Source: Kineococcus siccus (GTDB lineage Bacteria > Actinomycetota > Actinomycetes > Actinomycetales > Kineococcaceae). From it: 48,684 nucleotides of DNA. Positions 1-48,684 of the stretch are shown piece by piece. The notes beneath the pieces were generated by a model, which ran no database searches, was not told where the DNA came from, and saw only the letters and a list, made by a program, of their open reading frames with translations. The DNA lies in assembly GCF_009906795.1 (NCBI RefSeq), contig NZ_JAAALN010000006.1:1-48684 (forward strand), read 5' to 3'. How positions within the stretch are numbered: position 1 is the stretch's first letter; the number at the start of each line of letters is the position of its first letter. The position numbers and the translations under genes are program-made.

Positions 1-1391
1 ACGCTGGTCCCCCCGCTGCCGAGCAGGCTGCGCGTCAGGGTCTCCGCGTCGGAGAGCAGCTCGTCCAGGGCCGTCGCGAGGTCGGCGTCGGACACCTCCC
101 GGTCGTCGGTGGCCGCGAGCAGGACCGCGCGGCGCAGCAGCTCCTTGGTGAAGGACGCGGTCACCCCCGCGCTGCGGGCGGCCGCCGCGTCGAGGGCCGC
201 CGCGGACAGCGGCAGGTCGCGGGCGTACAGCGCCAGCAGGGACCGCCGCGCGGCCTCGTCCGGCAGCGGGACCTCCACGGCGAGGTCGACGCGGCCGGGA
301 CGCTGCGCGAGCGCCGTCTCCAGCCGGTCGGCGCGGTTGGTGGTCAGCAGGAACGCGACGTCGGCGTCACCCTCGAGGCCGTCCATGGCGTCCAGCAGCT
401 CGAACAGCAGCGGCTGCTCGCCCGGGTGCGTGCTGCGGTCCTCCGCGACGAGGTCGCAGTCCTCCAGGACGATGAGGGCCGGCTGCAGGGCGCGCGCCAG
501 GTGCGCGGCCGTCGTGACGTGCGCGAGGGCGCGGCCGGACAGCAGCACGGTCGTCGTCCCGGGCGTGCGGGACAGCAGGTGCCGCACGGTGAGCGTCTTG
601 CCCGTGCCGGGCGGGCCGTAGAGCAGGACCCCGCGCTTGAGGTGCTGGCCCGCGGCGGTCAGCCGCGCGCGCTGCGCGCCGACCCCCACGACGTGCCGGG
701 CGATGCGCTCCAGCGCGCCGGGCGGCAGCACGACGTCCCCGGCCGCGACGTCCGGGCGGCGCAGGAACGTGATGCCGCCGCTGGAGGGGTCGTAGGGGGA
801 CCCGCTGAACGAGACGACCTGCCCCCGCAGGACGCTGCGCTCGAGCATGAGCCGGCGCACCTCCTCGAGCAGGCGGGGTACGACGTCCGGGTCGGCCGCC
901 ACGACCTCCAGGCCCGGCTCGCGGCCGTACTGGCGCTGCGCGGCGCGCTGCAGCACGGCCACCGGCACCCCATCGAAGCGGAGCAGCCGCACGCCGAACG
1001 CGACCGCGCGCCGGTCGGTGTCGGGCCCCGTCGGCAGGTTGACGTGGTCGACGGCCGCGGTCGAGAAGCGGCCGTAGGTGTTGCCCAGCAGGTCGCCGAA
1101 GCTCGAGTGGTGGCGCTGGTCGCCGCCGCCGACGCCGACGACGCGCTCCCCGCCGCCCGCCTCGGCCACGACGCCCAGGGCCACGTCGGCGTCGACGAAC
1201 TGGTGCTCGAGCACGTCCTCGCGCACGACCGGCTGCTGCGTCACCGCCGTCCCCAGGTGCTCCGCGACGACGTCGGCGAGCGCGGGCTCGCCGTCGGCGG
1301 GTTCCGCCCGCGCCCGGTGGACGACCTCCTCGAGGAAGGTGCGGAAGGTCGTGACGAACTGCTGCTGCTCGGGGTCCACGGCGATCATCAT
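1..1391 (-). CDS. AAA+ family ATPase (partial, C-terminus beyond window)
   Basis: The reading frame runs leftward from ATG at 1391 (a second in-frame ATG follows directly) and is still open at base 1, so about 463 residues are visible. The N-terminal 220 or so residues resemble no family I can name. An AAA module follows: Walker A GPPGTGKT at residues 259-266, Walker B LIVLED around 307-312, sensor-1 asparagine in LLTTN near 353, and an arginine-finger motif RPGR near 365-368. This layout fits classical AAA proteins of the FtsH/CDC48/Bcs1-like group, which remodel proteins by ATP hydrolysis; the substrate is unknown. No membrane segment or zinc-protease motif is visible, so it is not FtsH. 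It is transcribed divergently from the leader peptide and flavin monooxygenases to its right. Confidence 0.85.
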   Translation of the reverse strand, partial: MMIAVDPEQQQFVTTFRTFLEEVVHRARAEPADGEPALADVVAEHLGTAVTQQPVVREDVLEHQFVDADVALGVVAEAGGGERVVGVGGGDQRHHSSFGDLLGNTYGRFSTAAVDHVNLPTGPDTDRRAVAFGVRLLRFDGVPVAVLQRAAQRQYGREPGLEVVAADPDVVPRLLEEVRRLMLERSVLRGQVVSFSGSPYDPSSGGITFLRRPDVAAGDVVLPPGALERIARHVVGVGAQRARLTAAGQHLKRGVLLYGPPGTGKTLTVRHLLSRTPGTTTVLLSGRALAHVTTAAHLARALQPALIVLEDCDLVAEDRSTHPGEQPLLFELLDAMDGLEGDADVAFLLTTNRADRLETALAQRPGRVDLAVEVPLPDEAARRSLLALYARDLPLSAAALDAAAARSAGVTASFTKELLRRAVLLAATDDREVSDADLATALDELLSDAETLTRSLLGSGGTS

Positions 1392-1474
1392 GGGGGCCCG
1401 CGCGGGCTGCGCCCAGGGGTTTCCGCCCACCGGGCGGGGGCGGCGCCGGGGCCGCGGGGACCCGACGCGTGGCC

Positions 1475-1480
1475 TAGGGT
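1475..1480 (+). promoter_or_regulatory. -10 box of a leaderless transcript
   Basis: TAGGGT lies seven bases before the GTG at 1488. In Actinobacteria a TANNNT box at this distance implies that transcription starts at or next to the start codon. No convincing -35 hexamer is seen. Confidence 0.5.
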
Positions 1481-1487
1481 CGCGCCT

Positions 1488-1592
1488 GTGGACCGCACGA
1501 GCCTGCGACTGATCCGTCGTGAGCACATCGACCTCTGCCGGGTCGGCTCGTCCTCGTGTCCGGGCTCGTCCCGGTCGCGGCTGCGCCCCTGA
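1488..1592 (+). CDS. putative cysteine-type leader peptide
   Basis: A 34-residue reading frame starting at GTG. Its core RREHIDLCRVGSSSC matches the pattern of the short actinobacterial 'putative leader peptides' (Arg-Arg/His-x-Asp-Leu-x-Arg-Val then Ser/Cys-rich) found upstream of sulfur-assimilation and organosulfur genes. It sits 118 bases before a pair of LLM-class flavin monooxygenases, several subfamilies of which release sulfur from organic compounds. The likely role is as a translated attenuator: slow decoding of its Cys codons would change downstream RNA folding and gene expression. The start is supported by a -10 box seven bases upstream (leaderless). Family resemblance is recognised by eye; the regulatory mechanism is inferred. 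Confidence 0.65.
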   Translation: MDRTSLRLIRREHIDLCRVGSSSCPGSSRSRLRP

Positions 1593-1600
1593 CCCTCGCC

Positions 1601-1683
1601 CCGGCCGCTGCAGGCCGGGCCGGGTCCCCGCGGTGCCGCGCCGGGCGGCGCCCGTCCGCACGCCGCGGCCGGGCGCCGGACCC
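1601..1683 (+). promoter_or_regulatory. GC-rich foldable leader, possible attenuator
   Basis: Between the leader peptide stop and the monooxygenase start are a 6-bp hairpin CCGGCC/GGCCGG (about 1601-1618) and a longer-range inverted repeat GGGTCC (1622-1627) / GGACCC (1678-1683). A cluster of competing stems between a leader peptide and its downstream gene is what an attenuator needs. In such GC-rich DNA stems also arise by chance. Confidence 0.35.
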
Positions 1684-1710
1684 CCGCCCGAGCGGAGCCC
1701 GAGGAGGACC

Positions 1711-2895
1711 ATGACCACCCCGACGTACGCGGTCGGCACGGCGCTGGACGGTGCGGGCGACGCCCCCGGAGCCTGGCGCCTGCCCACCGCCCCCGACCTG
1801 ACGGCCTTCGACGGCCGGGCGGCGCGCGACGCCGCGCTGCTCGCCGAGGCCGCCGGCCTGGTCTTCGCCACCCTCGACGACGCGCTCGCGCTGCCGGAGC
1901 CCGCGCCCGGCCGGCTGCGCGGCCGCCTGGACGCCCTCGCCACCGCCTGCTGGCTGGGGCCCCAGACGTCGCGCCTGGGATTGCTGCCGACGGTCACCCT
2001 CACGCACACCGAGCCCTTCCACGTCTCCACCGCGACGGCGACGCTCGACCTGGTGAGCGAGGGGCGCGCCGGGGTCGTCGTCGACGTGTCCACCGACGCC
2101 GCCTCCGCCGCCGCGATCGGCCGGCGCGCGCCCGCCCCCGCCGACCTCGTCTGGGCGCAGGCCGAGGACGTGGTCGAGGCGGTCGCCCGCCTCTGGGACA
2201 GCTGGGAGGACGACGCGGTGGTCCGCGACGTCGCCACGAGCCGGTTCGTCGACCGCGAGCGCCTGCACCACGTCGACGCACCCGTGCGCGCCGCCGACCC
2301 GGGGCCCGGCGGCCCGACGGGGGCCTTCACGGTGCGGGGGCCGTCGATCGTGCCGCGCCCGCCGCAGGGCCGGCCCGTCGTGGCCGTGCGCGTCCCGGTC
2401 GCCACGCCGGCCGGGGCGGCGCGGCTGCGCACGGCCGCCCTGCGGGCCGACCTGGTCCTGCTGACCGGCGCCGACCTGGCCGGCACGCGCGAGGCGGCGC
2501 AGCGCGTCCGGGCGGCCGCGGCCGGGCTGGGCCGCGAGGTCCGGGTGCTGGCGAGCCTGCGCGTCGTGCTCGGCGACGACGACACCGCCGCCCGGGGCCG
2601 CGCGGAGGAGCTCGACGCGCTCGGCGCGGACGGGGTGCCGGCGTTCGTCGGGACCGCCGCGGGTCTCGCCGCGCAGCTGGAGCGGACGTCCGCCGCGGTC
2701 GGCGGCTGGCTCGACGGCGTCGAGCTGCGGCCCGCAGCGCTCGCCGAGGACCTCCCCCGGATCGCCCGCGACCTCGCGCCCCGCCTGGCGGCCTCGGGGC
2801 TGCTGGCCACCGCCGGACCGGGCGCGACGCTGCGCGACCGGCTCGGGCTGGCGCGGCCGGCGAGCCGCTACGCCCGCGCGGCGGTGTCGTCGTGA
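1711..2895 (+). CDS. LLM-class flavin-dependent oxidoreductase
   Basis: A 394-residue protein of the bacterial luciferase-like (LLM) superfamily, FMNH2-dependent monooxygenases with a TIM-barrel fold. The start is ATG 1711, preceded by GAGGAGG at 1701-1707; the frame stays open upstream but lacks such a site. Residues about 80-125 (LGPQTSRLGLLPTVTLTHTE, then the LDLVSEGRAGVVVDVSTDA stretch) show the LLM pattern 'T.R.GL...V......P......A.LD..S.GR', though the usual 'GWN.VTS' is altered to VVVDVST, so it is a divergent member. The last four bases overlap the start of the next monooxygenase, indicating an operon and coupled translation. The leader peptide upstream suggests sulfur control and hence an organosulfur substrate (inference). 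It could be an accessory or heterodimer partner of its neighbour. Confidence 0.8.
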   Translation: MTTPTYAVGTALDGAGDAPGAWRLPTAPDLTAFDGRAARDAALLAEAAGLVFATLDDALALPEPAPGRLRGRLDALATACWLGPQTSRLGLLPTVTLTHTEPFHVSTATATLDLVSEGRAGVVVDVSTDAASAAAIGRRAPAPADLVWAQAEDVVEAVARLWDSWEDDAVVRDVATSRFVDRERLHHVDAPVRAADPGPGGPTGAFTVRGPSIVPRPPQGRPVVAVRVPVATPAGAARLRTAALRADLVLLTGADLAGTREAAQRVRAAAAGLGREVRVLASLRVVLGDDDTAARGRAEELDALGADGVPAFVGTAAGLAAQLERTSAAVGGWLDGVELRPAALAEDLPRIARDLAPRLAASGLLATAGPGATLRDRLGLARPASRYARAAVSS

Positions 2896-4229
2896 GCGCG
2901 CCGGCGGGCCGGCCGCTGCACCTCGCGGCCTTCTTCCAGGGCGTGAACCACACGACCGTGTGGTCGGACCCGGCGGCCGGCAGCCAGGTGGCGTTCTCGT
3001 CGTTCGCGCACATGGCCCGCACCGCCGAGCGGGGCACGTTCGACTTCTTCTTCCTGGCCGAGGGGTTGCGGCTGCGCGAGCAGAAGGGCCTGATCCACGA
3101 GCTGGACGTCGTCGGGCGGCCCGAGTCGATCGCGGTGCTGAGCGCGCTGGCGGCCGTCACGACGCACCTCGGGCTCGCCGCCACGATGAGCACGACGTTC
3201 AACGAGCCCTACGAGCTCGCGCGCCGGTTCGCGACGCTCGACCTGCTGAGCGGCGGGCGCGCGGGCTGGAACGTCGTCACGTCCTCCGACGCGTTCACGG
3301 GGGAGAACTTCCGCCGCGGCGGCTACCTCCAGCACCACGAGAGGTACTCCCGCGCAGCGGAGTTCACCGAGCTGGCGCGGGCGCTGTGGGCGTCGTGGGA
3401 GCCGGGCGCCGTGCTCGGCGACCGCGCGCTCGGGCGCTTCCTGGACGACGCCCGCGTGCACGAGGTCGTCCACTCCGGCCCGCAGTTCGACGTCCGGGCC
3501 CGCGCCACGCTGCCGCCGAGCCCGCAGGGGCGGCCCGTCGTCATCCAGGCCGGCGACTCCGAGGAGGGCCGCGACTTCGCCGCGTCCACCGCCGACGTCA
3601 TCTTCAGCCGGCACAGCACGCTCGAGGCGGGCCGGGCCTTCGTCGCCGACGTGCGCGGCCGGGCCGTGCGCTCGGGCCGCCGGGCCGGCGACGTGAAGGT
3701 CCTGCCCGCGGTGTCCTGGGTCCTCGGCGCGAGCGCGCGGGAGGCCGCCGAGCGCGCCGAGCAGATCCGCTTCCAGCAGGTCACGCCCGCCACCGCGATC
3801 GCCTTCGCCGAGCAGGTGTGGAACCGCGACCTGTCCGACTGCGACCCCGACGGCCCGCTGCCCGACGTCGAGCCCGTCGAGGGCGAGCTGCTCTCGCAGG
3901 GCCGGGCCGCGTCGCGGCGCATCGACCGCGCCGCCGTGAGCGCGCAGTGGCGGGAGCTCTCGCGCACCCGCGGCCTGACGCTGCGCGAGACGGCGGCGGA
4001 GATGTCCAGCCACCAGAGCTTCGTCGGCACCCCCGAGCAGGTCGCCGACGAGATGATCGCCTTCGTCGACGCCGACGCGTGCGACGGGTTCGTCCTCACC
4101 CCGCACCTGAACCCCCACGGCCTCGACGACTTCGTGGACGAGGTGGTGCCACTGCTGCGCGAGCGGGGACGGTTCCGCACCGAGTACACGTCGACGACGC
4201 TGCGGGGTCACCTGGGCCTGGAGGGCTGA
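2892..4229 (+). CDS. LLM-class monooxygenase, NtaA/SnaA/DszA-like
   Basis: A 445-residue flavin monooxygenase of the NtaA/SnaA/DszA/SoxA branch of the LLM superfamily, which uses FMNH2 from a separate reductase to oxidise C-N or C-S compounds. Family marks are the start HLAAFFQGVNHTTVW, SIAVLSALAAVTTHLGLAAT, the stretch STTFNEPYELARRFATLD, LSGGRAGWNVVTS (near 120-132), NFRRGG, and the late QVADEMIAF helix. Length is usual for the branch. The GTG start at 2892 overlaps the previous stop as GTGA. No flavin reductase is encoded nearby, so reduced FMN must come from elsewhere. The substrate cannot be read from sequence; the cysteine-type leader peptide upstream favours an organosulfur compound. 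It is the last host gene before the integrated element. Confidence 0.88.
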   Translation: MSAPAGRPLHLAAFFQGVNHTTVWSDPAAGSQVAFSSFAHMARTAERGTFDFFFLAEGLRLREQKGLIHELDVVGRPESIAVLSALAAVTTHLGLAATMSTTFNEPYELARRFATLDLLSGGRAGWNVVTSSDAFTGENFRRGGYLQHHERYSRAAEFTELARALWASWEPGAVLGDRALGRFLDDARVHEVVHSGPQFDVRARATLPPSPQGRPVVIQAGDSEEGRDFAASTADVIFSRHSTLEAGRAFVADVRGRAVRSGRRAGDVKVLPAVSWVLGASAREAAERAEQIRFQQVTPATAIAFAEQVWNRDLSDCDPDGPLPDVEPVEGELLSQGRAASRRIDRAAVSAQWRELSRTRGLTLRETAAEMSSHQSFVGTPEQVADEMIAFVDADACDGFVLTPHLNPHGLDDFVDEVVPLLRERGRFRTEYTSTTLRGHLGLEG

Positions 4230-4235
4230 CCGGGG

Positions 4236-4266
4236 CGCCGCGACGCGTCCGCCGGGGACGCGGCGG
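4236..4266 (+). terminator. possible terminator hairpin after the monooxygenase operon
   Basis: CGCGTCC (4244-4250) pairs with GGACGCG (4256-4262) over a five-base loop and can be extended with flanking GC bases. There is no T-run, common for actinobacterial terminators. It lies just after the stop at 4229 and just before the attachment repeat. Confidence 0.4.
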
Positions 4267-4277
4267 CCGGACGGGAC

Positions 4278-4305
4278 GGGTGGACGAGCCGGCCTGTAAG
4301 CCGGA
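4278..4305. repeat. left attachment site (copy of rnpB 3' end)
   Basis: A 28-base exact match to 20340-20367. It corresponds to the 3' strand of the P1 stem of RNase P RNA plus adjacent bases, read on the minus strand. Flanks differ immediately: base 4277 is C versus G at 20339, and base 4306 is G versus T at 20368. Confidence 0.92.
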
Positions 4306-4325
4306 GACCGTTCACGCCGAGGCCG

Positions 4326-4366
4326 TGACCTGCGGTGATACAGGACTGCATCGTGCTGACCTGCGG
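4326..4366 (+). promoter_or_regulatory. paired TGACCTGCGG sites next to the left att
   Basis: TGACCTGCGG occurs at 4326-4335 and again at 4357-4366, 31 bases apart (about three helical turns), beginning 21 bases inside the left repeat. A third copy, inverted, lies at 20321-20330 next to the right repeat. The arrangement is typical of arm-type sites for a tyrosine integrase or of excisionase sites. Function is inferred. Confidence 0.5.
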
Positions 4367-4414
4367 TTTCACTTGTCGACGCTTGCCGTCTGTTGGTGGT
4401 GCTAGTCGCTCTCC

Positions 4415-4435
4415 ACTGGACCAGAACTGGACCAG
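4415..4435 (+). repeat. tandem ACTGGACCAG motif near left end
   Basis: ACTGGACCAG is present twice (4415-4424 and 4426-4435), separated by one base. A near copy, ACTGGACCAGGACTGGAC, is at 20279-20296 near the right end, inside the 3' end of the integrase gene; 17 of 18 bases match. It may be a second class of recombination-protein binding site. Confidence 0.4.
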
Positions 4436-4561
4436 CTAGCGGCGCCTGATGCACACCACATGCACCTTGCATCAACTCGTGTGCGTTGACCGCGGGCAAG
4501 GCGACCGACAAGGTGCCCCCGATCACAGGAACCTGCCGGTACCCCTAGACGGAGGACGACC

Positions 4562-4967
4562 GTCACCATCCTCGACGTCGAGACGTGCCAGCACGACGAG
4601 CCCGCCGCCCCGGCCTGGCGACCACGACAATCCCCCGCGACGGCTCGGCCGCTTACCTTGAGGACGAGGTCGTCGAGTGGCGTCACCGCTGCGAGCCCAC
4701 CATCCCGGCCGGCTCTCACCTCGCCCCAGACGCTCGCGCGGTCTGGGTGACTCAGGAAGCGCAGGAGCACGCCCCTCGCAGCTGTCGGGCCGAGGGCGCG
4801 GTGGCCGGTGCCCACTGGAGCGTCGACCCGCTCACGCTCTGCCTCGGCGGCTCGAGGAGCCTGGTGGGGACGTGGTCCTGACCCTAGCCCAGGCCCACGC
4901 GCTGCACGCCGCGCTCGGTCAGGCGCTGGCCGTCACGGTCGGAACGGCCGGCGGCCGCACCCGCTGA
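4562..4967 (+). pseudogene. decayed small reading frame
   Basis: A good ribosome site (GGAGGAC, 4551-4557) is followed by GTC, not GTG, at 4562. From there coding-like sequence appears in three frames in turn: first VTILDVETCQHDEPAAPAW, then EDEVVEWRHRCEPTIPAG through VTQEAQEHAPRSC in the next frame, then LEEPGGDVVLTLAQAHALHA to a stop at 4965-4967. Each part has the high third-position GC expected of a gene, so the simplest reading is one small gene broken by two frameshifts (near 4610 and 4850) and a lost start. Sequencing error could give the same picture. The rest of 4306-4978 holds the att arm motifs and no other gene I can support. Confidence 0.35.
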
Positions 4968-4978
4968 CGAGAACCTCG

Positions 4979-5311
4979 TCAGCGGACGAGGCAGTCGGGT
5001 GCGGCGGCGCGCTTCTCCTCGAGCCAGACGAGGAAGTCGTCGGTCGGGGGATGCCGGGTGACGACGGCTCGGCAGCGCAGCCGCTCCGGGGTCGACTGGA
5101 GCACTTCGGCGACCTCGTGGGTCGCGCCGCGCAGGCTGGTCAAGACGATGCCGAACCCGCGGGGCTCGTCGCCCCAGCCGAGGTCGAGGAGGTCGGCGCG
5201 CTGGTCGCCGCGCAGGCGCGCCCACCAGGCCTCCCAGTCCTGCCCGTCCCACCAGTCGTCGGGGTGTCCATGTAGGAGCGGTGCCACGTCCTGCAGCATG
5301 GCCGCCGGCAC
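4979..5311 (-). CDS. small Trp-rich acidic protein, unknown function
   Basis: About 110 residues from GTG 5311, or about 106 from ATG 5299; the ribosome site does not decide. The protein contains DDWWDGQDWEAWWARLRGDQ and DLGWGDEPRGFGIVLTSLRG, a composition and codon use of a real gene, but I recognise no family. It may be one of the small accessory proteins common at the ends of actinobacterial prophages and satellites. It is divergent from the small gene starting at 5386. Confidence 0.5.
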   Translation of the reverse strand: MPAAMLQDVAPLLHGHPDDWWDGQDWEAWWARLRGDQRADLLDLGWGDEPRGFGIVLTSLRGATHEVAEVLQSTPERLRCRAVVTRHPPTDDFLVWLEEKRAAAPDCLVR

Positions 5312-5385
5312 CGACAAGCCCGTCGAGCTGGACGTTGCCCGGACGGGCGATAGCGGGAGCGGCCGCGCCTGCCGATGAAGACGAC

Positions 5386-5622
5386 GTGCCCCACCTGGAC
5401 CGTCCCCTGTCGCAGGCAAGCCGTCACGCCCGCACCGCGGCCTACGCCCACCGCAGCTCCGCTCCTTGGACGCTGGAGGAAGACGCCGAGCTCGCGGCCT
5501 GCCACGACGACCAGGCCCTAGAGGACTTCGCGCTGCGCTGGTCACGGGGCTTCCGTGCCGTCGAGCAGCGGCGGCGCCGGCCCCGGTCAACCATCAAACG
5601 CACGGGCAATGGCTGGCTCTGA
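5386..5622 (+). CDS. small protein with Myb/SANT-like helix pattern
   Basis: About 78 residues from GTG 5386. The core APWTLEEDAELAACHDDQAL, then EDFALRWSRGFRAVEQRRRR, resembles Myb/SANT-like or GcrA-like DNA-binding modules ('WT.EED..L......L...LGRS..AV..R'). The C-terminus is basic. The start is uncertain because no clear ribosome site precedes it. A role in DNA binding is inference from a short motif. Confidence 0.45.
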   Translation: MPHLDRPLSQASRHARTAAYAHRSSAPWTLEEDAELAACHDDQALEDFALRWSRGFRAVEQRRRRPRSTIKRTGNGWL

Positions 5623-5685
5623 CACTTAGTCGGGCGCGCCACCATCTCCGTCGGCTACGACTTGATGGGTCGTCCAACCGAACCC

Positions 5686-5714
5686 TTGTTCGAGGAGGTG
5701 AGCGGTGGTATATT
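5686..5714 (+). promoter_or_regulatory. promoter with -35, 17-base spacer and -10
   Basis: TTGTTC (5686-5691) and TATATT (5709-5714) are separated by exactly 17 bases, and the -10 box ends seven bases before ATG 5722. This is a good vegetative-type promoter giving a leaderless mRNA. Its AT content stands out in this high-GC DNA. Confidence 0.7.
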
Positions 5715-5721
5715 CCCTGGT

Positions 5722-6351
5722 ATGACATCGCGCCCCGGATCGCAGGAGGTCCTCGACGACCTCGGCGACAAGATCGTGATCGGCCTCGCTACAGCGCTCA
5801 GGGATGCCCGCGAGGACCTGGGTGTGTATCGCGCCGCCCACCCGGGCTGGGTGGCGGATGCCACCAAGCGAGGCCTCGCGAACTGGCTGCACGATCGAAT
5901 CATCGCCCACTGCCGCCGGGAGCTCGAAGACGTCAGCGGGCTTACGGTGGCCCACCGCGAGCCCTTCACCGACATCACCGTGGGCCTGCGGTACCGCATC
6001 CGCGTCAAGAAGCACTCCAAGATCGGTCTGGTGGCGACGTACCCGACTCGGGGAGCGCTGGCCTTCTTCGAGCAGTCAGCGACGCTGTTCAGCGAGATCG
6101 GCCTCGACGAGGTCCGGCTCTGCGTGGGCTACGAGTGGGACGCCGACATGGCCACCATGGGTCAAACTGTCCTGTCCTTGCATGATGGGTATGGCGAACC
6201 GCCGATCTGGATCATTGAACTGCCCGCCGCTCCGCCGCAGGCCGGTACCGCTCCCGTGAGCACCGCCCCGCCGGCACCCGTGCCGGGCCTCCCCACTGTC
6301 ATCGTTTCGCCGAACATCGGCGACAACCGCAAGGAGAACGAAGAAGAATGA
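5722..6351 (+). CDS. unknown protein coupled to XRE-ImmA/IrrE protease (toxin or sensor candidate)
   Basis: A 209-residue protein without a family I recognise. The N-terminal two thirds look globular (VIGLATALRDAREDLGVYRA, then KRGLANWLHDRIIAHCRREL, a beta-rich stretch TVGLRYRIRVKKHSKIGLVA, then LFSEIGLDEVRLCVGYEWD). A Pro/Ala-rich linker (about 175-195) and a charged tail ending KENEEE follow. Start ATG 5722 is chosen because a complete promoter ends seven bases before it; the frame is open further upstream. The stop overlaps the next ATG (ATGA), so the two are translated together. Pairing with a XRE-ImmA/IrrE fusion suggests the protease regulates or cleaves this protein or a repressor, as in toxin-antitoxin-like modules. 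This is inference. Confidence 0.75.
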   Translation: MTSRPGSQEVLDDLGDKIVIGLATALRDAREDLGVYRAAHPGWVADATKRGLANWLHDRIIAHCRRELEDVSGLTVAHREPFTDITVGLRYRIRVKKHSKIGLVATYPTRGALAFFEQSATLFSEIGLDEVRLCVGYEWDADMATMGQTVLSLHDGYGEPPIWIIELPAAPPQAGTAPVSTAPPAPVPGLPTVIVSPNIGDNRKENEEE

Positions 6352-7397
6352 GCAAGCTCGGCGTAGTCATCGAGACGACTCGCCGGGCACGAGGACTCAC
6401 CCAGGCAGAACTGGCAGAAGGTGCCGGGGTTACACAGGCCGCGCTCTCACGATGGGAGAACGACCTCCGTGAGCCTGACGCGGACAACCTTGACCAGTTG
6501 GCCAAAGCACTTGGTGTGACTCCTCGCTTCCTGGCGTACGCAGGCCGCCCTGAAGCCGCTATGGCTGTCGATGCACATATGCGTCGACGCCAGACGGCGA
6601 AGCCCACGGTTTGGCGGCAGCTCGAAGCAGAGCTCAACGTGTTACGGATGCACGCGAGCTTGATCTTCGAGGAAGTGCATCTGCAATCGCAGATGAGGAT
6701 CCCTACGTTCGACCCCATCGAGGTGAGGGCGTCCGACGCTGCGCGGCTCACGCGAATGCAGTGGAGGATGCCTGTTGGTCCGGTGAGGAATGTAGTGCGG
6801 TGGCTGGAAGCTGCAGGCTGCCTTGTCATTGAGCGTGACTTCGGAAACTCCCGCGTGGACGGACTGTCGCAATGGGTTTCCGACACACCAGTGATCTTCA
6901 TGAATAGCTCAGTCCCCACGGACCGCAAGCGGTTGACGATGGCGCACGAACTCGGGCACCTCGTGCTGCATCACGAAGAGATGACTCCATCCTTGGAAGA
7001 TGAGGCGAATGAGTTCGCCGCTGAATTTCTGATGCCGATGGAAGTCATCCGACCCCAGCTACGGTCGTTGAAGATTGCTCGTCTTGGTGACTTGAAGCGC
7101 GAATGGGGAGTCTCAATGCAAGCCTTAGTGGAGCGGGCATACCGAGACGACTTGATGACCAAGGAAGCGCGAACAAACTTCTACAAAACCATGTCCATCC
7201 GCGGATGGCGGACGGTGGAACCGTTTAGTGACGAACTACCGCCGGAAGAGCCAGAGTTGCCCGCCTACATCGGCAAACTACTGATTGAGCGTGGCCTGAC
7301 TCCAGATGACGTCGCTCAGATGGCAGGGTTCGATAGTGCTCGCAACAACGTGCTCCTGCCGATCTCGACTGCGACGCGTCATATGCGCTTGGTCTGA
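6348..7397 (+). CDS. XRE-family regulator fused to ImmA/IrrE zinc peptidase
   Basis: A 349-residue protein. Residues 4-60 form a Cro/CI-type helix-turn-helix (TRRARGLTQAELAEGAGVTQ and following WEN). An ImmA/IrrE (COG2856) peptidase domain follows, with HELGH at 200-204 and the downstream ligand in EANEFAAEF near 219-226, so the zinc site looks intact. The C-terminal 60 or so residues include a second short LTPDDVAQMAGF helix motif. Such fusions bind DNA and cleave a partner or repressor; they occur in mobile-element regulators and toxin-antitoxin-like pairs. Overlap with the upstream gene as ATGA marks a two-gene operon. It lies away from the element's own repressor and integrase, so it is more likely cargo than the master switch. 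Confidence 0.88.
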   Translation: MSKLGVVIETTRRARGLTQAELAEGAGVTQAALSRWENDLREPDADNLDQLAKALGVTPRFLAYAGRPEAAMAVDAHMRRRQTAKPTVWRQLEAELNVLRMHASLIFEEVHLQSQMRIPTFDPIEVRASDAARLTRMQWRMPVGPVRNVVRWLEAAGCLVIERDFGNSRVDGLSQWVSDTPVIFMNSSVPTDRKRLTMAHELGHLVLHHEEMTPSLEDEANEFAAEFLMPMEVIRPQLRSLKIARLGDLKREWGVSMQALVERAYRDDLMTKEARTNFYKTMSIRGWRTVEPFSDELPPEEPELPAYIGKLLIERGLTPDDVAQMAGFDSARNNVLLPISTATRHMRLV

Positions 7398-7628
7398 GGC
7401 TCGTCGACTCCGGCCGCAACATCTGGTGAGGCTACCCGCCAATTAGTCGTGATCAGTCGTGCTTTCCGCTCATCAGCTGACAACCGAGCGGACACCACCC
7501 GGGGCACCGTTTGGGCCCCGTCGCGAGTAGGCGGACCAACCACGTGACTGCGTGGGCTGAGCGGGGCATGCCCAAGTCGCTCGGCGCTATCAGCGACTAC
7601 TGACCCCGCCTATGCCAGGACTGTCAGG

Positions 7629-7829
7629 TCAGGCGCCAGCTATTCCAGTGTTCTTGAATCCCAGCCCAAGACAGCCAGGCGTCGGACATGTCCGCGTCTC
7701 GCTAAAGGTGTCAATAGGGCTTTGGTCGAGGGTGCCGGTGACGGTGATGACCTCCTCCTGCAGGACTGCACTGCACAGGGGGCAGCGACGCCCCTCACGG
7801 TCGGGGATCATCCGGCGGTGATTCGTCAT
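7629..7829 (-). CDS. small zinc-ribbon protein
   Basis: 66 residues with two Cys pairs, CPLC at 16-19 and CPTPGC at 48-53, the layout of a small treble-clef or zinc-ribbon protein. The ATG at 7829 has no ribosome site, but TAGCGT lies eight bases before it on the minus strand, consistent with a leaderless mRNA. It lies 58 bases downstream of the small terminase gene in the same direction. Function unknown; nucleic-acid binding is plausible. The opposite-strand frame over the same bases lacks any recognisable pattern. Confidence 0.55.
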   Translation of the reverse strand: MTNHRRMIPDREGRRCPLCSAVLQEEVITVTGTLDQSPIDTFSETRTCPTPGCLGLGFKNTGIAGA

Positions 7830-7887
7830 GTGTCGGAACGCTAGCGAATTTCTCAGCGCGCCGTGCCCGTTCCGCCATGCGAAGTCG

Positions 7888-8322
7888 TCACGTCAAGGCA
7901 CTTCGATGACGCTCCAGCGTCGTGACGCCCTCCGGCAGCGCTGCTACCTCCGGCGTCGTGTGCAACCGCCGCAGCTCGACTCGCAGGCGTCGGCGGGCTC
8001 CCTCTGAAACGAGGTGATCGCTGAGGATGGAGTGCAACGCCTGCAGGTCCTGCCCGGCTATCCGCCCCGCCGCAACCTTCGAGGTCAGGAACCACATCGC
8101 CACCGCGACCTCCGCCCAGTCCGAGGGCTCAAAGTACTGCGCCTGTCCGGAGGAGCCCATCGCCTCCCACAGCGCCACGGCCTGCCGGCACCAGGTCGGG
8201 TCCGCCGCCGGCTGCTCGACGACCGCGGCCCCGTCGGCCCTCTCCACGCGCGCGGCGTCCGCCTTTGACTGGTGGCCGAGCCGCTCCTCCGACCGCTTCG
8301 GCACCGGGCCTCGCCCCGGCAT
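7888..8322 (-). CDS. phage terminase small subunit (TerS)
   Basis: 144 residues. The start MPGRGPVPKRSEERLGH and the later SSGQAQYFEPSDWAEVAVAM, with the closing VTTLERHRS, match the actinophage small terminase pattern ('GPVPKRS..R', 'SGQ..YYEPSDWA.A', '...EGARRR.R.EL'). TerS recognises the pac/cos site and hands DNA to the large terminase for packaging. No large terminase, portal or capsid gene is present in the element, so this is an orphan. Phage-inducible satellites keep their own TerS to redirect a helper phage's packaging machinery, which is the likely role here (inference). A GGGGGA ribosome site lies about eight bases before ATG 8322. Confidence 0.8.
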   Translation of the reverse strand: MPGRGPVPKRSEERLGHQSKADAARVERADGAAVVEQPAADPTWCRQAVALWEAMGSSGQAQYFEPSDWAEVAVAMWFLTSKVAAGRIAGQDLQALHSILSDHLVSEGARRRLRVELRRLHTTPEVAALPEGVTTLERHRSALT

Positions 8323-8579
8323 CAGCCAAGTCCCCCGCTCGACCCTGTGACCCGGGCGCGGTCCCGGGCCCTATGCGCTCCGGTACTGCTGTCGACGGGA
8401 GGGAGGGGGTCCCCGGCGGGGTTCCCGTGCGCTCCCGCTGAGCCGTCTGGCGTCCGGACCCTTATTCCACTACTTATGATCAATTCTCTAGCTCCTCATG
8501 CTTGAGTGAGGCGCCTGGTCAATATGGCCCCGAGCGCAGCGCTTCTCTGACTTACACGGCAATGGTATTAGAGGCTCAG

Positions 8580-9227
8580 CTACTTCAATGCGCGGACTGG
8601 TTGATCGCCGACTACGAGGTCCTGCACAGGGTCCCAGCGCTCCTGAACCTTATCGGCTTTACCTGAAATCGTGACAGCTCGACGTATACCGCGAGCATTC
8701 TTTGCGGCAATGGTTAAATTCAAACAGTAGGAGCCTTGACCCGGCAGTCGCGCCGCGTTGTCGATGTTTAGTCGTCTTTGGTCGATATTTCTAGCAAGAA
8801 CGAAGGTAGCAGCGCCCTTTTCGCTGGTGTATCGCAGCAGATCGATCCGCCTAGAAGAACCAGCAGGTATCGTCTCCGTGATCTCCCGGGTGTGGCTCCA
8901 CTTTACGAAGACCGAGAATCGTCTCGGGAACGGCTCGTAGTCTCGATGGGTATGGTTACCCTCACCAACGACCTCGATGGAGTCGACGATTACCTGCACG
9001 TCTTCAGCGGCATCACGACGACCTTGGTTCCGAATGACGAGAGTGACCCATAACTCTTGGCCGATCTCAGGCTCCGGCCTACGGCTAGCGGACAAAGACT
9101 CAGTAGGGTTGATCCACGCGGCTTCCAGCCGAGGGCGATTGACCCATGGTCGAATCTGTTGTCCAAATAATGCCAGCCCAACTGCCACCAAACTGCCACT
9201 TGCGCTAAACCATTGCGGCTCGACCAA
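8580..9227 (-). CDS. membrane-anchored protein of unknown function
   Basis: 215 residues. One N-terminal membrane segment (about residues 8-25, SGSLVAVGLALFGQQI) is followed by a soluble, mostly beta-type domain with repeated strand patterns such as LWVTLVIRNQGRRDAAEDVQ, typical of immunoglobulin-like folds with 'NQG...A..V.V' edges. The start is TTG 9227 with GAGGTG seven bases upstream. Base composition is less GC-rich than host genes. I do not recognise the family. Its place in the cargo block among likely defence genes makes a membrane sensor or effector possible, but nothing shows this directly. Confidence 0.65.
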   Translation of the reverse strand: MVEPQWFSASGSLVAVGLALFGQQIRPWVNRPRLEAAWINPTESLSASRRPEPEIGQELWVTLVIRNQGRRDAAEDVQVIVDSIEVVGEGNHTHRDYEPFPRRFSVFVKWSHTREITETIPAGSSRRIDLLRYTSEKGAATFVLARNIDQRRLNIDNAARLPGQGSYCLNLTIAAKNARGIRRAVTISGKADKVQERWDPVQDLVVGDQPVRALK

Positions 9228-9653
9228 GTTCGTTCACCTCACGATTGAGATCGATGGCGGTCCGGCTCTTATATACACAGTAGTACGAACGTGCCTGCGT
9301 CGTGCGCCACAACAAGAGCTTTACTGCCGTAACCACCTGAGCAAGGGCAGTGAGAGGCAGGACTCCATGCGCAGCTTTGGTCTTCGCATCACCTACCGTC
9401 GGCGAGCCGCGGGCGCTGCTGCCCGACGAGACCGAAGCTGACCTCCACACAGAGGACGGCCCGCACCCGACCACTGCCGGCTCCGTTACGCGAAGGTCGC
9501 TCTCAAGATCTGTATCGCTCGACTGAGGTCCTGTGCTGACTTAAAGACGGTCTCGTAGAGCATGTGGCAGCATCGCTTGTCGAGGTGGCGGGCGATCATT
9601 GCGGTGCGCAGGCACAACTAGACTGCACGTCATCAACTGAAGGTAGGAGGAGA
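9228..9653 (+). promoter_or_regulatory. divergent intergenic region with candidate promoter for the MazG-HNH operon
   Basis: 426 bases between the divergent unknown membrane gene and mazG-like gene. TAGACT at 9619-9624 is a candidate -10 box for the rightward operon, 29 bases before its start, leaving room for the ribosome site GGAGGAG. No -35 box at the right distance is convincing. I see no further gene here. Confidence 0.3.
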
Positions 9654-10016
9654 ATGAGTTTCCGCGAATTACAATCGTCCCTAAACAGCTTCGCGCGCGA
9701 GCGGGATTGGGAGCAATTCCACACCCCTAAGAATCTGATCATGGCGCTGACCGGCGAAGTTGGCGAGCTCACCGAGTTGTTTCAGTGGCTGACCCCTCAG
9801 GAATGTGAGGCGGTGGCAGTTAACGAAGTGCAACGGGTGCGCGTGGCCGAGGAGATGGCCGACATTCTTGCCTACTTGCTTCGCTTGGCCGACGTCCTGA
9901 GTATTGACCTTGAAGCGGCCTTGAAGGCGAAGATTGTCGTCAACGAACAGAAGTACCCCGTGGATCGGTCCCGGGGCAACGCCCGTAAGTACACTGACTA
10001 CGAGGAGCAGTCTTGA
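9654..10016 (+). CDS. MazG-like nucleotide pyrophosphohydrolase
   Basis: 120 residues, the size of single-domain MazG-like/RS21-C6 (dCTPase) proteins, all-alpha NTP pyrophosphohydrolases. The Mg-binding motifs are present: EVGE at 35-38 and E67-x-x-D70 in AEEMADIL. The start ATG 9654 has GGAGGAG just upstream. The stop overlaps the next start as TTGA, so it is translationally coupled to a HNH endonuclease with a PUA/EVE-like domain. Family members hydrolyse non-canonical or signalling nucleotides; with a nuclease partner in a mobile element, a defence role (nucleotide depletion or alarm clearance) is a reasonable inference. Confidence 0.88.
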   Translation: MSFRELQSSLNSFARERDWEQFHTPKNLIMALTGEVGELTELFQWLTPQECEAVAVNEVQRVRVAEEMADILAYLLRLADVLSIDLEAALKAKIVVNEQKYPVDRSRGNARKYTDYEEQS

Positions 10017-10990
10017 GGCGCGTCATCCTGCAACCGGCTGGTAACGCGGGTGCACGCAAGCACTACGCCGACACGATCGCTACGCCGGTTCCCCTACAGG
10101 AGAATGCACAACTTCTTGGAGTGGACTACCAGTCACTCGTCAAGCTTTATCCGTCGGGAGCAGCCCCCCTTTGGGGTGCTACGACAGGCGAGAAGGACAT
10201 CAACGTAGGTCGTTACGACCGCATGAGTACGGGCGATTACGTTATGTTCGCCGCTGAGGGGCGAATCTTCCGTGGCGGTACGGTGACCCGCAAGTTCCGC
10301 AATGCAGGACTCGCCACCAAGCTGTGGGGCACCGACGACAGGAATCGCACTTGGGAGCTGATGTTTGCGGTCGACGAACTCCGACACTTCGATCTGCCGT
10401 ACGCCGACTTCAACCAGATCGTAGGGTACAAGGCGAATAACGTAATTCAAGGGTTCAGTGTCCTTGACGAGACACGAAGCGCACTCCTATTCGACCAACT
10501 GTCCCTCGACAGTGACACCTATCCGTCGACACCAACCGTCGGAGCGCTACAGAACCTTCTGGCGGGACTGAAGGGCGAGACCGAACGAGAAGTTAAAGGT
10601 GTGCAACGGCTTGAACAAGGCCTACTACGCCGGCACCTCTTACCTTCGCTTGAAGGTCGATGTGACCTCTGCGGGCGTGACTTCCCGGCGCAGATGCTGA
10701 TCGCGGCCCACATTAAGAAGCGCGCCGCTTGCTCTACCTGGGAGCGGCTAGACATCCCCGCTATCGCAATGCTCGCGTGCAAGTTTGGCTGCGACAGTCT
10801 ATTTGAGGAAGGATACATCAGCGTCGACACTGCAGGTTCCATTCTTATTAGCGACCTGGCTCAGCCGTCCACCGCTCTTGATGCCTATCTGAATATGTTG
10901 GCCGGTCGGAAGTGCTCTGCGTGGCGACCTGACCGAGCCGCGTATTTTGGGTGGCATTTCAATCACACCTTCAAAATGTCACTCGCTTAA
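10013..10990 (+). CDS. HNH endonuclease with N-terminal PUA/EVE-like domain
   Basis: 325 residues from TTG 10013, overlapping the previous stop by four bases. Residues about 45-160 fit a PUA-superfamily (EVE/ASCH-like) fold: YDRMSTGDYVMFAAEGRIFR, VTRKFRNAGLATKLWG, WELMFAVDELR, GYKANNVIQGFSVLDE. The C-terminal HNH-type domain has CDLC at 217-220, AAHIKKR with H233, and ACKFGCDSLFEEGYISVD around 255-272, where the usual second HNH histidine region is Cys-rich. EVE-like domains read modified bases, so the protein may cut modified phage DNA as a type IV-like restriction enzyme. The coupled MazG-like gene suggests one two-gene system. The domain call for the N-terminus is by eye. Confidence 0.78.
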   Translation: MRRVILQPAGNAGARKHYADTIATPVPLQENAQLLGVDYQSLVKLYPSGAAPLWGATTGEKDINVGRYDRMSTGDYVMFAAEGRIFRGGTVTRKFRNAGLATKLWGTDDRNRTWELMFAVDELRHFDLPYADFNQIVGYKANNVIQGFSVLDETRSALLFDQLSLDSDTYPSTPTVGALQNLLAGLKGETEREVKGVQRLEQGLLRRHLLPSLEGRCDLCGRDFPAQMLIAAHIKKRAACSTWERLDIPAIAMLACKFGCDSLFEEGYISVDTAGSILISDLAQPSTALDAYLNMLAGRKCSAWRPDRAAYFGWHFNHTFKMSLA

Positions 10991-11172
10991 GCAAGTCATG
11001 ATCGAGTCGACGGGCAGGGAAGGCTGCGCTAGGTCGCGCCGTCGCGGCTCACCTCGGCACCCGCGACCATGCGCGCTACGGTAAATTGCCGTCTGAACCA
11101 CGTAGACAGGTCGTCAATCATTCGACTCGACATAAGTTCCTGGGCTTATGGAAGACACATTTGGAGGCAGCC

Positions 11173-12495
11173 ATGGGTGCTCGGTGGCGGCTGTATAAAG
11201 AGGGCAAGCAATTGCAGTGGGGGAAGAACTTTGTCCCTGCTCGGCTTCTTAGCCTTTTCGTTGAGGCGGAGAAGTATGTTGACACGAAATGGTTGCTAGC
11301 CCACGATCTGGAGAACACTTCGATTGACGTCATAGTATGCGAGGAAGAACAGATGGAGGAGGCCGCGGCCTACATAGAGCGAACACCCCCGAGGGAAATC
11401 TTTGGATACCGTGCACCTGTTGCGGTGGTTAAGCAGCGGCTTGATCTCATGGGATTCACAAGCGGCGCTTGCAAGGAAGAGGTGGTCACCCTTCTCCGAG
11501 AGGTGTACGAAACCGACCAGTTCGAGATTCCCTCAGCACAAGGAGAGGGCGAGGCGCGAATCCCCTACGAGGCGGCTTTGGAGACGGCACTCTCGGCCCT
11601 CCTTAAAGTCCAGGACGAAACGGGCGCCCCCCATAGACTGACTGCTATCGAGGACGCCTGCCTTGACGCTTTAGAGCCCTACTTAGGCAGCGAGGCCGAC
11701 CATAGAACCCTGCTGGCTCTCCAATTGTCAACCATGGACCCCGCCCATATTTTGTCCGTCGATCTGCACGACCTCATGCTGTCGGGGTACTTCGCAGTTG
11801 AGGATGCTGTCGCACAAGTGGCTTTCGACGAGTTGACCCAGGAGTTGTCAAGCACGGGCCCAGTCATCGTAGTCACCGAAGGTTCTAGTGACGCGGATTT
11901 GCTGCAGCGCATGCTGCGTATTACGGCGCCGGCTGTCGCAGACTTCTTCCGGTTCTTGGACTATACCGGGAAGCCAGCCGGGGGCGTAGATCACGTCGTC
12001 AAGACGCTCCGTAGTTTCTCTGCAGCCGGCGTTACGAATCGAGTCATTGGCGTCCTCGATAACGACGTCGCTGGGCGGATTGGCGACCGCACGCTTAGAT
12101 CTGCGCCACTGAGACCTACTATCAAGTGGATTATGCTGCCCGATGTCCCCTACGCACAGAATTATCCTACTCTGGGCCCGGCCGGTGAGGGACGAGACGA
12201 CGTCAACGGCTGCGCCGTGTCTATCGAGTTCCAATTCGGGGAGGATTGTCTACGCGGCGCCGACGGCCAACTGACGCCCATCCAATGGTCAAAAGGCGAC
12301 AAAAGCTTGAATGCTCGCCAAGGAGAACTCTCGGACAAGAGGGCTGTGAAACGCCGAATCACTGCCATGTTGCAATCAATCACCTCAGGTGGTGGAAAGA
12401 GTCCGACGCCATGGCCGCCGATGCATGCGCTGACGGAAGCTCTGATAGACGCGGCAAAGGCAGCTGGTGAGTCGGGGTCTAGTGCAAGCTTTTGA
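11173..12495 (+). CDS. HEPN/Toprim-type protein, likely defence effector
   Basis: 440 residues from ATG 11173, chosen because GGAGG lies five bases-plus upstream and because HEPN/Toprim N-terminal domains begin in this way (MGARWRLYKEGKQLQWGKNF resembles 'MG.Y..L...G..L.W.KN'). The N-terminal half is helical. A Toprim domain follows, with the glutamate in VIVVTEGSSDADLL (E236) and the DND motif in VIGVLDNDVAG (296-298). Toprim cores coordinate Mg and cut nucleic acid, and in OLD- and Gabija-like proteins act in antiphage defence. Here no ATPase partner is adjacent, so it may act alone. The function in defence is inference from domains and location. Confidence 0.75.
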   Translation: MGARWRLYKEGKQLQWGKNFVPARLLSLFVEAEKYVDTKWLLAHDLENTSIDVIVCEEEQMEEAAAYIERTPPREIFGYRAPVAVVKQRLDLMGFTSGACKEEVVTLLREVYETDQFEIPSAQGEGEARIPYEAALETALSALLKVQDETGAPHRLTAIEDACLDALEPYLGSEADHRTLLALQLSTMDPAHILSVDLHDLMLSGYFAVEDAVAQVAFDELTQELSSTGPVIVVTEGSSDADLLQRMLRITAPAVADFFRFLDYTGKPAGGVDHVVKTLRSFSAAGVTNRVIGVLDNDVAGRIGDRTLRSAPLRPTIKWIMLPDVPYAQNYPTLGPAGEGRDDVNGCAVSIEFQFGEDCLRGADGQLTPIQWSKGDKSLNARQGELSDKRAVKRRITAMLQSITSGGGKSPTPWPPMHALTEALIDAAKAAGESGSSASF

Positions 12496-13069
12496 CGCTG
12501 CCCACATAAGCATGTCTCCCGTCGAGTGACTGCTCTAAACATCAAGCAGCACGACGCACGTTCAGTCGTCTTCTCAGTGAGTAACGTCGACGGTTGGTGA
12601 ACTTCAATCCAGACTTTACACATAAGGGAGCGCCGCCAAAGCGCAAAGGGCACCCGTCTCACGGCCGACGCCTTTCACTAAAGTGCCAATGGCTAAGGGT
12701 CGACAGAGCGAGGCGCTAGATTTGGCTGTCGCTCAGTCCGGACAGCAGTGGCGGCACTCAGGCTTACAAGCGAAGCGGCATCGCAACTGATCGCGCCGGC
12801 TGCCTGCAATGTGGGGTCCCCTCCCGTGGGTCGGTTACCTTCCCGGTGACGCGCCTCGCAAGGGTCAACGATTGCACTTCCCACTGTTGTCCCAGCACTC
12901 CGCAGCCGCGCTTAGGTAAGGATGGCCTCGGTTATGGGGTGGTTCCGACGCTCGAGCCACCCGCTAGTCCGCACGCCAGCGCGCGACCTGGAGGTCACCG
13001 GGCAGGGTCTCGCCGACGGGGGTGGAGGAAGGGTGGCAGTGACGGCTGGCAAGATGCCACTCTTCCGGC
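12496..13069. other. 574-base gap without a supported gene
   Basis: Short frames on both strands here lack family resemblance, ribosome sites and coding-like composition. The stretch probably holds the promoter of the pentapeptide-repeat gene starting at 13070, but I see no clear -35/-10 pair, terminator or repeat. Confidence 0.4.
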
Positions 13070-14578
13070 ATGACAGACGCCAGAGGGTCAAAGCCGGCGG
13101 GTAAGAACCCACACTCCGAGGAAGTGAGTGCCGACGCCCCAGGATCCGACGAGTCTCCAGAGGCTTGGCGTACCCTTGGCACCGCCCGAGGCGCTGTTAC
13201 CGCGCTACTCGTGTTGGGCGTACTGGCCGGACTTGCAGTCGCGGCTCTTTGGCTGGTCCCTGAGCAGCTTAATCGGCGTGCCTTTTCCACCCCCGCCGAA
13301 CGGGCCGTTGCGGTCAACGCTGCTCGCATCCCTGCCGCCGCCGTCTTCGCCGCAGCTATCGCCGCCCTTGGCGTGTGGGTCAATCATGGCAACGTGACGG
13401 TCGCACGCGTAGCTCTAAAGCAGACACGAAGTCGGGATTTGGAGACTACCCGCCTGACTGAGGCCGCGCAACGAAACGACAGATTTGTGCGAGCAATCGA
13501 ACTCATTAACGACGACCAGCAGCTGAATGCTCGACTTGGGGGACTATATGCCCTCGAACAACTCATGCGCGAATCGCCGAAGATCTACTACGCGACGATT
13601 GTAGACGTCTTGGCCGCCTATATTCGGCACCGGGCTCCTTGGCCGCCTCAATCCGCCACCGAAGCCATCCGCGCTGAGTCCTACGTGCCACGGTGGCGAC
13701 GCCTAATGTCGAAACACACGCCCCGACCTTTCAATGACGTCCAGGTTGCGTTGACTATTCTCGGACGCCGCGCTCACTTAGACAGTCTCCCCGCTTCCGA
13801 CCGCGGCAACTTGGACCACCACAAGATTGATCTGAGCGGCACCAACCTCCGAGGCGCTGACCTAACTGACGCTTATTTGGTCAGGGTCGACTTGTCCCGC
13901 TCCCATCTGGAGGGCGCCAACCTGCGGCGGGCATGCCTCACGGCTGCCAATCTTCACGAAGCGCACTTGACGACCGCGACGCTAGATGGCGCAGATCTCC
14001 GAAAAGCTCGGCTGACCGGAACAAGACTGCAGGGCGCTAGATTGAATGGCGCACTTCTTCAGCAGGTGGACTTGCACGACCGGCAACTCCTGGGGACCCG
14101 CTTGAATGGGGCCCACCTGGAAGGCGCGAATTTGCGGGGCGCATGGATGGGGTTCGCAGAATTGAGGGGGGCGCACCTGCAGGGAGCGGACTTGACCGCA
14201 GCTGGTCTCAGTTCGGCCGACTTGAGAGGCGCGGACCTCACCGAAGCAATCCTTACGATGGCCTCTTTGAACAACTGTGTACTCACGGCAGCTAAAGTAA
14301 AGAACGCCGACTTCACCTCGGCGAAGTTATTCTACGCAGAGCTAACCGAGCTAGACATGGGTCAGGCTGAATTGGGTGGCGCGCAGATGATAGGCGCTGC
14401 ATTCGGCGGCACCCAGCTCGTTGAAACGAAAGGGTTAACGTGGGGGCAGGTCATGTCGATTCAGGGCGACGGTAGAACGACCCTACCGTCCACGCTCAGA
14501 GGTCCCAACGGTGAACTTCGACCCAACCACTGGCCGGCAGAAGATCACAACCGAGCGCTAAGCGAAACTCAAACTTAA
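13070..14578 (+). CDS. membrane-anchored pentapeptide-repeat protein
   Basis: 502 residues. Two membrane segments near the N-terminus (about 41-63 and 85-105), a helical region (about 115-235), then pentapeptide repeats of the A(D/N)LxxA type from about 250 to 440 (examples: GTNLRGADLTDAYL, GANLRRACLTAANL, GADLTAAGLSSADLRGADL). These form a right-handed square beta-helix. Membrane-anchored proteins of this form are widespread in Actinobacteria with unknown function; some pentapeptide proteins mimic DNA or act in antiphage systems. The ATG at 13070 lacks a strong ribosome site. It ends the rightward cargo genes. Role in the element unknown. Confidence 0.8.
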   Translation: MTDARGSKPAGKNPHSEEVSADAPGSDESPEAWRTLGTARGAVTALLVLGVLAGLAVAALWLVPEQLNRRAFSTPAERAVAVNAARIPAAAVFAAAIAALGVWVNHGNVTVARVALKQTRSRDLETTRLTEAAQRNDRFVRAIELINDDQQLNARLGGLYALEQLMRESPKIYYATIVDVLAAYIRHRAPWPPQSATEAIRAESYVPRWRRLMSKHTPRPFNDVQVALTILGRRAHLDSLPASDRGNLDHHKIDLSGTNLRGADLTDAYLVRVDLSRSHLEGANLRRACLTAANLHEAHLTTATLDGADLRKARLTGTRLQGARLNGALLQQVDLHDRQLLGTRLNGAHLEGANLRGAWMGFAELRGAHLQGADLTAAGLSSADLRGADLTEAILTMASLNNCVLTAAKVKNADFTSAKLFYAELTELDMGQAELGGAQMIGAAFGGTQLVETKGLTWGQVMSIQGDGRTTLPSTLRGPNGELRPNHWPAEDHNRALSETQT

Positions 14579-14780
14579 TCTCGTTTACCGCCACCTCGGC
14601 ACTCGTGACACAGCCGCCGCGGTGCCTCCCCTGGTGCGGCGTATGAGGCAGCCGAACTCGTACCTTTCGTTAGTTCAAGTAGGGAGGAGGCGCGACTGCT
14701 ACTTGCCCTATTCGGTCATGCGGTATTAGAATGCGCGCAGTTCTGCAGTCGCCGTGAATTACGACCTGCACTTGCGTGCG

Positions 14781-15428
14781 CTAAGAGTAGTTCATAGGCG
14801 CCGGGATCGCCGCGTCGCTCGCCTGTGCCAGTGCCTCGATGACGCCGTCGGTCAAAGAAGCGATCTCGATAGGCTTCGCCGGCCGGAACAGGGCCCCGTC
14901 GATGAAGTTGTCCTGGATGCTGGGCGCCGCGACGCTGACCAGCTCCTGCAACTGTGGTGCCGCGTCCGGTCGCGCCTCGAGCCACAGGTCCATGACCTCC
15001 GACCAGCCCGCCGAACCGATCGGCGCCTGAGCCTGGGTGTGGGCGACCTCCGCGATCGCGTTGGCGAGGGTCATGTCACCGTTGCGCAGCGCCCGGGCCA
15101 TCACGGCCTGCGCCTGCGCGGGCTTCGCGGCCAGCTGCGTGGCGCGGTCCTCGGCGTCTCGACGGGAGATCGCGTCCTGCTGGCCGTCGCGGTCGCTCGT
15201 GCCGAACAGCTGGCGCTCCAGCTGCCGCGCGGTCTGCGCCGCCCGCCCGTTCATCTCCGCCTGCAGCTGCGCGAGCTCCTCGCGGTGTTGGGTGAAGAGC
15301 CGGGCCAGCGCACGCGCCTTACCCGCGTCGCTGAGGTTCGGGTTCGCCTGCACCTTCGCCACTTGGCGCTCCGCGCGCTGGCGGGCGGTGTCCGCTGCGG
15401 TGCGCCATGTCGTCTTGTCGAAGCTCAT
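14781..15428 (-). CDS. phage-like coiled-coil protein (possible scaffold-type)
   Basis: 215 residues. The N-terminal half is a long charged helix (TARQRAERQVAKVQANPNLS, DAGKARALARLF, REELAQLQAEM), which resembles proteins encoded near terminase/portal genes of actinophages ('..A...ANP.LSD.GK.R....'). The C-terminal half is helical and acidic. The start ATG 15428 has AGGAGGA upstream. It is the last gene of the element's leftward core operon, 16 bases after the HTH gene. No structural phage gene accompanies it. A scaffold or capsid-redirecting role is possible for a satellite, but this is speculation from resemblance. Confidence 0.6.
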   Translation of the reverse strand: MSFDKTTWRTAADTARQRAERQVAKVQANPNLSDAGKARALARLFTQHREELAQLQAEMNGRAAQTARQLERQLFGTSDRDGQQDAISRRDAEDRATQLAAKPAQAQAVMARALRNGDMTLANAIAEVAHTQAQAPIGSAGWSEVMDLWLEARPDAAPQLQELVSVAAPSIQDNFIDGALFRPAKPIEIASLTDGVIEALAQASDAAIPAPMNYS

Positions 15429-15444
15429 CAGCTGGTCCTCCTGT

Positions 15445-15861
15445 TCAGGCCGCCGTGCGGCGATTCGCGAACTCCTGCAGGTCCCCGACGGTCACAACCC
15501 ACCGGCCGGCCTCGCGGTGACCGCGAAGCCGGCCGGCCTCTAGGAGCTGCCGAACGCGCCGAGCCGAGCACCCCAGCTGTTCCGCTGCCTGCCCTGTCGT
15601 AACCGTGCCCTGCCACCCTGCCTGCTCGACGTCGGGCTTCCGCGGTTCGCTTCCGTCTGCGGAAGTCGCCGCGGAAGCGGCCGCACGCATCGCCCCATGG
15701 CGCAGCGCCAGCAGGACCGAGTCGACGGCCGCGTTCTCACCGCGCACAGCCACCCGCAGCCTCGACAGATCCAGCCGCCGATCCAGCAGCAGTGCGACCT
15801 CATCCGGCACGAGCACGCACGGGCCATGCAGGTAGGCCGCCCAGTGCGTCGGCCCGATCAC
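15445..15861 (-). CDS. MerR/excisionase-type helix-turn-helix protein
   Basis: 138 residues from GTG 15861, overlapping the WhiB-like stop as GTGA. Residues 86-125 are a helix-turn-helix of the excisionase/MerR type (TVTTGQAAEQLGCSARRVRQ then LLEAGRLRGHREAGRWVV). The N-terminal 60 residues (LVPDEVALLLDRRLDLSRLR) have no clear match. It likely binds DNA as an element regulator. A second, shorter excisionase-like protein is at 18220-18432, so this one may regulate replication or packaging genes rather than excision. Confidence 0.7.
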   Translation of the reverse strand: MIGPTHWAAYLHGPCVLVPDEVALLLDRRLDLSRLRVAVRGENAAVDSVLLALRHGAMRAAASAATSADGSEPRKPDVEQAGWQGTVTTGQAAEQLGCSARRVRQLLEAGRLRGHREAGRWVVTVGDLQEFANRRTAA

Positions 15862-16148
15862 GACGCCCGCCGCCGGGGCAGCGCGGCACGCTTTACCCCC
15901 CCACAGACGCCGTCCCGCTCACCGGCCTCGGCCGCGTGCCGCCCGCACGGATCCAGCAGCGGACACCGGGCGCACACCTGCGCCGCGACCTCCGCGGCCA
16001 GCTCATCGCGACGATCCACCGGCCACCACGCCTCCGGTGACGCAGCGCACGGCGGCGGCCCGTGCTCCTCCAAGGCGGCGGTCACCTTCTGCCACTGCGA
16101 CAAGTCGTGGTCGGGAACGCCGGGGTAGGAAGCGGCTCGGCCGGTCAC
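15858..16148 (-). CDS. WhiB-family iron-sulfur regulator, divergent
   Basis: 96 residues from GTG 16148. The four cluster-binding cysteines are present: C34, then C59-x-x-C62-x5-C68 (QVCARCPLLDPC). The usual G(V/I)WGG turn that contacts sigma factor is GVCGG at 80-84, so the conserved Trp is replaced by Cys. Basic residues follow (VKRAALPRRR), as in DNA-binding tails of the family. WhiB-like proteins occur in many actinophages and tune host or phage transcription via the primary sigma factor. The frame stays open upstream across low-complexity repeats, but the family pattern supports the short start. It overlaps the HTH gene by four bases. Confidence 0.8.
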   Translation of the reverse strand: MTGRAASYPGVPDHDLSQWQKVTAALEEHGPPPCAASPEAWWPVDRRDELAAEVAAQVCARCPLLDPCGRHAAEAGERDGVCGGVKRAALPRRRAS

Positions 16149-16249
16149 GGGAGTCGAGCCTCCTGCAGGGGTGGGACTGGGCCAGCAACGGCGGGGACCA
16201 CCGGGCCGTCCGTGGGCATGCTTCTGGTGTCCCCGGGGTGGTGCTCCCC

Positions 16250-16277
16250 TGGTCCCCTCCCTAGAGGTCGGGGACCA
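16250..16277. repeat. 8-bp inverted repeat beside the iterons
   Basis: TGGTCCCC (16250-16257) and GGGGACCA (16270-16277) form a perfect stem over a 12-base loop. It lies between the WhiB-like gene and the 20-bp tandem repeats, and could be part of a replication origin, an operator, or a terminator. Confidence 0.45.
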
Positions 16278-16301
16278 CGGGAACACCGGAAGGAGGTAGT
16301 C

Positions 16302-16361
16302 CCGGGGAGGACTGGGGATGACCGGGGAGGACTGGGGATGACCGGGGAGGACTGGGGATGA
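16302..16361. repeat. three exact 20-bp tandem repeats, iteron-like
   Basis: The unit CCGGGGAGGACTGGGGATGA is present three times without change (16302-16321, 16322-16341, 16342-16361), ending ten bases from the stop codon of the RepA-like ATPase. Direct repeats of 18-22 bp, about two helical turns, next to a replication gene are the form of plasmid and satellite iterons. There are no spacers, so it is not a CRISPR. Confidence 0.65.
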
Positions 16362-16371
16362 CCGACCCGAG

Positions 16372-17625
16372 TCACGACACCCGTCCAGGCTGGGCTGCTG
16401 CCTCCGTCGCCGCCTGGGGCAGCTCCAGTAGGCGAGCCTCAGGCTGGTCAGCCCCAGGCTCTTGGTCCTGGGCGAGGTGCCAGTGCACGCGGCGGTTGTG
16501 CCCGGGAGTGCTGGTGAGCTGCCCGGACTGCAGGCCGTACTCGAGGGCCTGACGCACGGAGCCGTTCTTCACGCCGTGTCCGCGGTGAGCAGCGAGCCGG
16601 CGCTCGAGCTCCCCGACCCACAAGCCGTCCTGCACGGCCAGCAGAGGCAGCAGTTCGGCGAGGAGGTCCTGGTCGTTGCTGCGCGCGCGCGCGGCGTGGC
16701 GGCCGCCGGCTCCGGTCAAGGTCAGGGTCCGTGTGCTGACGTCAAAGGCCAGCGCGTCCTCGGCGACGTCGACGTCGCGGCCCTCGGCGGAGAAGAAGCG
16801 GATGGCGTGCTCGTCGCGGTCGGGGTCACCGGGGCGGGTGAGCTTCCAGATGGCGTCGGGCCAATCCTCCAGGGCGGAGGCGCCGCGGGTCCGTTCCCCG
16901 TTCCAGCCGGCGTGCACGGTCAGGAGGGCCTCGTCGACGTCGGCGTTCTGCAGGACGACGTCGATGCCCTGGGCGAGGAAGCGACCGACCTGGGAGTTGG
17001 AGTCCTGGTCCTCGCCCGTGAAGGCGCGGCCGAAGACGTCAACGATGAGGAAGCCCACGCGGGCGGCGCGCAGCTGGTCGACGAGCTTCTCGCGCCCGTG
17101 GGCTGAGGCGAGCGGGTTCCGCCGTCCGCGCAGGTTGCGGACCCAGATGCGGTCGTGGTCGACGCCGTGCTCGTCGAGCCACACAGCCATCTGGTGGGCG
17201 CTGACCTCGTAGTTCAGGATGCCGACGCGCTGGCTGGCGCGCAGCGGGCGTACGGGGAAGCGACCCAGGAACGGCTCCCCCGTCAGGAGACAGCGCGCCA
17301 GGTTCGCGGTCGCGGTCGTCTTCCCCGCCTTGCGTGCCGCGACAAGGGTCGCCCGGCCGCCCGCGGGCAGTAGGCCCCGGATGCGTGCCGGCGGCGCGGG
17401 CTCCCTGGCCAGGAGCTCACCGAGGGTGCCCGCGTCGACGTCGTCGGGCAGGAGGGCCTCCTGCTCGGCGCGTAGCTGATCCTGGGCGTCGCGGCGGGCC
17501 CGCATGAGCAGCAGCTGCTCCCGCATGAGGTTGGCCTGTCGGGCTTCGGCAGCGTGCAGGCCAGGGTCCGCGGCCACGTCGTCGTCCCAGGGTGGATCGA
17601 CGGGCCCGTGCCACGCCTCGCTCAC
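16372..17625 (-). CDS. RepA/AAA_25-like replicative ATPase
   Basis: 417 residues from GTG 17625, which overlaps the previous stop as GTGA. Walker A is AARKAGKTT (96-104), Walker B LIVD (193-196) preceded by hydrophobic residues, in a RecA/KaiC-type core like RSF1010 RepA and many satellite replication ATPases. The C-terminal 100 residues contain a winged-helix-like segment (LWVGELERRLAAHRGHG, VKNGSVRQALEYGL). It probably acts as helicase or initiator at the adjacent iterons. No primase domain is visible in this protein or its neighbours, so host primase is presumably used. The reading frame extends upstream but that part overlaps another gene. Confidence 0.82.
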   Translation of the reverse strand: MSEAWHGPVDPPWDDDVAADPGLHAAEARQANLMREQLLLMRARRDAQDQLRAEQEALLPDDVDAGTLGELLAREPAPPARIRGLLPAGGRATLVAARKAGKTTATANLARCLLTGEPFLGRFPVRPLRASQRVGILNYEVSAHQMAVWLDEHGVDHDRIWVRNLRGRRNPLASAHGREKLVDQLRAARVGFLIVDVFGRAFTGEDQDSNSQVGRFLAQGIDVVLQNADVDEALLTVHAGWNGERTRGASALEDWPDAIWKLTRPGDPDRDEHAIRFFSAEGRDVDVAEDALAFDVSTRTLTLTGAGGRHAARARSNDQDLLAELLPLLAVQDGLWVGELERRLAAHRGHGVKNGSVRQALEYGLQSGQLTSTPGHNRRVHWHLAQDQEPGADQPEARLLELPQAATEAAAQPGRVS

Positions 17626-17939
17626 GCGGAGAATCTCAGCGAGTAGTCGTGCGCGACGTCGGTCACGACGCCGAACATCGGGTCGCAGGTCTGCTGGCGC
17701 AGCGCGCTGAACCAGCGGGTGAGCGTCGCGGGGTCGTCGGCGTGCACCTGCACCGAGCCGACCCGCGAGGCGCACAGGACGTCGACGACGCGCTGGTCGG
17801 GGTAGCCGCGGTCGACGAGGAGTTCTACGGTGCAGCCGGCCGGGGCGGTGACGACGGCGGCGTGCGTGAGCTGGATGGCGCCTCGGCCGCGGCGGGCCCG
17901 TGCGCGCACGTCGATGCGCAGGGTGGCGCTGACGTTCAT
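17622..17939 (-). CDS. small element protein, unknown
   Basis: 105 residues from ATG 17939, with GGAGG five bases upstream (the GTG at 17945 overlaps that site and is rejected). The start overlaps the previous stop as ATGA and the stop overlaps the ATPase start as GTGA, so it sits in a tightly coupled operon. Contains alternating strands and helices (AVVTAPAGCTVELLVDRGYP). No family recognised. Confidence 0.7.
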   Translation of the reverse strand: MNVSATLRIDVRARARRGRGAIQLTHAAVVTAPAGCTVELLVDRGYPDQRVVDVLCASRVGSVQVHADDPATLTRWFSALRQQTCDPMFGVVTDVAHDYSLRFSA

Positions 17940-18223
17940 TCGCACCTCCGGATGTAGACCGCGGCGAGGCCGACGCCTAGGGACACGACCTCCGAGCGCT
18001 CTCGAACGTGCGTGGCTGCGACGAGGACCTGGTCGCCGTCGATGCGCAGGACGGTGGGTGAGGCGTCGGCGTCGAGGCCGTCGACGAAGTCGGTGAGGGT
18101 CACCGGTCGCGGCGTCTGGAGGTCGTCGGGGGTGGCTAAGACGCTCGGGGTGACGGTGGCGGCAACCTCGTCATGGGCGGTCCCAGGCTGCGGCGTGGGG
18201 CCGCTCCTTGGTACGGCCCTCAT
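17936..18223 (-). CDS. small element protein, unknown
   Basis: 95 residues from ATG 18223, overlapping the excisionase stop as ATGA. The N-terminal 40 residues are Pro/Thr-rich; the rest (TLTDFVDGLDADASPTVLRI, DGDQVLVAATHVRE) looks like a compact alpha/beta unit. No family recognised. Position in the excisionase-to-ATPase operon suggests a part in replication or its control. Confidence 0.65.
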   Translation of the reverse strand: MRAVPRSGPTPQPGTAHDEVAATVTPSVLATPDDLQTPRPVTLTDFVDGLDADASPTVLRIDGDQVLVAATHVRERSEVVSLGVGLAAVYIRRCE

Positions 18224-18432
18224 CCGGCGCCGCCCGCTCGCCGGCTGGCTACCCACTTAACAACCTCGTCCTCCCGGTAGCGCAGATGACGGCCGATCTT
18301 GTAGGTCGGCGGCCCCTCCCCTCGCGAGGACCAGCGGTACAACGTGGCGAGGGGGACGCCGAGGAGCTCAGCGAGCCACTCGGGCGACCGGTAGGTCGGC
18401 GTCGCCGCAGTCCGTGGCACAAGCGTCTCCAT
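18220..18432 (-). CDS. excisionase-type helix-turn-helix protein
   Basis: 70 residues from ATG 18432 (ATG 18456 is an alternative). The sequence YRSPEWLAELLGVPLATLYR, WSSRGEGPPTYKIGRHLRYR is the standard excisionase/AlpA-like winged helix ('.. ..ELA..LGVP..TLY.WR..G.GP...K.GRHLRY...D'). It is the first gene of the leftward operon, divergent from the repressor-integrase pair, the usual layout of a lysogeny switch. It probably bends DNA at the att arms to favour excision and may also regulate. Confidence 0.82.
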   Translation of the reverse strand: METLVPRTAATPTYRSPEWLAELLGVPLATLYRWSSRGEGPPTYKIGRHLRYREDEVVKWVASRRAGGAG

Positions 18433-18435
18433 TCT

Positions 18436-18461
18436 GGCGAATCTGACGGTTGTCATTCGCC
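18436..18461. promoter_or_regulatory. inverted repeat, candidate operator of the element switch
   Basis: GGCGAAT (18436-18442) and ATTCGCC (18455-18461) form a perfect 7-bp inverted repeat with a 12-base centre, between and partly overlapping the divergent excisionase and repressor promoters; a related TTGGCGA occurs near 18484. A dimeric XRE repressor binding here could control both directions. Inferred from position and symmetry. Confidence 0.45.
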
Positions 18462-18509
18462 GTTGTCTGCCACTTGACCAGAGTTGGCGACATCGCGCAA
18501 CCATGACGC

Positions 18510-18515
18510 TAGAAT
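18510..18515 (+). promoter_or_regulatory. -10 box of the repressor-integrase transcript
   Basis: TAGAAT ends seven bases before ATG 18523, consistent with a leaderless mRNA. The nearest -35-like hexamer, TTGGCG at 18484-18489, has a long 20-base spacer, suggesting a regulated or weak promoter. Confidence 0.5.
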
Positions 18516-18522
18516 CGTCTTT

Positions 18523-19131
18523 ATGCCAACAACGTCTCGTGACCCCGGCCCCACCGCCCGCCGAGTCGCCGCAAACATCACCTCCCTGCGGAAGGCACTG
18601 GGCCTGGGCTTGGCCGACCTCTCGTCTCGCCTCGAACAGCTGGGACAGCCCATCGCCGTGAGTGGGCTCAGCAAGATCGAGAACCTGAGCAGGCGCGTCG
18701 ATGTGGACGACCTCGTCGCCCTCTCCGTCGCACTCGAGGTGTCCCCGGCGCGCCTCATGCTCACGCCCGCCGCGGATCAAACAGTTCTTGCCGTGACGCC
18801 GACCCTGGCCGAGGCTGCGCGGCGCGTGTGGTCCTGGTTCGAGGGCACGGAGGCGCCCCGCACACCGTGGGATCAGGACGCACCCTTCGATACCGATCGC
18901 CACGCACGCTTCGTGGAGAACAGCCGGCCGCACGAACGGAGGGGAACCTGGACGATCGACCAGCTGCTCGAACACCTCGACGTCCTCGGGCCCGCGGCAG
19001 ACGCCGCCGCGGCCGCCGAGGAAGCGGGCGTCCCCGACGTCGAGGTCGACGGCTGGATCCGCTTGCAGCGAGTTCAGCGCGGCATCGCCGCAGGGGAGCT
19101 CGCTCGACGCGAACGGGAGGAGAAGGACTGA
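18523..19131 (+). CDS. XRE-family repressor of the element
   Basis: 202 residues. A Cro/CI-type helix-turn-helix is near the N-terminus (ANITSLRKALGLGLADLSSR ... GQPIAVSGLSKIEN, then VDVDDLVALSVALEVSPARL). The middle is helical; the C-terminal part is Ala/Glu-rich with no peptidase motif. Start ATG 18523 is chosen because a -10 box ends seven bases before it. Divergent from the excisionase and one base overlapping the integrase start (TGATG), it fits the element's master repressor, keeping excision and replication off. Confidence 0.82.
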   Translation: MPTTSRDPGPTARRVAANITSLRKALGLGLADLSSRLEQLGQPIAVSGLSKIENLSRRVDVDDLVALSVALEVSPARLMLTPAADQTVLAVTPTLAEAARRVWSWFEGTEAPRTPWDQDAPFDTDRHARFVENSRPHERRGTWTIDQLLEHLDVLGPAADAAAAAEEAGVPDVEVDGWIRLQRVQRGIAAGELARREREEKD

Positions 19132-20312
19132 TGGGGGCCGTATCGGACCGGTGGTACGCGAGCCAGCGTGGAGACGGTCAGCGGAGGAAGAGCGTCCGGC
19201 ATGGCACGGGCAAGCGCTGGCTTGCGCGCTATCAGGAGCCGAGCGGTGCTTGGCGAAGCGGGGCCTTCGAGAAGAAGTCGGACGCCGAGAAGTGGCTACG
19301 GGAGCGCGAAGCCAGCATCGTCACGGGGCAGTACGTCGACCCGGCGGCCGGGCGACTGACGTTCCACGACTACGCCGAGCAGTGGCGAACGGCGCAGGTG
19401 CACCGCCCGACGACGCAGGCGCACACGGAGACATCACTCCGCCGACACGCGTACCCCTTCCTCGGGGATCGCGCCCTTGGCGCGATCCTGCCGAGCGACG
19501 TGCAAGCGTGGGTGAAGCGAATCGCGACCGGCGACCCGGTGACCGGGAGGGCGCCGCTGAGTCCGTCGACCGTCGGCGTGGTGCACGGCATCGTCTCGGG
19601 CATCTTCCGAGCGGCGGTCCGTGACCGGCGGGTCGTGGCGAACCCGTGCACGGGGACGAGGCTGCCGAAGGTCACCTCGTCGCAGGTCATCCCGCCGACC
19701 ACGGAGGAGGTCCGTCGGCTGGAGGAAGCGATCGCACCGAGATGGCGGGCGCTCGTGACGTTGGCCGCAGGGACCGGCATGAGGCACGGCGAGTGCCTCG
19801 GCCTGACAGTCGATCGAGTTGACTTCCTCCGGCGTCGTCTCGTCGTCGACCGGCAGCTCGTGACGGTGCCAGGACGCGATCCGTTCCTCGCCCCCCCGAA
19901 GACGGCGGCGAGCGTGCGGACCATCCCGCTCCCCCGCGTCGTCGTCGACGCCCTCGCCGCGCACCTTCGCGACTTCCCTGCCGCGTCGGGGTTCGTCTTC
20001 ACTGACGCGCATGGGCAGCCGATGCGAAGGACGGCGTTCTCGGCGCGTGTGTGGCGACCGGCGATCAAGTCCGCTGACCTGCCCACGACTCTCACGTTCC
20101 ACCACCTGCGGCACTACTACGCGTCGTTGCTGATCCGGCACAGCGAGTCGGTGAAGACGGTGCAGGCACGGCTAGGGCACGCGAACGCCGCCGAGACACT
20201 CGACACCTACTCGCACCTCTGGCCGGACTCGGAGGACCGGACTCGGGACGCGGTGGATGCAGTTCTCGGCGGAGGTGGACTGGACCAGGACTGGACTGGC
20301 GCGGTCCACTAG
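19131..20312 (+). CDS. int: tyrosine recombinase (integrase)
   Basis: 393 residues with the three-part form of phage integrases: N-terminal arm-binding domain (WLARYQEPSGAWRSGAFEKK), core-binding SAM-like domain (about 75-175), and catalytic domain. Catalytic residues are visible: R218 in GTGMRHGEC, K257 in PPKTAAS, H324-x-x-R327 in FHHLRH, H350 in LGHANAAETLDTYSHLW, and Y360. All are present, so it should be active. The start ATG 19131 overlaps the repressor stop by one base, with GGGAGGAG upstream. It ends 27 bases from the right att repeat, the usual place. It carries out site-specific integration into rnpB. Confidence 0.95.
   Translation: MGAVSDRWYASQRGDGQRRKSVRHGTGKRWLARYQEPSGAWRSGAFEKKSDAEKWLREREASIVTGQYVDPAAGRLTFHDYAEQWRTAQVHRPTTQAHTETSLRRHAYPFLGDRALGAILPSDVQAWVKRIATGDPVTGRAPLSPSTVGVVHGIVSGIFRAAVRDRRVVANPCTGTRLPKVTSSQVIPPTTEEVRRLEEAIAPRWRALVTLAAGTGMRHGECLGLTVDRVDFLRRRLVVDRQLVTVPGRDPFLAPPKTAASVRTIPLPRVVVDALAAHLRDFPAASGFVFTDAHGQPMRRTAFSARVWRPAIKSADLPTTLTFHHLRHYYASLLIRHSESVKTVQARLGHANAAETLDTYSHLWPDSEDRTRDAVDAVLGGGGLDQDWTGAVH
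20279..20296. repeat. ACTGGACCAG-type motif near right end
   Basis: Matches 4415-4432 at 17 of 18 positions. It lies inside the integrase C-terminal coding region, so shared sequence could be coincidence, but the presence at both ends of the element is noteworthy. Confidence 0.35.
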
Positions 20313-20320
20313 CTTCATCG

Positions 20321-20330
20321 CCGCAGGTCA
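20321..20330 (-). promoter_or_regulatory. inverted TGACCTGCGG site next to the right att
   Basis: CCGCAGGTCA is the reverse complement of the motif found twice beside the left repeat. It ends nine bases before the right repeat. Candidate integrase or excisionase arm site. Confidence 0.5.
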
Positions 20331-20339
20331 GCGGCACAG

Positions 20340-20367
20340 GGGTGGACGAGCCGGCCTGTAAGCCGGA
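20340..20367. repeat. right attachment site within the rnpB 3' end
   Basis: Exact 28-base match to 4278-4305. It covers the 3' strand of the P1 stem of RNase P RNA, so integration rebuilds an intact rnpB. Confidence 0.92.
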
Positions 20368-20731
20368 TCCTGTGCGCGCCCGCACCTCTCGGTGCGGGCG
20401 GCGGCGGTCATCCCTCTACGACGTGCGTCGCCGCACGCCTCCAGCGACCTACCCGGCAGCTCGGGCGGGCCGCCCTCGAACGCTGCCTGTCTGGTCTTGC
20501 TCCGGGTGGGGTTTGCCGAGCCACGCCGGTCACCCGGCGTGCTGGTGGTCTCTTGCACCACCGTTTCACCCTTACCGCCCCCGCTCTCGCGGAGGTGGCG
20601 GTCTGTTCTCTGTGGCACTTTCCCGCGGGTCACCCCGGGTGGGCGTTACCCACCACCCTGCCCTTCGGAGTCCGGACTTTCCTCGGCGGACCGGTCTCCC
20701 GGCCCGACGCGACCGCCCGGCCGACTCGTCC
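20341..20731 (-). ncRNA. rnpB: RNase P RNA (type A)
   Basis: About 391 bases on the minus strand. Conserved blocks are readable: GAGGAAAGTCCGGACTCC near the 5' end (about 20690-20673), AGGGTGAAACGGTGGTGCAA, a GACCGCC-type segment after AGAGGGATGACCG, and the closing ACAGGATCCGGCTTACAGG. The 5' end GGACGAG (20731-20725) pairs with CTCGTCC (20350-20344), continued by CGGCC/GGCCG, forming P1. TAGGGT at 20743-20738 fits a -10 box seven bases before the 5' end. The RNA is the catalytic part of the tRNA 5' processing enzyme. Its 3' end is the element's attachment site. Confidence 0.95.
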
Positions 20732-20767
20732 TCGAGCACCCTAGCCGACGACGTAGGCTCGCCGACC

Positions 20768-21523
20768 GTGCTCGTGCTGCTCCCCCCGTCGGAGACCAAG
20801 TGGGCGGGGCCCGCGCGCGGGCGCCCGGTCGACCTCGAGCGCCTGTCCTTCCCCGCGCTGAACGCCGCCCGCGAGCAGGTGCTGGACGCGCTGGTCGCGG
20901 TCTCGGCCCGCCCCGACGCCACCGCGGTGCTCGGCACGCCCCGCGGCCTCGCCGACGTCGTCGCCGCCAACACCAGCCTGCGCACCCGGCCCGCCGCGCC
21001 CGCGTCCGCCGTCTACCGCGGGGTCCTCTACGACGCCCTGGACCTGCCCACCGTGTCCGCCGCCGCGGCCCGCCGGGTCCTCGTCGTCTCGGCGCTGTGG
21101 GGGCTGCTGCACCCCCGCGACCGCGTCCCCGGCTACCGGCTGTCGATGGGGACCGACCTGCCCGGGACCGGCCCGCTCGCGGCGCACTGGCGCCGGCACC
21201 TGACGGGCGTGCTCGCGCCGGCCGGGGTGGTCGTGGACTGCCGGTCGGCGGCCTACGCGGCGGCCTGGGTCCCCGACCGCGCGACGGCGGCCCGGACCGC
21301 GGCCGTGCGCGTCCTGTCCGGCGGTGCGGTCGTCTCGCACGCCGCCAAGCACACGCGCGGGCTCGTCGCCCGGCACCTGCTCACCCGCCCCGGCCGTCCG
21401 CCCCGCAGCGTGCCCGCGCTCGCCGAGGCGGTGCGGGAGGCGTTCGACGCCGAGCTGCTCGCCCCGCCGCGGCCCGGGGTGCCGTGGACGCTGCAGGTCC
21501 AGGCGCCGCCCACGGCCGCCTGA
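20768..21523 (+). CDS. yaaA: YaaA/UPF0246 peroxide-stress protein
   Basis: 251 residues. The start MLVLLPPSETKW (written VLVL.. with GTG), LERLSFPALNAAREQVLDAL, YRGVLYDALD, VVSALWGLLHPRDRVPGYRL and KHTRGLVARHLL are the family's standard blocks. YaaA proteins bind DNA and limit oxidative damage by lowering free iron in E. coli; the role here is assumed alike. Start GTG 20768 is preceded by TAGGCT eight bases upstream, suggesting a leaderless mRNA. It is divergent from rnpB; the open frame that extends back into rnpB is not coding. Confidence 0.92.
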   Translation: MLVLLPPSETKWAGPARGRPVDLERLSFPALNAAREQVLDALVAVSARPDATAVLGTPRGLADVVAANTSLRTRPAAPASAVYRGVLYDALDLPTVSAAAARRVLVVSALWGLLHPRDRVPGYRLSMGTDLPGTGPLAAHWRRHLTGVLAPAGVVVDCRSAAYAAAWVPDRATAARTAAVRVLSGGAVVSHAAKHTRGLVARHLLTRPGRPPRSVPALAEAVREAFDAELLAPPRPGVPWTLQVQAPPTAA

Positions 21524-21524
21524 G

Positions 21525-22673
21525 GTGTGGTGGATCGCCGGGCTCGCCGGGCTCGCCTGCGCCGTCACCGGTCTGCTGAGCGGCGAGGACGCCCTGGAGG
21601 TGGGCCGCCGCGCCGGCCCCGTCCTGGCCTTCCTCGTCGCCGTCACGGTCGTGGCCGAGCTGGCGGACGCCGCGGGGGTCTTCGACGCGGCCGCGCGGCT
21701 GGCCGCGCGGGCCGGCCGGGGTCGCACCTGGCGGCTCTGGCTGCTCGTCGTCGCCCTCGGCACGGTGGCGACCGTCGTGCTCTCCCTGGACACCACGGCC
21801 GTCCTGCTCACCCCCGTCGTCCTGGCGCTGGCCGCGCAGCTGCGGCTGGACCCGCTGCCCTTCGCCGTGACGACGGTGTGGCTCGCCAACACCGCCTCGC
21901 TGCTGCTGCCGGTCTCCAACCTGACCAACCTGCTTGCGCTGGACTCCCTCGCGGGCTTCGGCGACGCGGGCGTCGCGACGTTCGTCGGGCTCACGTGGGC
22001 CCCGTTCCTGGCCGGGCTCCTCGGGGCCGTCGTCGTGCTGGGCCTGACCTACCGGCGCCGCCTGCGCGGCGGCTACGCCCCGGCCCCGCCCGGCCCGCCG
22101 CGCGACCCCGTCCTCTTCCGCACGGCCGCGGTCGTGTGCTGCCTGCTCGCCCCCGCCTTCGTCAGCGGGGTGACCCCCGCCGTCCCGGCCGCGGTGGCGG
22201 CCGCCGTCCTGGTCGCGGTGTTCGCGCGGCGCCGCCCCGAGGTGCTGCGCCCCGCCCTGCTGCCCTGGCGGACCGTCGTCCTCGTCGCCGGGCTCTTCCT
22301 CGTCGTGCAGGCCGCGCAGGCCCAGGGCCTGGACCGGCTGCTCGCGCCCGTCGCCGGGACCGGCGAGGGCTTCGGCGCCCACCTGCGGCTCGCCGCGACG
22401 TCGGCGCTCACTGCGAACGCGGTCGACAACCTCCCCGCCTACCTCGCGGTGGAACCTTTGGCGGGCAGCGGGTCCCGGCTCGTGGCGGTGCTGATCGGCG
22501 TGAACCTCGGCCCGCTCGTGACGCCGTGGGCGTCGCTGGCGACGCTGCTGTGGCTGGAGCGCTGCCGGGCGCGGGGCGTGCGCATCTCGCTGCCCCGCTT
22601 CGGGGCCCTCGGCCTGCTCGGCGCGGTGGTCTGCGTCGTGGCCGCGACCGCGGCCCTGCAGCTGACGGCCTGA
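21525..22673 (+). CDS. ArsB/SLC13-like (ion transporter superfamily) membrane transporter
   Basis: 382 residues, strongly hydrophobic with about ten membrane segments. Blocks such as LSLDTTAVLLTPVVLALAAQ, TTVWLANTASLLLPVSNLTN and ALTANAVDNLPAYLAVEPL match the ArsB/NhaD/SLC13-like fold ('D.TAV..TPV', 'NTASL.LPISNLTN', 'T.NNLP') and include its two re-entrant asparagine-rich loops. It may export arsenite or move a carboxylate; there are no ars genes nearby, so the substrate is open. The GTG start is one base after the yaaA stop, implying an operon. Confidence 0.85.
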   Translation: MWWIAGLAGLACAVTGLLSGEDALEVGRRAGPVLAFLVAVTVVAELADAAGVFDAAARLAARAGRGRTWRLWLLVVALGTVATVVLSLDTTAVLLTPVVLALAAQLRLDPLPFAVTTVWLANTASLLLPVSNLTNLLALDSLAGFGDAGVATFVGLTWAPFLAGLLGAVVVLGLTYRRRLRGGYAPAPPGPPRDPVLFRTAAVVCCLLAPAFVSGVTPAVPAAVAAAVLVAVFARRRPEVLRPALLPWRTVVLVAGLFLVVQAAQAQGLDRLLAPVAGTGEGFGAHLRLAATSALTANAVDNLPAYLAVEPLAGSGSRLVAVLIGVNLGPLVTPWASLATLLWLERCRARGVRISLPRFGALGLLGAVVCVVAATAALQLTA

Positions 22674-22710
22674 CCGGCGCTCGCCGGCCGCCCGTCCTAC
22701 GCTGCCCCGC

Positions 22711-23349
22711 GTGCTCGTCTGGCTGAACGGTCCCCGCGGCGTGGGCGCCTCCGCCGCCGCCCGGGCGCTGCGGGCCGCCGTGCCCGGCACGCGCACGCTC
22801 GACCCCGGCGGCGTCGGGAGCGACCTGCGGCGCCTCACCGGACGCCTGCCGACCCGACGCCTGCCCACGTCACGGCTGCCCTCGCTCGACCTGCCCGCGG
22901 GCGGCCCGCTGACGGCGCGCCTTGAGGACGTCCGGGCCCGGCCGGCCTGGCGGACCGCGACCGCCGGGGCCTGGGTCGCGGCGTGCCTGGCGGCCCACGC
23001 GGCCCCGCCCCGGCGGACCGACCGCGTCGTCGCGGTCCCCGTCCCGCTGCTGGACACCGCCACCCTGGACACCGTGCTCGACGCCCTGCGCGAGCGCGGG
23101 CTCGACGTCCTGCACGTCACGCTGCACGCGTCCGGCCCGGAGCTGGCGCGGCGCATCACGCGCGAGGGCGGCGACCCCGCCGCGCGCACACGGCGGCTGT
23201 CCCGGCTCGCGGGCTACGAGCGGGTCGCGGCCGCGCTCGCCGGGTACGGGCCCGTGGTGATCACGGACCGGCGCACGCCCGGGGAGGTCGCGGCCGTGGT
23301 GGCGGGCCTCGTCGCCCGCCGCCGCGAGGAGCGCCTCACACCCGGTTGA
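22711..23349 (+). CDS. P-loop-like protein with degenerate Walker A
   Basis: 212 residues. The start MLVWLNGPRGVGASAAARAL has the shape of TmrB/AAA_33-type small kinases ('..W.NG..G.GKTT.A..L'), but the Walker A lysine is Ala13. Later parts (VVAVPVPLLDTATLDTVLDA, DVLHVTLHASGPELARRI, YGPVVITDRRTP) keep the nucleotide-kinase-like order. Without the lysine, normal ATP hydrolysis is doubtful. TACGCT lies seven bases before the GTG start, suggesting a leaderless mRNA. Its last 14 bases overlap the end of the convergent RNase H gene. Confidence 0.7.
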   Translation: MLVWLNGPRGVGASAAARALRAAVPGTRTLDPGGVGSDLRRLTGRLPTRRLPTSRLPSLDLPAGGPLTARLEDVRARPAWRTATAGAWVAACLAAHAAPPRRTDRVVAVPVPLLDTATLDTVLDALRERGLDVLHVTLHASGPELARRITREGGDPAARTRRLSRLAGYERVAAALAGYGPVVITDRRTPGEVAAVVAGLVARRREERLTPG

Positions 23350-24472
23350 CGGCCAGCACCTCCGCGGAGCCGTCGGCCCACAGCCGCACCAGGGTGCGCG
23401 ACCCCGGGTCGACGTGGATGGCGCGGTGCACGCTGGACGGCGCGCCGAGGCACCCGCGCAGCAGCGCCCGCAGCGGGTCGCCGTGGCTGACGAGCACGAC
23501 CCGCCGCCCGGCCCACCGCGCGACGAGCCGTTCGCGGGCCACGGCCACGCGCCGCTCGACCGTGCGCAGGGACTCCCCGCCCGGCGGGGCGACGTCGGCG
23601 GAGTCGGCCCACGCCGCGTACTCCGCCGGCCAGCGGCGCACCACGTCGGCGGCGCGGGAACCGTCCCACTCGCCGAAGTCGGTCTCGTCCCACTGCGGGT
23701 CGACGAGGAGCTCCGCCCCCACCGCGCGCGCGATGACCTCCGCGGTCTCCCGCGAGCGCCGCAGCGAGGAGGTGACGACGACGTCGGCCCCCACCACCTC
23801 GGCGCAGGCCGCCGCCGCGGCCGCCTCGGCACGGCCCCCGGCGGTGAGCTCGGGGTCGCCGCCGTGCCGGCCCGAGATGCGGCGCTCCTCGGTGTGCGCG
23901 GTGGACCCGTGCCGGACCATCACGAGGACGAGCGGCTGCCCGCGGTCCGGGGCGGCCGCGGGGGCCTTGCGGGTCGCCGCCGCTTCCCCCTGCGTCGCAG
24001 CCGGTGTCGCGGCGGGCGTGGTCGTCCGCTGCCACTCCCGGCCGGCCGCCGCCGCGTCCATGGCCTCGTTGGCGAGGCGGTCGGCGTGGGAGTTCTGGGC
24101 GCGCGGGATCCACCCGAACGTCGCGCGGCCCGCCGGCAGCAGCGCCCGCGCCTCGCTCGCGAGGCGCCGCATGTCCTCGTGCTTGACCTGCCAGCGCCCC
24201 GACATCTGCTCCACGACGAGCTTGGAGTCCATCCGGACGTCGAGCGTCGCGTCCGGGTCGATGCTCAGCGCCGCCCGGACCCCGGCGAGCATCCCGCGGT
24301 ACTCCGCGACGTTGTTGGTCGCGCGCCCGATGGACTCGGCGACCTCGGCGAGGACCTCGCCCGTCGCGGCGTCGCGCACGACGGCGCCGTACCCGGCCGG
24401 GCCGGGGTTGCCGCGCGAGCCGCCGTCGGCCTCGACGCGCAGGTGCCGCCCGGTGCCGGGGGCGGGACTCAC
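23336..24472 (-). CDS. bifunctional RNase HI / acid phosphatase
   Basis: 378 residues. The N-terminal RNase HI domain has the DEDD residues D16 (VEADGGSRGNPGP), E57 (NNVAEYRG), D82 (DVRMDSKL) and D131 (NSHADRLANEA). After a Thr/Ala-rich linker (about 150-178), a histidine phosphatase domain carries RHG at 187-189 (VMVRHGSTAHTEERR) and the late VVLVSHGDPLRAL. The same fusion is known in mycobacteria and Streptomyces (Rv2228c type), where RNase H removes RNA from RNA-DNA hybrids and the phosphatase domain resembles CobC. The GTG start at 24472 overlaps the zinc-ribbon stop as GTGA, giving a three-gene operon. Confidence 0.95.
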   Translation of the reverse strand: MSPAPGTGRHLRVEADGGSRGNPGPAGYGAVVRDAATGEVLAEVAESIGRATNNVAEYRGMLAGVRAALSIDPDATLDVRMDSKLVVEQMSGRWQVKHEDMRRLASEARALLPAGRATFGWIPRAQNSHADRLANEAMDAAAAGREWQRTTTPAATPAATQGEAAATRKAPAAAPDRGQPLVLVMVRHGSTAHTEERRISGRHGGDPELTAGGRAEAAAAAACAEVVGADVVVTSSLRRSRETAEVIARAVGAELLVDPQWDETDFGEWDGSRAADVVRRWPAEYAAWADSADVAPPGGESLRTVERRVAVARERLVARWAGRRVVLVSHGDPLRALLRGCLGAPSSVHRAIHVDPGSRTLVRLWADGSAEVLAVNRV

Positions 24473-25224
24473 AGCCCGGACTCGTCGGTGCGGACGAGGA
24501 TCCTCCCGCACTCCTCGTGCAGCACGACCTCCTCCGGCGCCGTCGAGCGCAGGTCGGAGACGTCCGAGGACGACAGCTCGAACATGCAGCCCAGGCAGCG
24601 GCGCGCGCGCAGCAGCGCCGCACCCACGCCCCCGGTGCGCGCGCGGACCTTCTCGTACAGCTGCACCAGGGGCACGTCGATGCCCATCGCGACGGCCTGG
24701 CGGCGCGCCAGCGCGGCGCGCTCCTCGTCGGCGACCGCCGTCAGAGCCTCGTCGCGGCGCGCGGTGACGGCCTCGACGGCGGCGGCGAGCTCCGCCTCGC
24801 GGGCGGCGACCTCCGCGGCGGCCGCCTGCGCCTGCTCGAGGCGCTCCATGACCTCCAGCTCGTCGTCCTCCAGCACGCCCTGCCGCCGGGCGAGGGACTC
24901 GAGCTCGTGCTGCAGGCCCTGCAGGTCCTTGGCGCTGCCCGCGCCCGACTCGAGCCGCTTCGTGTTGCGCGCCACCCGGTCCCGCACCTGCTGGACGTCG
25001 GCCTCGGCCTTCGCGACGAGCCGCTCGACGTCGCCGACCACGGTGCGGGCCGCGACGCCGGTGTCACCGACGGTGCGCTGCTCGGCGAGCAGCGCGTCCA
25101 GCTCCTTCTGCTCGGGCAGCGTCGCCCGCCGGTGCGCCAGCTGCGCCAGGCGGGTGTCGACGGCCTGCAGGTCCAGCAGCTTCTGCTGGTCGATCGCCGG
25201 GGCCTTGGGCACGCGAGCGGTCAC
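24469..25224 (-). CDS. C4-type zinc-ribbon coiled-coil protein
   Basis: 251 residues. A long coiled coil (about 15-180: KLLDLQAVDTRLAQLAHRRA, then repeated Glu/Arg/Leu heptads) ends in a zinc ribbon with CLGCMFELSSSD and a second Cys in HEECGRILVR. The second pair shows one Cys only (EECG), so the usual 'CxxC...CxxC' is CxxC...C here with a nearby histidine. The family (CT398/DUF164-like) is conserved beside Nif3-like and RNase H genes in Actinobacteria; its function is unknown. Its GTG start overlaps the Nif3 stop as GTGA. The open frame upstream belongs to a shadow of the Nif3 gene. Confidence 0.9.
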   Translation of the reverse strand: MTARVPKAPAIDQQKLLDLQAVDTRLAQLAHRRATLPEQKELDALLAEQRTVGDTGVAARTVVGDVERLVAKAEADVQQVRDRVARNTKRLESGAGSAKDLQGLQHELESLARRQGVLEDDELEVMERLEQAQAAAAEVAAREAELAAAVEAVTARRDEALTAVADEERAALARRQAVAMGIDVPLVQLYEKVRARTGGVGAALLRARRCLGCMFELSSSDVSDLRSTAPEEVVLHEECGRILVRTDESGL

Positions 25225-26123
25225 TCTCCTCGGCTGGGGACGCGCAGCGTCCAGGGATCGGTGCGCGTGGTGGACACGTGGGCCCCAACCGTACGGCCGC
25301 GCGCGGCCAGGTCCGCCACCAGCCGGTCGGCGCAGCCGGCCAGCCACGGCCACTCGCTGGCCCAGTGCGCGACGTCGACGAGGTGGGGGCGGCCGTCGCC
25401 CGGGCCTCCCGCCGCCGTCTCCCGCGCCTCCGACGCCGGGTGGTGCCGCAGGTCCGCCGTGACGTAGACGTCGGCGCCGCTCGCGCGGACCGCGTCGAAC
25501 AGGCTGTCGCCGGAGCCGCCGCACACCGCGACGCGCCGCACGAGCGCGTCGAGGTCCCCCGCGACCCGCACGCCCTGCTCGGTGGCGGGCAGCACCTCGG
25601 CGACGCGGTCGGCGAAGTCGCCCAGGCGGACCGGCTCGGCGAGGTCGCCGACGCGGCCGATGCCGAGCTCGGGGTGGTCCGGGTGCTCCGCCAGGGGCTC
25701 CAGCGGCACGAGGTCGTGCAGGTCGAGGATCCGCGCGAGCGCGTCCGAGACGCCGGGGCTGGCCGCGTCGGCGTTGGTGTGGGCGACGTAGAGGGCGCAG
25801 CCGGCGGCCAGGAGGCGGTGCACGACGCGGCCCTTGGGCGTCGTGGCCGCCACCGACGTCACGGGGCGCAGGAAGAGGGGGTGGTGCACGAGCAGGAGGT
25901 CCGCCCCCCGCGCCAGCGCCTCGTCGACGACCTCCTCGACGGGGTCCACGGCCAGCAGCACCGTCCGGACGACGGTCTCCGGGTCCCCGGCGACCAGGCC
26001 CACGGCGTCCCACGGCTGCGCCCACGCCGGCGGGTGCCGCGCCTGCAGCGCGTCGACGACCTCACCGAGGGTGGGCGCGCCGGACGGTGCGGCGGTGGGC
26101 GGGGCGTCAGCGGTCCTCGACAC
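25221..26123 (-). CDS. Nif3-like dinuclear metal protein (YbgI/GTP cyclohydrolase 1 type 2 homolog)
   Basis: 300 residues. Metal ligands are readable: LLLVHHPLF (H80, H81), VAHTNADAASPG, and the C-terminal DVAHWASEWPWL. The blocks PWDAVGLVAGDPE and GGSGDSLFDAVRASGADVYV are typical. The protein forms hexameric rings; its true reaction is debated. GTG 26123 follows TAGGGT by eight bases, indicating a leaderless mRNA for the three-gene operon Nif3 / zinc ribbon / RNase H. Confidence 0.93.
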   Translation of the reverse strand: MSRTADAPPTAAPSGAPTLGEVVDALQARHPPAWAQPWDAVGLVAGDPETVVRTVLLAVDPVEEVVDEALARGADLLLVHHPLFLRPVTSVAATTPKGRVVHRLLAAGCALYVAHTNADAASPGVSDALARILDLHDLVPLEPLAEHPDHPELGIGRVGDLAEPVRLGDFADRVAEVLPATEQGVRVAGDLDALVRRVAVCGGSGDSLFDAVRASGADVYVTADLRHHPASEARETAAGGPGDGRPHLVDVAHWASEWPWLAGCADRLVADLAARGRTVGAHVSTTRTDPWTLRVPSRGE

Positions 26124-26131
26124 GGAGCAGC

Positions 26132-26137
26132 ACCCTA
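26132..26137 (-). promoter_or_regulatory. -10 box for the Nif3-like operon
   Basis: TAGGGT on the minus strand, eight bases before GTG 26123; leaderless arrangement. Confidence 0.45.
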
Positions 26138-26175
26138 GGGCGAGCGGGACGGTCGGCGGGACCGGTCGGTCGTGC

Positions 26176-26251
26176 TGGTGGGCCCGGCCGGGCTCGAACC
26201 GACGACGGCCGCGGTGTAAGCGCGGTGCTCTACCAACTGAGCTACGGGCCC
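26176..26251 (-). tRNA. tRNA-Val (anticodon TAC)
   Basis: A 76-base cloverleaf including an encoded CCA. Acceptor GGGCCCG (26251-26245) pairs with CGGGCCC; D-arm GCTCAGTTGGTAGAGC; anticodon stem CCGCG/CGCGG around loop CTTACAC, giving anticodon TAC, which reads GTA valine codons; T-loop TTCGAGC. No integrated element is attached to it. Confidence 0.95.
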
Positions 26252-26288
26252 GGACCGGCGCTGGCGCGGGGCCGGCCCACCGTACGCC

Positions 26289-26759
26289 TCAGGTGTGCAC
26301 GGGCGGGCCGGGACGACCAGGTGGCAGGGCGTCCAGCGCAGCGAGGTGGTCCGCGAGCGAGCGGGCCCGGCTGTGCGGGTGCCGCAGCGTCCAGCGCACG
26401 GCCCCATAGGCGTCGACGAGGACCGAGAGGCGCTGCGCCACCCCGAGCTCCGCGTCGAAGGCCCCGAGTGCGCGCGCCGCGGCCCCGTGCGGCCAGAAGT
26501 CGGAGAGCAGCGGGAAGGGGTAGCCGCCGGCCTCCGACCAGGCCCGCAGGGCCGGCACGGGGTCGCAGGACAGGGCGGCCAGCTGGACGCCCGCGTCGTC
26601 GAAGGCGTCGACGGCCGAGGCCAGTCCGCCGAGCTCTGCGGAGCAGTGCGTGGAGAAGGCCGCCGGCACCAGCACGAGGAGCGCGGGCCCCTGCGCCCAC
26701 AGCTCCCCGAGCCGGACGGCGGACCCGTGCTGGTCGCGGAGGACGGTGTCCGCGGGCAC
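26289..26759 (-). CDS. AhpE-like peroxiredoxin
   Basis: 156 residues. The peroxidatic motif is PAAFSTHCSAEL with C39, matching the P-x3-(S/T)-x2-C pattern of the AhpE/1-Cys group, and LGELWAQGPALLVLVPAAF precedes it. A conserved late Arg lies in the VRWTLRHPHSR stretch. It reduces peroxides in the cytosol, recycled by mycoredoxin or mycothiol in relatives. The GTG start at 26759 is 11 bases after the DUF3052 stop, so the two genes are likely cotranscribed. Confidence 0.88.
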   Translation of the reverse strand: MPADTVLRDQHGSAVRLGELWAQGPALLVLVPAAFSTHCSAELGGLASAVDAFDDAGVQLAALSCDPVPALRAWSEAGGYPFPLLSDFWPHGAAARALGAFDAELGVAQRLSVLVDAYGAVRWTLRHPHSRARSLADHLAALDALPPGRPGPPVHT

Positions 26760-26770
26760 CGCGGTGGAGG

Positions 26771-27199
26771 TCAGCGGCGGTCGCTCTTGGGCGTCGTCAT
26801 GCGGGTGCCGGCCCAGTTGCCCGAGGCGCTGACGCTGCTCGTCGCGTGGAGGCCCGCCGTGGGGGCCGCCTCGTCGATCTCGCCGGGGGGCACGTGGCCC
26901 GGGCGCCCCTTCTTGGGGGTCAGCAGCCAGACGATGCCACCGTCGCCGAGGTTGGTCACCGTGTCCACGAGGGCGTCGACGAGGTCGCCGTCACCGTCGC
27001 GGAACCAGCAGATGACCACGTCGGCCACCTCGTCGGCGTCCTCGTCGAGCAGCTCGCTGCCGACGGTGTCCTCGACGGCCCGGCGGAAGTCGTCGTCGAC
27101 GCCTTCGTCCCAGCCGAGCTCCTGGACGAGCTGGCCGGGCTTGAAGCCCAGCTTGGCCACTGCTGCCTGGTCGGCGGCAGGGTCCGCGGTCGCGCTCAC
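26771..27199 (-). CDS. DUF3052 family protein
   Basis: 142 residues. Blocks AKLGFKPGQLVQELGWDEGV, ADVVICWFRDGDGDLVDALV, IVWLLTPKKGRPGHVPPGEI and GLHATSSVSASGNWAGTRM are the actinobacterial DUF3052 signature. Function unknown; highly conserved in the phylum and often near aceE, as here. GTG 27199 is chosen because the family starts there; the frame extends upstream without support. Confidence 0.93.
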   Translation of the reverse strand: MSATADPAADQAAVAKLGFKPGQLVQELGWDEGVDDDFRRAVEDTVGSELLDEDADEVADVVICWFRDGDGDLVDALVDTVTNLGDGGIVWLLTPKKGRPGHVPPGEIDEAAPTAGLHATSSVSASGNWAGTRMTTPKSDRR

Positions 27200-27428
27200 C
27201 TGCTGTCCTACCTCTCCCTCAGGCCCCACCCGCAGGGGGACCACGACGGGCACCGACGGGTCGCGCCGATGCCTCTGGACCACCTAGTCCAGCGGAGAAC
27301 CCCCCCGGCGCGCAAGGCGTGGCCCGTCCCGGCGCGGGGGCGACGGCGGCCGTGGCCCCCCGGGGAGGGTCGCCGAGAGAGCGTGCGCTCGCGTGGCGCG
27401 GGGCGCCCGGCGTGGCAACCTGACCCCT

Positions 27429-28334
27429 GTGGGACGGGTCACGACGCGCACGCGCACCGAACGGCTGGACGCCGCGGCGGGCACCCGCACGGCCCGTCCG
27501 GACACGCTGGCGGTCGAGGAACCGCTCCAGATCACCGTTTCGGGCGAGCCGCTGACGGTCACGATGCGCACGCCCGGCGACGACTTCGACCTCGTCCTGG
27601 GGTTCCTGCACGCCGAGGGGCTCGTCGCGGGCGCCGACGACGTCACCGCGATGCGGCACTGCACGGACGTCGGCGAGGACGGGCAGCCGACGTTCAACGT
27701 GGTGGAGGTCACGCCGCGGCCGGGCAGCCGGCTGGTCACCGACCGGGTCGCCCGGCCCTTCACGACGACCTCGGCGTGCGGCGTCTGCGGCACCGCGAGC
27801 GTCGACGACGTCCTCGACCGCACGGTCCACCCCCTCGACGACGACGACGTCGTGGTGGACCTGGAGCTGCTGACGTCGCTGCCCGCGGCGCTGCGGGCCG
27901 CGCAGCCGGCCTTCGACCGCACGGGTGGGCTGCACGCCGCGGGCCTGTTCACCGCCGACGGGCGGCTGGTGTGCCTGCGGGAGGACGTGGGGCGGCACAA
28001 CGCCGTCGACAAGGTCGTCGGGTGGGCGCTGCGGTCGGGCCGCGTCCCGCTGCGCTCGCACGTCCTGCTGGTCAGCGGCCGGGCCAGCTTCGAGCTGGTG
28101 CAGAAGGCGGCCGTGGCCGGGGTGCCCGTGCTCGCCGCGGTGTCCGCGCCGTCCTCGCTGGCCGTCTCGCTGGCCCGCGGGACGGGCATGACCCTCGTCG
28201 GCTTCCTGCGCCCCCCCACCGCGAACGTCTACACGGGCGGTCACCGCGTGCGGCTCGAGGCCGGCGCGGCAGCGGCGGGGACCGCCTCCCCGGGCGCGGT
28301 GGCGGGCGGCGCCGGAGCCCGACCCGGAGCCTGA
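27429..28334 (+). CDS. fdhD: formate dehydrogenase accessory sulfurtransferase FdhD
   Basis: 301 residues. The sulfur-carrying cysteines C117 and C120 lie in TTTSACGVCGTAS. Other family blocks are EEPLQITVSGEPL, MRTPGDDFDLVLGFLHAEGL, GGLHAAGLF, CLREDVGRHNAVDKVVGWAL and LLVSGRASFELVQKA. FdhD passes sulfur from a cysteine desulfurase to the molybdenum cofactor of formate dehydrogenase. No formate dehydrogenase gene is in the window. The GTG start has CAACCT seven bases upstream, a weak leaderless-type -10. The Ala/Gly-rich C-terminal tail (after about 275) is probably disordered. Confidence 0.93.
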   Translation: MGRVTTRTRTERLDAAAGTRTARPDTLAVEEPLQITVSGEPLTVTMRTPGDDFDLVLGFLHAEGLVAGADDVTAMRHCTDVGEDGQPTFNVVEVTPRPGSRLVTDRVARPFTTTSACGVCGTASVDDVLDRTVHPLDDDDVVVDLELLTSLPAALRAAQPAFDRTGGLHAAGLFTADGRLVCLREDVGRHNAVDKVVGWALRSGRVPLRSHVLLVSGRASFELVQKAAVAGVPVLAAVSAPSSLAVSLARGTGMTLVGFLRPPTANVYTGGHRVRLEAGAAAAGTASPGAVAGGAGARPGA

Positions 28335-28379
28335 CCCTGACCGGGAGGACCTGGATCGTGCCGGGAGGCGGAGGACGCC

Positions 28380-28385
28380 TAACCT
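28380..28385 (+). promoter_or_regulatory. candidate -10 box for aceE
   Basis: TAACCT lies 54 bases before the aceE start, leaving a 5' leader that includes the ribosome site GGGAGG (28422-28427). No clear -35 box is seen. Confidence 0.35.
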
Positions 28386-28439
28386 GTGGGGGTGCCCGCT
28401 GACCGCGGGCCCCTCTACTCCAGCGGGAGGACCACCACC

Positions 28440-31196
28440 GTGGCCAGACGCGACGACGCGGGGAACGGCCCCGCCGGCAAGGGCCCCATCCTCAACGGCC
28501 TGCCCTCGCAGCTTCCCGACATCGACCCCGAGGAGACCGCCGAGTGGCTGGCCTCCCTCGACGGGGTCGTCGACGAGCGCGGCAAGCTGCGCGCGCGCTA
28601 CCTCATGCTCCAACTGCTGCAGCGGGCCCGTGAGCAGCAGGTCGGCGTCCCGAGCCTGATGGCGACGGACTACATCAACACCATCGGCCCCGAGTCCGAG
28701 CCCTGGTTCCCGGGCGACGAGGAGGTCGAGCGCCGCTACCGCGCCTGGATCCGCTGGAACGCGGCCGTCATGGTGCACCGCGCGCAGCGGCCGGGCATCG
28801 GCGTGGGCGGCCACATCTCCACGTACGCGTCGTCCGCGACGCTGTACGAGGTCGGCTTCAACCACTTCTTCCGCGGCAAGGACCACGCGGGCGGCGGCGA
28901 CCAGGTCTTCATCCAGGGCCACGCCTCCCCCGGCGTCTACGCGCGCGCCTTCCTCGAGGGCCGGCTGTCGGCCGAGCAGCTCGACGGGTTCCGCCAGGAG
29001 GTCTCCGCGGCCCCGAACGGGCTGTCGTCCTACCCGCACCCGCGGCTCATGCCGGACTTCTGGGAGTTCCCGACCGTCTCGATGGGCCTCGGCCCGGCGA
29101 ACGCGATCTACCAGGCGCAGTTCAACAAGTACCTGCACCACCGCGGCTTCAAGGACACCTCGCAGCAGCACGTGTGGGCGTACCTGGGCGACGGCGAGAT
29201 GGACGAGCCGGAGTCGCGCGGGTTCGCGCAGCTGGCGGCCTACGAGGAGCTCGACAACCTCACCTTCGTCGTCAACTGCAACCTGCAGCGCCTCGACGGC
29301 CCCGTGCGGGGCAACGGCAAGATCGTGCAGGAGCTCGAGGCGTTCTTCCGCGGGGCCGGCTGGAACGTCATCAAGGTCCTGTGGGGCCGCGAGTGGGACA
29401 CGCTGCTCGCCGCCGACCACCAGGGCGCGCTGGTCAACCTCATGAACGCGACGCCCGACGGTGACTACCAGACGTTCAAGGCGGAGAACGGCGCCTACGT
29501 CCGGGAGAACTTCTTCGGCCGCGACGAGCGCACCGCCAAGATCGTCGCAAGCATGTCCGACGACGAGATCTGGAGCCTCAAGCGCGGCGGCCACGACTAC
29601 CGCAAGGTGTTCGCGGCCTACCAGGCGGCCATGAACCACACGGGCCAGCCGACGGTGATCCTGGCCAAGACCATCAAGGGGTACGGCCTCGGGCCGCACT
29701 TCGCGGGCCGCAACGCGACCCACCAGATGAAGAAGCTGACGCTGGAGGACCTCAAGCTCCTGCGCGACTCGCTGCGGATCCCCCTCACCGACGAGCAGCT
29801 CGAGAAGGACCCCTACGCGCCGCCCTACTACCACCCGGGTGACGACGACGAGGCGATCCAGTACCTGCGCAAGCGCCGCGCCGACCTCGGCGGGCCCGTG
29901 CCGCAGCGCCGCGTGCAGCACGCGCCGCTGCACCTGCCCGGCGACGACAGCTACAAGATCGCCGCGAAGGGATCGGGCAAGCAGGAGATCGCCACCACGA
30001 TGGCGTTCGTCCGGCTGCTGAAGGACCTCATGCGGGACAAGGAGTTCGGCCAGCGCGTCGTGCCGATCATCCCGGACGAGGCCCGCACCTTCGGCATGGA
30101 CTCGCTGTTCCCGACGATCAAGATCTACAACCCGCACGGGCAGCAGTACACCTCCGTCGACCGCGAGCTGATGCTGGCCTACAAGGAGTCGGCGCAGGGG
30201 CAGATCCTGCACGTCGGGATCAACGAGGGCGGCGCCATCGCGGCGTTCACGGCCGCGGGTTCCTCCTACGCCACGCACGGCGAGCCGATGGTGCCCGTCT
30301 ACGTCTTCTACTCGATGTTCGGGTTCCAGCGCACGGGCGACAACCTGTGGGCGGCGGCCGACACCATGTCGCGCGGCTTCCTCATCGGGGCCACGGCCGG
30401 GCGCACCACGCTGACGGGCGAGGGCCTGCAGCACGGTGACGGCCACTCGCTGCTGCTCGCGTCGACGAACCCCGCGGTCGTGGCCTACGACCCGGCGTAC
30501 GCGTACGAGATCGGCCACATCGTCAAGGACGGGCTGCGCCGGATGTACGGCGACGACCCCGAGAACGTCATGTACTACCTGACGGTCTACAACGAGCCGA
30601 TGGTCCACCCGGCCGAGCCGGCGGACGTCGACGTCGAGGGCATCGTCCGCGGCCTGCACCGCGTCAGCGCGGGCGAGGGCGACGGCCCCCGCACGCAGCT
30701 GCTCGCGTCGGGCGTGGGGGTCCCGTGGGCGCTGGAGGCCCAGCAGCTGCTGAGGGACGACTTCGGCGTCGTCGCCGACGTGTGGTCGGTGACGAGCTGG
30801 AACGAGCTGCGCCGCGACGGGCTGGCGTGCGACGAGCACGCGTTCCTCAACCCGGGCGACGAGTCGCAGGTCCCCTACGTCACGCGGAAGCTCGAGGACG
30901 CGCCCGGCCCGGTCGTGGCCGTCAGCGACTGGATGCGCGCCGTGCCCGACCAGATCGCGCAGTGGGTGCCGGGCGAGTTCGCCTCCCTCGGCGCCGACGG
31001 GTTCGGCCTGTCGGACACGCGGGCGGCGGCCCGCCGCCACTTCCACATCGACGGCCCCTCCGTCGCGGTGCGGGCGCTGGAGATGCTCGCCAAGCGCGGC
31101 GAGGTCGACTGGCGCGCACCGGGCCAGGCCATCGAGAAGTACCGGCTGCACGACGTCCGCGCCGGCACGACCGGCAACGCGGGCGGCGAGAGCTGA
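28440..31196 (+). CDS. aceE: pyruvate dehydrogenase E1 component, homodimeric type
   Basis: 918 residues, usual for the homodimeric AceE of Proteobacteria and Actinobacteria. The thiamine diphosphate motif is GDG at 250-252 through NCN at 279-281. Other family blocks include [99 protein letters not shown] and [17 protein letters not shown]. It decarboxylates pyruvate and acetylates the lipoyl E2, giving acetyl-CoA. The GTG start at 28440 follows GGGAGG. Synteny with fasR and the fab genes just downstream is typical of Actinobacteria and ties acetyl-CoA supply to fatty acid synthesis. Confidence 0.97.
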
Positions 31197-31214
31197 CCGG
31201 CTGAGCACGAGGGA

Positions 31215-31242
31215 GGGCCCCGCACCGTCCGGTGCGGGGCCC
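31215..31242 (+). terminator. strong hairpin terminator after aceE
   Basis: A perfect 12-bp stem GGGCCCCGCACC / GGTGCGGGGCCC around the loop GTCC, 18 bases after the aceE stop and followed by TTCCTC. It also lies after the convergent gene ending at 31288 and may work in both directions. Confidence 0.85.
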
Positions 31243-31287
31243 TTCCTCGTGAGGTGCACCCGTCGCCGGGTCCCCTCGGCCGTGCCG

Positions 31288-31965
31288 CTAGTGCCGCGCC
31301 TTGTCCGCGCGGGAGATGGCCTCCTCCAGCTCGGCCCGCAGCGGCGCGACCCGGCCCTGGTCGGGGTGCTCCGCGAGCGCCTTGAGGTGGCGGCGCGCTT
31401 CACCGAGGCGACCCGAGTCGATGGCGGCGGCGACGAGGTGCCGGCCGGCCTCCACGTCGTGCTCGCGCGGACGCCAGTGCCCGACCCCGAGGCCGAGCGC
31501 GTCGTTCGGCATGCCGGCCTCGCGCAGGATCGCGAGCGCCTCGGCCAGCGCGCGGCCCGAGGCGTCGCGCTCGGCGGCGATGCCGAGGCGGCGCAGCGCC
31601 CCCTCGCGGTCGTCGGTCAGGGACAGCCGCCCGAGCTCGAGCAGGGGCCGCCAGGCCCGCGGGCTCTGCGCCAGCTCCTCGGCCAGCGCCCACACGGCGT
31701 TGTCCGCCGCGCGCCGGGCCTCGTCGCTCGTGGGCGCCGTCGCGTCGTGCCCCTCGGCCGCCCGCGTGCGGACGGTCTCGGCCAGCGTCGCGAACGCGCG
31801 CTCGTCGTTGGGGTCCTCGCGCAGCGTCTCGCGCAGCGCGGCCTCCCCGGCGATGCCGGCGGCCTCGGGGCGCCGGCGGCGGCGCCGGACGGCCGCGCGG
31901 CGCGGCGCGGGATCGGTCGTGTCGGGCGCGGGGCTTCCCCGGCGCCAGCGGTCGAGCAGTCCCAT
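31288..31965 (-). CDS. TPR-like helical protein, unknown
   Basis: 225 residues from ATG 31965 (GGAAGGGG upstream). The first 40 residues are Arg-rich; the rest is helical with a TPR/HEAT-like rhythm (EAALRETLREDPNDERAFAT, LAETV...; AWRPLLELGRLSLTDDREGA; GEARRHLKALAEHPDQGR). TPR-type proteins mediate protein contacts. No specific family recognised. It is convergent with aceE and divergent from fasR. Confidence 0.75.
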   Translation of the reverse strand: MGLLDRWRRGSPAPDTTDPAPRRAAVRRRRRRPEAAGIAGEAALRETLREDPNDERAFATLAETVRTRAAEGHDATAPTSDEARRAADNAVWALAEELAQSPRAWRPLLELGRLSLTDDREGALRRLGIAAERDASGRALAEALAILREAGMPNDALGLGVGHWRPREHDVEAGRHLVAAAIDSGRLGEARRHLKALAEHPDQGRVAPLRAELEEAISRADKARH

Positions 31966-32231
31966 GCGTCCCCTTCCGTGGCGTCCCCGTCGGCTGCGCA
32001 CAGCGCCTCCCCGCAGCCCTCCGGCTCCCCCGGCTGGGGGTCGGCCGGTGGTGCCGGCCGGTCCGGGTGGACGGTCGGCGGTCGGAGCTCCCCCGGTGGT
32101 CGTGACGGCGTGTGCGGTGGGACACCGCGCGCTCGAACCCTAGCCCAGGGCGATCAGCCCGGCCCGTCCTCGCGCAGGTGGGCCTCGCGCGCGCGGCGAC
32201 GCCGGTGACCCCGCGTGCATAGGCTCCCGAG

Positions 32232-33467
32232 GTGCCCACCGTCCCCACCGAGCTGTCCGCGGCCACGGTCCGCCGGCTCGAGGCGGCCGCGGGGACCTTC
32301 GCCTCGGCCATCGCGGCGCGGATGGACGAGCTGCCCTGGTACGCGGGCCTGCCGCCCGACGAGCGCTCGTGGGTCGGCCTGGTCGCGCAGGCCGGCTACA
32401 CCGACTTCCTGCGCTGGCTCGGGGACCCGGACCCGGCGGGCCTCGCGGACAAGAACGTGTTCGGGACGGTCCCTCGGGAGCTGACCCGCTCGGTGACGCT
32501 GCAGCAGACCGTCGAGCTCGTCCGCACCGCGATCACGGTGGTGGAGGAGGGCGTCGACGCCGTCGTCGGCGACGGGGCGCCGGCCGAGCGGCCGCGCGTG
32601 CGGGAGTCGCTGCTGCGCTACTCCCGCGAGGTCGCCTTCGCCGCGGCGGCCGTCTACGCGCGCGCCGCCGAGTCGCGCGGCGCGTGGGACGCGCGGCTGG
32701 AGGCCCTGGTCGTGGACGCCGTGCTGCGCGGCGACGGCGAGGAGACCATCGCCTCCCGCGCCTCGGCGCTGGGCTGGCGCCTGGACACCCCGACGGCCGT
32801 CGTCATGGGCACCTCCAGCGACGACGCCCCCGCGGGCGTGGTCCCGCGCGTGCGCAAGGTGGTCCGGGCGGCGGGCGGCGAGGCCCTGGTCGGCGTGCAG
32901 GGCGAGCGGCTCGTCGTCGTCCTGTCCGGCCTGACCGACGTCCTCGCGACGGCCGAGCTGCTCGCGACGACCGAGTTCGGGGAGGGCCCGGTCGTCGTCG
33001 GCCCCACGGTCGCGTCGCTGCCGGTCGCGGCCCGCTCGGCCCGGGCCGCCCTCGCGGGCGTGGTCGCCTGCCGCGCGTGGCCCCGCGCGCCGCGCCCGGT
33101 GCTCGCCGACGACCTGCTGCCGGAGCGGGCGCTGTCGGGCGACGCGACCGCGCGCCGGGCGCTCGTGGACCGCGCCTACCGGCCGCTGGAGGAGGCGGGC
33201 GGGGCGCTGCTGGAGACGCTGACGGCCTACCTGGAGCACGGCGGCTCGCTCGAGGCGTGCGCGCGCTCCCTGTTCGTCCACGCCAACACCGTGCGGTACC
33301 GGCTGCGGCGGGTCGGGGACGTGTGCGGCTGGACGCCCTCGTCGCCGCGGGAGCGGTTCGTGCTGCAGACGGCGCTCGCGCTGGGCCGGTTGTCGCAGGT
33401 CCCGGCGCCGGCGGCGCCGCGCGGGCCCCTGGGCGGGCGGCCGTCGACGGCCGACGACGACGGCTGA
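32232..33467 (+). CDS. fasR: PucR-family regulator of fatty acid synthesis (FasR-like)
   Basis: 411 residues. The C-terminal PucR-type helix-turn-helix is clear (LETLTAYLEHGGSLEACARS, LFVHANTVRYRLRRVGDVCG). The middle contains a GGDEF-like/CdaR fold region. In Streptomyces, FasR (PucR family) lies directly before fabD-fabH-acpP-fabF and activates them in response to acyl-CoA-type signals; gene order here is identical, which supports the name. TAGGCT lies six bases before the GTG start, consistent with a leaderless mRNA. Confidence 0.88.
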   Translation: MPTVPTELSAATVRRLEAAAGTFASAIAARMDELPWYAGLPPDERSWVGLVAQAGYTDFLRWLGDPDPAGLADKNVFGTVPRELTRSVTLQQTVELVRTAITVVEEGVDAVVGDGAPAERPRVRESLLRYSREVAFAAAAVYARAAESRGAWDARLEALVVDAVLRGDGEETIASRASALGWRLDTPTAVVMGTSSDDAPAGVVPRVRKVVRAAGGEALVGVQGERLVVVLSGLTDVLATAELLATTEFGEGPVVVGPTVASLPVAARSARAALAGVVACRAWPRAPRPVLADDLLPERALSGDATARRALVDRAYRPLEEAGGALLETLTAYLEHGGSLEACARSLFVHANTVRYRLRRVGDVCGWTPSSPRERFVLQTALALGRLSQVPAPAAPRGPLGGRPSTADDDG

Positions 33468-33496
33468 CGCTGCGCCCACGCACCCTGACGCAGCGT
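33467..33496. promoter_or_regulatory. inverted repeat upstream of fabD, possible FasR operator
   Basis: ACGCTGCG (33467-33474) and CGCAGCGT (33489-33496) form a perfect 8-bp inverted repeat with a 14-base centre, between the fasR stop and fabD. It could be an operator, or the stem of a weak terminator for fasR. Confidence 0.4.
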
Positions 33497-33610
33497 GCCG
33501 ACGCGCCGGGCCGTCCACCGCGCGCCTTGGAGGATCCCTACAACGCGCGCCGCCGAAGTCGGTGAGCGTCGTGACCAGGGCGGGCCCGGCCGGCACGAGA
33601 AGGTGGGACG

Positions 33611-34576
33611 GTGCTCGTTCTCGTCTTCCCCGGTCAGGGCTCGCAGACCCCCGGCTTCCTCGCCCCGTGGCTCGAGCTGCCGGGCGTCGCCGACCGGCTG
33701 CGCTGGGCCTCGGCCGTGGTCGGCGACGACCTGCTCGCCCACGGCACGGTGTCCGACGCCGACACGCTGCGCGACACCGCGGTGGCCCAGCCCCTCATCG
33801 TCGCGGCCGGGCTCCTCGGTCTGCGCGAGCTGCTGGCGTCCCCGGCCGAGGTCGCGGGCGCCGCGGGCGCCGTCGCGGGGCACTCCGTCGGGGAGCTGAC
33901 GGCCGCCGCCGCGGTCGGAGCCCTGACGCCCGAGCAGGCGCTGGTCCTCGTGCGCGAGCGCGGCCGGGCGATGGCCACGGCCGCGGCCGCCACCCCGACC
34001 GGCATGAGCGCGGTGCTGGGCGGCGACCCGGACGAGGTCGCGGCCGCACTGGCGGCCCACGGGCTCACGGCCGCCAACGCCAACGGCGGCGGGCAGGTCG
34101 TCGCCGCTGGCACCGTGGAGGCGCTCGCCGCGCTCGCGGCCGCACCGCCCGCGAAGGCGCGCGTCGTCCCCCTGCAGGTCGCGGGGGCCTTCCACACCAC
34201 GCACATGCAGCCGGCCGTCGGGACGCTCGAGGCCCTGGCCGCGGGCCTGGAACCCGGGACGGCCGCCGTGCCGCTGGCCGCGAACGCCGACGGGGAGCTC
34301 GTGAGCGACGGCGCCGAGGTCCTGCGCCGCCTCGTGGCCCAGGTCAGCCGCCCCGTGCGCTGGGACCTGTGCCAGGAGGCCTTCGCCCGGCTCGGGGTCA
34401 CCGGGCTGGTCGAGGTCCCGCCGGCGGGTACCTTGACCAACCTGGCCAAGCGTTCGCTCAAGGGGGTGGACGTCCTGGCGCTGAAGACCCCAGACGACCT
34501 CGAGAGGGCCCGCACGATGATCGCCGAGCACGGCGGCGTCGTGCGGACCACGACACCAGTGGAGGTGGGCCGGTGA
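33611..34576 (+). CDS. fabD: malonyl-CoA:ACP transacylase
   Basis: 321 residues. GQGSQ at 8-12, the nucleophile S92 in GHSVGEL, the arginine in RERGRAM near 117, and the His of GAFHTTHM (H195) are all present. It transfers malonyl from CoA to ACP, the entry step of elongation in type II fatty acid synthesis. GTG start 33611 follows GAAGGTGGGA. Its stop overlaps the fabH start as GTGA. It is the first gene of the fabD-fabH-acpP-fabF operon. Confidence 0.97.
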   Translation: MLVLVFPGQGSQTPGFLAPWLELPGVADRLRWASAVVGDDLLAHGTVSDADTLRDTAVAQPLIVAAGLLGLRELLASPAEVAGAAGAVAGHSVGELTAAAAVGALTPEQALVLVRERGRAMATAAAATPTGMSAVLGGDPDEVAAALAAHGLTAANANGGGQVVAAGTVEALAALAAAPPAKARVVPLQVAGAFHTTHMQPAVGTLEALAAGLEPGTAAVPLAANADGELVSDGAEVLRRLVAQVSRPVRWDLCQEAFARLGVTGLVEVPPAGTLTNLAKRSLKGVDVLALKTPDDLERARTMIAEHGGVVRTTTPVEVGR

Positions 34577-35649
34577 GCCCCCGGCTGAGCACCGCACCGC
34601 ACCGGGAGGCCCGGATCCTCGGCGTGGGGGCGCACCGCCCCCCGCGCATCATCGACAACGCCGAGGTGTGCACCTGGATCGACTCCTCCGACGAGTGGAT
34701 CCGCCAGCGCACCGGGATCGCCACGCGCCGCTGGGCGGCGCCCGACGTCAGCGTCGTCGACATGTCCGAGGACGCCTCCGCCAAGGCCCTGGCCGCCGCG
34801 GGGCTGACGGGGGGCGACGTCGACGCCGTCGTCGTCGCGACCGTCTCGCACCCCTACCAGACCCCCGCGGCCGCGGCCGTCCTCGCGCACCGCCTCGGCG
34901 CGACGCCCGCGGCGGCCTTCGACGTCTCGGCCGGCTGCGCCGGGTTCTGCCACGGCGTCGCCGTGGGCAGCGACCTGGTGCGCGGCGGCACCGCCGAGCA
35001 CGTCCTCGTCGTGGGGGTGGACAAGCTCTCGGACTTCACCGACAAGCACGACCGCTCCACGGCGTTCCTCTTCGCCGACGGCGCGGGCGCCGTCGTCCTC
35101 GGGCCCTCGCAGGAGGTCGGCATCGCCCCGACCGTCTGGGGCTCCGACGGCGGGCAGGCCGACGTCATCCGCTCCAAGTTCTCGTGGCTCGACGTGCGGC
35201 AGGGCCGCTCGCCCCAGCGGCTCGTGCCCGACGAGGCCGCGGTGCTCGCCGCCGCCGAGCCGGCGGGCGACCTCGCGGTCCCCGACGACACCTGGCCCTA
35301 CCTCGAGCAGGCCGGCCAGACCGTGTTCCGCTGGGCCGTGTGGCAGATGGCGCCGGTCGCCCAGCGCGCCCTGGACGCCGCCGGCGTCGCCGCGTCCGAC
35401 CTCGACGTGTTCGTCGCCCACCAGGCGAACGGCCGGATCATCGACGCCATGGTCAAGCAGCTCAAGCTGCCCGACTCCGTGCACGTGGCCCGCGACATCG
35501 TCGACATGGGCAACACCTCGGCGGCCTCGGTGCCGCTGGCCATGGAGCGGGCGATGGCCGACGGCGACGCGCCGTCGGGCGGGCTGGCCCTGCTCATCGG
35601 CTACGGCGCCGGGCTGTCGTACGCGGCGCAGGTCGTCCGGCTGCCGTGA
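34573..35649 (+). CDS. fabH: beta-ketoacyl-ACP synthase III
   Basis: 358 residues, somewhat longer than E. coli FabH because of an N-terminal extension of about 12 residues. The catalytic triad is C122 (SAGCAGFCHG), H283 (VAHQANGRI) and N314 (MGNTSAAS). It condenses an acyl-CoA starter with malonyl-ACP; in Actinobacteria it often prefers branched or acetyl starters. Start GTG 34573 overlaps the fabD stop. Confidence 0.97.
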   Translation: MSPRLSTAPHREARILGVGAHRPPRIIDNAEVCTWIDSSDEWIRQRTGIATRRWAAPDVSVVDMSEDASAKALAAAGLTGGDVDAVVVATVSHPYQTPAAAAVLAHRLGATPAAAFDVSAGCAGFCHGVAVGSDLVRGGTAEHVLVVGVDKLSDFTDKHDRSTAFLFADGAGAVVLGPSQEVGIAPTVWGSDGGQADVIRSKFSWLDVRQGRSPQRLVPDEAAVLAAAEPAGDLAVPDDTWPYLEQAGQTVFRWAVWQMAPVAQRALDAAGVAASDLDVFVAHQANGRIIDAMVKQLKLPDSVHVARDIVDMGNTSAASVPLAMERAMADGDAPSGGLALLIGYGAGLSYAAQVVRLP

Positions 35650-35742
35650 GCCGCACCCCCAAGACCCCTGGGACGCAGCACCGGCGCCCCAGGCCGACGT
35701 GGCGGTCCGATCCCCGGGCGCCCACCACCGAAGGAGCACCGC

Positions 35743-35988
35743 ATGGCCAGTGAGCAGGAGATCCTGAGCGGCCTCGCCGAGATCGTCAACGAGGAGACCG
35801 GCCTGCCCACCGACAGCGTGCAGGCCGACAAGTCGTTCACCGACGACCTCGACATCGACTCGCTGTCGATGATGACCATCGTCGTCAACGCCGAGGAGAA
35901 GTTCTCCGTCCGCATCCCGGACGAGGACGTCAAGAACCTCCGCACCGTGGGCGACGCCGTCGCCTACATCTCCCAGGCCCAGGGCTGA
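35743..35988 (+). CDS. acpP: acyl carrier protein
   Basis: 81 residues, acidic. The phosphopantetheine site is S40 in DLDIDSLSMM, with helix II following (MTIVVNAEEKFSVRIPDEDV). It carries the growing acyl chain. AAGGAG precedes ATG 35743. Confidence 0.97.
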   Translation: MASEQEILSGLAEIVNEETGLPTDSVQADKSFTDDLDIDSLSMMTIVVNAEEKFSVRIPDEDVKNLRTVGDAVAYISQAQG

Positions 35989-36115
35989 GACCCGCCGTCG
36001 CCGGCCCGGCCCCGCACGGGCCGGCCGGCGGCGCCGCCGCACGCGGCACCTCAGCCCGGGGGACCTCCGTCGGGGGACCCCCCCAGCCGCACCGTTCGAG
36101 AAGGAGTTGACCGAC

Positions 36116-37366
36116 ATGACCGCGACCGCTCGCCGCGTCGTCGTCACCGGGCTCGGAATGACGACGCCGCTGGGCGGCGACGTCCGTTCGTCCTGGGCAG
36201 CCGCCCTCGCCGGCACCTCCGGCGCGGCTCCCATCACCGACGCGTGGATCGACGACACGGAACTGCCGATCACCTTCGCCGCCCAGGCCGCGGTCAAGGC
36301 CGCGGACGTCCTGACCCGCCAGGAGACCAAGCGGCTCGACCCCTCGGCCCAGTTCTCCGTCATCGCCGCGCGCGAGGCCTGGAAGGACGCGGGCGCCCCC
36401 GAGGTCGACAAGGTCCGGCTGGGCTCGGTCGTGGGCACGGGCATCGGGGGGATCTGGACCCTGCTGACCGCCTACGACACGCTGCGCACGCGCGGTGCAC
36501 GCCGCGTGCTGCCGCTGACCGTGCCGATGCTCATGGCCAACAGCTCCACGGCCGCCGTCAGCCTCGAGTTCGGCGCCGGCGCCGGGGCGCACACGCCCGT
36601 CAGCGCCTGCGCGTCGGGCGCCGAGGCCATCGCCTACGGCCTGGAGATGATCCGCTCGGGCCGGGCCGACATCGTCATCGCCGGAGGCACCGAGGCCGCG
36701 ATCCACCCGCTGCCCATCGCCTCCTTCGCGGCGATGCACGCGATGTCCACGCGCAACGAGGACCCCGAGCGCGCCTCGCGGCCCTTCGACACCCAGCGCG
36801 ACGGCTTCGTGCTCGGCGAGGGCGCGGGCATGCTCGTCCTCGAGGCGGAGGAGCACGCCGTGGCGCGCGGCGCCCGCATCCACGCGGAGCTGATGGGCGC
36901 GGGCCTCTCGGCCGACGCGCACCACATCGCCGCACCCGAGCCCGCAGGTCTCGGCGTGAGCCGCGCCATCGGCGACGCGCTGCGCGCCGCGGACATCTCG
37001 GCCGCGGACGTCGTGCACCTCAACGCGCACGCGACGTCGACGCCCGTGGGCGACATCGCCGAGGACCACGGCCTGCGGCTGGCCCTGGGCGACGACCTCG
37101 AGCACATCGCCGTCTCGGCCACGAAGTCGATGACGGGCCACCTGCTGGGGGCGGCCGGCGCCGTCGAGAGCATCTTCACGATCCTCGCGCTGCGCGACCG
37201 GCTGGCGCCGCCCACGATCAACGTCGACGACATCGACCCGGACATCTCGGTGGACGTCGTCCGCAAGGACCCGCGGCCGCTGCCGGCCGAGGGCCGCCTC
37301 GTCGGGCTGAACAACGCGTTCGGCTTCGGCGGGCACAACTCGAGCCTCGTCTTCCGCTCGGTCTGA
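36116..37366 (+). CDS. fabF: beta-ketoacyl-ACP synthase II
   Basis: 416 residues. The Cys-His-His triad is C165 (SACASGAEA), H305 (NAHATSTPVGD) and H342 (SMTGHLLGAAG). It elongates acyl-ACP with malonyl-ACP. ATG 36116 is preferred over TTG 36107 because AAGGAG (36101-36106) is nine bases before the ATG and directly abuts the TTG. Last gene of the fab operon, followed by a strong hairpin. Confidence 0.97.
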   Translation: MTATARRVVVTGLGMTTPLGGDVRSSWAAALAGTSGAAPITDAWIDDTELPITFAAQAAVKAADVLTRQETKRLDPSAQFSVIAAREAWKDAGAPEVDKVRLGSVVGTGIGGIWTLLTAYDTLRTRGARRVLPLTVPMLMANSSTAAVSLEFGAGAGAHTPVSACASGAEAIAYGLEMIRSGRADIVIAGGTEAAIHPLPIASFAAMHAMSTRNEDPERASRPFDTQRDGFVLGEGAGMLVLEAEEHAVARGARIHAELMGAGLSADAHHIAAPEPAGLGVSRAIGDALRAADISAADVVHLNAHATSTPVGDIAEDHGLRLALGDDLEHIAVSATKSMTGHLLGAAGAVESIFTILALRDRLAPPTINVDDIDPDISVDVVRKDPRPLPAEGRLVGLNNAFGFGGHNSSLVFRSV

Positions 37367-37400
37367 GGTTCCCCGGGCCGGTCCGGCCCGCACGCACGAT

Positions 37401-37425
37401 GGCCCGCAGGGACTCCCTGCGGGCC
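37401..37425. terminator. bidirectional hairpin terminator after fabF
   Basis: A perfect 11-bp stem GGCCCGCAGGG / CCCTGCGGGCC with a three-base loop, between the convergent fabF and DUF3145 genes. Confidence 0.82.
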
Positions 37426-37450
37426 GTCGCGCGTCGGGGTGAGGCCCGGC

Positions 37451-37963
37451 TCAGCCGACCTGGTGCAGCCAGCGCACGGGGGTGTCGTCGCCGGCGTGGC
37501 GGAACGCCTCGAGCTCGGAGTCCCAGGGCTCCCCGACGGCCAGGGCGAGCGCGCGCCGCGCCGACGCCGGGTCGGCGGCGGGCCCGGACAGGAGGTCCAG
37601 GGCGGCGCGCACGCGGTCCTCCGGGACCTGGGCGTTGCCGTGCACGTCCGTCACGGTGTGGAAGATGCCGAGGGCCGGTGTGTGGCTCCAGCGACCGCCG
37701 TCGCAGCCGGGGCTGGGTTCCTCGGTCACCTCGAAGCGCAGGTGCGCCCAGCCGCGCAGCGCGGAGGCGATGAGGGCGCCCGTCCCCTGCGGCGCCTGCC
37801 ACGAGTACTCGGCCCGCAGGCAGCCCGGAGCGATCGGCTGGCTCGTCCAGTCGAAGGACGGGCGCACGCCGAGGACACCACCGGCGGCCCACTCGATGTG
37901 CGGAGTGAGCGCTCGTGGTGCGGAGTGCACGAAGAGCACGCCGCGAGTCGTCGCACCGGACAT
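37451..37963 (-). CDS. DUF3145 family protein
   Basis: 170 residues. MSGATTRGVLFVHSAPRALT, HIEWAAGGVLGV, FDWTSQPIAPGCLRAEYSWQ and the C-terminal GEPWDSELEAFRHAGDDTPV are the actinobacterial DUF3145 signature. Function unknown; it is often found next to the fab operon in this phylum, as here. Start ATG 37963 has GGAG upstream; the frame extends further without support. Confidence 0.9.
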   Translation of the reverse strand: MSGATTRGVLFVHSAPRALTPHIEWAAGGVLGVRPSFDWTSQPIAPGCLRAEYSWQAPQGTGALIASALRGWAHLRFEVTEEPSPGCDGGRWSHTPALGIFHTVTDVHGNAQVPEDRVRAALDLLSGPAADPASARRALALAVGEPWDSELEAFRHAGDDTPVRWLHQVG

Positions 37964-38232
37964 GCCGTTCTCCTCTGCGTCGGTGTGAGGGACGTCTTCC
38001 CCAACGACCTCGCACCCCAGCGGAGCGACAAGCGGTGACCAGATGACTACTCGGCGTGCTTTCCGTTCTCCGCCATCATGCCTCACCGACCCCGCAGCGC
38101 ACCACCTCCACCACACGCTCTCCACCGCACGGGCGCAGGCGGGCCCGGAGCCCCTCAGGTGCGGGCCCGGGGCTGCCGATGGGAGGGCACCGGGCGACGT
38201 CCGGCACACCGGCGAGGAGAGGCGAGGCGACC

Positions 38233-38646
38233 GTGACCGACCTGCAGCCGGCCACCCGCGTGGGGGAGATCTCCGAGGTCATCCGGCCCGCCGCGATCGT
38301 CCCCGAGGACGCCGCCCGCCGCGTGCTGGTCGAGCTCGCGCTCCGCGACGTGCAGAACGGGGGCGTCTGGGAGGCGACACCGAGCGTCTGGGGACGCTAC
38401 GACCGGCCGTGGAACGGCCCGGACAACGACGCGGGCGCCGAGCTGATCGGCCGCATCCACGTCGCCTACGGCACCCCGACGAAGTACGAGATCACGGTCT
38501 ACCGCGTCTCGGTGACCCTGTTCGGCAGCCAGCTCGGCTGGAGCGTGGAGTCGCTGTGCGACGAGGCCCTGGGCCACGGCGGCCTGCGGCTGGCGGACTG
38601 CCCCCGCGCCGTGCTCGCCGCGCCCCCCGCGCCCTACCGGCACTGA
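38233..38646 (+). CDS. conserved-looking protein, unknown function
   Basis: 137 residues from GTG 38233. Sequence such as EDAARRVLVELALRDVQNGG, WGRYDRPWNGPDNDAGAELI and KYEITVYRVSVTLFGSQLGW has a globular alpha/beta look, with Trp-rich turns. No family recognised. It is divergent from the DUF3145 gene. Codon use is that of the host. Confidence 0.65.
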   Translation: MTDLQPATRVGEISEVIRPAAIVPEDAARRVLVELALRDVQNGGVWEATPSVWGRYDRPWNGPDNDAGAELIGRIHVAYGTPTKYEITVYRVSVTLFGSQLGWSVESLCDEALGHGGLRLADCPRAVLAAPPAPYRH

Positions 38647-38656
38647 CGCCCTCCCC

Positions 38657-38719
38657 GCGGACGCTCCACCACCTGCGGACGCCCCACCACCTGCGGACGC
38701 CCCACCACCTGCGGGCGCC
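38657..38719. repeat. 18-bp minisatellite, 3.5 copies
   Basis: The unit GCGGACGCCCCACCACCT occurs at 38657-38674 (one T for C), 38675-38692 and 38693-38710, with a partial fourth copy. It lies between two host genes and has no spacers. Slippage product most likely. Confidence 0.8.
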
Positions 38720-38749
38720 GGGGCCCCGGCGCAGTGGGACGATCGGGAC

Positions 38750-39394
38750 GTGAGCGACCAGCCGCCCGCGCGGCGCCACCACCGGCCGGCCCTGCCCGGT
38801 GACGACGCGATCCTCGCCATGGCGGGCGGGATCGACCCGCAGGCCCGCGAGGAGGCCGCCCACGCGGCCGCGTCCGCGCTGGTGCACGGGGCGCGCTCCG
38901 CCGCCGACGCGGAGGTCACGCGCCGCGTCGTGCGCCTCGCGCAGGACGAGGGGCTCGAGGTCATCGCCGAGCTGTGGTCCGACGCCCCCGCCGACTCCCT
39001 CGCCGGGGCCCTGTGGCGGCTGTACGTCCTGCGCACCTGGGTGCAGCGCGCGCCCCGCTCGGTCGCCGACCAGTTCGCGGAGGGCCGGCGCCACGCGCCG
39101 GTCATGGAGGTCGTGGCCGGTGTGGCGGACCCGCCGGGGCCCGCCGAGGTCGCCGCCGTCCTGGACGCCGTGCTGACCGGGGTGGCCGAGGGCGACTTCG
39201 CCGTCACGCTCGAGCGCGCCGCGGCCTTCTGCCGGGTCGTGGCCATCGGCCGCGCGCACCACGCCGACGACCCCCGCGTCGCCGACGCCGAGGACGACGC
39301 CTCGGGGCTCACGCGCTCCGCCGCGCGCCTGCTGCGCACCGCCGAGCAGCTCGAGTCGGCCGGGCGGCGCTGGCGCGACGGCGAGCTCGGCTGA
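38750..39394 (+). CDS. helical protein, unknown function
   Basis: 214 residues from GTG 38750. Largely helical and acidic (REEAAHAAASALVHGARSAA, GVADPPGPAEVAAVLDAVLT). The pattern is seen in actinobacterial hypothetical proteins, but I cannot name a domain. No membrane segment or signal. Host-type codon use. Confidence 0.7.
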   Translation: MSDQPPARRHHRPALPGDDAILAMAGGIDPQAREEAAHAAASALVHGARSAADAEVTRRVVRLAQDEGLEVIAELWSDAPADSLAGALWRLYVLRTWVQRAPRSVADQFAEGRRHAPVMEVVAGVADPPGPAEVAAVLDAVLTGVAEGDFAVTLERAAAFCRVVAIGRAHHADDPRVADAEDDASGLTRSAARLLRTAEQLESAGRRWRDGELG

Positions 39395-39424
39395 CTCAGC
39401 CCTGGCGGGTCGTGGCCCGCTCGT

Positions 39425-39430
39425 TACACT
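39425..39430 (+). promoter_or_regulatory. candidate -10 box for the structured leader
   Basis: TACACT ends six bases before G39437, the first base of the outer stem of the leader RNA. A weak TGGCGG at 39403-39408 has a 16-base spacer. Confidence 0.5.
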
Positions 39431-39436
39431 GGTGGA

Positions 39437-39520
39437 GGCGTCGGGCCGCGGTAGCCCCGGGTCCCAACTGAAGCCGCTACGAGCGGCGATGCGCCGTGAG
39501 GCGCTTCCCGGCCCGACGCC
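39437..39520 (+). ncRNA. structured 5' leader RNA upstream of aldo/keto reductase
   Basis: GGCGTCGGGCCG (39437-39448) pairs perfectly over 12 bp with CGGCCCGACGCC (39509-39520). Inside are GCCGCT-ACG-AGCGGC (39473-39487), which competes with GTAGC/GCTAC (39451-39455 / 39476-39480), and GCGCC-GTGA-GGCGC (39491-39504) with a GNRA-type loop. The likely transcription start is the first stem base. An enclosed multi-stem RNA with alternative pairing is what a cis-regulatory RNA or riboswitch looks like. It does not fit any consensus I can recall. Confidence 0.5.
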
Positions 39521-39554
39521 ACCCGTCCCCGATGAGGAGCGTCTTCCCCCATGA
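39489..39554 (+). CDS. possible Pro-rich upstream ORF overlapping the reductase start
   Basis: ATG 39489 opens a 21-codon frame (MRREALPGPTPPVPDEERLP then P) whose TGA overlaps the reductase ATG as ATGA (39551-39554). Its start lies between the hairpins of the leader. If translated, it would melt the outer stem and couple ribosomes to the reductase. The ribosome site is weak, so this is tentative. Confidence 0.35.
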   Translation: MRREALPGPTPPVPDEERLPP

Positions 39555-40390
39555 CCGCTGCGGTCCCCCAGATCACCCTGAACAACGGCGTCACCGTGCC
39601 CCAGCTGGGCTTCGGCGTCTGGCAGGTCGGCGACGACGAGGTCACGCCCGCCGTCGCCACCGCGCTCGAGGCCGGCTACCGGCACATCGACACCGCCGCC
39701 ATCTACGGCAACGAGAAGGGCGTGGGCGCGGCGATCGCCCAGTCCGGGCTGGCGCGCGAGGAGCTGTTCGTCACCACCAAGCTGTGGAACGCCGAGCAGG
39801 GCTTCGACTCGACGCTGCGCGCCTTCGACGAGAGCCTCGGCAAGCTGGGCCTGGACACGGTGGACCTGTACCTCATCCACTGGCCCGTGCCCGCCAAGGA
39901 CGCCTACGTCGACACCTGGAAGGCGTTCGAGCGCCTGTACGCGGAGGGTCGCGTCCGCGCCATCGGCGTCTCCAACTTCGAGCCGCACCACCTCAACCGG
40001 CTCCTCGCGGGGACCGACGTGGTGCCCGCGGTGAACCAGATCGAGCTGCACCCGTTCCTGCAGCAGGTCGCGCTGCGCGAGGAGCTCGCGCGCCACCAGG
40101 TCGTCACCGAGGCCTACAGCCCCCTGTCGTCGGGCAAGGGCGTCATCGACGACCCGACCATCCGGGCGATCGCGGCGGCCCACGGCAAGACGCCCGCCCA
40201 GGTCACGCTGCGCTGGCACATCGAGATCGGCAACCTCGTCATCCCGAAGTCGGTGACGCCCGAGCGCATCCGGGAGAACATCGACCTCTTCGACTTCGAG
40301 CTCACCGAGGACGACCGGGCGCAGGTCTCGGGCCTCGAGCGCGACGGCCGGGTCGGCGCGCACCCCGACACCATGAACATGGGCGCCTGA
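39551..40390 (+). CDS. aldo/keto reductase
   Basis: 279 residues. The catalytic tetrad D47, Y52, K77, H110 is readable in GYRHIDTAAIYGNE, VTTKLWN and LYLIHWPVP. NADPH-site residues are in VIPKSVTPERIRENIDLFDF. It resembles 2,5-diketo-D-gluconate reductase-type (DkgA/AKR5) enzymes, reducing small carbonyl compounds. GAGGAG at 39534-39539 is 11 bases before the ATG. Preceded by an unusual structured leader; followed by a strong terminator, so it is a single-gene unit. Confidence 0.93.
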   Translation: MTAAVPQITLNNGVTVPQLGFGVWQVGDDEVTPAVATALEAGYRHIDTAAIYGNEKGVGAAIAQSGLAREELFVTTKLWNAEQGFDSTLRAFDESLGKLGLDTVDLYLIHWPVPAKDAYVDTWKAFERLYAEGRVRAIGVSNFEPHHLNRLLAGTDVVPAVNQIELHPFLQQVALREELARHQVVTEAYSPLSSGKGVIDDPTIRAIAAAHGKTPAQVTLRWHIEIGNLVIPKSVTPERIRENIDLFDFELTEDDRAQVSGLERDGRVGAHPDTMNMGA

Positions 40391-40405
40391 GCTCCCACGT
40401 CCGCC

Positions 40406-40443
40406 ACGACGGCGCCGTCCCCGGCCGGGGGCGGCGCCGTCGT
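40406..40443 (+). terminator. strong hairpin terminator
   Basis: A perfect 12-bp stem ACGACGGCGCCG / CGGCGCCGTCGT encloses a further CCCCGGCCGGGG hairpin, 16 bases after the reductase stop. Confidence 0.8.
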
Positions 40444-40549
40444 GCGTCCGGGCCGGGCGGCCTCCCGACCGCCCCGCCGGGCGACTGACCCCAGGTGCTC
40501 ACGGAGCGTCGGTTGCCCTCACCGCCCGTGCGGTGACACGGTCGTCGTC

Positions 40550-41392
40550 GTGATCGCACCTCCTCCCGCCCGGCGCCTGCCCGCCGCCGCGGCCGTCGCC
40601 CTCGCGGCGCTCCTGACCGCCTGCGGGTCCGGCACCGCCACGGACCCGGCCGCGGAGGCCACCCCGACGGGCAGCAGCTCCTCGAGCAGCGCACCCGCCG
40701 CCGGCACCCCCGCCACGAGCTCGCCCGCGGCCTCCAGCGCCGACGGCACGCCGGACGCCCCCGCGGAGGGCGAGGGGACGGGCGGCGGGACGGGGTGCGC
40801 GCCGAACGCCTCGGCCGCACCGGCGGGCGCCGCGACGGCGGAGACGGGCGACGTCGACCTCGACGGCGCCCCGGACACCGTGTGGCTGGCCGACACCCCC
40901 GACCGGACCCTCGGCATCACCACGGCCTCGGGCGCGACGTTCTCCACGACGTTCACGAGCGCGGCCCCGCAGGCCGCCTCCGCACTGGGCCAGAAGCTGC
41001 AGCCCGCGGGCCCCGCGGTGGTGCTGCTGGACACCGGCCGCTCCGTCGCCCTCTACGCCGTCGTCGACTGCGCGCTCGTGGCCACGCAGAACGCGCAGGG
41101 CGAGCAGTACACGTTCGACCTCGGGTTCACCGGCTTCGGGACCGGCGTCGGCTGCGTCGCGGGCGGCGACGAGGAGGACCTCCAGCTCGCGGGCCTGGAC
41201 GCCGAGGACACGGGCGGCGGGGCCTTCCGCGTCACCCGGACCGCCGTCGAGCTGACCGACTCCGGGCGCCGCGCGGCCAACGGTCCGACGACCGTCGTCG
41301 GCGAGGGTCTCGGCGCGGACGACCCCCGGGTGGAGAACGCGCGCACGGTCGGCTGCGGGAACCAGACGACGGGCGCCGTCGAACCCCGGTGA
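40550..41392 (+). CDS. secreted lipoprotein, unknown function
   Basis: 280 residues from GTG 40550. A signal peptide with the lipobox LLTAC (AALLTACGSG) is followed by a Ser/Ala/Pro/Gly-rich linker (about 30-85) and a globular part with four or more Cys (TGCAPNAS, VVDCALV, VGCVAGG, VGCGNQT) that could form disulfides. It should be anchored on the outer face of the membrane. VDLDGAPDTVWLAD resembles a calcium-binding/VCBS-like turn. No named family. Confidence 0.78.
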   Translation: MIAPPPARRLPAAAAVALAALLTACGSGTATDPAAEATPTGSSSSSSAPAAGTPATSSPAASSADGTPDAPAEGEGTGGGTGCAPNASAAPAGAATAETGDVDLDGAPDTVWLADTPDRTLGITTASGATFSTTFTSAAPQAASALGQKLQPAGPAVVLLDTGRSVALYAVVDCALVATQNAQGEQYTFDLGFTGFGTGVGCVAGGDEEDLQLAGLDAEDTGGGAFRVTRTAVELTDSGRRAANGPTTVVGEGLGADDPRVENARTVGCGNQTTGAVEPR

Positions 41393-41471
41393 CCGGCGCC
41401 GACTGGAGGTCCTCGACGCTCGCGCCGAGCGCGACCGCGCGCGCCTGCCCGGCCCCAGCCGAGGAGCGGCC

Positions 41472-42734
41472 TCAGCTGAACAGGCCGTCGCCCCAGCTGC
41501 CGCGGGCGTCCACGCCGGGCGGGCACGCGAACACCGCGCTGCCGACGTGCTTGACGTACTCGGTCATCGCGTCGTGGGCGCCGAGGCGGCGCTGCACCGC
41601 GACGAACTGCGACTCGGGGTCGTTCTGGAAGGCGATGAAGAACAGGCCCGCGTCCAGCTGACCCGTGACGGGGTCCAGGCCGTCGGTGTAGTTGTACCCG
41701 CGGCGCAGCATCTTGGCGCCACCGTTGGTCTCCGGCGCCGCGAGGCGCACGTGCGCGGCGACGTCGATGACGGGTTCGCCGTCGGGGGACGTGCGGTCGA
41801 GCTGCAGCGGGTCGAACTCGCGGCTGCCGGTGAGCGGGGCGCCCGTCCGCTTGGTCCGGCCGATCACCCGCTCCTGCTCGCCGAGGGTCGCGCGGTCCCA
41901 GCTCTCGACCAGCATCCGGATGCGCCGAGCGACGAGGTAGGTGCCGTCGCGCATCCACTCCTGGTCCACCGCAGGCGCTCCGGGGCCGCCGACGAACACG
42001 GCGGCGTCGAGGTCGCGGCCGTCCTCGGCCCGGACGTTGGCAGTGCCGTCCTTGAAGCCGAACAGGTTGCGGGGCGTGGGCTGCCCGGCGGCGGTCGAGG
42101 CGGCCCGGCCGAAGCCGAGCTGCATCCACCGCACCGCGACGACGCCGCGGCCGATCCTCAGGAGGTTGCGGACGGCGTGGAAGGCGACCTGGGGGTCGTC
42201 GGCGCAGGCCTGCAGGCACAGGTCGCCCCCGCAGCGCGTGGGGTCGAGCTGCTCGCCCGGCAGCGGCGGCAGCTCCTGCAGCGCGGCGGGTCGCTTGTCC
42301 TGCAGGCCGAAGCGCCCGTCGAACAGCGACGGGCCGTACCCCAGGGTCACGGTCAGGTTCGAGGCCGGGAGCTCGTAGGCCTCGCCGGTGTCCGTCGGCG
42401 GTTCGTCGGGGTCGACACCGATGCCGTCGGCGCCCCCGACGTGCGCGCCGCCCGTCATCGCGCGGGTCGCCTCCGTCCAGCGCGCCAGGACGTCGGCGAG
42501 CGCCGAGGCGTCCTTCGTCGTCACGTCGACGGCCGCGAAGACCAGCTGGTCCTGCGCGGGCGTGGTGATGCCGGCCTGCCGGGCGCCGTGGAAGGGCACC
42601 GTGCGGGCGGCGGCGCTCGCCGTGCTCTCGGGCGAGCGGCCCGCGAAGGCGACGCTGCCGGCTCCGATGCCGGCGGCGCCGACGACGGCCGCCCCCGTCA
42701 GCAGCCCCCGGCGCGTCGGGCGGATCCCGTCCAC
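41472..42734 (-). CDS. efeB: EfeB-type deferrochelatase / DyP peroxidase
   Basis: 420 residues. A Tat signal is present (PTRRGLLTGAAVVGAAGIGA). The DyP signature GFKDG is at 226-230 and the proximal heme His is H328 (DVAAHVRLA). It is exported folded and works with EfeO and EfeU in iron uptake, with heme-peroxidase or deferrochelatase activity in relatives. GTG 42734 has AGGAGGAG upstream and is preferred to GTG 42785, which overlaps the efeO stop but lacks a ribosome site. Third gene of efeUOB. Confidence 0.93.
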   Translation of the reverse strand: MDGIRPTRRGLLTGAAVVGAAGIGAGSVAFAGRSPESTASAAARTVPFHGARQAGITTPAQDQLVFAAVDVTTKDASALADVLARWTEATRAMTGGAHVGGADGIGVDPDEPPTDTGEAYELPASNLTVTLGYGPSLFDGRFGLQDKRPAALQELPPLPGEQLDPTRCGGDLCLQACADDPQVAFHAVRNLLRIGRGVVAVRWMQLGFGRAASTAAGQPTPRNLFGFKDGTANVRAEDGRDLDAAVFVGGPGAPAVDQEWMRDGTYLVARRIRMLVESWDRATLGEQERVIGRTKRTGAPLTGSREFDPLQLDRTSPDGEPVIDVAAHVRLAAPETNGGAKMLRRGYNYTDGLDPVTGQLDAGLFFIAFQNDPESQFVAVQRRLGAHDAMTEYVKHVGSAVFACPPGVDARGSWGDGLFS

Positions 42735-42781
42735 GGCTCCTCCTCCTGCTCGGGCGATCTCCTCGGGGCGGCGCGGCGTCG

Positions 42782-43948
42782 TCACTGCCCGGCGCCGCCG
42801 ACGACCTTGCCGGCCACGGTGGACAGCGGCTCGGCGAGCGCGTCGACCCCGGTGGCGAGCTCGCGCACCTGCTCGGCGCTCAGCTCCGTGTAGGGCGCCC
42901 AGCTGTCCCCGCGACGGTACGGCTCGAGCCCGGTGGTCACGTCGTCGAAGCGCTGCGTGATGGTCGTGACCAGCTCGGGGTCGGTGACCTGGAGCGCGGG
43001 CGTCAGGAGGTCGAAGGCCTTGCGGGCGCCCTCGACGTTGGCCGCGAAGTCCAGCAGGTCCAGGTGCGAGTAGGCCTCCTCCTCGCCCGTGACCTTGCTG
43101 CTCGCGACCTCGTCCAGCAGCGCGCTGGCGCCGTTGGCGAGCTCGGCGGGCTGGAAGGTGACCTGCTGCGCGAGCGTCTGGAGCTGGGTGACGTCGGCGA
43201 CGAGCTTCTGCGCGACGGGGGCCATGCCGGCCGTGCTGCCCTCGACCCACAGGGCCTGCTCGATGCGGTGGAAGCCCGACCACGTGGCCGGGTCCTCGAC
43301 GTCGGCGATGCGCGCGTCGATGGCGGGGTCGAGGTCGCCGAAGCTCTCGGCCACCGGCTCGACCCGCTCGTAGGGCGCGCGCGCCGGCCCGTACAGCGCC
43401 TTGGCCCGCTCGACGTCGCCCGCCTCGACCGCGGCCGCGAAGGCCTGGGTCGCCGGGACCAGCTGGGCGATCTGCTCCTTCACGTACGTCTGGTAACCCG
43501 TCGTGGCCGCCGTGAACAGCGGGTCGGTCGTGGCCGCGGCGGTGGCCGCGGCACCCGTGACCGTGAACGGCGTCAGCTCGGTGGCCGCGTTGGGGCACTG
43601 GATGCTGTAGTCGCCCGGCTCCACCTTCAGGGAGAAGCTCGCCTTCAGGCCCGGCGTGAGGTTCTCGCGCTCGCCGAGGATGCGCCCGCCGGCGTTGACC
43701 AGCTCGGCCTCCGTCACCGCCGAGGCGTCCTCGTTGGTGACGTTGAAGGTGGTCGACCCGGCCGAGACGCTGTCCGGCTCGGCCGTGCACCGGTCGTCGG
43801 AGATCGTCACGGTGACGACGGAGCCCTCCGCGGCGGAGCCCTCGGCCTGCGCCCCGCCGCCGCACGCGGCGAGCAGGAGCAGCGGACCGGCCGCGGCGAG
43901 GGCCACGAGCGGGCGGCTGGTGCGCGGGGACTGCGGACTGCGGGACAC
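42782..43948 (-). CDS. efeO: iron uptake lipoprotein EfeO (cupredoxin + M75 domain)
   Basis: 388 residues. Lipobox LLAAC with C29. An N-terminal cupredoxin-like domain (about 40-132, ISDDRCTAEPDSVSAGSTTF, GDYSIQCPN) is followed by an M75/imelysin domain with the metal motif HRIE at 227-230 (SGFHRIEQALW). It binds extracellular iron and passes it to EfeU. GTG 43948 is chosen from a GAAAGG site. Second gene of the operon. Confidence 0.93.
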   Translation of the reverse strand: MSRSPQSPRTSRPLVALAAAGPLLLLAACGGGAQAEGSAAEGSVVTVTISDDRCTAEPDSVSAGSTTFNVTNEDASAVTEAELVNAGGRILGERENLTPGLKASFSLKVEPGDYSIQCPNAATELTPFTVTGAAATAAATTDPLFTAATTGYQTYVKEQIAQLVPATQAFAAAVEAGDVERAKALYGPARAPYERVEPVAESFGDLDPAIDARIADVEDPATWSGFHRIEQALWVEGSTAGMAPVAQKLVADVTQLQTLAQQVTFQPAELANGASALLDEVASSKVTGEEEAYSHLDLLDFAANVEGARKAFDLLTPALQVTDPELVTTITQRFDDVTTGLEPYRRGDSWAPYTELSAEQVRELATGVDALAEPLSTVAGKVVGGAGQ

Positions 43949-44017
43949 GGGAACGCCTTTCGGGAGGACGGTGCCGCCGGGCGGCGGCACCAGGAGCGGT
44001 CGGACGAGACGGTGGGA

Positions 44018-44860
44018 TCAGGCGGAGACGGGCTGCGGGGACCGCTGGCCGACGCGGCGGCCCGAGCGCGGCCACAGCACGACGACGAGCATGGGCACCG
44101 CGTAGACGACCCAGGCGAGCACCTCTGCGAGCGTCGGCCGCGGCAGCCAGCCGAGGACGCCCTGCAGGACCGCGGCCCGGACCGTGCCGGGCTGCACCAG
44201 CGCGGAGAGGTCCAGCACCTGCTGCTGACCGGCCAGGAGCCAGCCGGCGCTGTGGGCCGTGTGGGCCGCGCCCATGACGATGCCGGCGGCGACGACGACG
44301 AGGAGGACCCCGGTGACGCGGAAGAGGCGGCTCAGGTTGATCTTCACGCCCCCGCGGTAGATGCCGTAGCCGAGCACGACCGCGACGAGGATGCCGAGGG
44401 CGGCGCCGATCGCGCCGGCGGCGTTGTCCGCCGAGTTCTGGAAGGTGGCCAGCAGGAACACCGACGTCTCCAGGCCCTCGCGCAGCACCGCGAGGAAGGC
44501 CATCGCGACGAGGGCCCAGGACGAGCCGCGGGCGAGCGCGGAACCCGCCGCCCGCTCCAGGTCGCCCTTCATGGACCGCGCGTGGCGCGTCATCCAGAAG
44601 ATCATGTAGGTGACCATCGCGACGGCGACGAGGCCGACGACGGTCTCGAGCTGCTCCTGCTGCAGCTGAGGCAGGCCCTGCGAGTAGGACTGCAGCGCGA
44701 GGGCGGCGCCGGCGCACAGCACCACGGCGGCCAGCACGCCGATCCAGACCTGGCGCACGGCCCGGGCCTCGCCGCGCTGGCGCAGGAACGCCGCGACGAT
44801 GCCGACGACGAGCGCCGCCTCGAGCCCCTCGCGGAGCCCGATGACGAAGGTGGCGAGCAC
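44018..44860 (-). CDS. efeU: ferrous/ferric iron permease EfeU
   Basis: 280 residues, seven membrane segments. The two Ftr1-type REGLE motifs are at 10-14 (GLREGLEAAL) and 127-131 (VLREGLETSV). It moves iron across the membrane. GTG 44860 follows GGAAGGGG. First gene of efeUOB, under a candidate iron box. Confidence 0.95.
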   Translation of the reverse strand: MLATFVIGLREGLEAALVVGIVAAFLRQRGEARAVRQVWIGVLAAVVLCAGAALALQSYSQGLPQLQQEQLETVVGLVAVAMVTYMIFWMTRHARSMKGDLERAAGSALARGSSWALVAMAFLAVLREGLETSVFLLATFQNSADNAAGAIGAALGILVAVVLGYGIYRGGVKINLSRLFRVTGVLLVVVAAGIVMGAAHTAHSAGWLLAGQQQVLDLSALVQPGTVRAAVLQGVLGWLPRPTLAEVLAWVVYAVPMLVVVLWPRSGRRVGQRSPQPVSA

Positions 44861-44892
44861 GTGCGACCCCTTCCGCAGGACGCCGCACCAGG

Positions 44893-44911
44893 TGAGGTGA
44901 GGCTTGCCGAG
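44893..44911. promoter_or_regulatory. candidate DtxR/IdeR iron box for efeUOB
   Basis: TGAGGTGAGGCTTGCCGAG matches the IdeR/DtxR consensus at 13 of 19 positions by eye and lies 33 bases before efeU, next to a minus-strand TATCCT (about 44916-44911) that would serve as -10. A second, weaker half-overlapping copy lies at about 44909-44927. Iron-dependent repression is expected for this operon; the site is inferred. Confidence 0.5.
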
Positions 44912-45061
44912 GATAGGGCAGCCTTGCCGTCACCGGCACCCCCGCCCCCGGCCTGTGGTCGAGGTCACGACCCGCGTCGCGGCGGTGACGGACCGTCGCC
45001 GCCAAGCGGCGCGCCTCCCCCACCGTCGGCCCGCGCCGTCCCGCGGCGCGACCATGGGGTC

Positions 45062-46387
45062 ATGACGACTGACGCCCGCGGTGGCCCGCCCGCCGCCCCC
45101 CTCCCCGGGACGACGGCGCCCGACGCGGGGGGCGCGGTGGACGCAGCCCTCGTCGAGGCTGCGGCGCGGCGTCTCGTCGGGGTCGTCGGGACCACGCCGC
45201 TGGAGCCGAGCGTCCGGCTCTCGGAGGCGACGGGGGCGCGGGTCTGGCTCAAGCGCGAGGACCTGCAGGTGGTCCGCTCCTACAAGGCCCGCGGCGCGTA
45301 CAACCTCATCGCCCAGCTCGGCGCGGGCCCCCGGGCCCGCGGGGTCGTCTGCGCGAGCGCCGGCAACCACGGCCAGGGCGTCGCCTACGCGTGCGCGGCG
45401 CTGCGGGTGCCGGGGCGCGTGTACCTGCCCCGCACGACGCCCCGGCAGAAGCGCGACCGGATCGCCGACCTGGGCGGTGCGTTCGTCGAGACCGTCGTCG
45501 TGGGAGACACCTACGACGACGCGGCGACCGCGGCGACGGAGCACGCGAGCTCCTCGGGCGCGACGCTCGTGCCCGCCTTCGACGACCCCCGCACGGTCGC
45601 CGGGCAGGGCACCGTCGCGATCGAGGTCGTCGAGCAGGCCGTCGCCGCCCAGGGCGCCCCGCCCGACGTGCTCGTGGTCCCCGTCGGCGGCGGCGGCCTG
45701 CTCGCGGGGGTCCTCGCGTGGATGGGCGAGCGTCACCCCGGCGTCCGCGTCGTCGGGGTCGAGCCCGCGGGCGCCGCGTCGATGGCGGCGGCCGTAGCCG
45801 CGGGGCGGCCCGTCGCCCTGCCGCACCTGGACACGTTCGTCGACGGGGCCGCGGTGCGCCAGGTCGGGGCGTCGACCTACCCCGTCGTGGCCGCGCACCG
45901 CACCGAGCTCGTCACCGTGGAGGAGGGCCGGATCTGCCGCGAGATGCTCGCGATGTACCAGACCGACGGGATCATCGCCGAGCCCGCGGGCGCGCTCGCC
46001 ACCGCCGCGCTCGCGGAGGCCGTCGACCTGGCCCCGGGGTCGAGCGTCGTGTGCGTCGTCTCGGGCGGGAACAACGACGTGTCCCGCTACGCCGAGATCG
46101 TCGAGCGCGCGCTCATCCACGAGGGCCGCAAGCACTACTTCCTCGTCGACTTCCCGCAGGAACCCGGGGCGCTGCGGCGGTTCCTCGACGAGGTCCTCGG
46201 CCCGGACGACGACATCACGCTGTTCGAGTACGTCAAGCGCAGCAACCGCGAGACCGGTCCGGCCCTGGTCGGGCTGGAGATCGCCCACCCCGGCGACCTG
46301 CCCGCGCTGCTCGCGCGGATGGGCGGCTCCCCCGCGAGCTTCGAGCGCGTCGCCGCCGGTGAGCCCCTGTTCCGCTACCTGCTCTGA
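45062..46387 (+). CDS. ilvA: threonine ammonia-lyase
   Basis: 441 residues. PLP lysine K75 in VRSYKARGAY, the cofactor loops SAGNHGQG (99-106) and VGGGGLLAG, and a single C-terminal ACT-like regulatory domain (about 350-441, KHYFLVDFPQEPGALRRFLD). It deaminates threonine to 2-oxobutanoate for isoleucine synthesis; the ACT-like domain suggests isoleucine feedback, as in biosynthetic short-form enzymes. The frame upstream of ATG 45062 runs through efeO and efeU on the other strand and is not coding. Confidence 0.93.
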   Translation: MTTDARGGPPAAPLPGTTAPDAGGAVDAALVEAAARRLVGVVGTTPLEPSVRLSEATGARVWLKREDLQVVRSYKARGAYNLIAQLGAGPRARGVVCASAGNHGQGVAYACAALRVPGRVYLPRTTPRQKRDRIADLGGAFVETVVVGDTYDDAATAATEHASSSGATLVPAFDDPRTVAGQGTVAIEVVEQAVAAQGAPPDVLVVPVGGGGLLAGVLAWMGERHPGVRVVGVEPAGAASMAAAVAAGRPVALPHLDTFVDGAAVRQVGASTYPVVAAHRTELVTVEEGRICREMLAMYQTDGIIAEPAGALATAALAEAVDLAPGSSVVCVVSGGNNDVSRYAEIVERALIHEGRKHYFLVDFPQEPGALRRFLDEVLGPDDDITLFEYVKRSNRETGPALVGLEIAHPGDLPALLARMGGSPASFERVAAGEPLFRYLL

Positions 46388-46408
46388 GCCGGCCCGCAGC
46401 GCCGGTGC

Positions 46409-47089
46409 TCAGCGGCCCGGTGCGTCCTTGCGCAGCTCCCACCACCCGTAGCGCACGACGAGGGAGTACTCGTCGTGGCGCCAGGCCGGCAGGAACCGGT
46501 AGGACGCGGCCGACAGCCCGGCGGCCTCGACGGCCGCCCGCTGCGCGGCCTCGTCGTAGCAGTGCATGTCGACGCCCGGCAGGCCCTCGTCGGAGAAGGC
46601 CCGGCGGGTGTGGCCCGGCGCCTGGGCGGTGCGGTCCTCGACGACGCCCACCAGCAGCCGGGCCCCGGGCACGCACGCGTCCGCGAGGTGGCGCAGGGTC
46701 GCCGGGAGGTCGCGGCAGAACTCCAGGCACCCGACGGCGACGACCACGTCGAAGCGCTCCCACCCGCCCGGCAGCGGGTCGTGGAAGTCGTGCCGCTCGT
46801 AGTGGCCTCCCGGCCGCCCCTCCTCGGCCCGGGCGAGCATCTGCGGGGACAGGTCGATGCCCGTGACGGACACGTCGGGCGGGAGGTCGCGGGTCAGCTG
46901 CCCCGGTCCGCACCCGACGTCGAGCACCCGGCACTCGGGCGTCACGGTGCGCAGCAGGAAGTCGGCGACGAGCGGCCCGTAGTGCTCCAGCGAGCGCCAC
47001 CCCGGCACGTAGTGCGGGGCGAAGTCGTCGTAGTAGAGCTCGATGGCCGCGCTCTCGGGCGGCGGTGCGCCGGGTCCTGGGGCGTGCAC
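46409..47089 (-). CDS. class I SAM-dependent methyltransferase
   Basis: 226 residues from GTG 47089 (GGGAG 12 bases upstream; an in-frame GTG at 47161 is possible). Motif I VLDVGCGPGQ at 55-64, motif II VTGIDLSPQM, and post-II FDVVVAVGCLEF are standard for methyltransferases of the type 11/25 group. The N-terminus IELYYDDFAPHYVPGWRSL resembles small-molecule methyltransferases. The substrate is unknown. It is convergent with ilvA and divergent from the symporter. Confidence 0.85.
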   Translation of the reverse strand: MHAPGPGAPPPESAAIELYYDDFAPHYVPGWRSLEHYGPLVADFLLRTVTPECRVLDVGCGPGQLTRDLPPDVSVTGIDLSPQMLARAEEGRPGGHYERHDFHDPLPGGWERFDVVVAVGCLEFCRDLPATLRHLADACVPGARLLVGVVEDRTAQAPGHTRRAFSDEGLPGVDMHCYDEAAQRAAVEAAGLSAASYRFLPAWRHDEYSLVVRYGWWELRKDAPGR

Positions 47090-47317
47090 GGTCCGGTCGC
47101 TCCCGGGGGTCGGTGGTCGGCGTCGCGTCCATGGTCCCAGCCGGGCGGGGAGGGACGACACCGGAGGACCGGCCCGCCCGGGCGCGCGGTGAGTCGCCGA
47201 CGGGGTTCCGCCTTCACAGCGCTGTGATGGTGACGTAACCGTCCGGAAACGGCGAGCCACCTGAATGGGAGGTGGACGCACCACCCGGTGCGCAGCCCGC
47301 ACCCCGTGGAGGTACCC

Positions 47318-48670
47318 GTGCCGGTCACCGCTCCCACCGTGAACCTCCGCCACCCCGCCGCCCTCATCGGCGCCGGTGCGGTCGGGGGCGTCGTGTTCGG
47401 TCTCGTCGCCGGTGAGTGGGCGGCGAACCTCGAGGTCGTCGGCGACCTGTTCATCCGCCTGGTCCAGATGGCCATCGTCCCGCTCGTCATGACGTCGGTG
47501 ATCGTGGCCACGGGGTCGATGGCCGGCGCGGGCACCGGGCGGCTCGCGTTCCGCACCTTCCGCTGGATGCTGAGCCTCTCCGTCGTCGCCGCCCTCGTCG
47601 CGTGGGCTCTCGGCCAGGCGATCCGGCCGGGTCAGGGCATGGTCTTCGCGGGGGAGCTCGACCCCGAGCTCGCGGAGTCGGCGGGACCGGCCGCGGGCTG
47701 GCAGGACACCGTCACGGCGTTCGTGACCACGAACATCTTCGACGCCATGTCCACCGCGACGATGGTGCCGATCATCGTGTTCTCGCTGCTGTTCGGCGTC
47801 GCGCTGAACGGCTACGTCGCCCGCACCGGCAACCGGATGGTCCTGGACCTGTTCGACCAGCTCCAGCAGGTCGTCCTCGGGCTGACCCGGCTCGTCATGC
47901 ACGTGGCGCCGGTCGGCGTCTTCTGCCTCCTCGCGGCGCTGGCCGGCGACGTCGGGTTCCGCGTCGTGACCACGGCGCTCGCCTACCTCGGGACGACGCT
48001 GCTGGGCGTCGTCGTCCTCACGGTGCTGTTCGTCGCGATCGTCACCGTCCGGGCGCGGATCAACCCCGCCCGGCTCCCCCGCAAGCTCGCCGAGCAGACC
48101 GCGATCGCCGTCACCACGACCAGTTCCGCCGTGACGTTCCCGACCGTGCTGAAGAACACCGTCGAGAAGGTGGGCGTCAGCCGCCGCGTCGCGAACTTCA
48201 CGCTGTCGGTGGGGCTGACCATGGGCAGCTACGGCGCGGTGCTGAACTACACGATCGTCGTCCTGTTCCTCGCCCAGGCCGGCGCGGTGGAGCTCAGCCC
48301 CGGTCAGATCGTCTTCGGCATGGCCCTCGCGATCCTGCTGAACATGGGCACGATCACCGTCCCCGGCGGCTTCCCCGTGGTCGCCATGTTCCTGGCCGCG
48401 TCCCTCGGGCTCCCGGTGCAGGCCGTCGGCCTGCTCATCGCGGTCGACTGGTTCACGGGCATCCTGCGGACCTTCCTCAACGTCAACGGGGACACGCTCG
48501 TCGCGGTCCTCGTCGCCAACGCCGAGGGCGAGCTCGACCGGGACGTCTACGACGGCCACCGCACGGTCAGCGTGGCCGCGTCGGACGACGTCAGCACCGA
48601 GGCCGTCACCGCGGGGGCCGTCGCGCCCGCAGGGGCGCTGGCCGGGAACGGTTCCCGGGCTCCCGAGTGA
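47318..48670 (+). CDS. dicarboxylate/amino acid:cation symporter
   Basis: 450 residues with about eight membrane segments and two re-entrant loops. The HP1-like serine motif is TTTSSAVTFPTVLKN; the later TMGSYGAVLNYTIVV and NMGTITVPGGFPVVA take the place of the NMDGT region, so it is a divergent DAACS member. It takes up glutamate/aspartate or C4-dicarboxylates with Na+ or H+. GTG 47318 has GGAGG five bases upstream, better than the other in-frame GTGs at 47288 and 47306. The C-terminal 50 residues are a cytosolic tail. Confidence 0.9.
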   Translation: MPVTAPTVNLRHPAALIGAGAVGGVVFGLVAGEWAANLEVVGDLFIRLVQMAIVPLVMTSVIVATGSMAGAGTGRLAFRTFRWMLSLSVVAALVAWALGQAIRPGQGMVFAGELDPELAESAGPAAGWQDTVTAFVTTNIFDAMSTATMVPIIVFSLLFGVALNGYVARTGNRMVLDLFDQLQQVVLGLTRLVMHVAPVGVFCLLAALAGDVGFRVVTTALAYLGTTLLGVVVLTVLFVAIVTVRARINPARLPRKLAEQTAIAVTTTSSAVTFPTVLKNTVEKVGVSRRVANFTLSVGLTMGSYGAVLNYTIVVLFLAQAGAVELSPGQIVFGMALAILLNMGTITVPGGFPVVAMFLAASLGLPVQAVGLLIAVDWFTGILRTFLNVNGDTLVAVLVANAEGELDRDVYDGHRTVSVAASDDVSTEAVTAGAVAPAGALAGNGSRAPE

Positions 48671-48684
48671 ACGGTGGGTGGGGC

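Follow-up and report, generated by a model that had tools for sequence, protein, structure and literature searches.

A conserved leader peptide with a putative regulatory UGU cysteine codon ahead of a luciferase-like monooxygenase pair in Kineococcus siccus

In Mycobacterium smegmatis, leaderless short ORFs with contiguous Cys codons attenuate downstream genes through the cysteine-dependent speed of elongation (Canestrari et al. 2020, as given in PMC9031893 and PMC13236596), and mycobacterial leader candidates before cysA2 and nirA had been noted earlier (PMC4633059). A further described system is the cysS attenuator uORFC-8-2 of the Rhodobacterales, which carries tandem Cys codons, mostly UGC, together with an intrinsic terminator, and for which ribosome-mediated attenuation has been proposed (PMC8632094). 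The leader described here resembles the mycobacterial polycysteine ORFs (Ms5788A/cysA2 and Ms4527A/nirA), which precede sulfur operons, in being a short, putatively leaderless ORF with Cys codons near its end. In contrast to these ORFs, however, the class to which it belongs has no contiguous Cys tract but one regulatory Cys, nearly always encoded by UGU, at a fixed distance from an RxH[VI]DLxR motif, and the leader itself precedes a pair of luciferase-like monooxygenase (LLM) genes. With uORFC-8-2, which lies upstream of a cysteine-related gene, it shares Cys codons in the leader, while differing in its single UGU and in having no terminator. The family NF042934 (cis_reg_atten, "putative leader peptide") has the same motif and Cys position, and its entry names no signal or mechanism. 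SAM and SAM-IV riboswitches (RF00162 and RF00634), which are cis-acting sulfur sensors, lie directly before sister leaders, whereas none is found at this one. As the leader lacks a polycysteine tract and misses both NCBIfam cut-offs (NF042934, given below, and the Ms4527A profile NF042936, where it scores 17.1 against a cut-off of 45), we regard it as a variant of the polycysteine attenuators rather than a member, and it most likely works as they do. A literature search of the searchable papers returned nothing on the RxH[VI]DLxR leader motif or on a riboswitch-leader tandem.

The window, that is, the whole stretch of 48,684 nucleotides that was analysed, is contig C462 of a genome of 4.58 Mb in 495 contigs. 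In it, the leader sits between a divergent AAA ATPase gene and the LLM pair (Table 1), and its 34-residue frame (1488-1592) reads VDRTSLRLIRREHIDLCRVGSSSCPGSSRSRLRP. A preliminary description of this DNA had proposed a 34-residue frame with the leader pattern RREHIDLCRV...C, a -10 box seven bases ahead of its GTG and two LLM monooxygenases downstream, and all of these were found: the motif is present, the TAGGGT box stands where it was placed and would imply a leaderless transcript, and the two genes match TIGR03860, one of them as a divergent relative. The peptide has two separated Cys residues, Cys17 (TGC, 1536-1538) and Cys24, and a tail of 10 codons after Cys24, while most leaders of the class stop within 4 codons. 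NF042934 matched residues 7-24 at 22.4 bits (E 7e-5), below its curated cut-off of 27 bits, and when it was run on six frames of the whole genome the window match had an E of 0.0018, with only about five places equal or near. A small profile made from other leaders of the genus gave the leader frame 11.3 bits, more than any other place in the window, yet it scored up to 12.4 bits on 40 shuffled windows; the peptide match alone is thus only moderate, and the genus profile was rejected as too weak to stand as proof of the peptide. Nor is the open frame itself evidence, since the same reading frame runs for 529 codons without a stop, on the strand opposite the ATPase gene.

Table 1. Features of the leader region and its flanking genes (window coordinates)
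Feature	Position	Strand	Basis
AAA ATPase gene (proteasome-activating-nucleotidase/FtsH-like domain), divergent from leader	3-1391	-	window; also in G009
-10 box TAGGGT (TAnnnT), 7 nt upstream of GTG 1488	1475-1480	+	sequence
Leader peptide frame of 34 aa, from GTG to TGA	1488-1592	+	sequence; NF042934 22.4 bits; ortholog conservation
Core motif RxHIDLxR-5aa-C; His codon 1524-1526, Cys 11 residues on	1518-1559	+	class-wide pattern match
Ser codons TCG TCC TCG just before Cys24, complementary to Shine-Dalgarno of first LLM gene	1548-1556	+	predicted longer fold
Cys24 codon TGT, presumed regulatory	1557-1559	+	class-wide TGT counts
GC-rich gap with predicted folds	1593-1710	+	folding against shuffles
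Shine-Dalgarno GAGGAGG of first LLM gene	1701-1707	+	sequence
First LLM gene, divergent NtaA/DszA-like, 394 aa	1711-2895	+	TIGR03860 171.5 bits, under cut-off 279.7
Second LLM gene, NtaA/DmoA-family FMN-dependent monooxygenase, 445 aa	2892-4229	+	TIGR03860 443.6 bits, over cut-off 279.7; PF00296

What makes the window leader convincing is its conservation and its genomic place rather than its peptide score. In the genus mate G009, whose first LLM protein is 82% identical to that of the window, promoter, start, peptide and stop are all kept, with TAGGCT at nearly the same place as TAGGGT. The two leader frames differ at 7 of 105 nt (2, 0 and 5 at the three codon positions) and are thus 93% identical, against 84% for the surrounding stretch, while the gap between leader and LLM gene is 43 nt shorter in G009 (75 against 118 nt). 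Seven further genus mates (G001, G002, G004, G005, G006, G007 and G008) carry a leader of the form TAnnnT-6 nt-GTG before the homologous LLM pair, three of them over the NF042934 cut-off (G008, 28.2 bits; G007 and G004, 27.4 bits each), so that the leader, far from being absent in close relatives, is found at this place in eight other members of the genus. The same leader also recurs before homologous monooxygenase operons elsewhere: among 110 loci chosen solely by similarity to the first LLM protein, 29, the window included, have a leader of the class just upstream, and these extend to Saccharopolyspora, Streptomyces, Kitasatospora and Frankia-type genomes. On the reverse strand of the same loci there was one, itself leader-like. 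Across the class (Actinomycetes), NF042934 matched at E <= 0.001 in 144 of a sample of 198 genomes, in 128 of them over the cut-off, with no match in 14 named control genomes. At the level of sequence, the leader is thus confirmed as a real feature.

We consider it probable, on the sequence comparisons given here, that the window leader is a cysteine-responsive, ribosome-mediated attenuator that uses one UGU codon to control the LLM pair. The transcript would start at or beside GTG 1488, and the leader, being leaderless, would be translated at once. When charged Cys-tRNA is scarce, the ribosome would pause at Cys24 (UGU) and cover leader bases immediately upstream that can base-pair with the Shine-Dalgarno site ahead of the first LLM gene; both monooxygenases would then be made. 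When cysteine is plentiful, the ribosome would finish and leave, and the RNA would fold over the Shine-Dalgarno site. The LLM enzymes would in this way free sulfur from an organosulfur compound only when it is needed. We infer leaderless initiation in this strain, the pause and its dependence on cysteine; likewise, control would act on translation rather than through Rho, and cysteine would be expected to change LLM expression.

The choice and position of the Cys codon are constrained in this class. In the LLM-selected loci, where spacing was not required in the search, the distance from His to Cys was 11 in 40 of 45 Cys-bearing leaders, and none of the shuffles had it. Across 73 distinct leaders, the motif residues are nearly invariant but the third bases of their codons are not, a pattern that points to peptide-level selection. 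In 69 of these 73, the Cys at +11 is TGT, whereas all 17 Cys that these peptides have at +4 are encoded by TGC (Fisher p 6e-15); the third base is G or C in 76-98% at every other motif codon against 7% at the +11 Cys codon, and TGT makes up 1.4% (genus) or 9.5% (named loci) of the Cys codons in nearby genes. A class-wide pattern search of 198 genomes returned 314 TGT matches in 128 genomes, across 55 genera, and 5 TGC matches in 5 genomes (1 and 3 matches, respectively, for the reversed-pattern controls), counts that overstate the significance as matches in related genomes are not independent. TGC is tolerated, since a few TGC leaders occur even in the genus (L130 and L133). We favour the reading that a wobble-decoded UGU makes the pause more sensitive to charged tRNA-Cys, and the near-absolute use of UGU in GC-rich genomes makes it possible to ask directly if an attenuator owes its sensitivity to wobble decoding by tRNA-Cys.

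The same constraints can be read in another manner, in which RxH[VI]DLxR would act from within the exit tunnel to pause the ribosome while UGU occupies the A site; the peptide, jointly with the codon, would then sense cysteine or another sulfur metabolite, as opposed to simple codon starvation. The class-wide retention of the peptide motif, at a fixed spacing of 11 residues from the Cys codon, speaks for such nascent-chain arrest, as does the point that simple starvation would call for no conserved peptide, and a few leaders have a stop codon at the Cys register. However, the fixed spacing may reflect common descent without indels, and the stop-codon variants are very few (1 TAG and 3 TGA class-wide), a handful which led us to reject stop-for-Cys replacement as a common variant. 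On balance, we find arrest by the nascent chain doubtful as the main explanation.

With regard to the RNA, the preliminary description had pointed to foldable DNA after the leader, and this holds for the gap but less so for the leader and gap together. Only 1 of 200 shuffles folded as well as the 121-nt stretch after the leader (1593-1713; z -3.2), whereas the fold of leader plus gap is less special (z -1.7). In the minimum free energy structure of the gap alone, the Shine-Dalgarno bases are predicted to pair with an upstream GGUCC; in the predicted fold of leader plus gap, their partners are the Ser codons at 1548-1556, which would be covered by a ribosome paused at Cys24. A modelled ribosome at Cys24 changed Shine-Dalgarno accessibility in the window from 0.22 to 0.25, no more than did blocks elsewhere in the leader, while a modelled ribosome at the Cys codon raised it from 0.16 to 0.47 in G009, from 0.02 to 0.41 in G001 and from 0.18 to 0.35 in G005. 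In all, accessibility rises in 7 of 8 orthologs and falls in G002. Structural support in the window is thus weak, and the mechanism at the RNA level is no more than suggested.

That the window fold shows no clear stall-dependent release of the Shine-Dalgarno site, and that gap length varies among orthologs (118 against 75 nt), would also suit transcription attenuation, in which translation of the leader would control whether transcription stops early within the gap, through Rho or otherwise, and not access to the Shine-Dalgarno site. We regard this as unlikely, as no intrinsic (U-tract) terminator was found in the gap and PMC13236596 describes the nearest relatives that have been studied as attenuators of translation. 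The remaining alternative, that the frame regulates nothing and merely arises from the GC-rich sequence of a divergent promoter region, can point to the long open antisense frames common in the region and to a genus-profile score (11.3 bits) within reach of shuffles, but is highly improbable given that promoter, start, peptide and stop are kept in orthologs, that the leader recurs before the same operon in other genera and that TGT is so constrained. A hairpin at the stop codon (TGACC...GGTCA), noticed by eye in the orthologs, was also considered as a general feature and rejected, since of 48 leaders only 5 reached p <= 0.05, with a mean z of 0.2, although repeated instances occur within the LLM-pair and FAD-binding clades.

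The preliminary description had linked the leader and the monooxygenases to sulfur, and the genes behind the sister leaders, identified with NCBIfam and Pfam, agree with this. The leader at L188 precedes a NirA-type sulfite/nitrite reductase, phosphoadenylyl-sulfate reductase (cysH), CysD, CysN and siroheme synthase, and at L190 the leader is the same and the genes are arranged similarly; both stand before their own sulfite reductase operon, as does the mycobacterial nirA/Msmeg_4527 leader (PMC4633059). Other leaders precede an O-acetylhomoserine/O-acetylserine sulfhydrylase (L165), an LLM with a DszC/SfnB-like flavoenzyme (L166), oligopeptide/nickel-type ABC transporters (L157, L163 and L182; the L157 operon, which was checked, ends in an LLM), sugar-type ABC transporters (L160) and FAD-NAD(P)-binding proteins (L158 and L164). 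Together with the sufS and sufU genes in LLM operons and the SAM riboswitches in front of many leaders, these neighbours make a sulfur or cysteine role of the leader class well supported by genomic context. If the attenuator works as proposed, cysteine-responsive leader control would extend from the cysteine-biosynthesis genes of mycobacteria to the scavenging of organosulfur in another genus of actinobacteria, and RxH[VI]DLxR-5aa-Cys (UGU) could serve as a marker for operons under sulfur control in genomes that lack annotation. Another type of leaderless leader was observed before genes for an FAD-NAD(P)-binding protein (PF13454; L164, L168, L172, L179, L185, L187 and L191). The sequence around its stop codon (CTGAGGA) is complementary to bases next to the Shine-Dalgarno site downstream.

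The riboswitches divide the leaders of the genus in two. Among the 37 leaders catalogued, the window leader and the LLM leader of G002 included, 19 have a TAnnnT promoter, and each of the 18 that remain follows a riboswitch of the SAM (RF00162) or SAM-IV (RF00634) family on its own strand at a distance of 5-80 nt, while no leaderless-type leader of the genus does (a Fisher test in which the latter are conservatively counted as 17 gives p 2e-10, with related genomes not independent). Examples of such tandems are L158 7725-7914, L160 19083-19298, L177 7012-7204 and L181 2518-2707, and in the window's own genome L167 3481-3710 and L169 9683-9896. Sub-threshold leaders also lie behind SAM riboswitches, at L170 in the window's own genome and at L176, L178 and L193, and in another family of the order SAM-IV stands ahead of a leader (L229). 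At the window leader there is no riboswitch, nor any Rfam family at leader or gap. Most of the SAM aptamer matches end in ...GATGGAGG or ...GATGGGAG, 5-11 nt ahead of the leader start, and in most tandems the last bases of the aptamer resemble the leader's Shine-Dalgarno site, so that the closing helix would hide that site with SAM bound. If the tandem works as it looks, expression would follow only when SAM and cysteine are both low, and the SAM riboswitch and cysteine leader would form a natural AND gate of an aptamer and a sensing ORF. A broader, tentative reading takes in the class as a whole: its leaders may sense cysteine at an obligate, wobble-read UGU placed 11 residues after a tunnel-acting RxH[VI]DLxR, and in the genus many of them may be under the control of a SAM or SAM-IV riboswitch that lies upstream and can mask the leader's ribosome-binding site with its last helix. 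Sulfur scavenging would then be switched by two inputs, SAM and cysteine, and the window would hold the cysteine-only form. What is most likely to surprise a specialist is the UGU constraint and the tandem of riboswitch and leader.

Leader-like peptides lacking Cys were also observed. At L174 (~16912, +) and L183 (~17645, +), such peptides (RRHVDLxRQSSAL) lie directly behind SAM riboswitches. RxHIDLxR leaders with no Cys and a stop codon exactly at the Cys register were seen at L175 (~8947), L189 (~9084), L084 (~3662) and L094 (~4118), all on the minus strand; those at L175 and L189 precede genes for SDF-type symporters (Na+:dicarboxylate family), and the one at L084 has SAM-IV upstream.

Concerning the enzymes, the two LLM genes share a 4-nt overlap. 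The first LLM protein gave no match in a Pfam search and has as its PDB relatives 3sdo and DszA (5tlc), while the solved relatives of the second are 3sdo (nitrilotriacetate monooxygenase), YtnJ, DszA and dimethyl-sulfide monooxygenase. From these relatives of the second protein and the sulfur genes behind sister leaders, an organosulfur substrate for the pair, as had been suggested, is plausible.

The surroundings of the pair vary within the genus. The divergent AAA ATPase gene has a counterpart at L162 (3280-4704, -), likewise divergent from a leader, and elsewhere in the genus an acetate--CoA ligase gene takes the divergent position (at L159 and, judged by sequence, at L173 and L184). In L159 (5325-7883), L173 (8629-11187) and L184 (5735-8281), the LLM-pair operon is extended by DUF1684, a SufS-type cysteine desulfurase and SufU, an order established by family search for L159 and by sequence for L173 and L184, while the window operon stops after the second LLM gene. 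A RidA-like gene lies 3' of the LLM pair in G009 and is missing from the window. In the window, the pair is followed by an element of about 16 kb (4278-20367), not present in G009. It is located where the RNase P RNA gene (minus strand, 20343-20728) has its 3' end, carries a phage-type integrase (19131-20312) and an HTH/IrrE-like gene (6348-7397), and is bounded by a 28-bp direct repeat (4278-4305 and 20340-20367).
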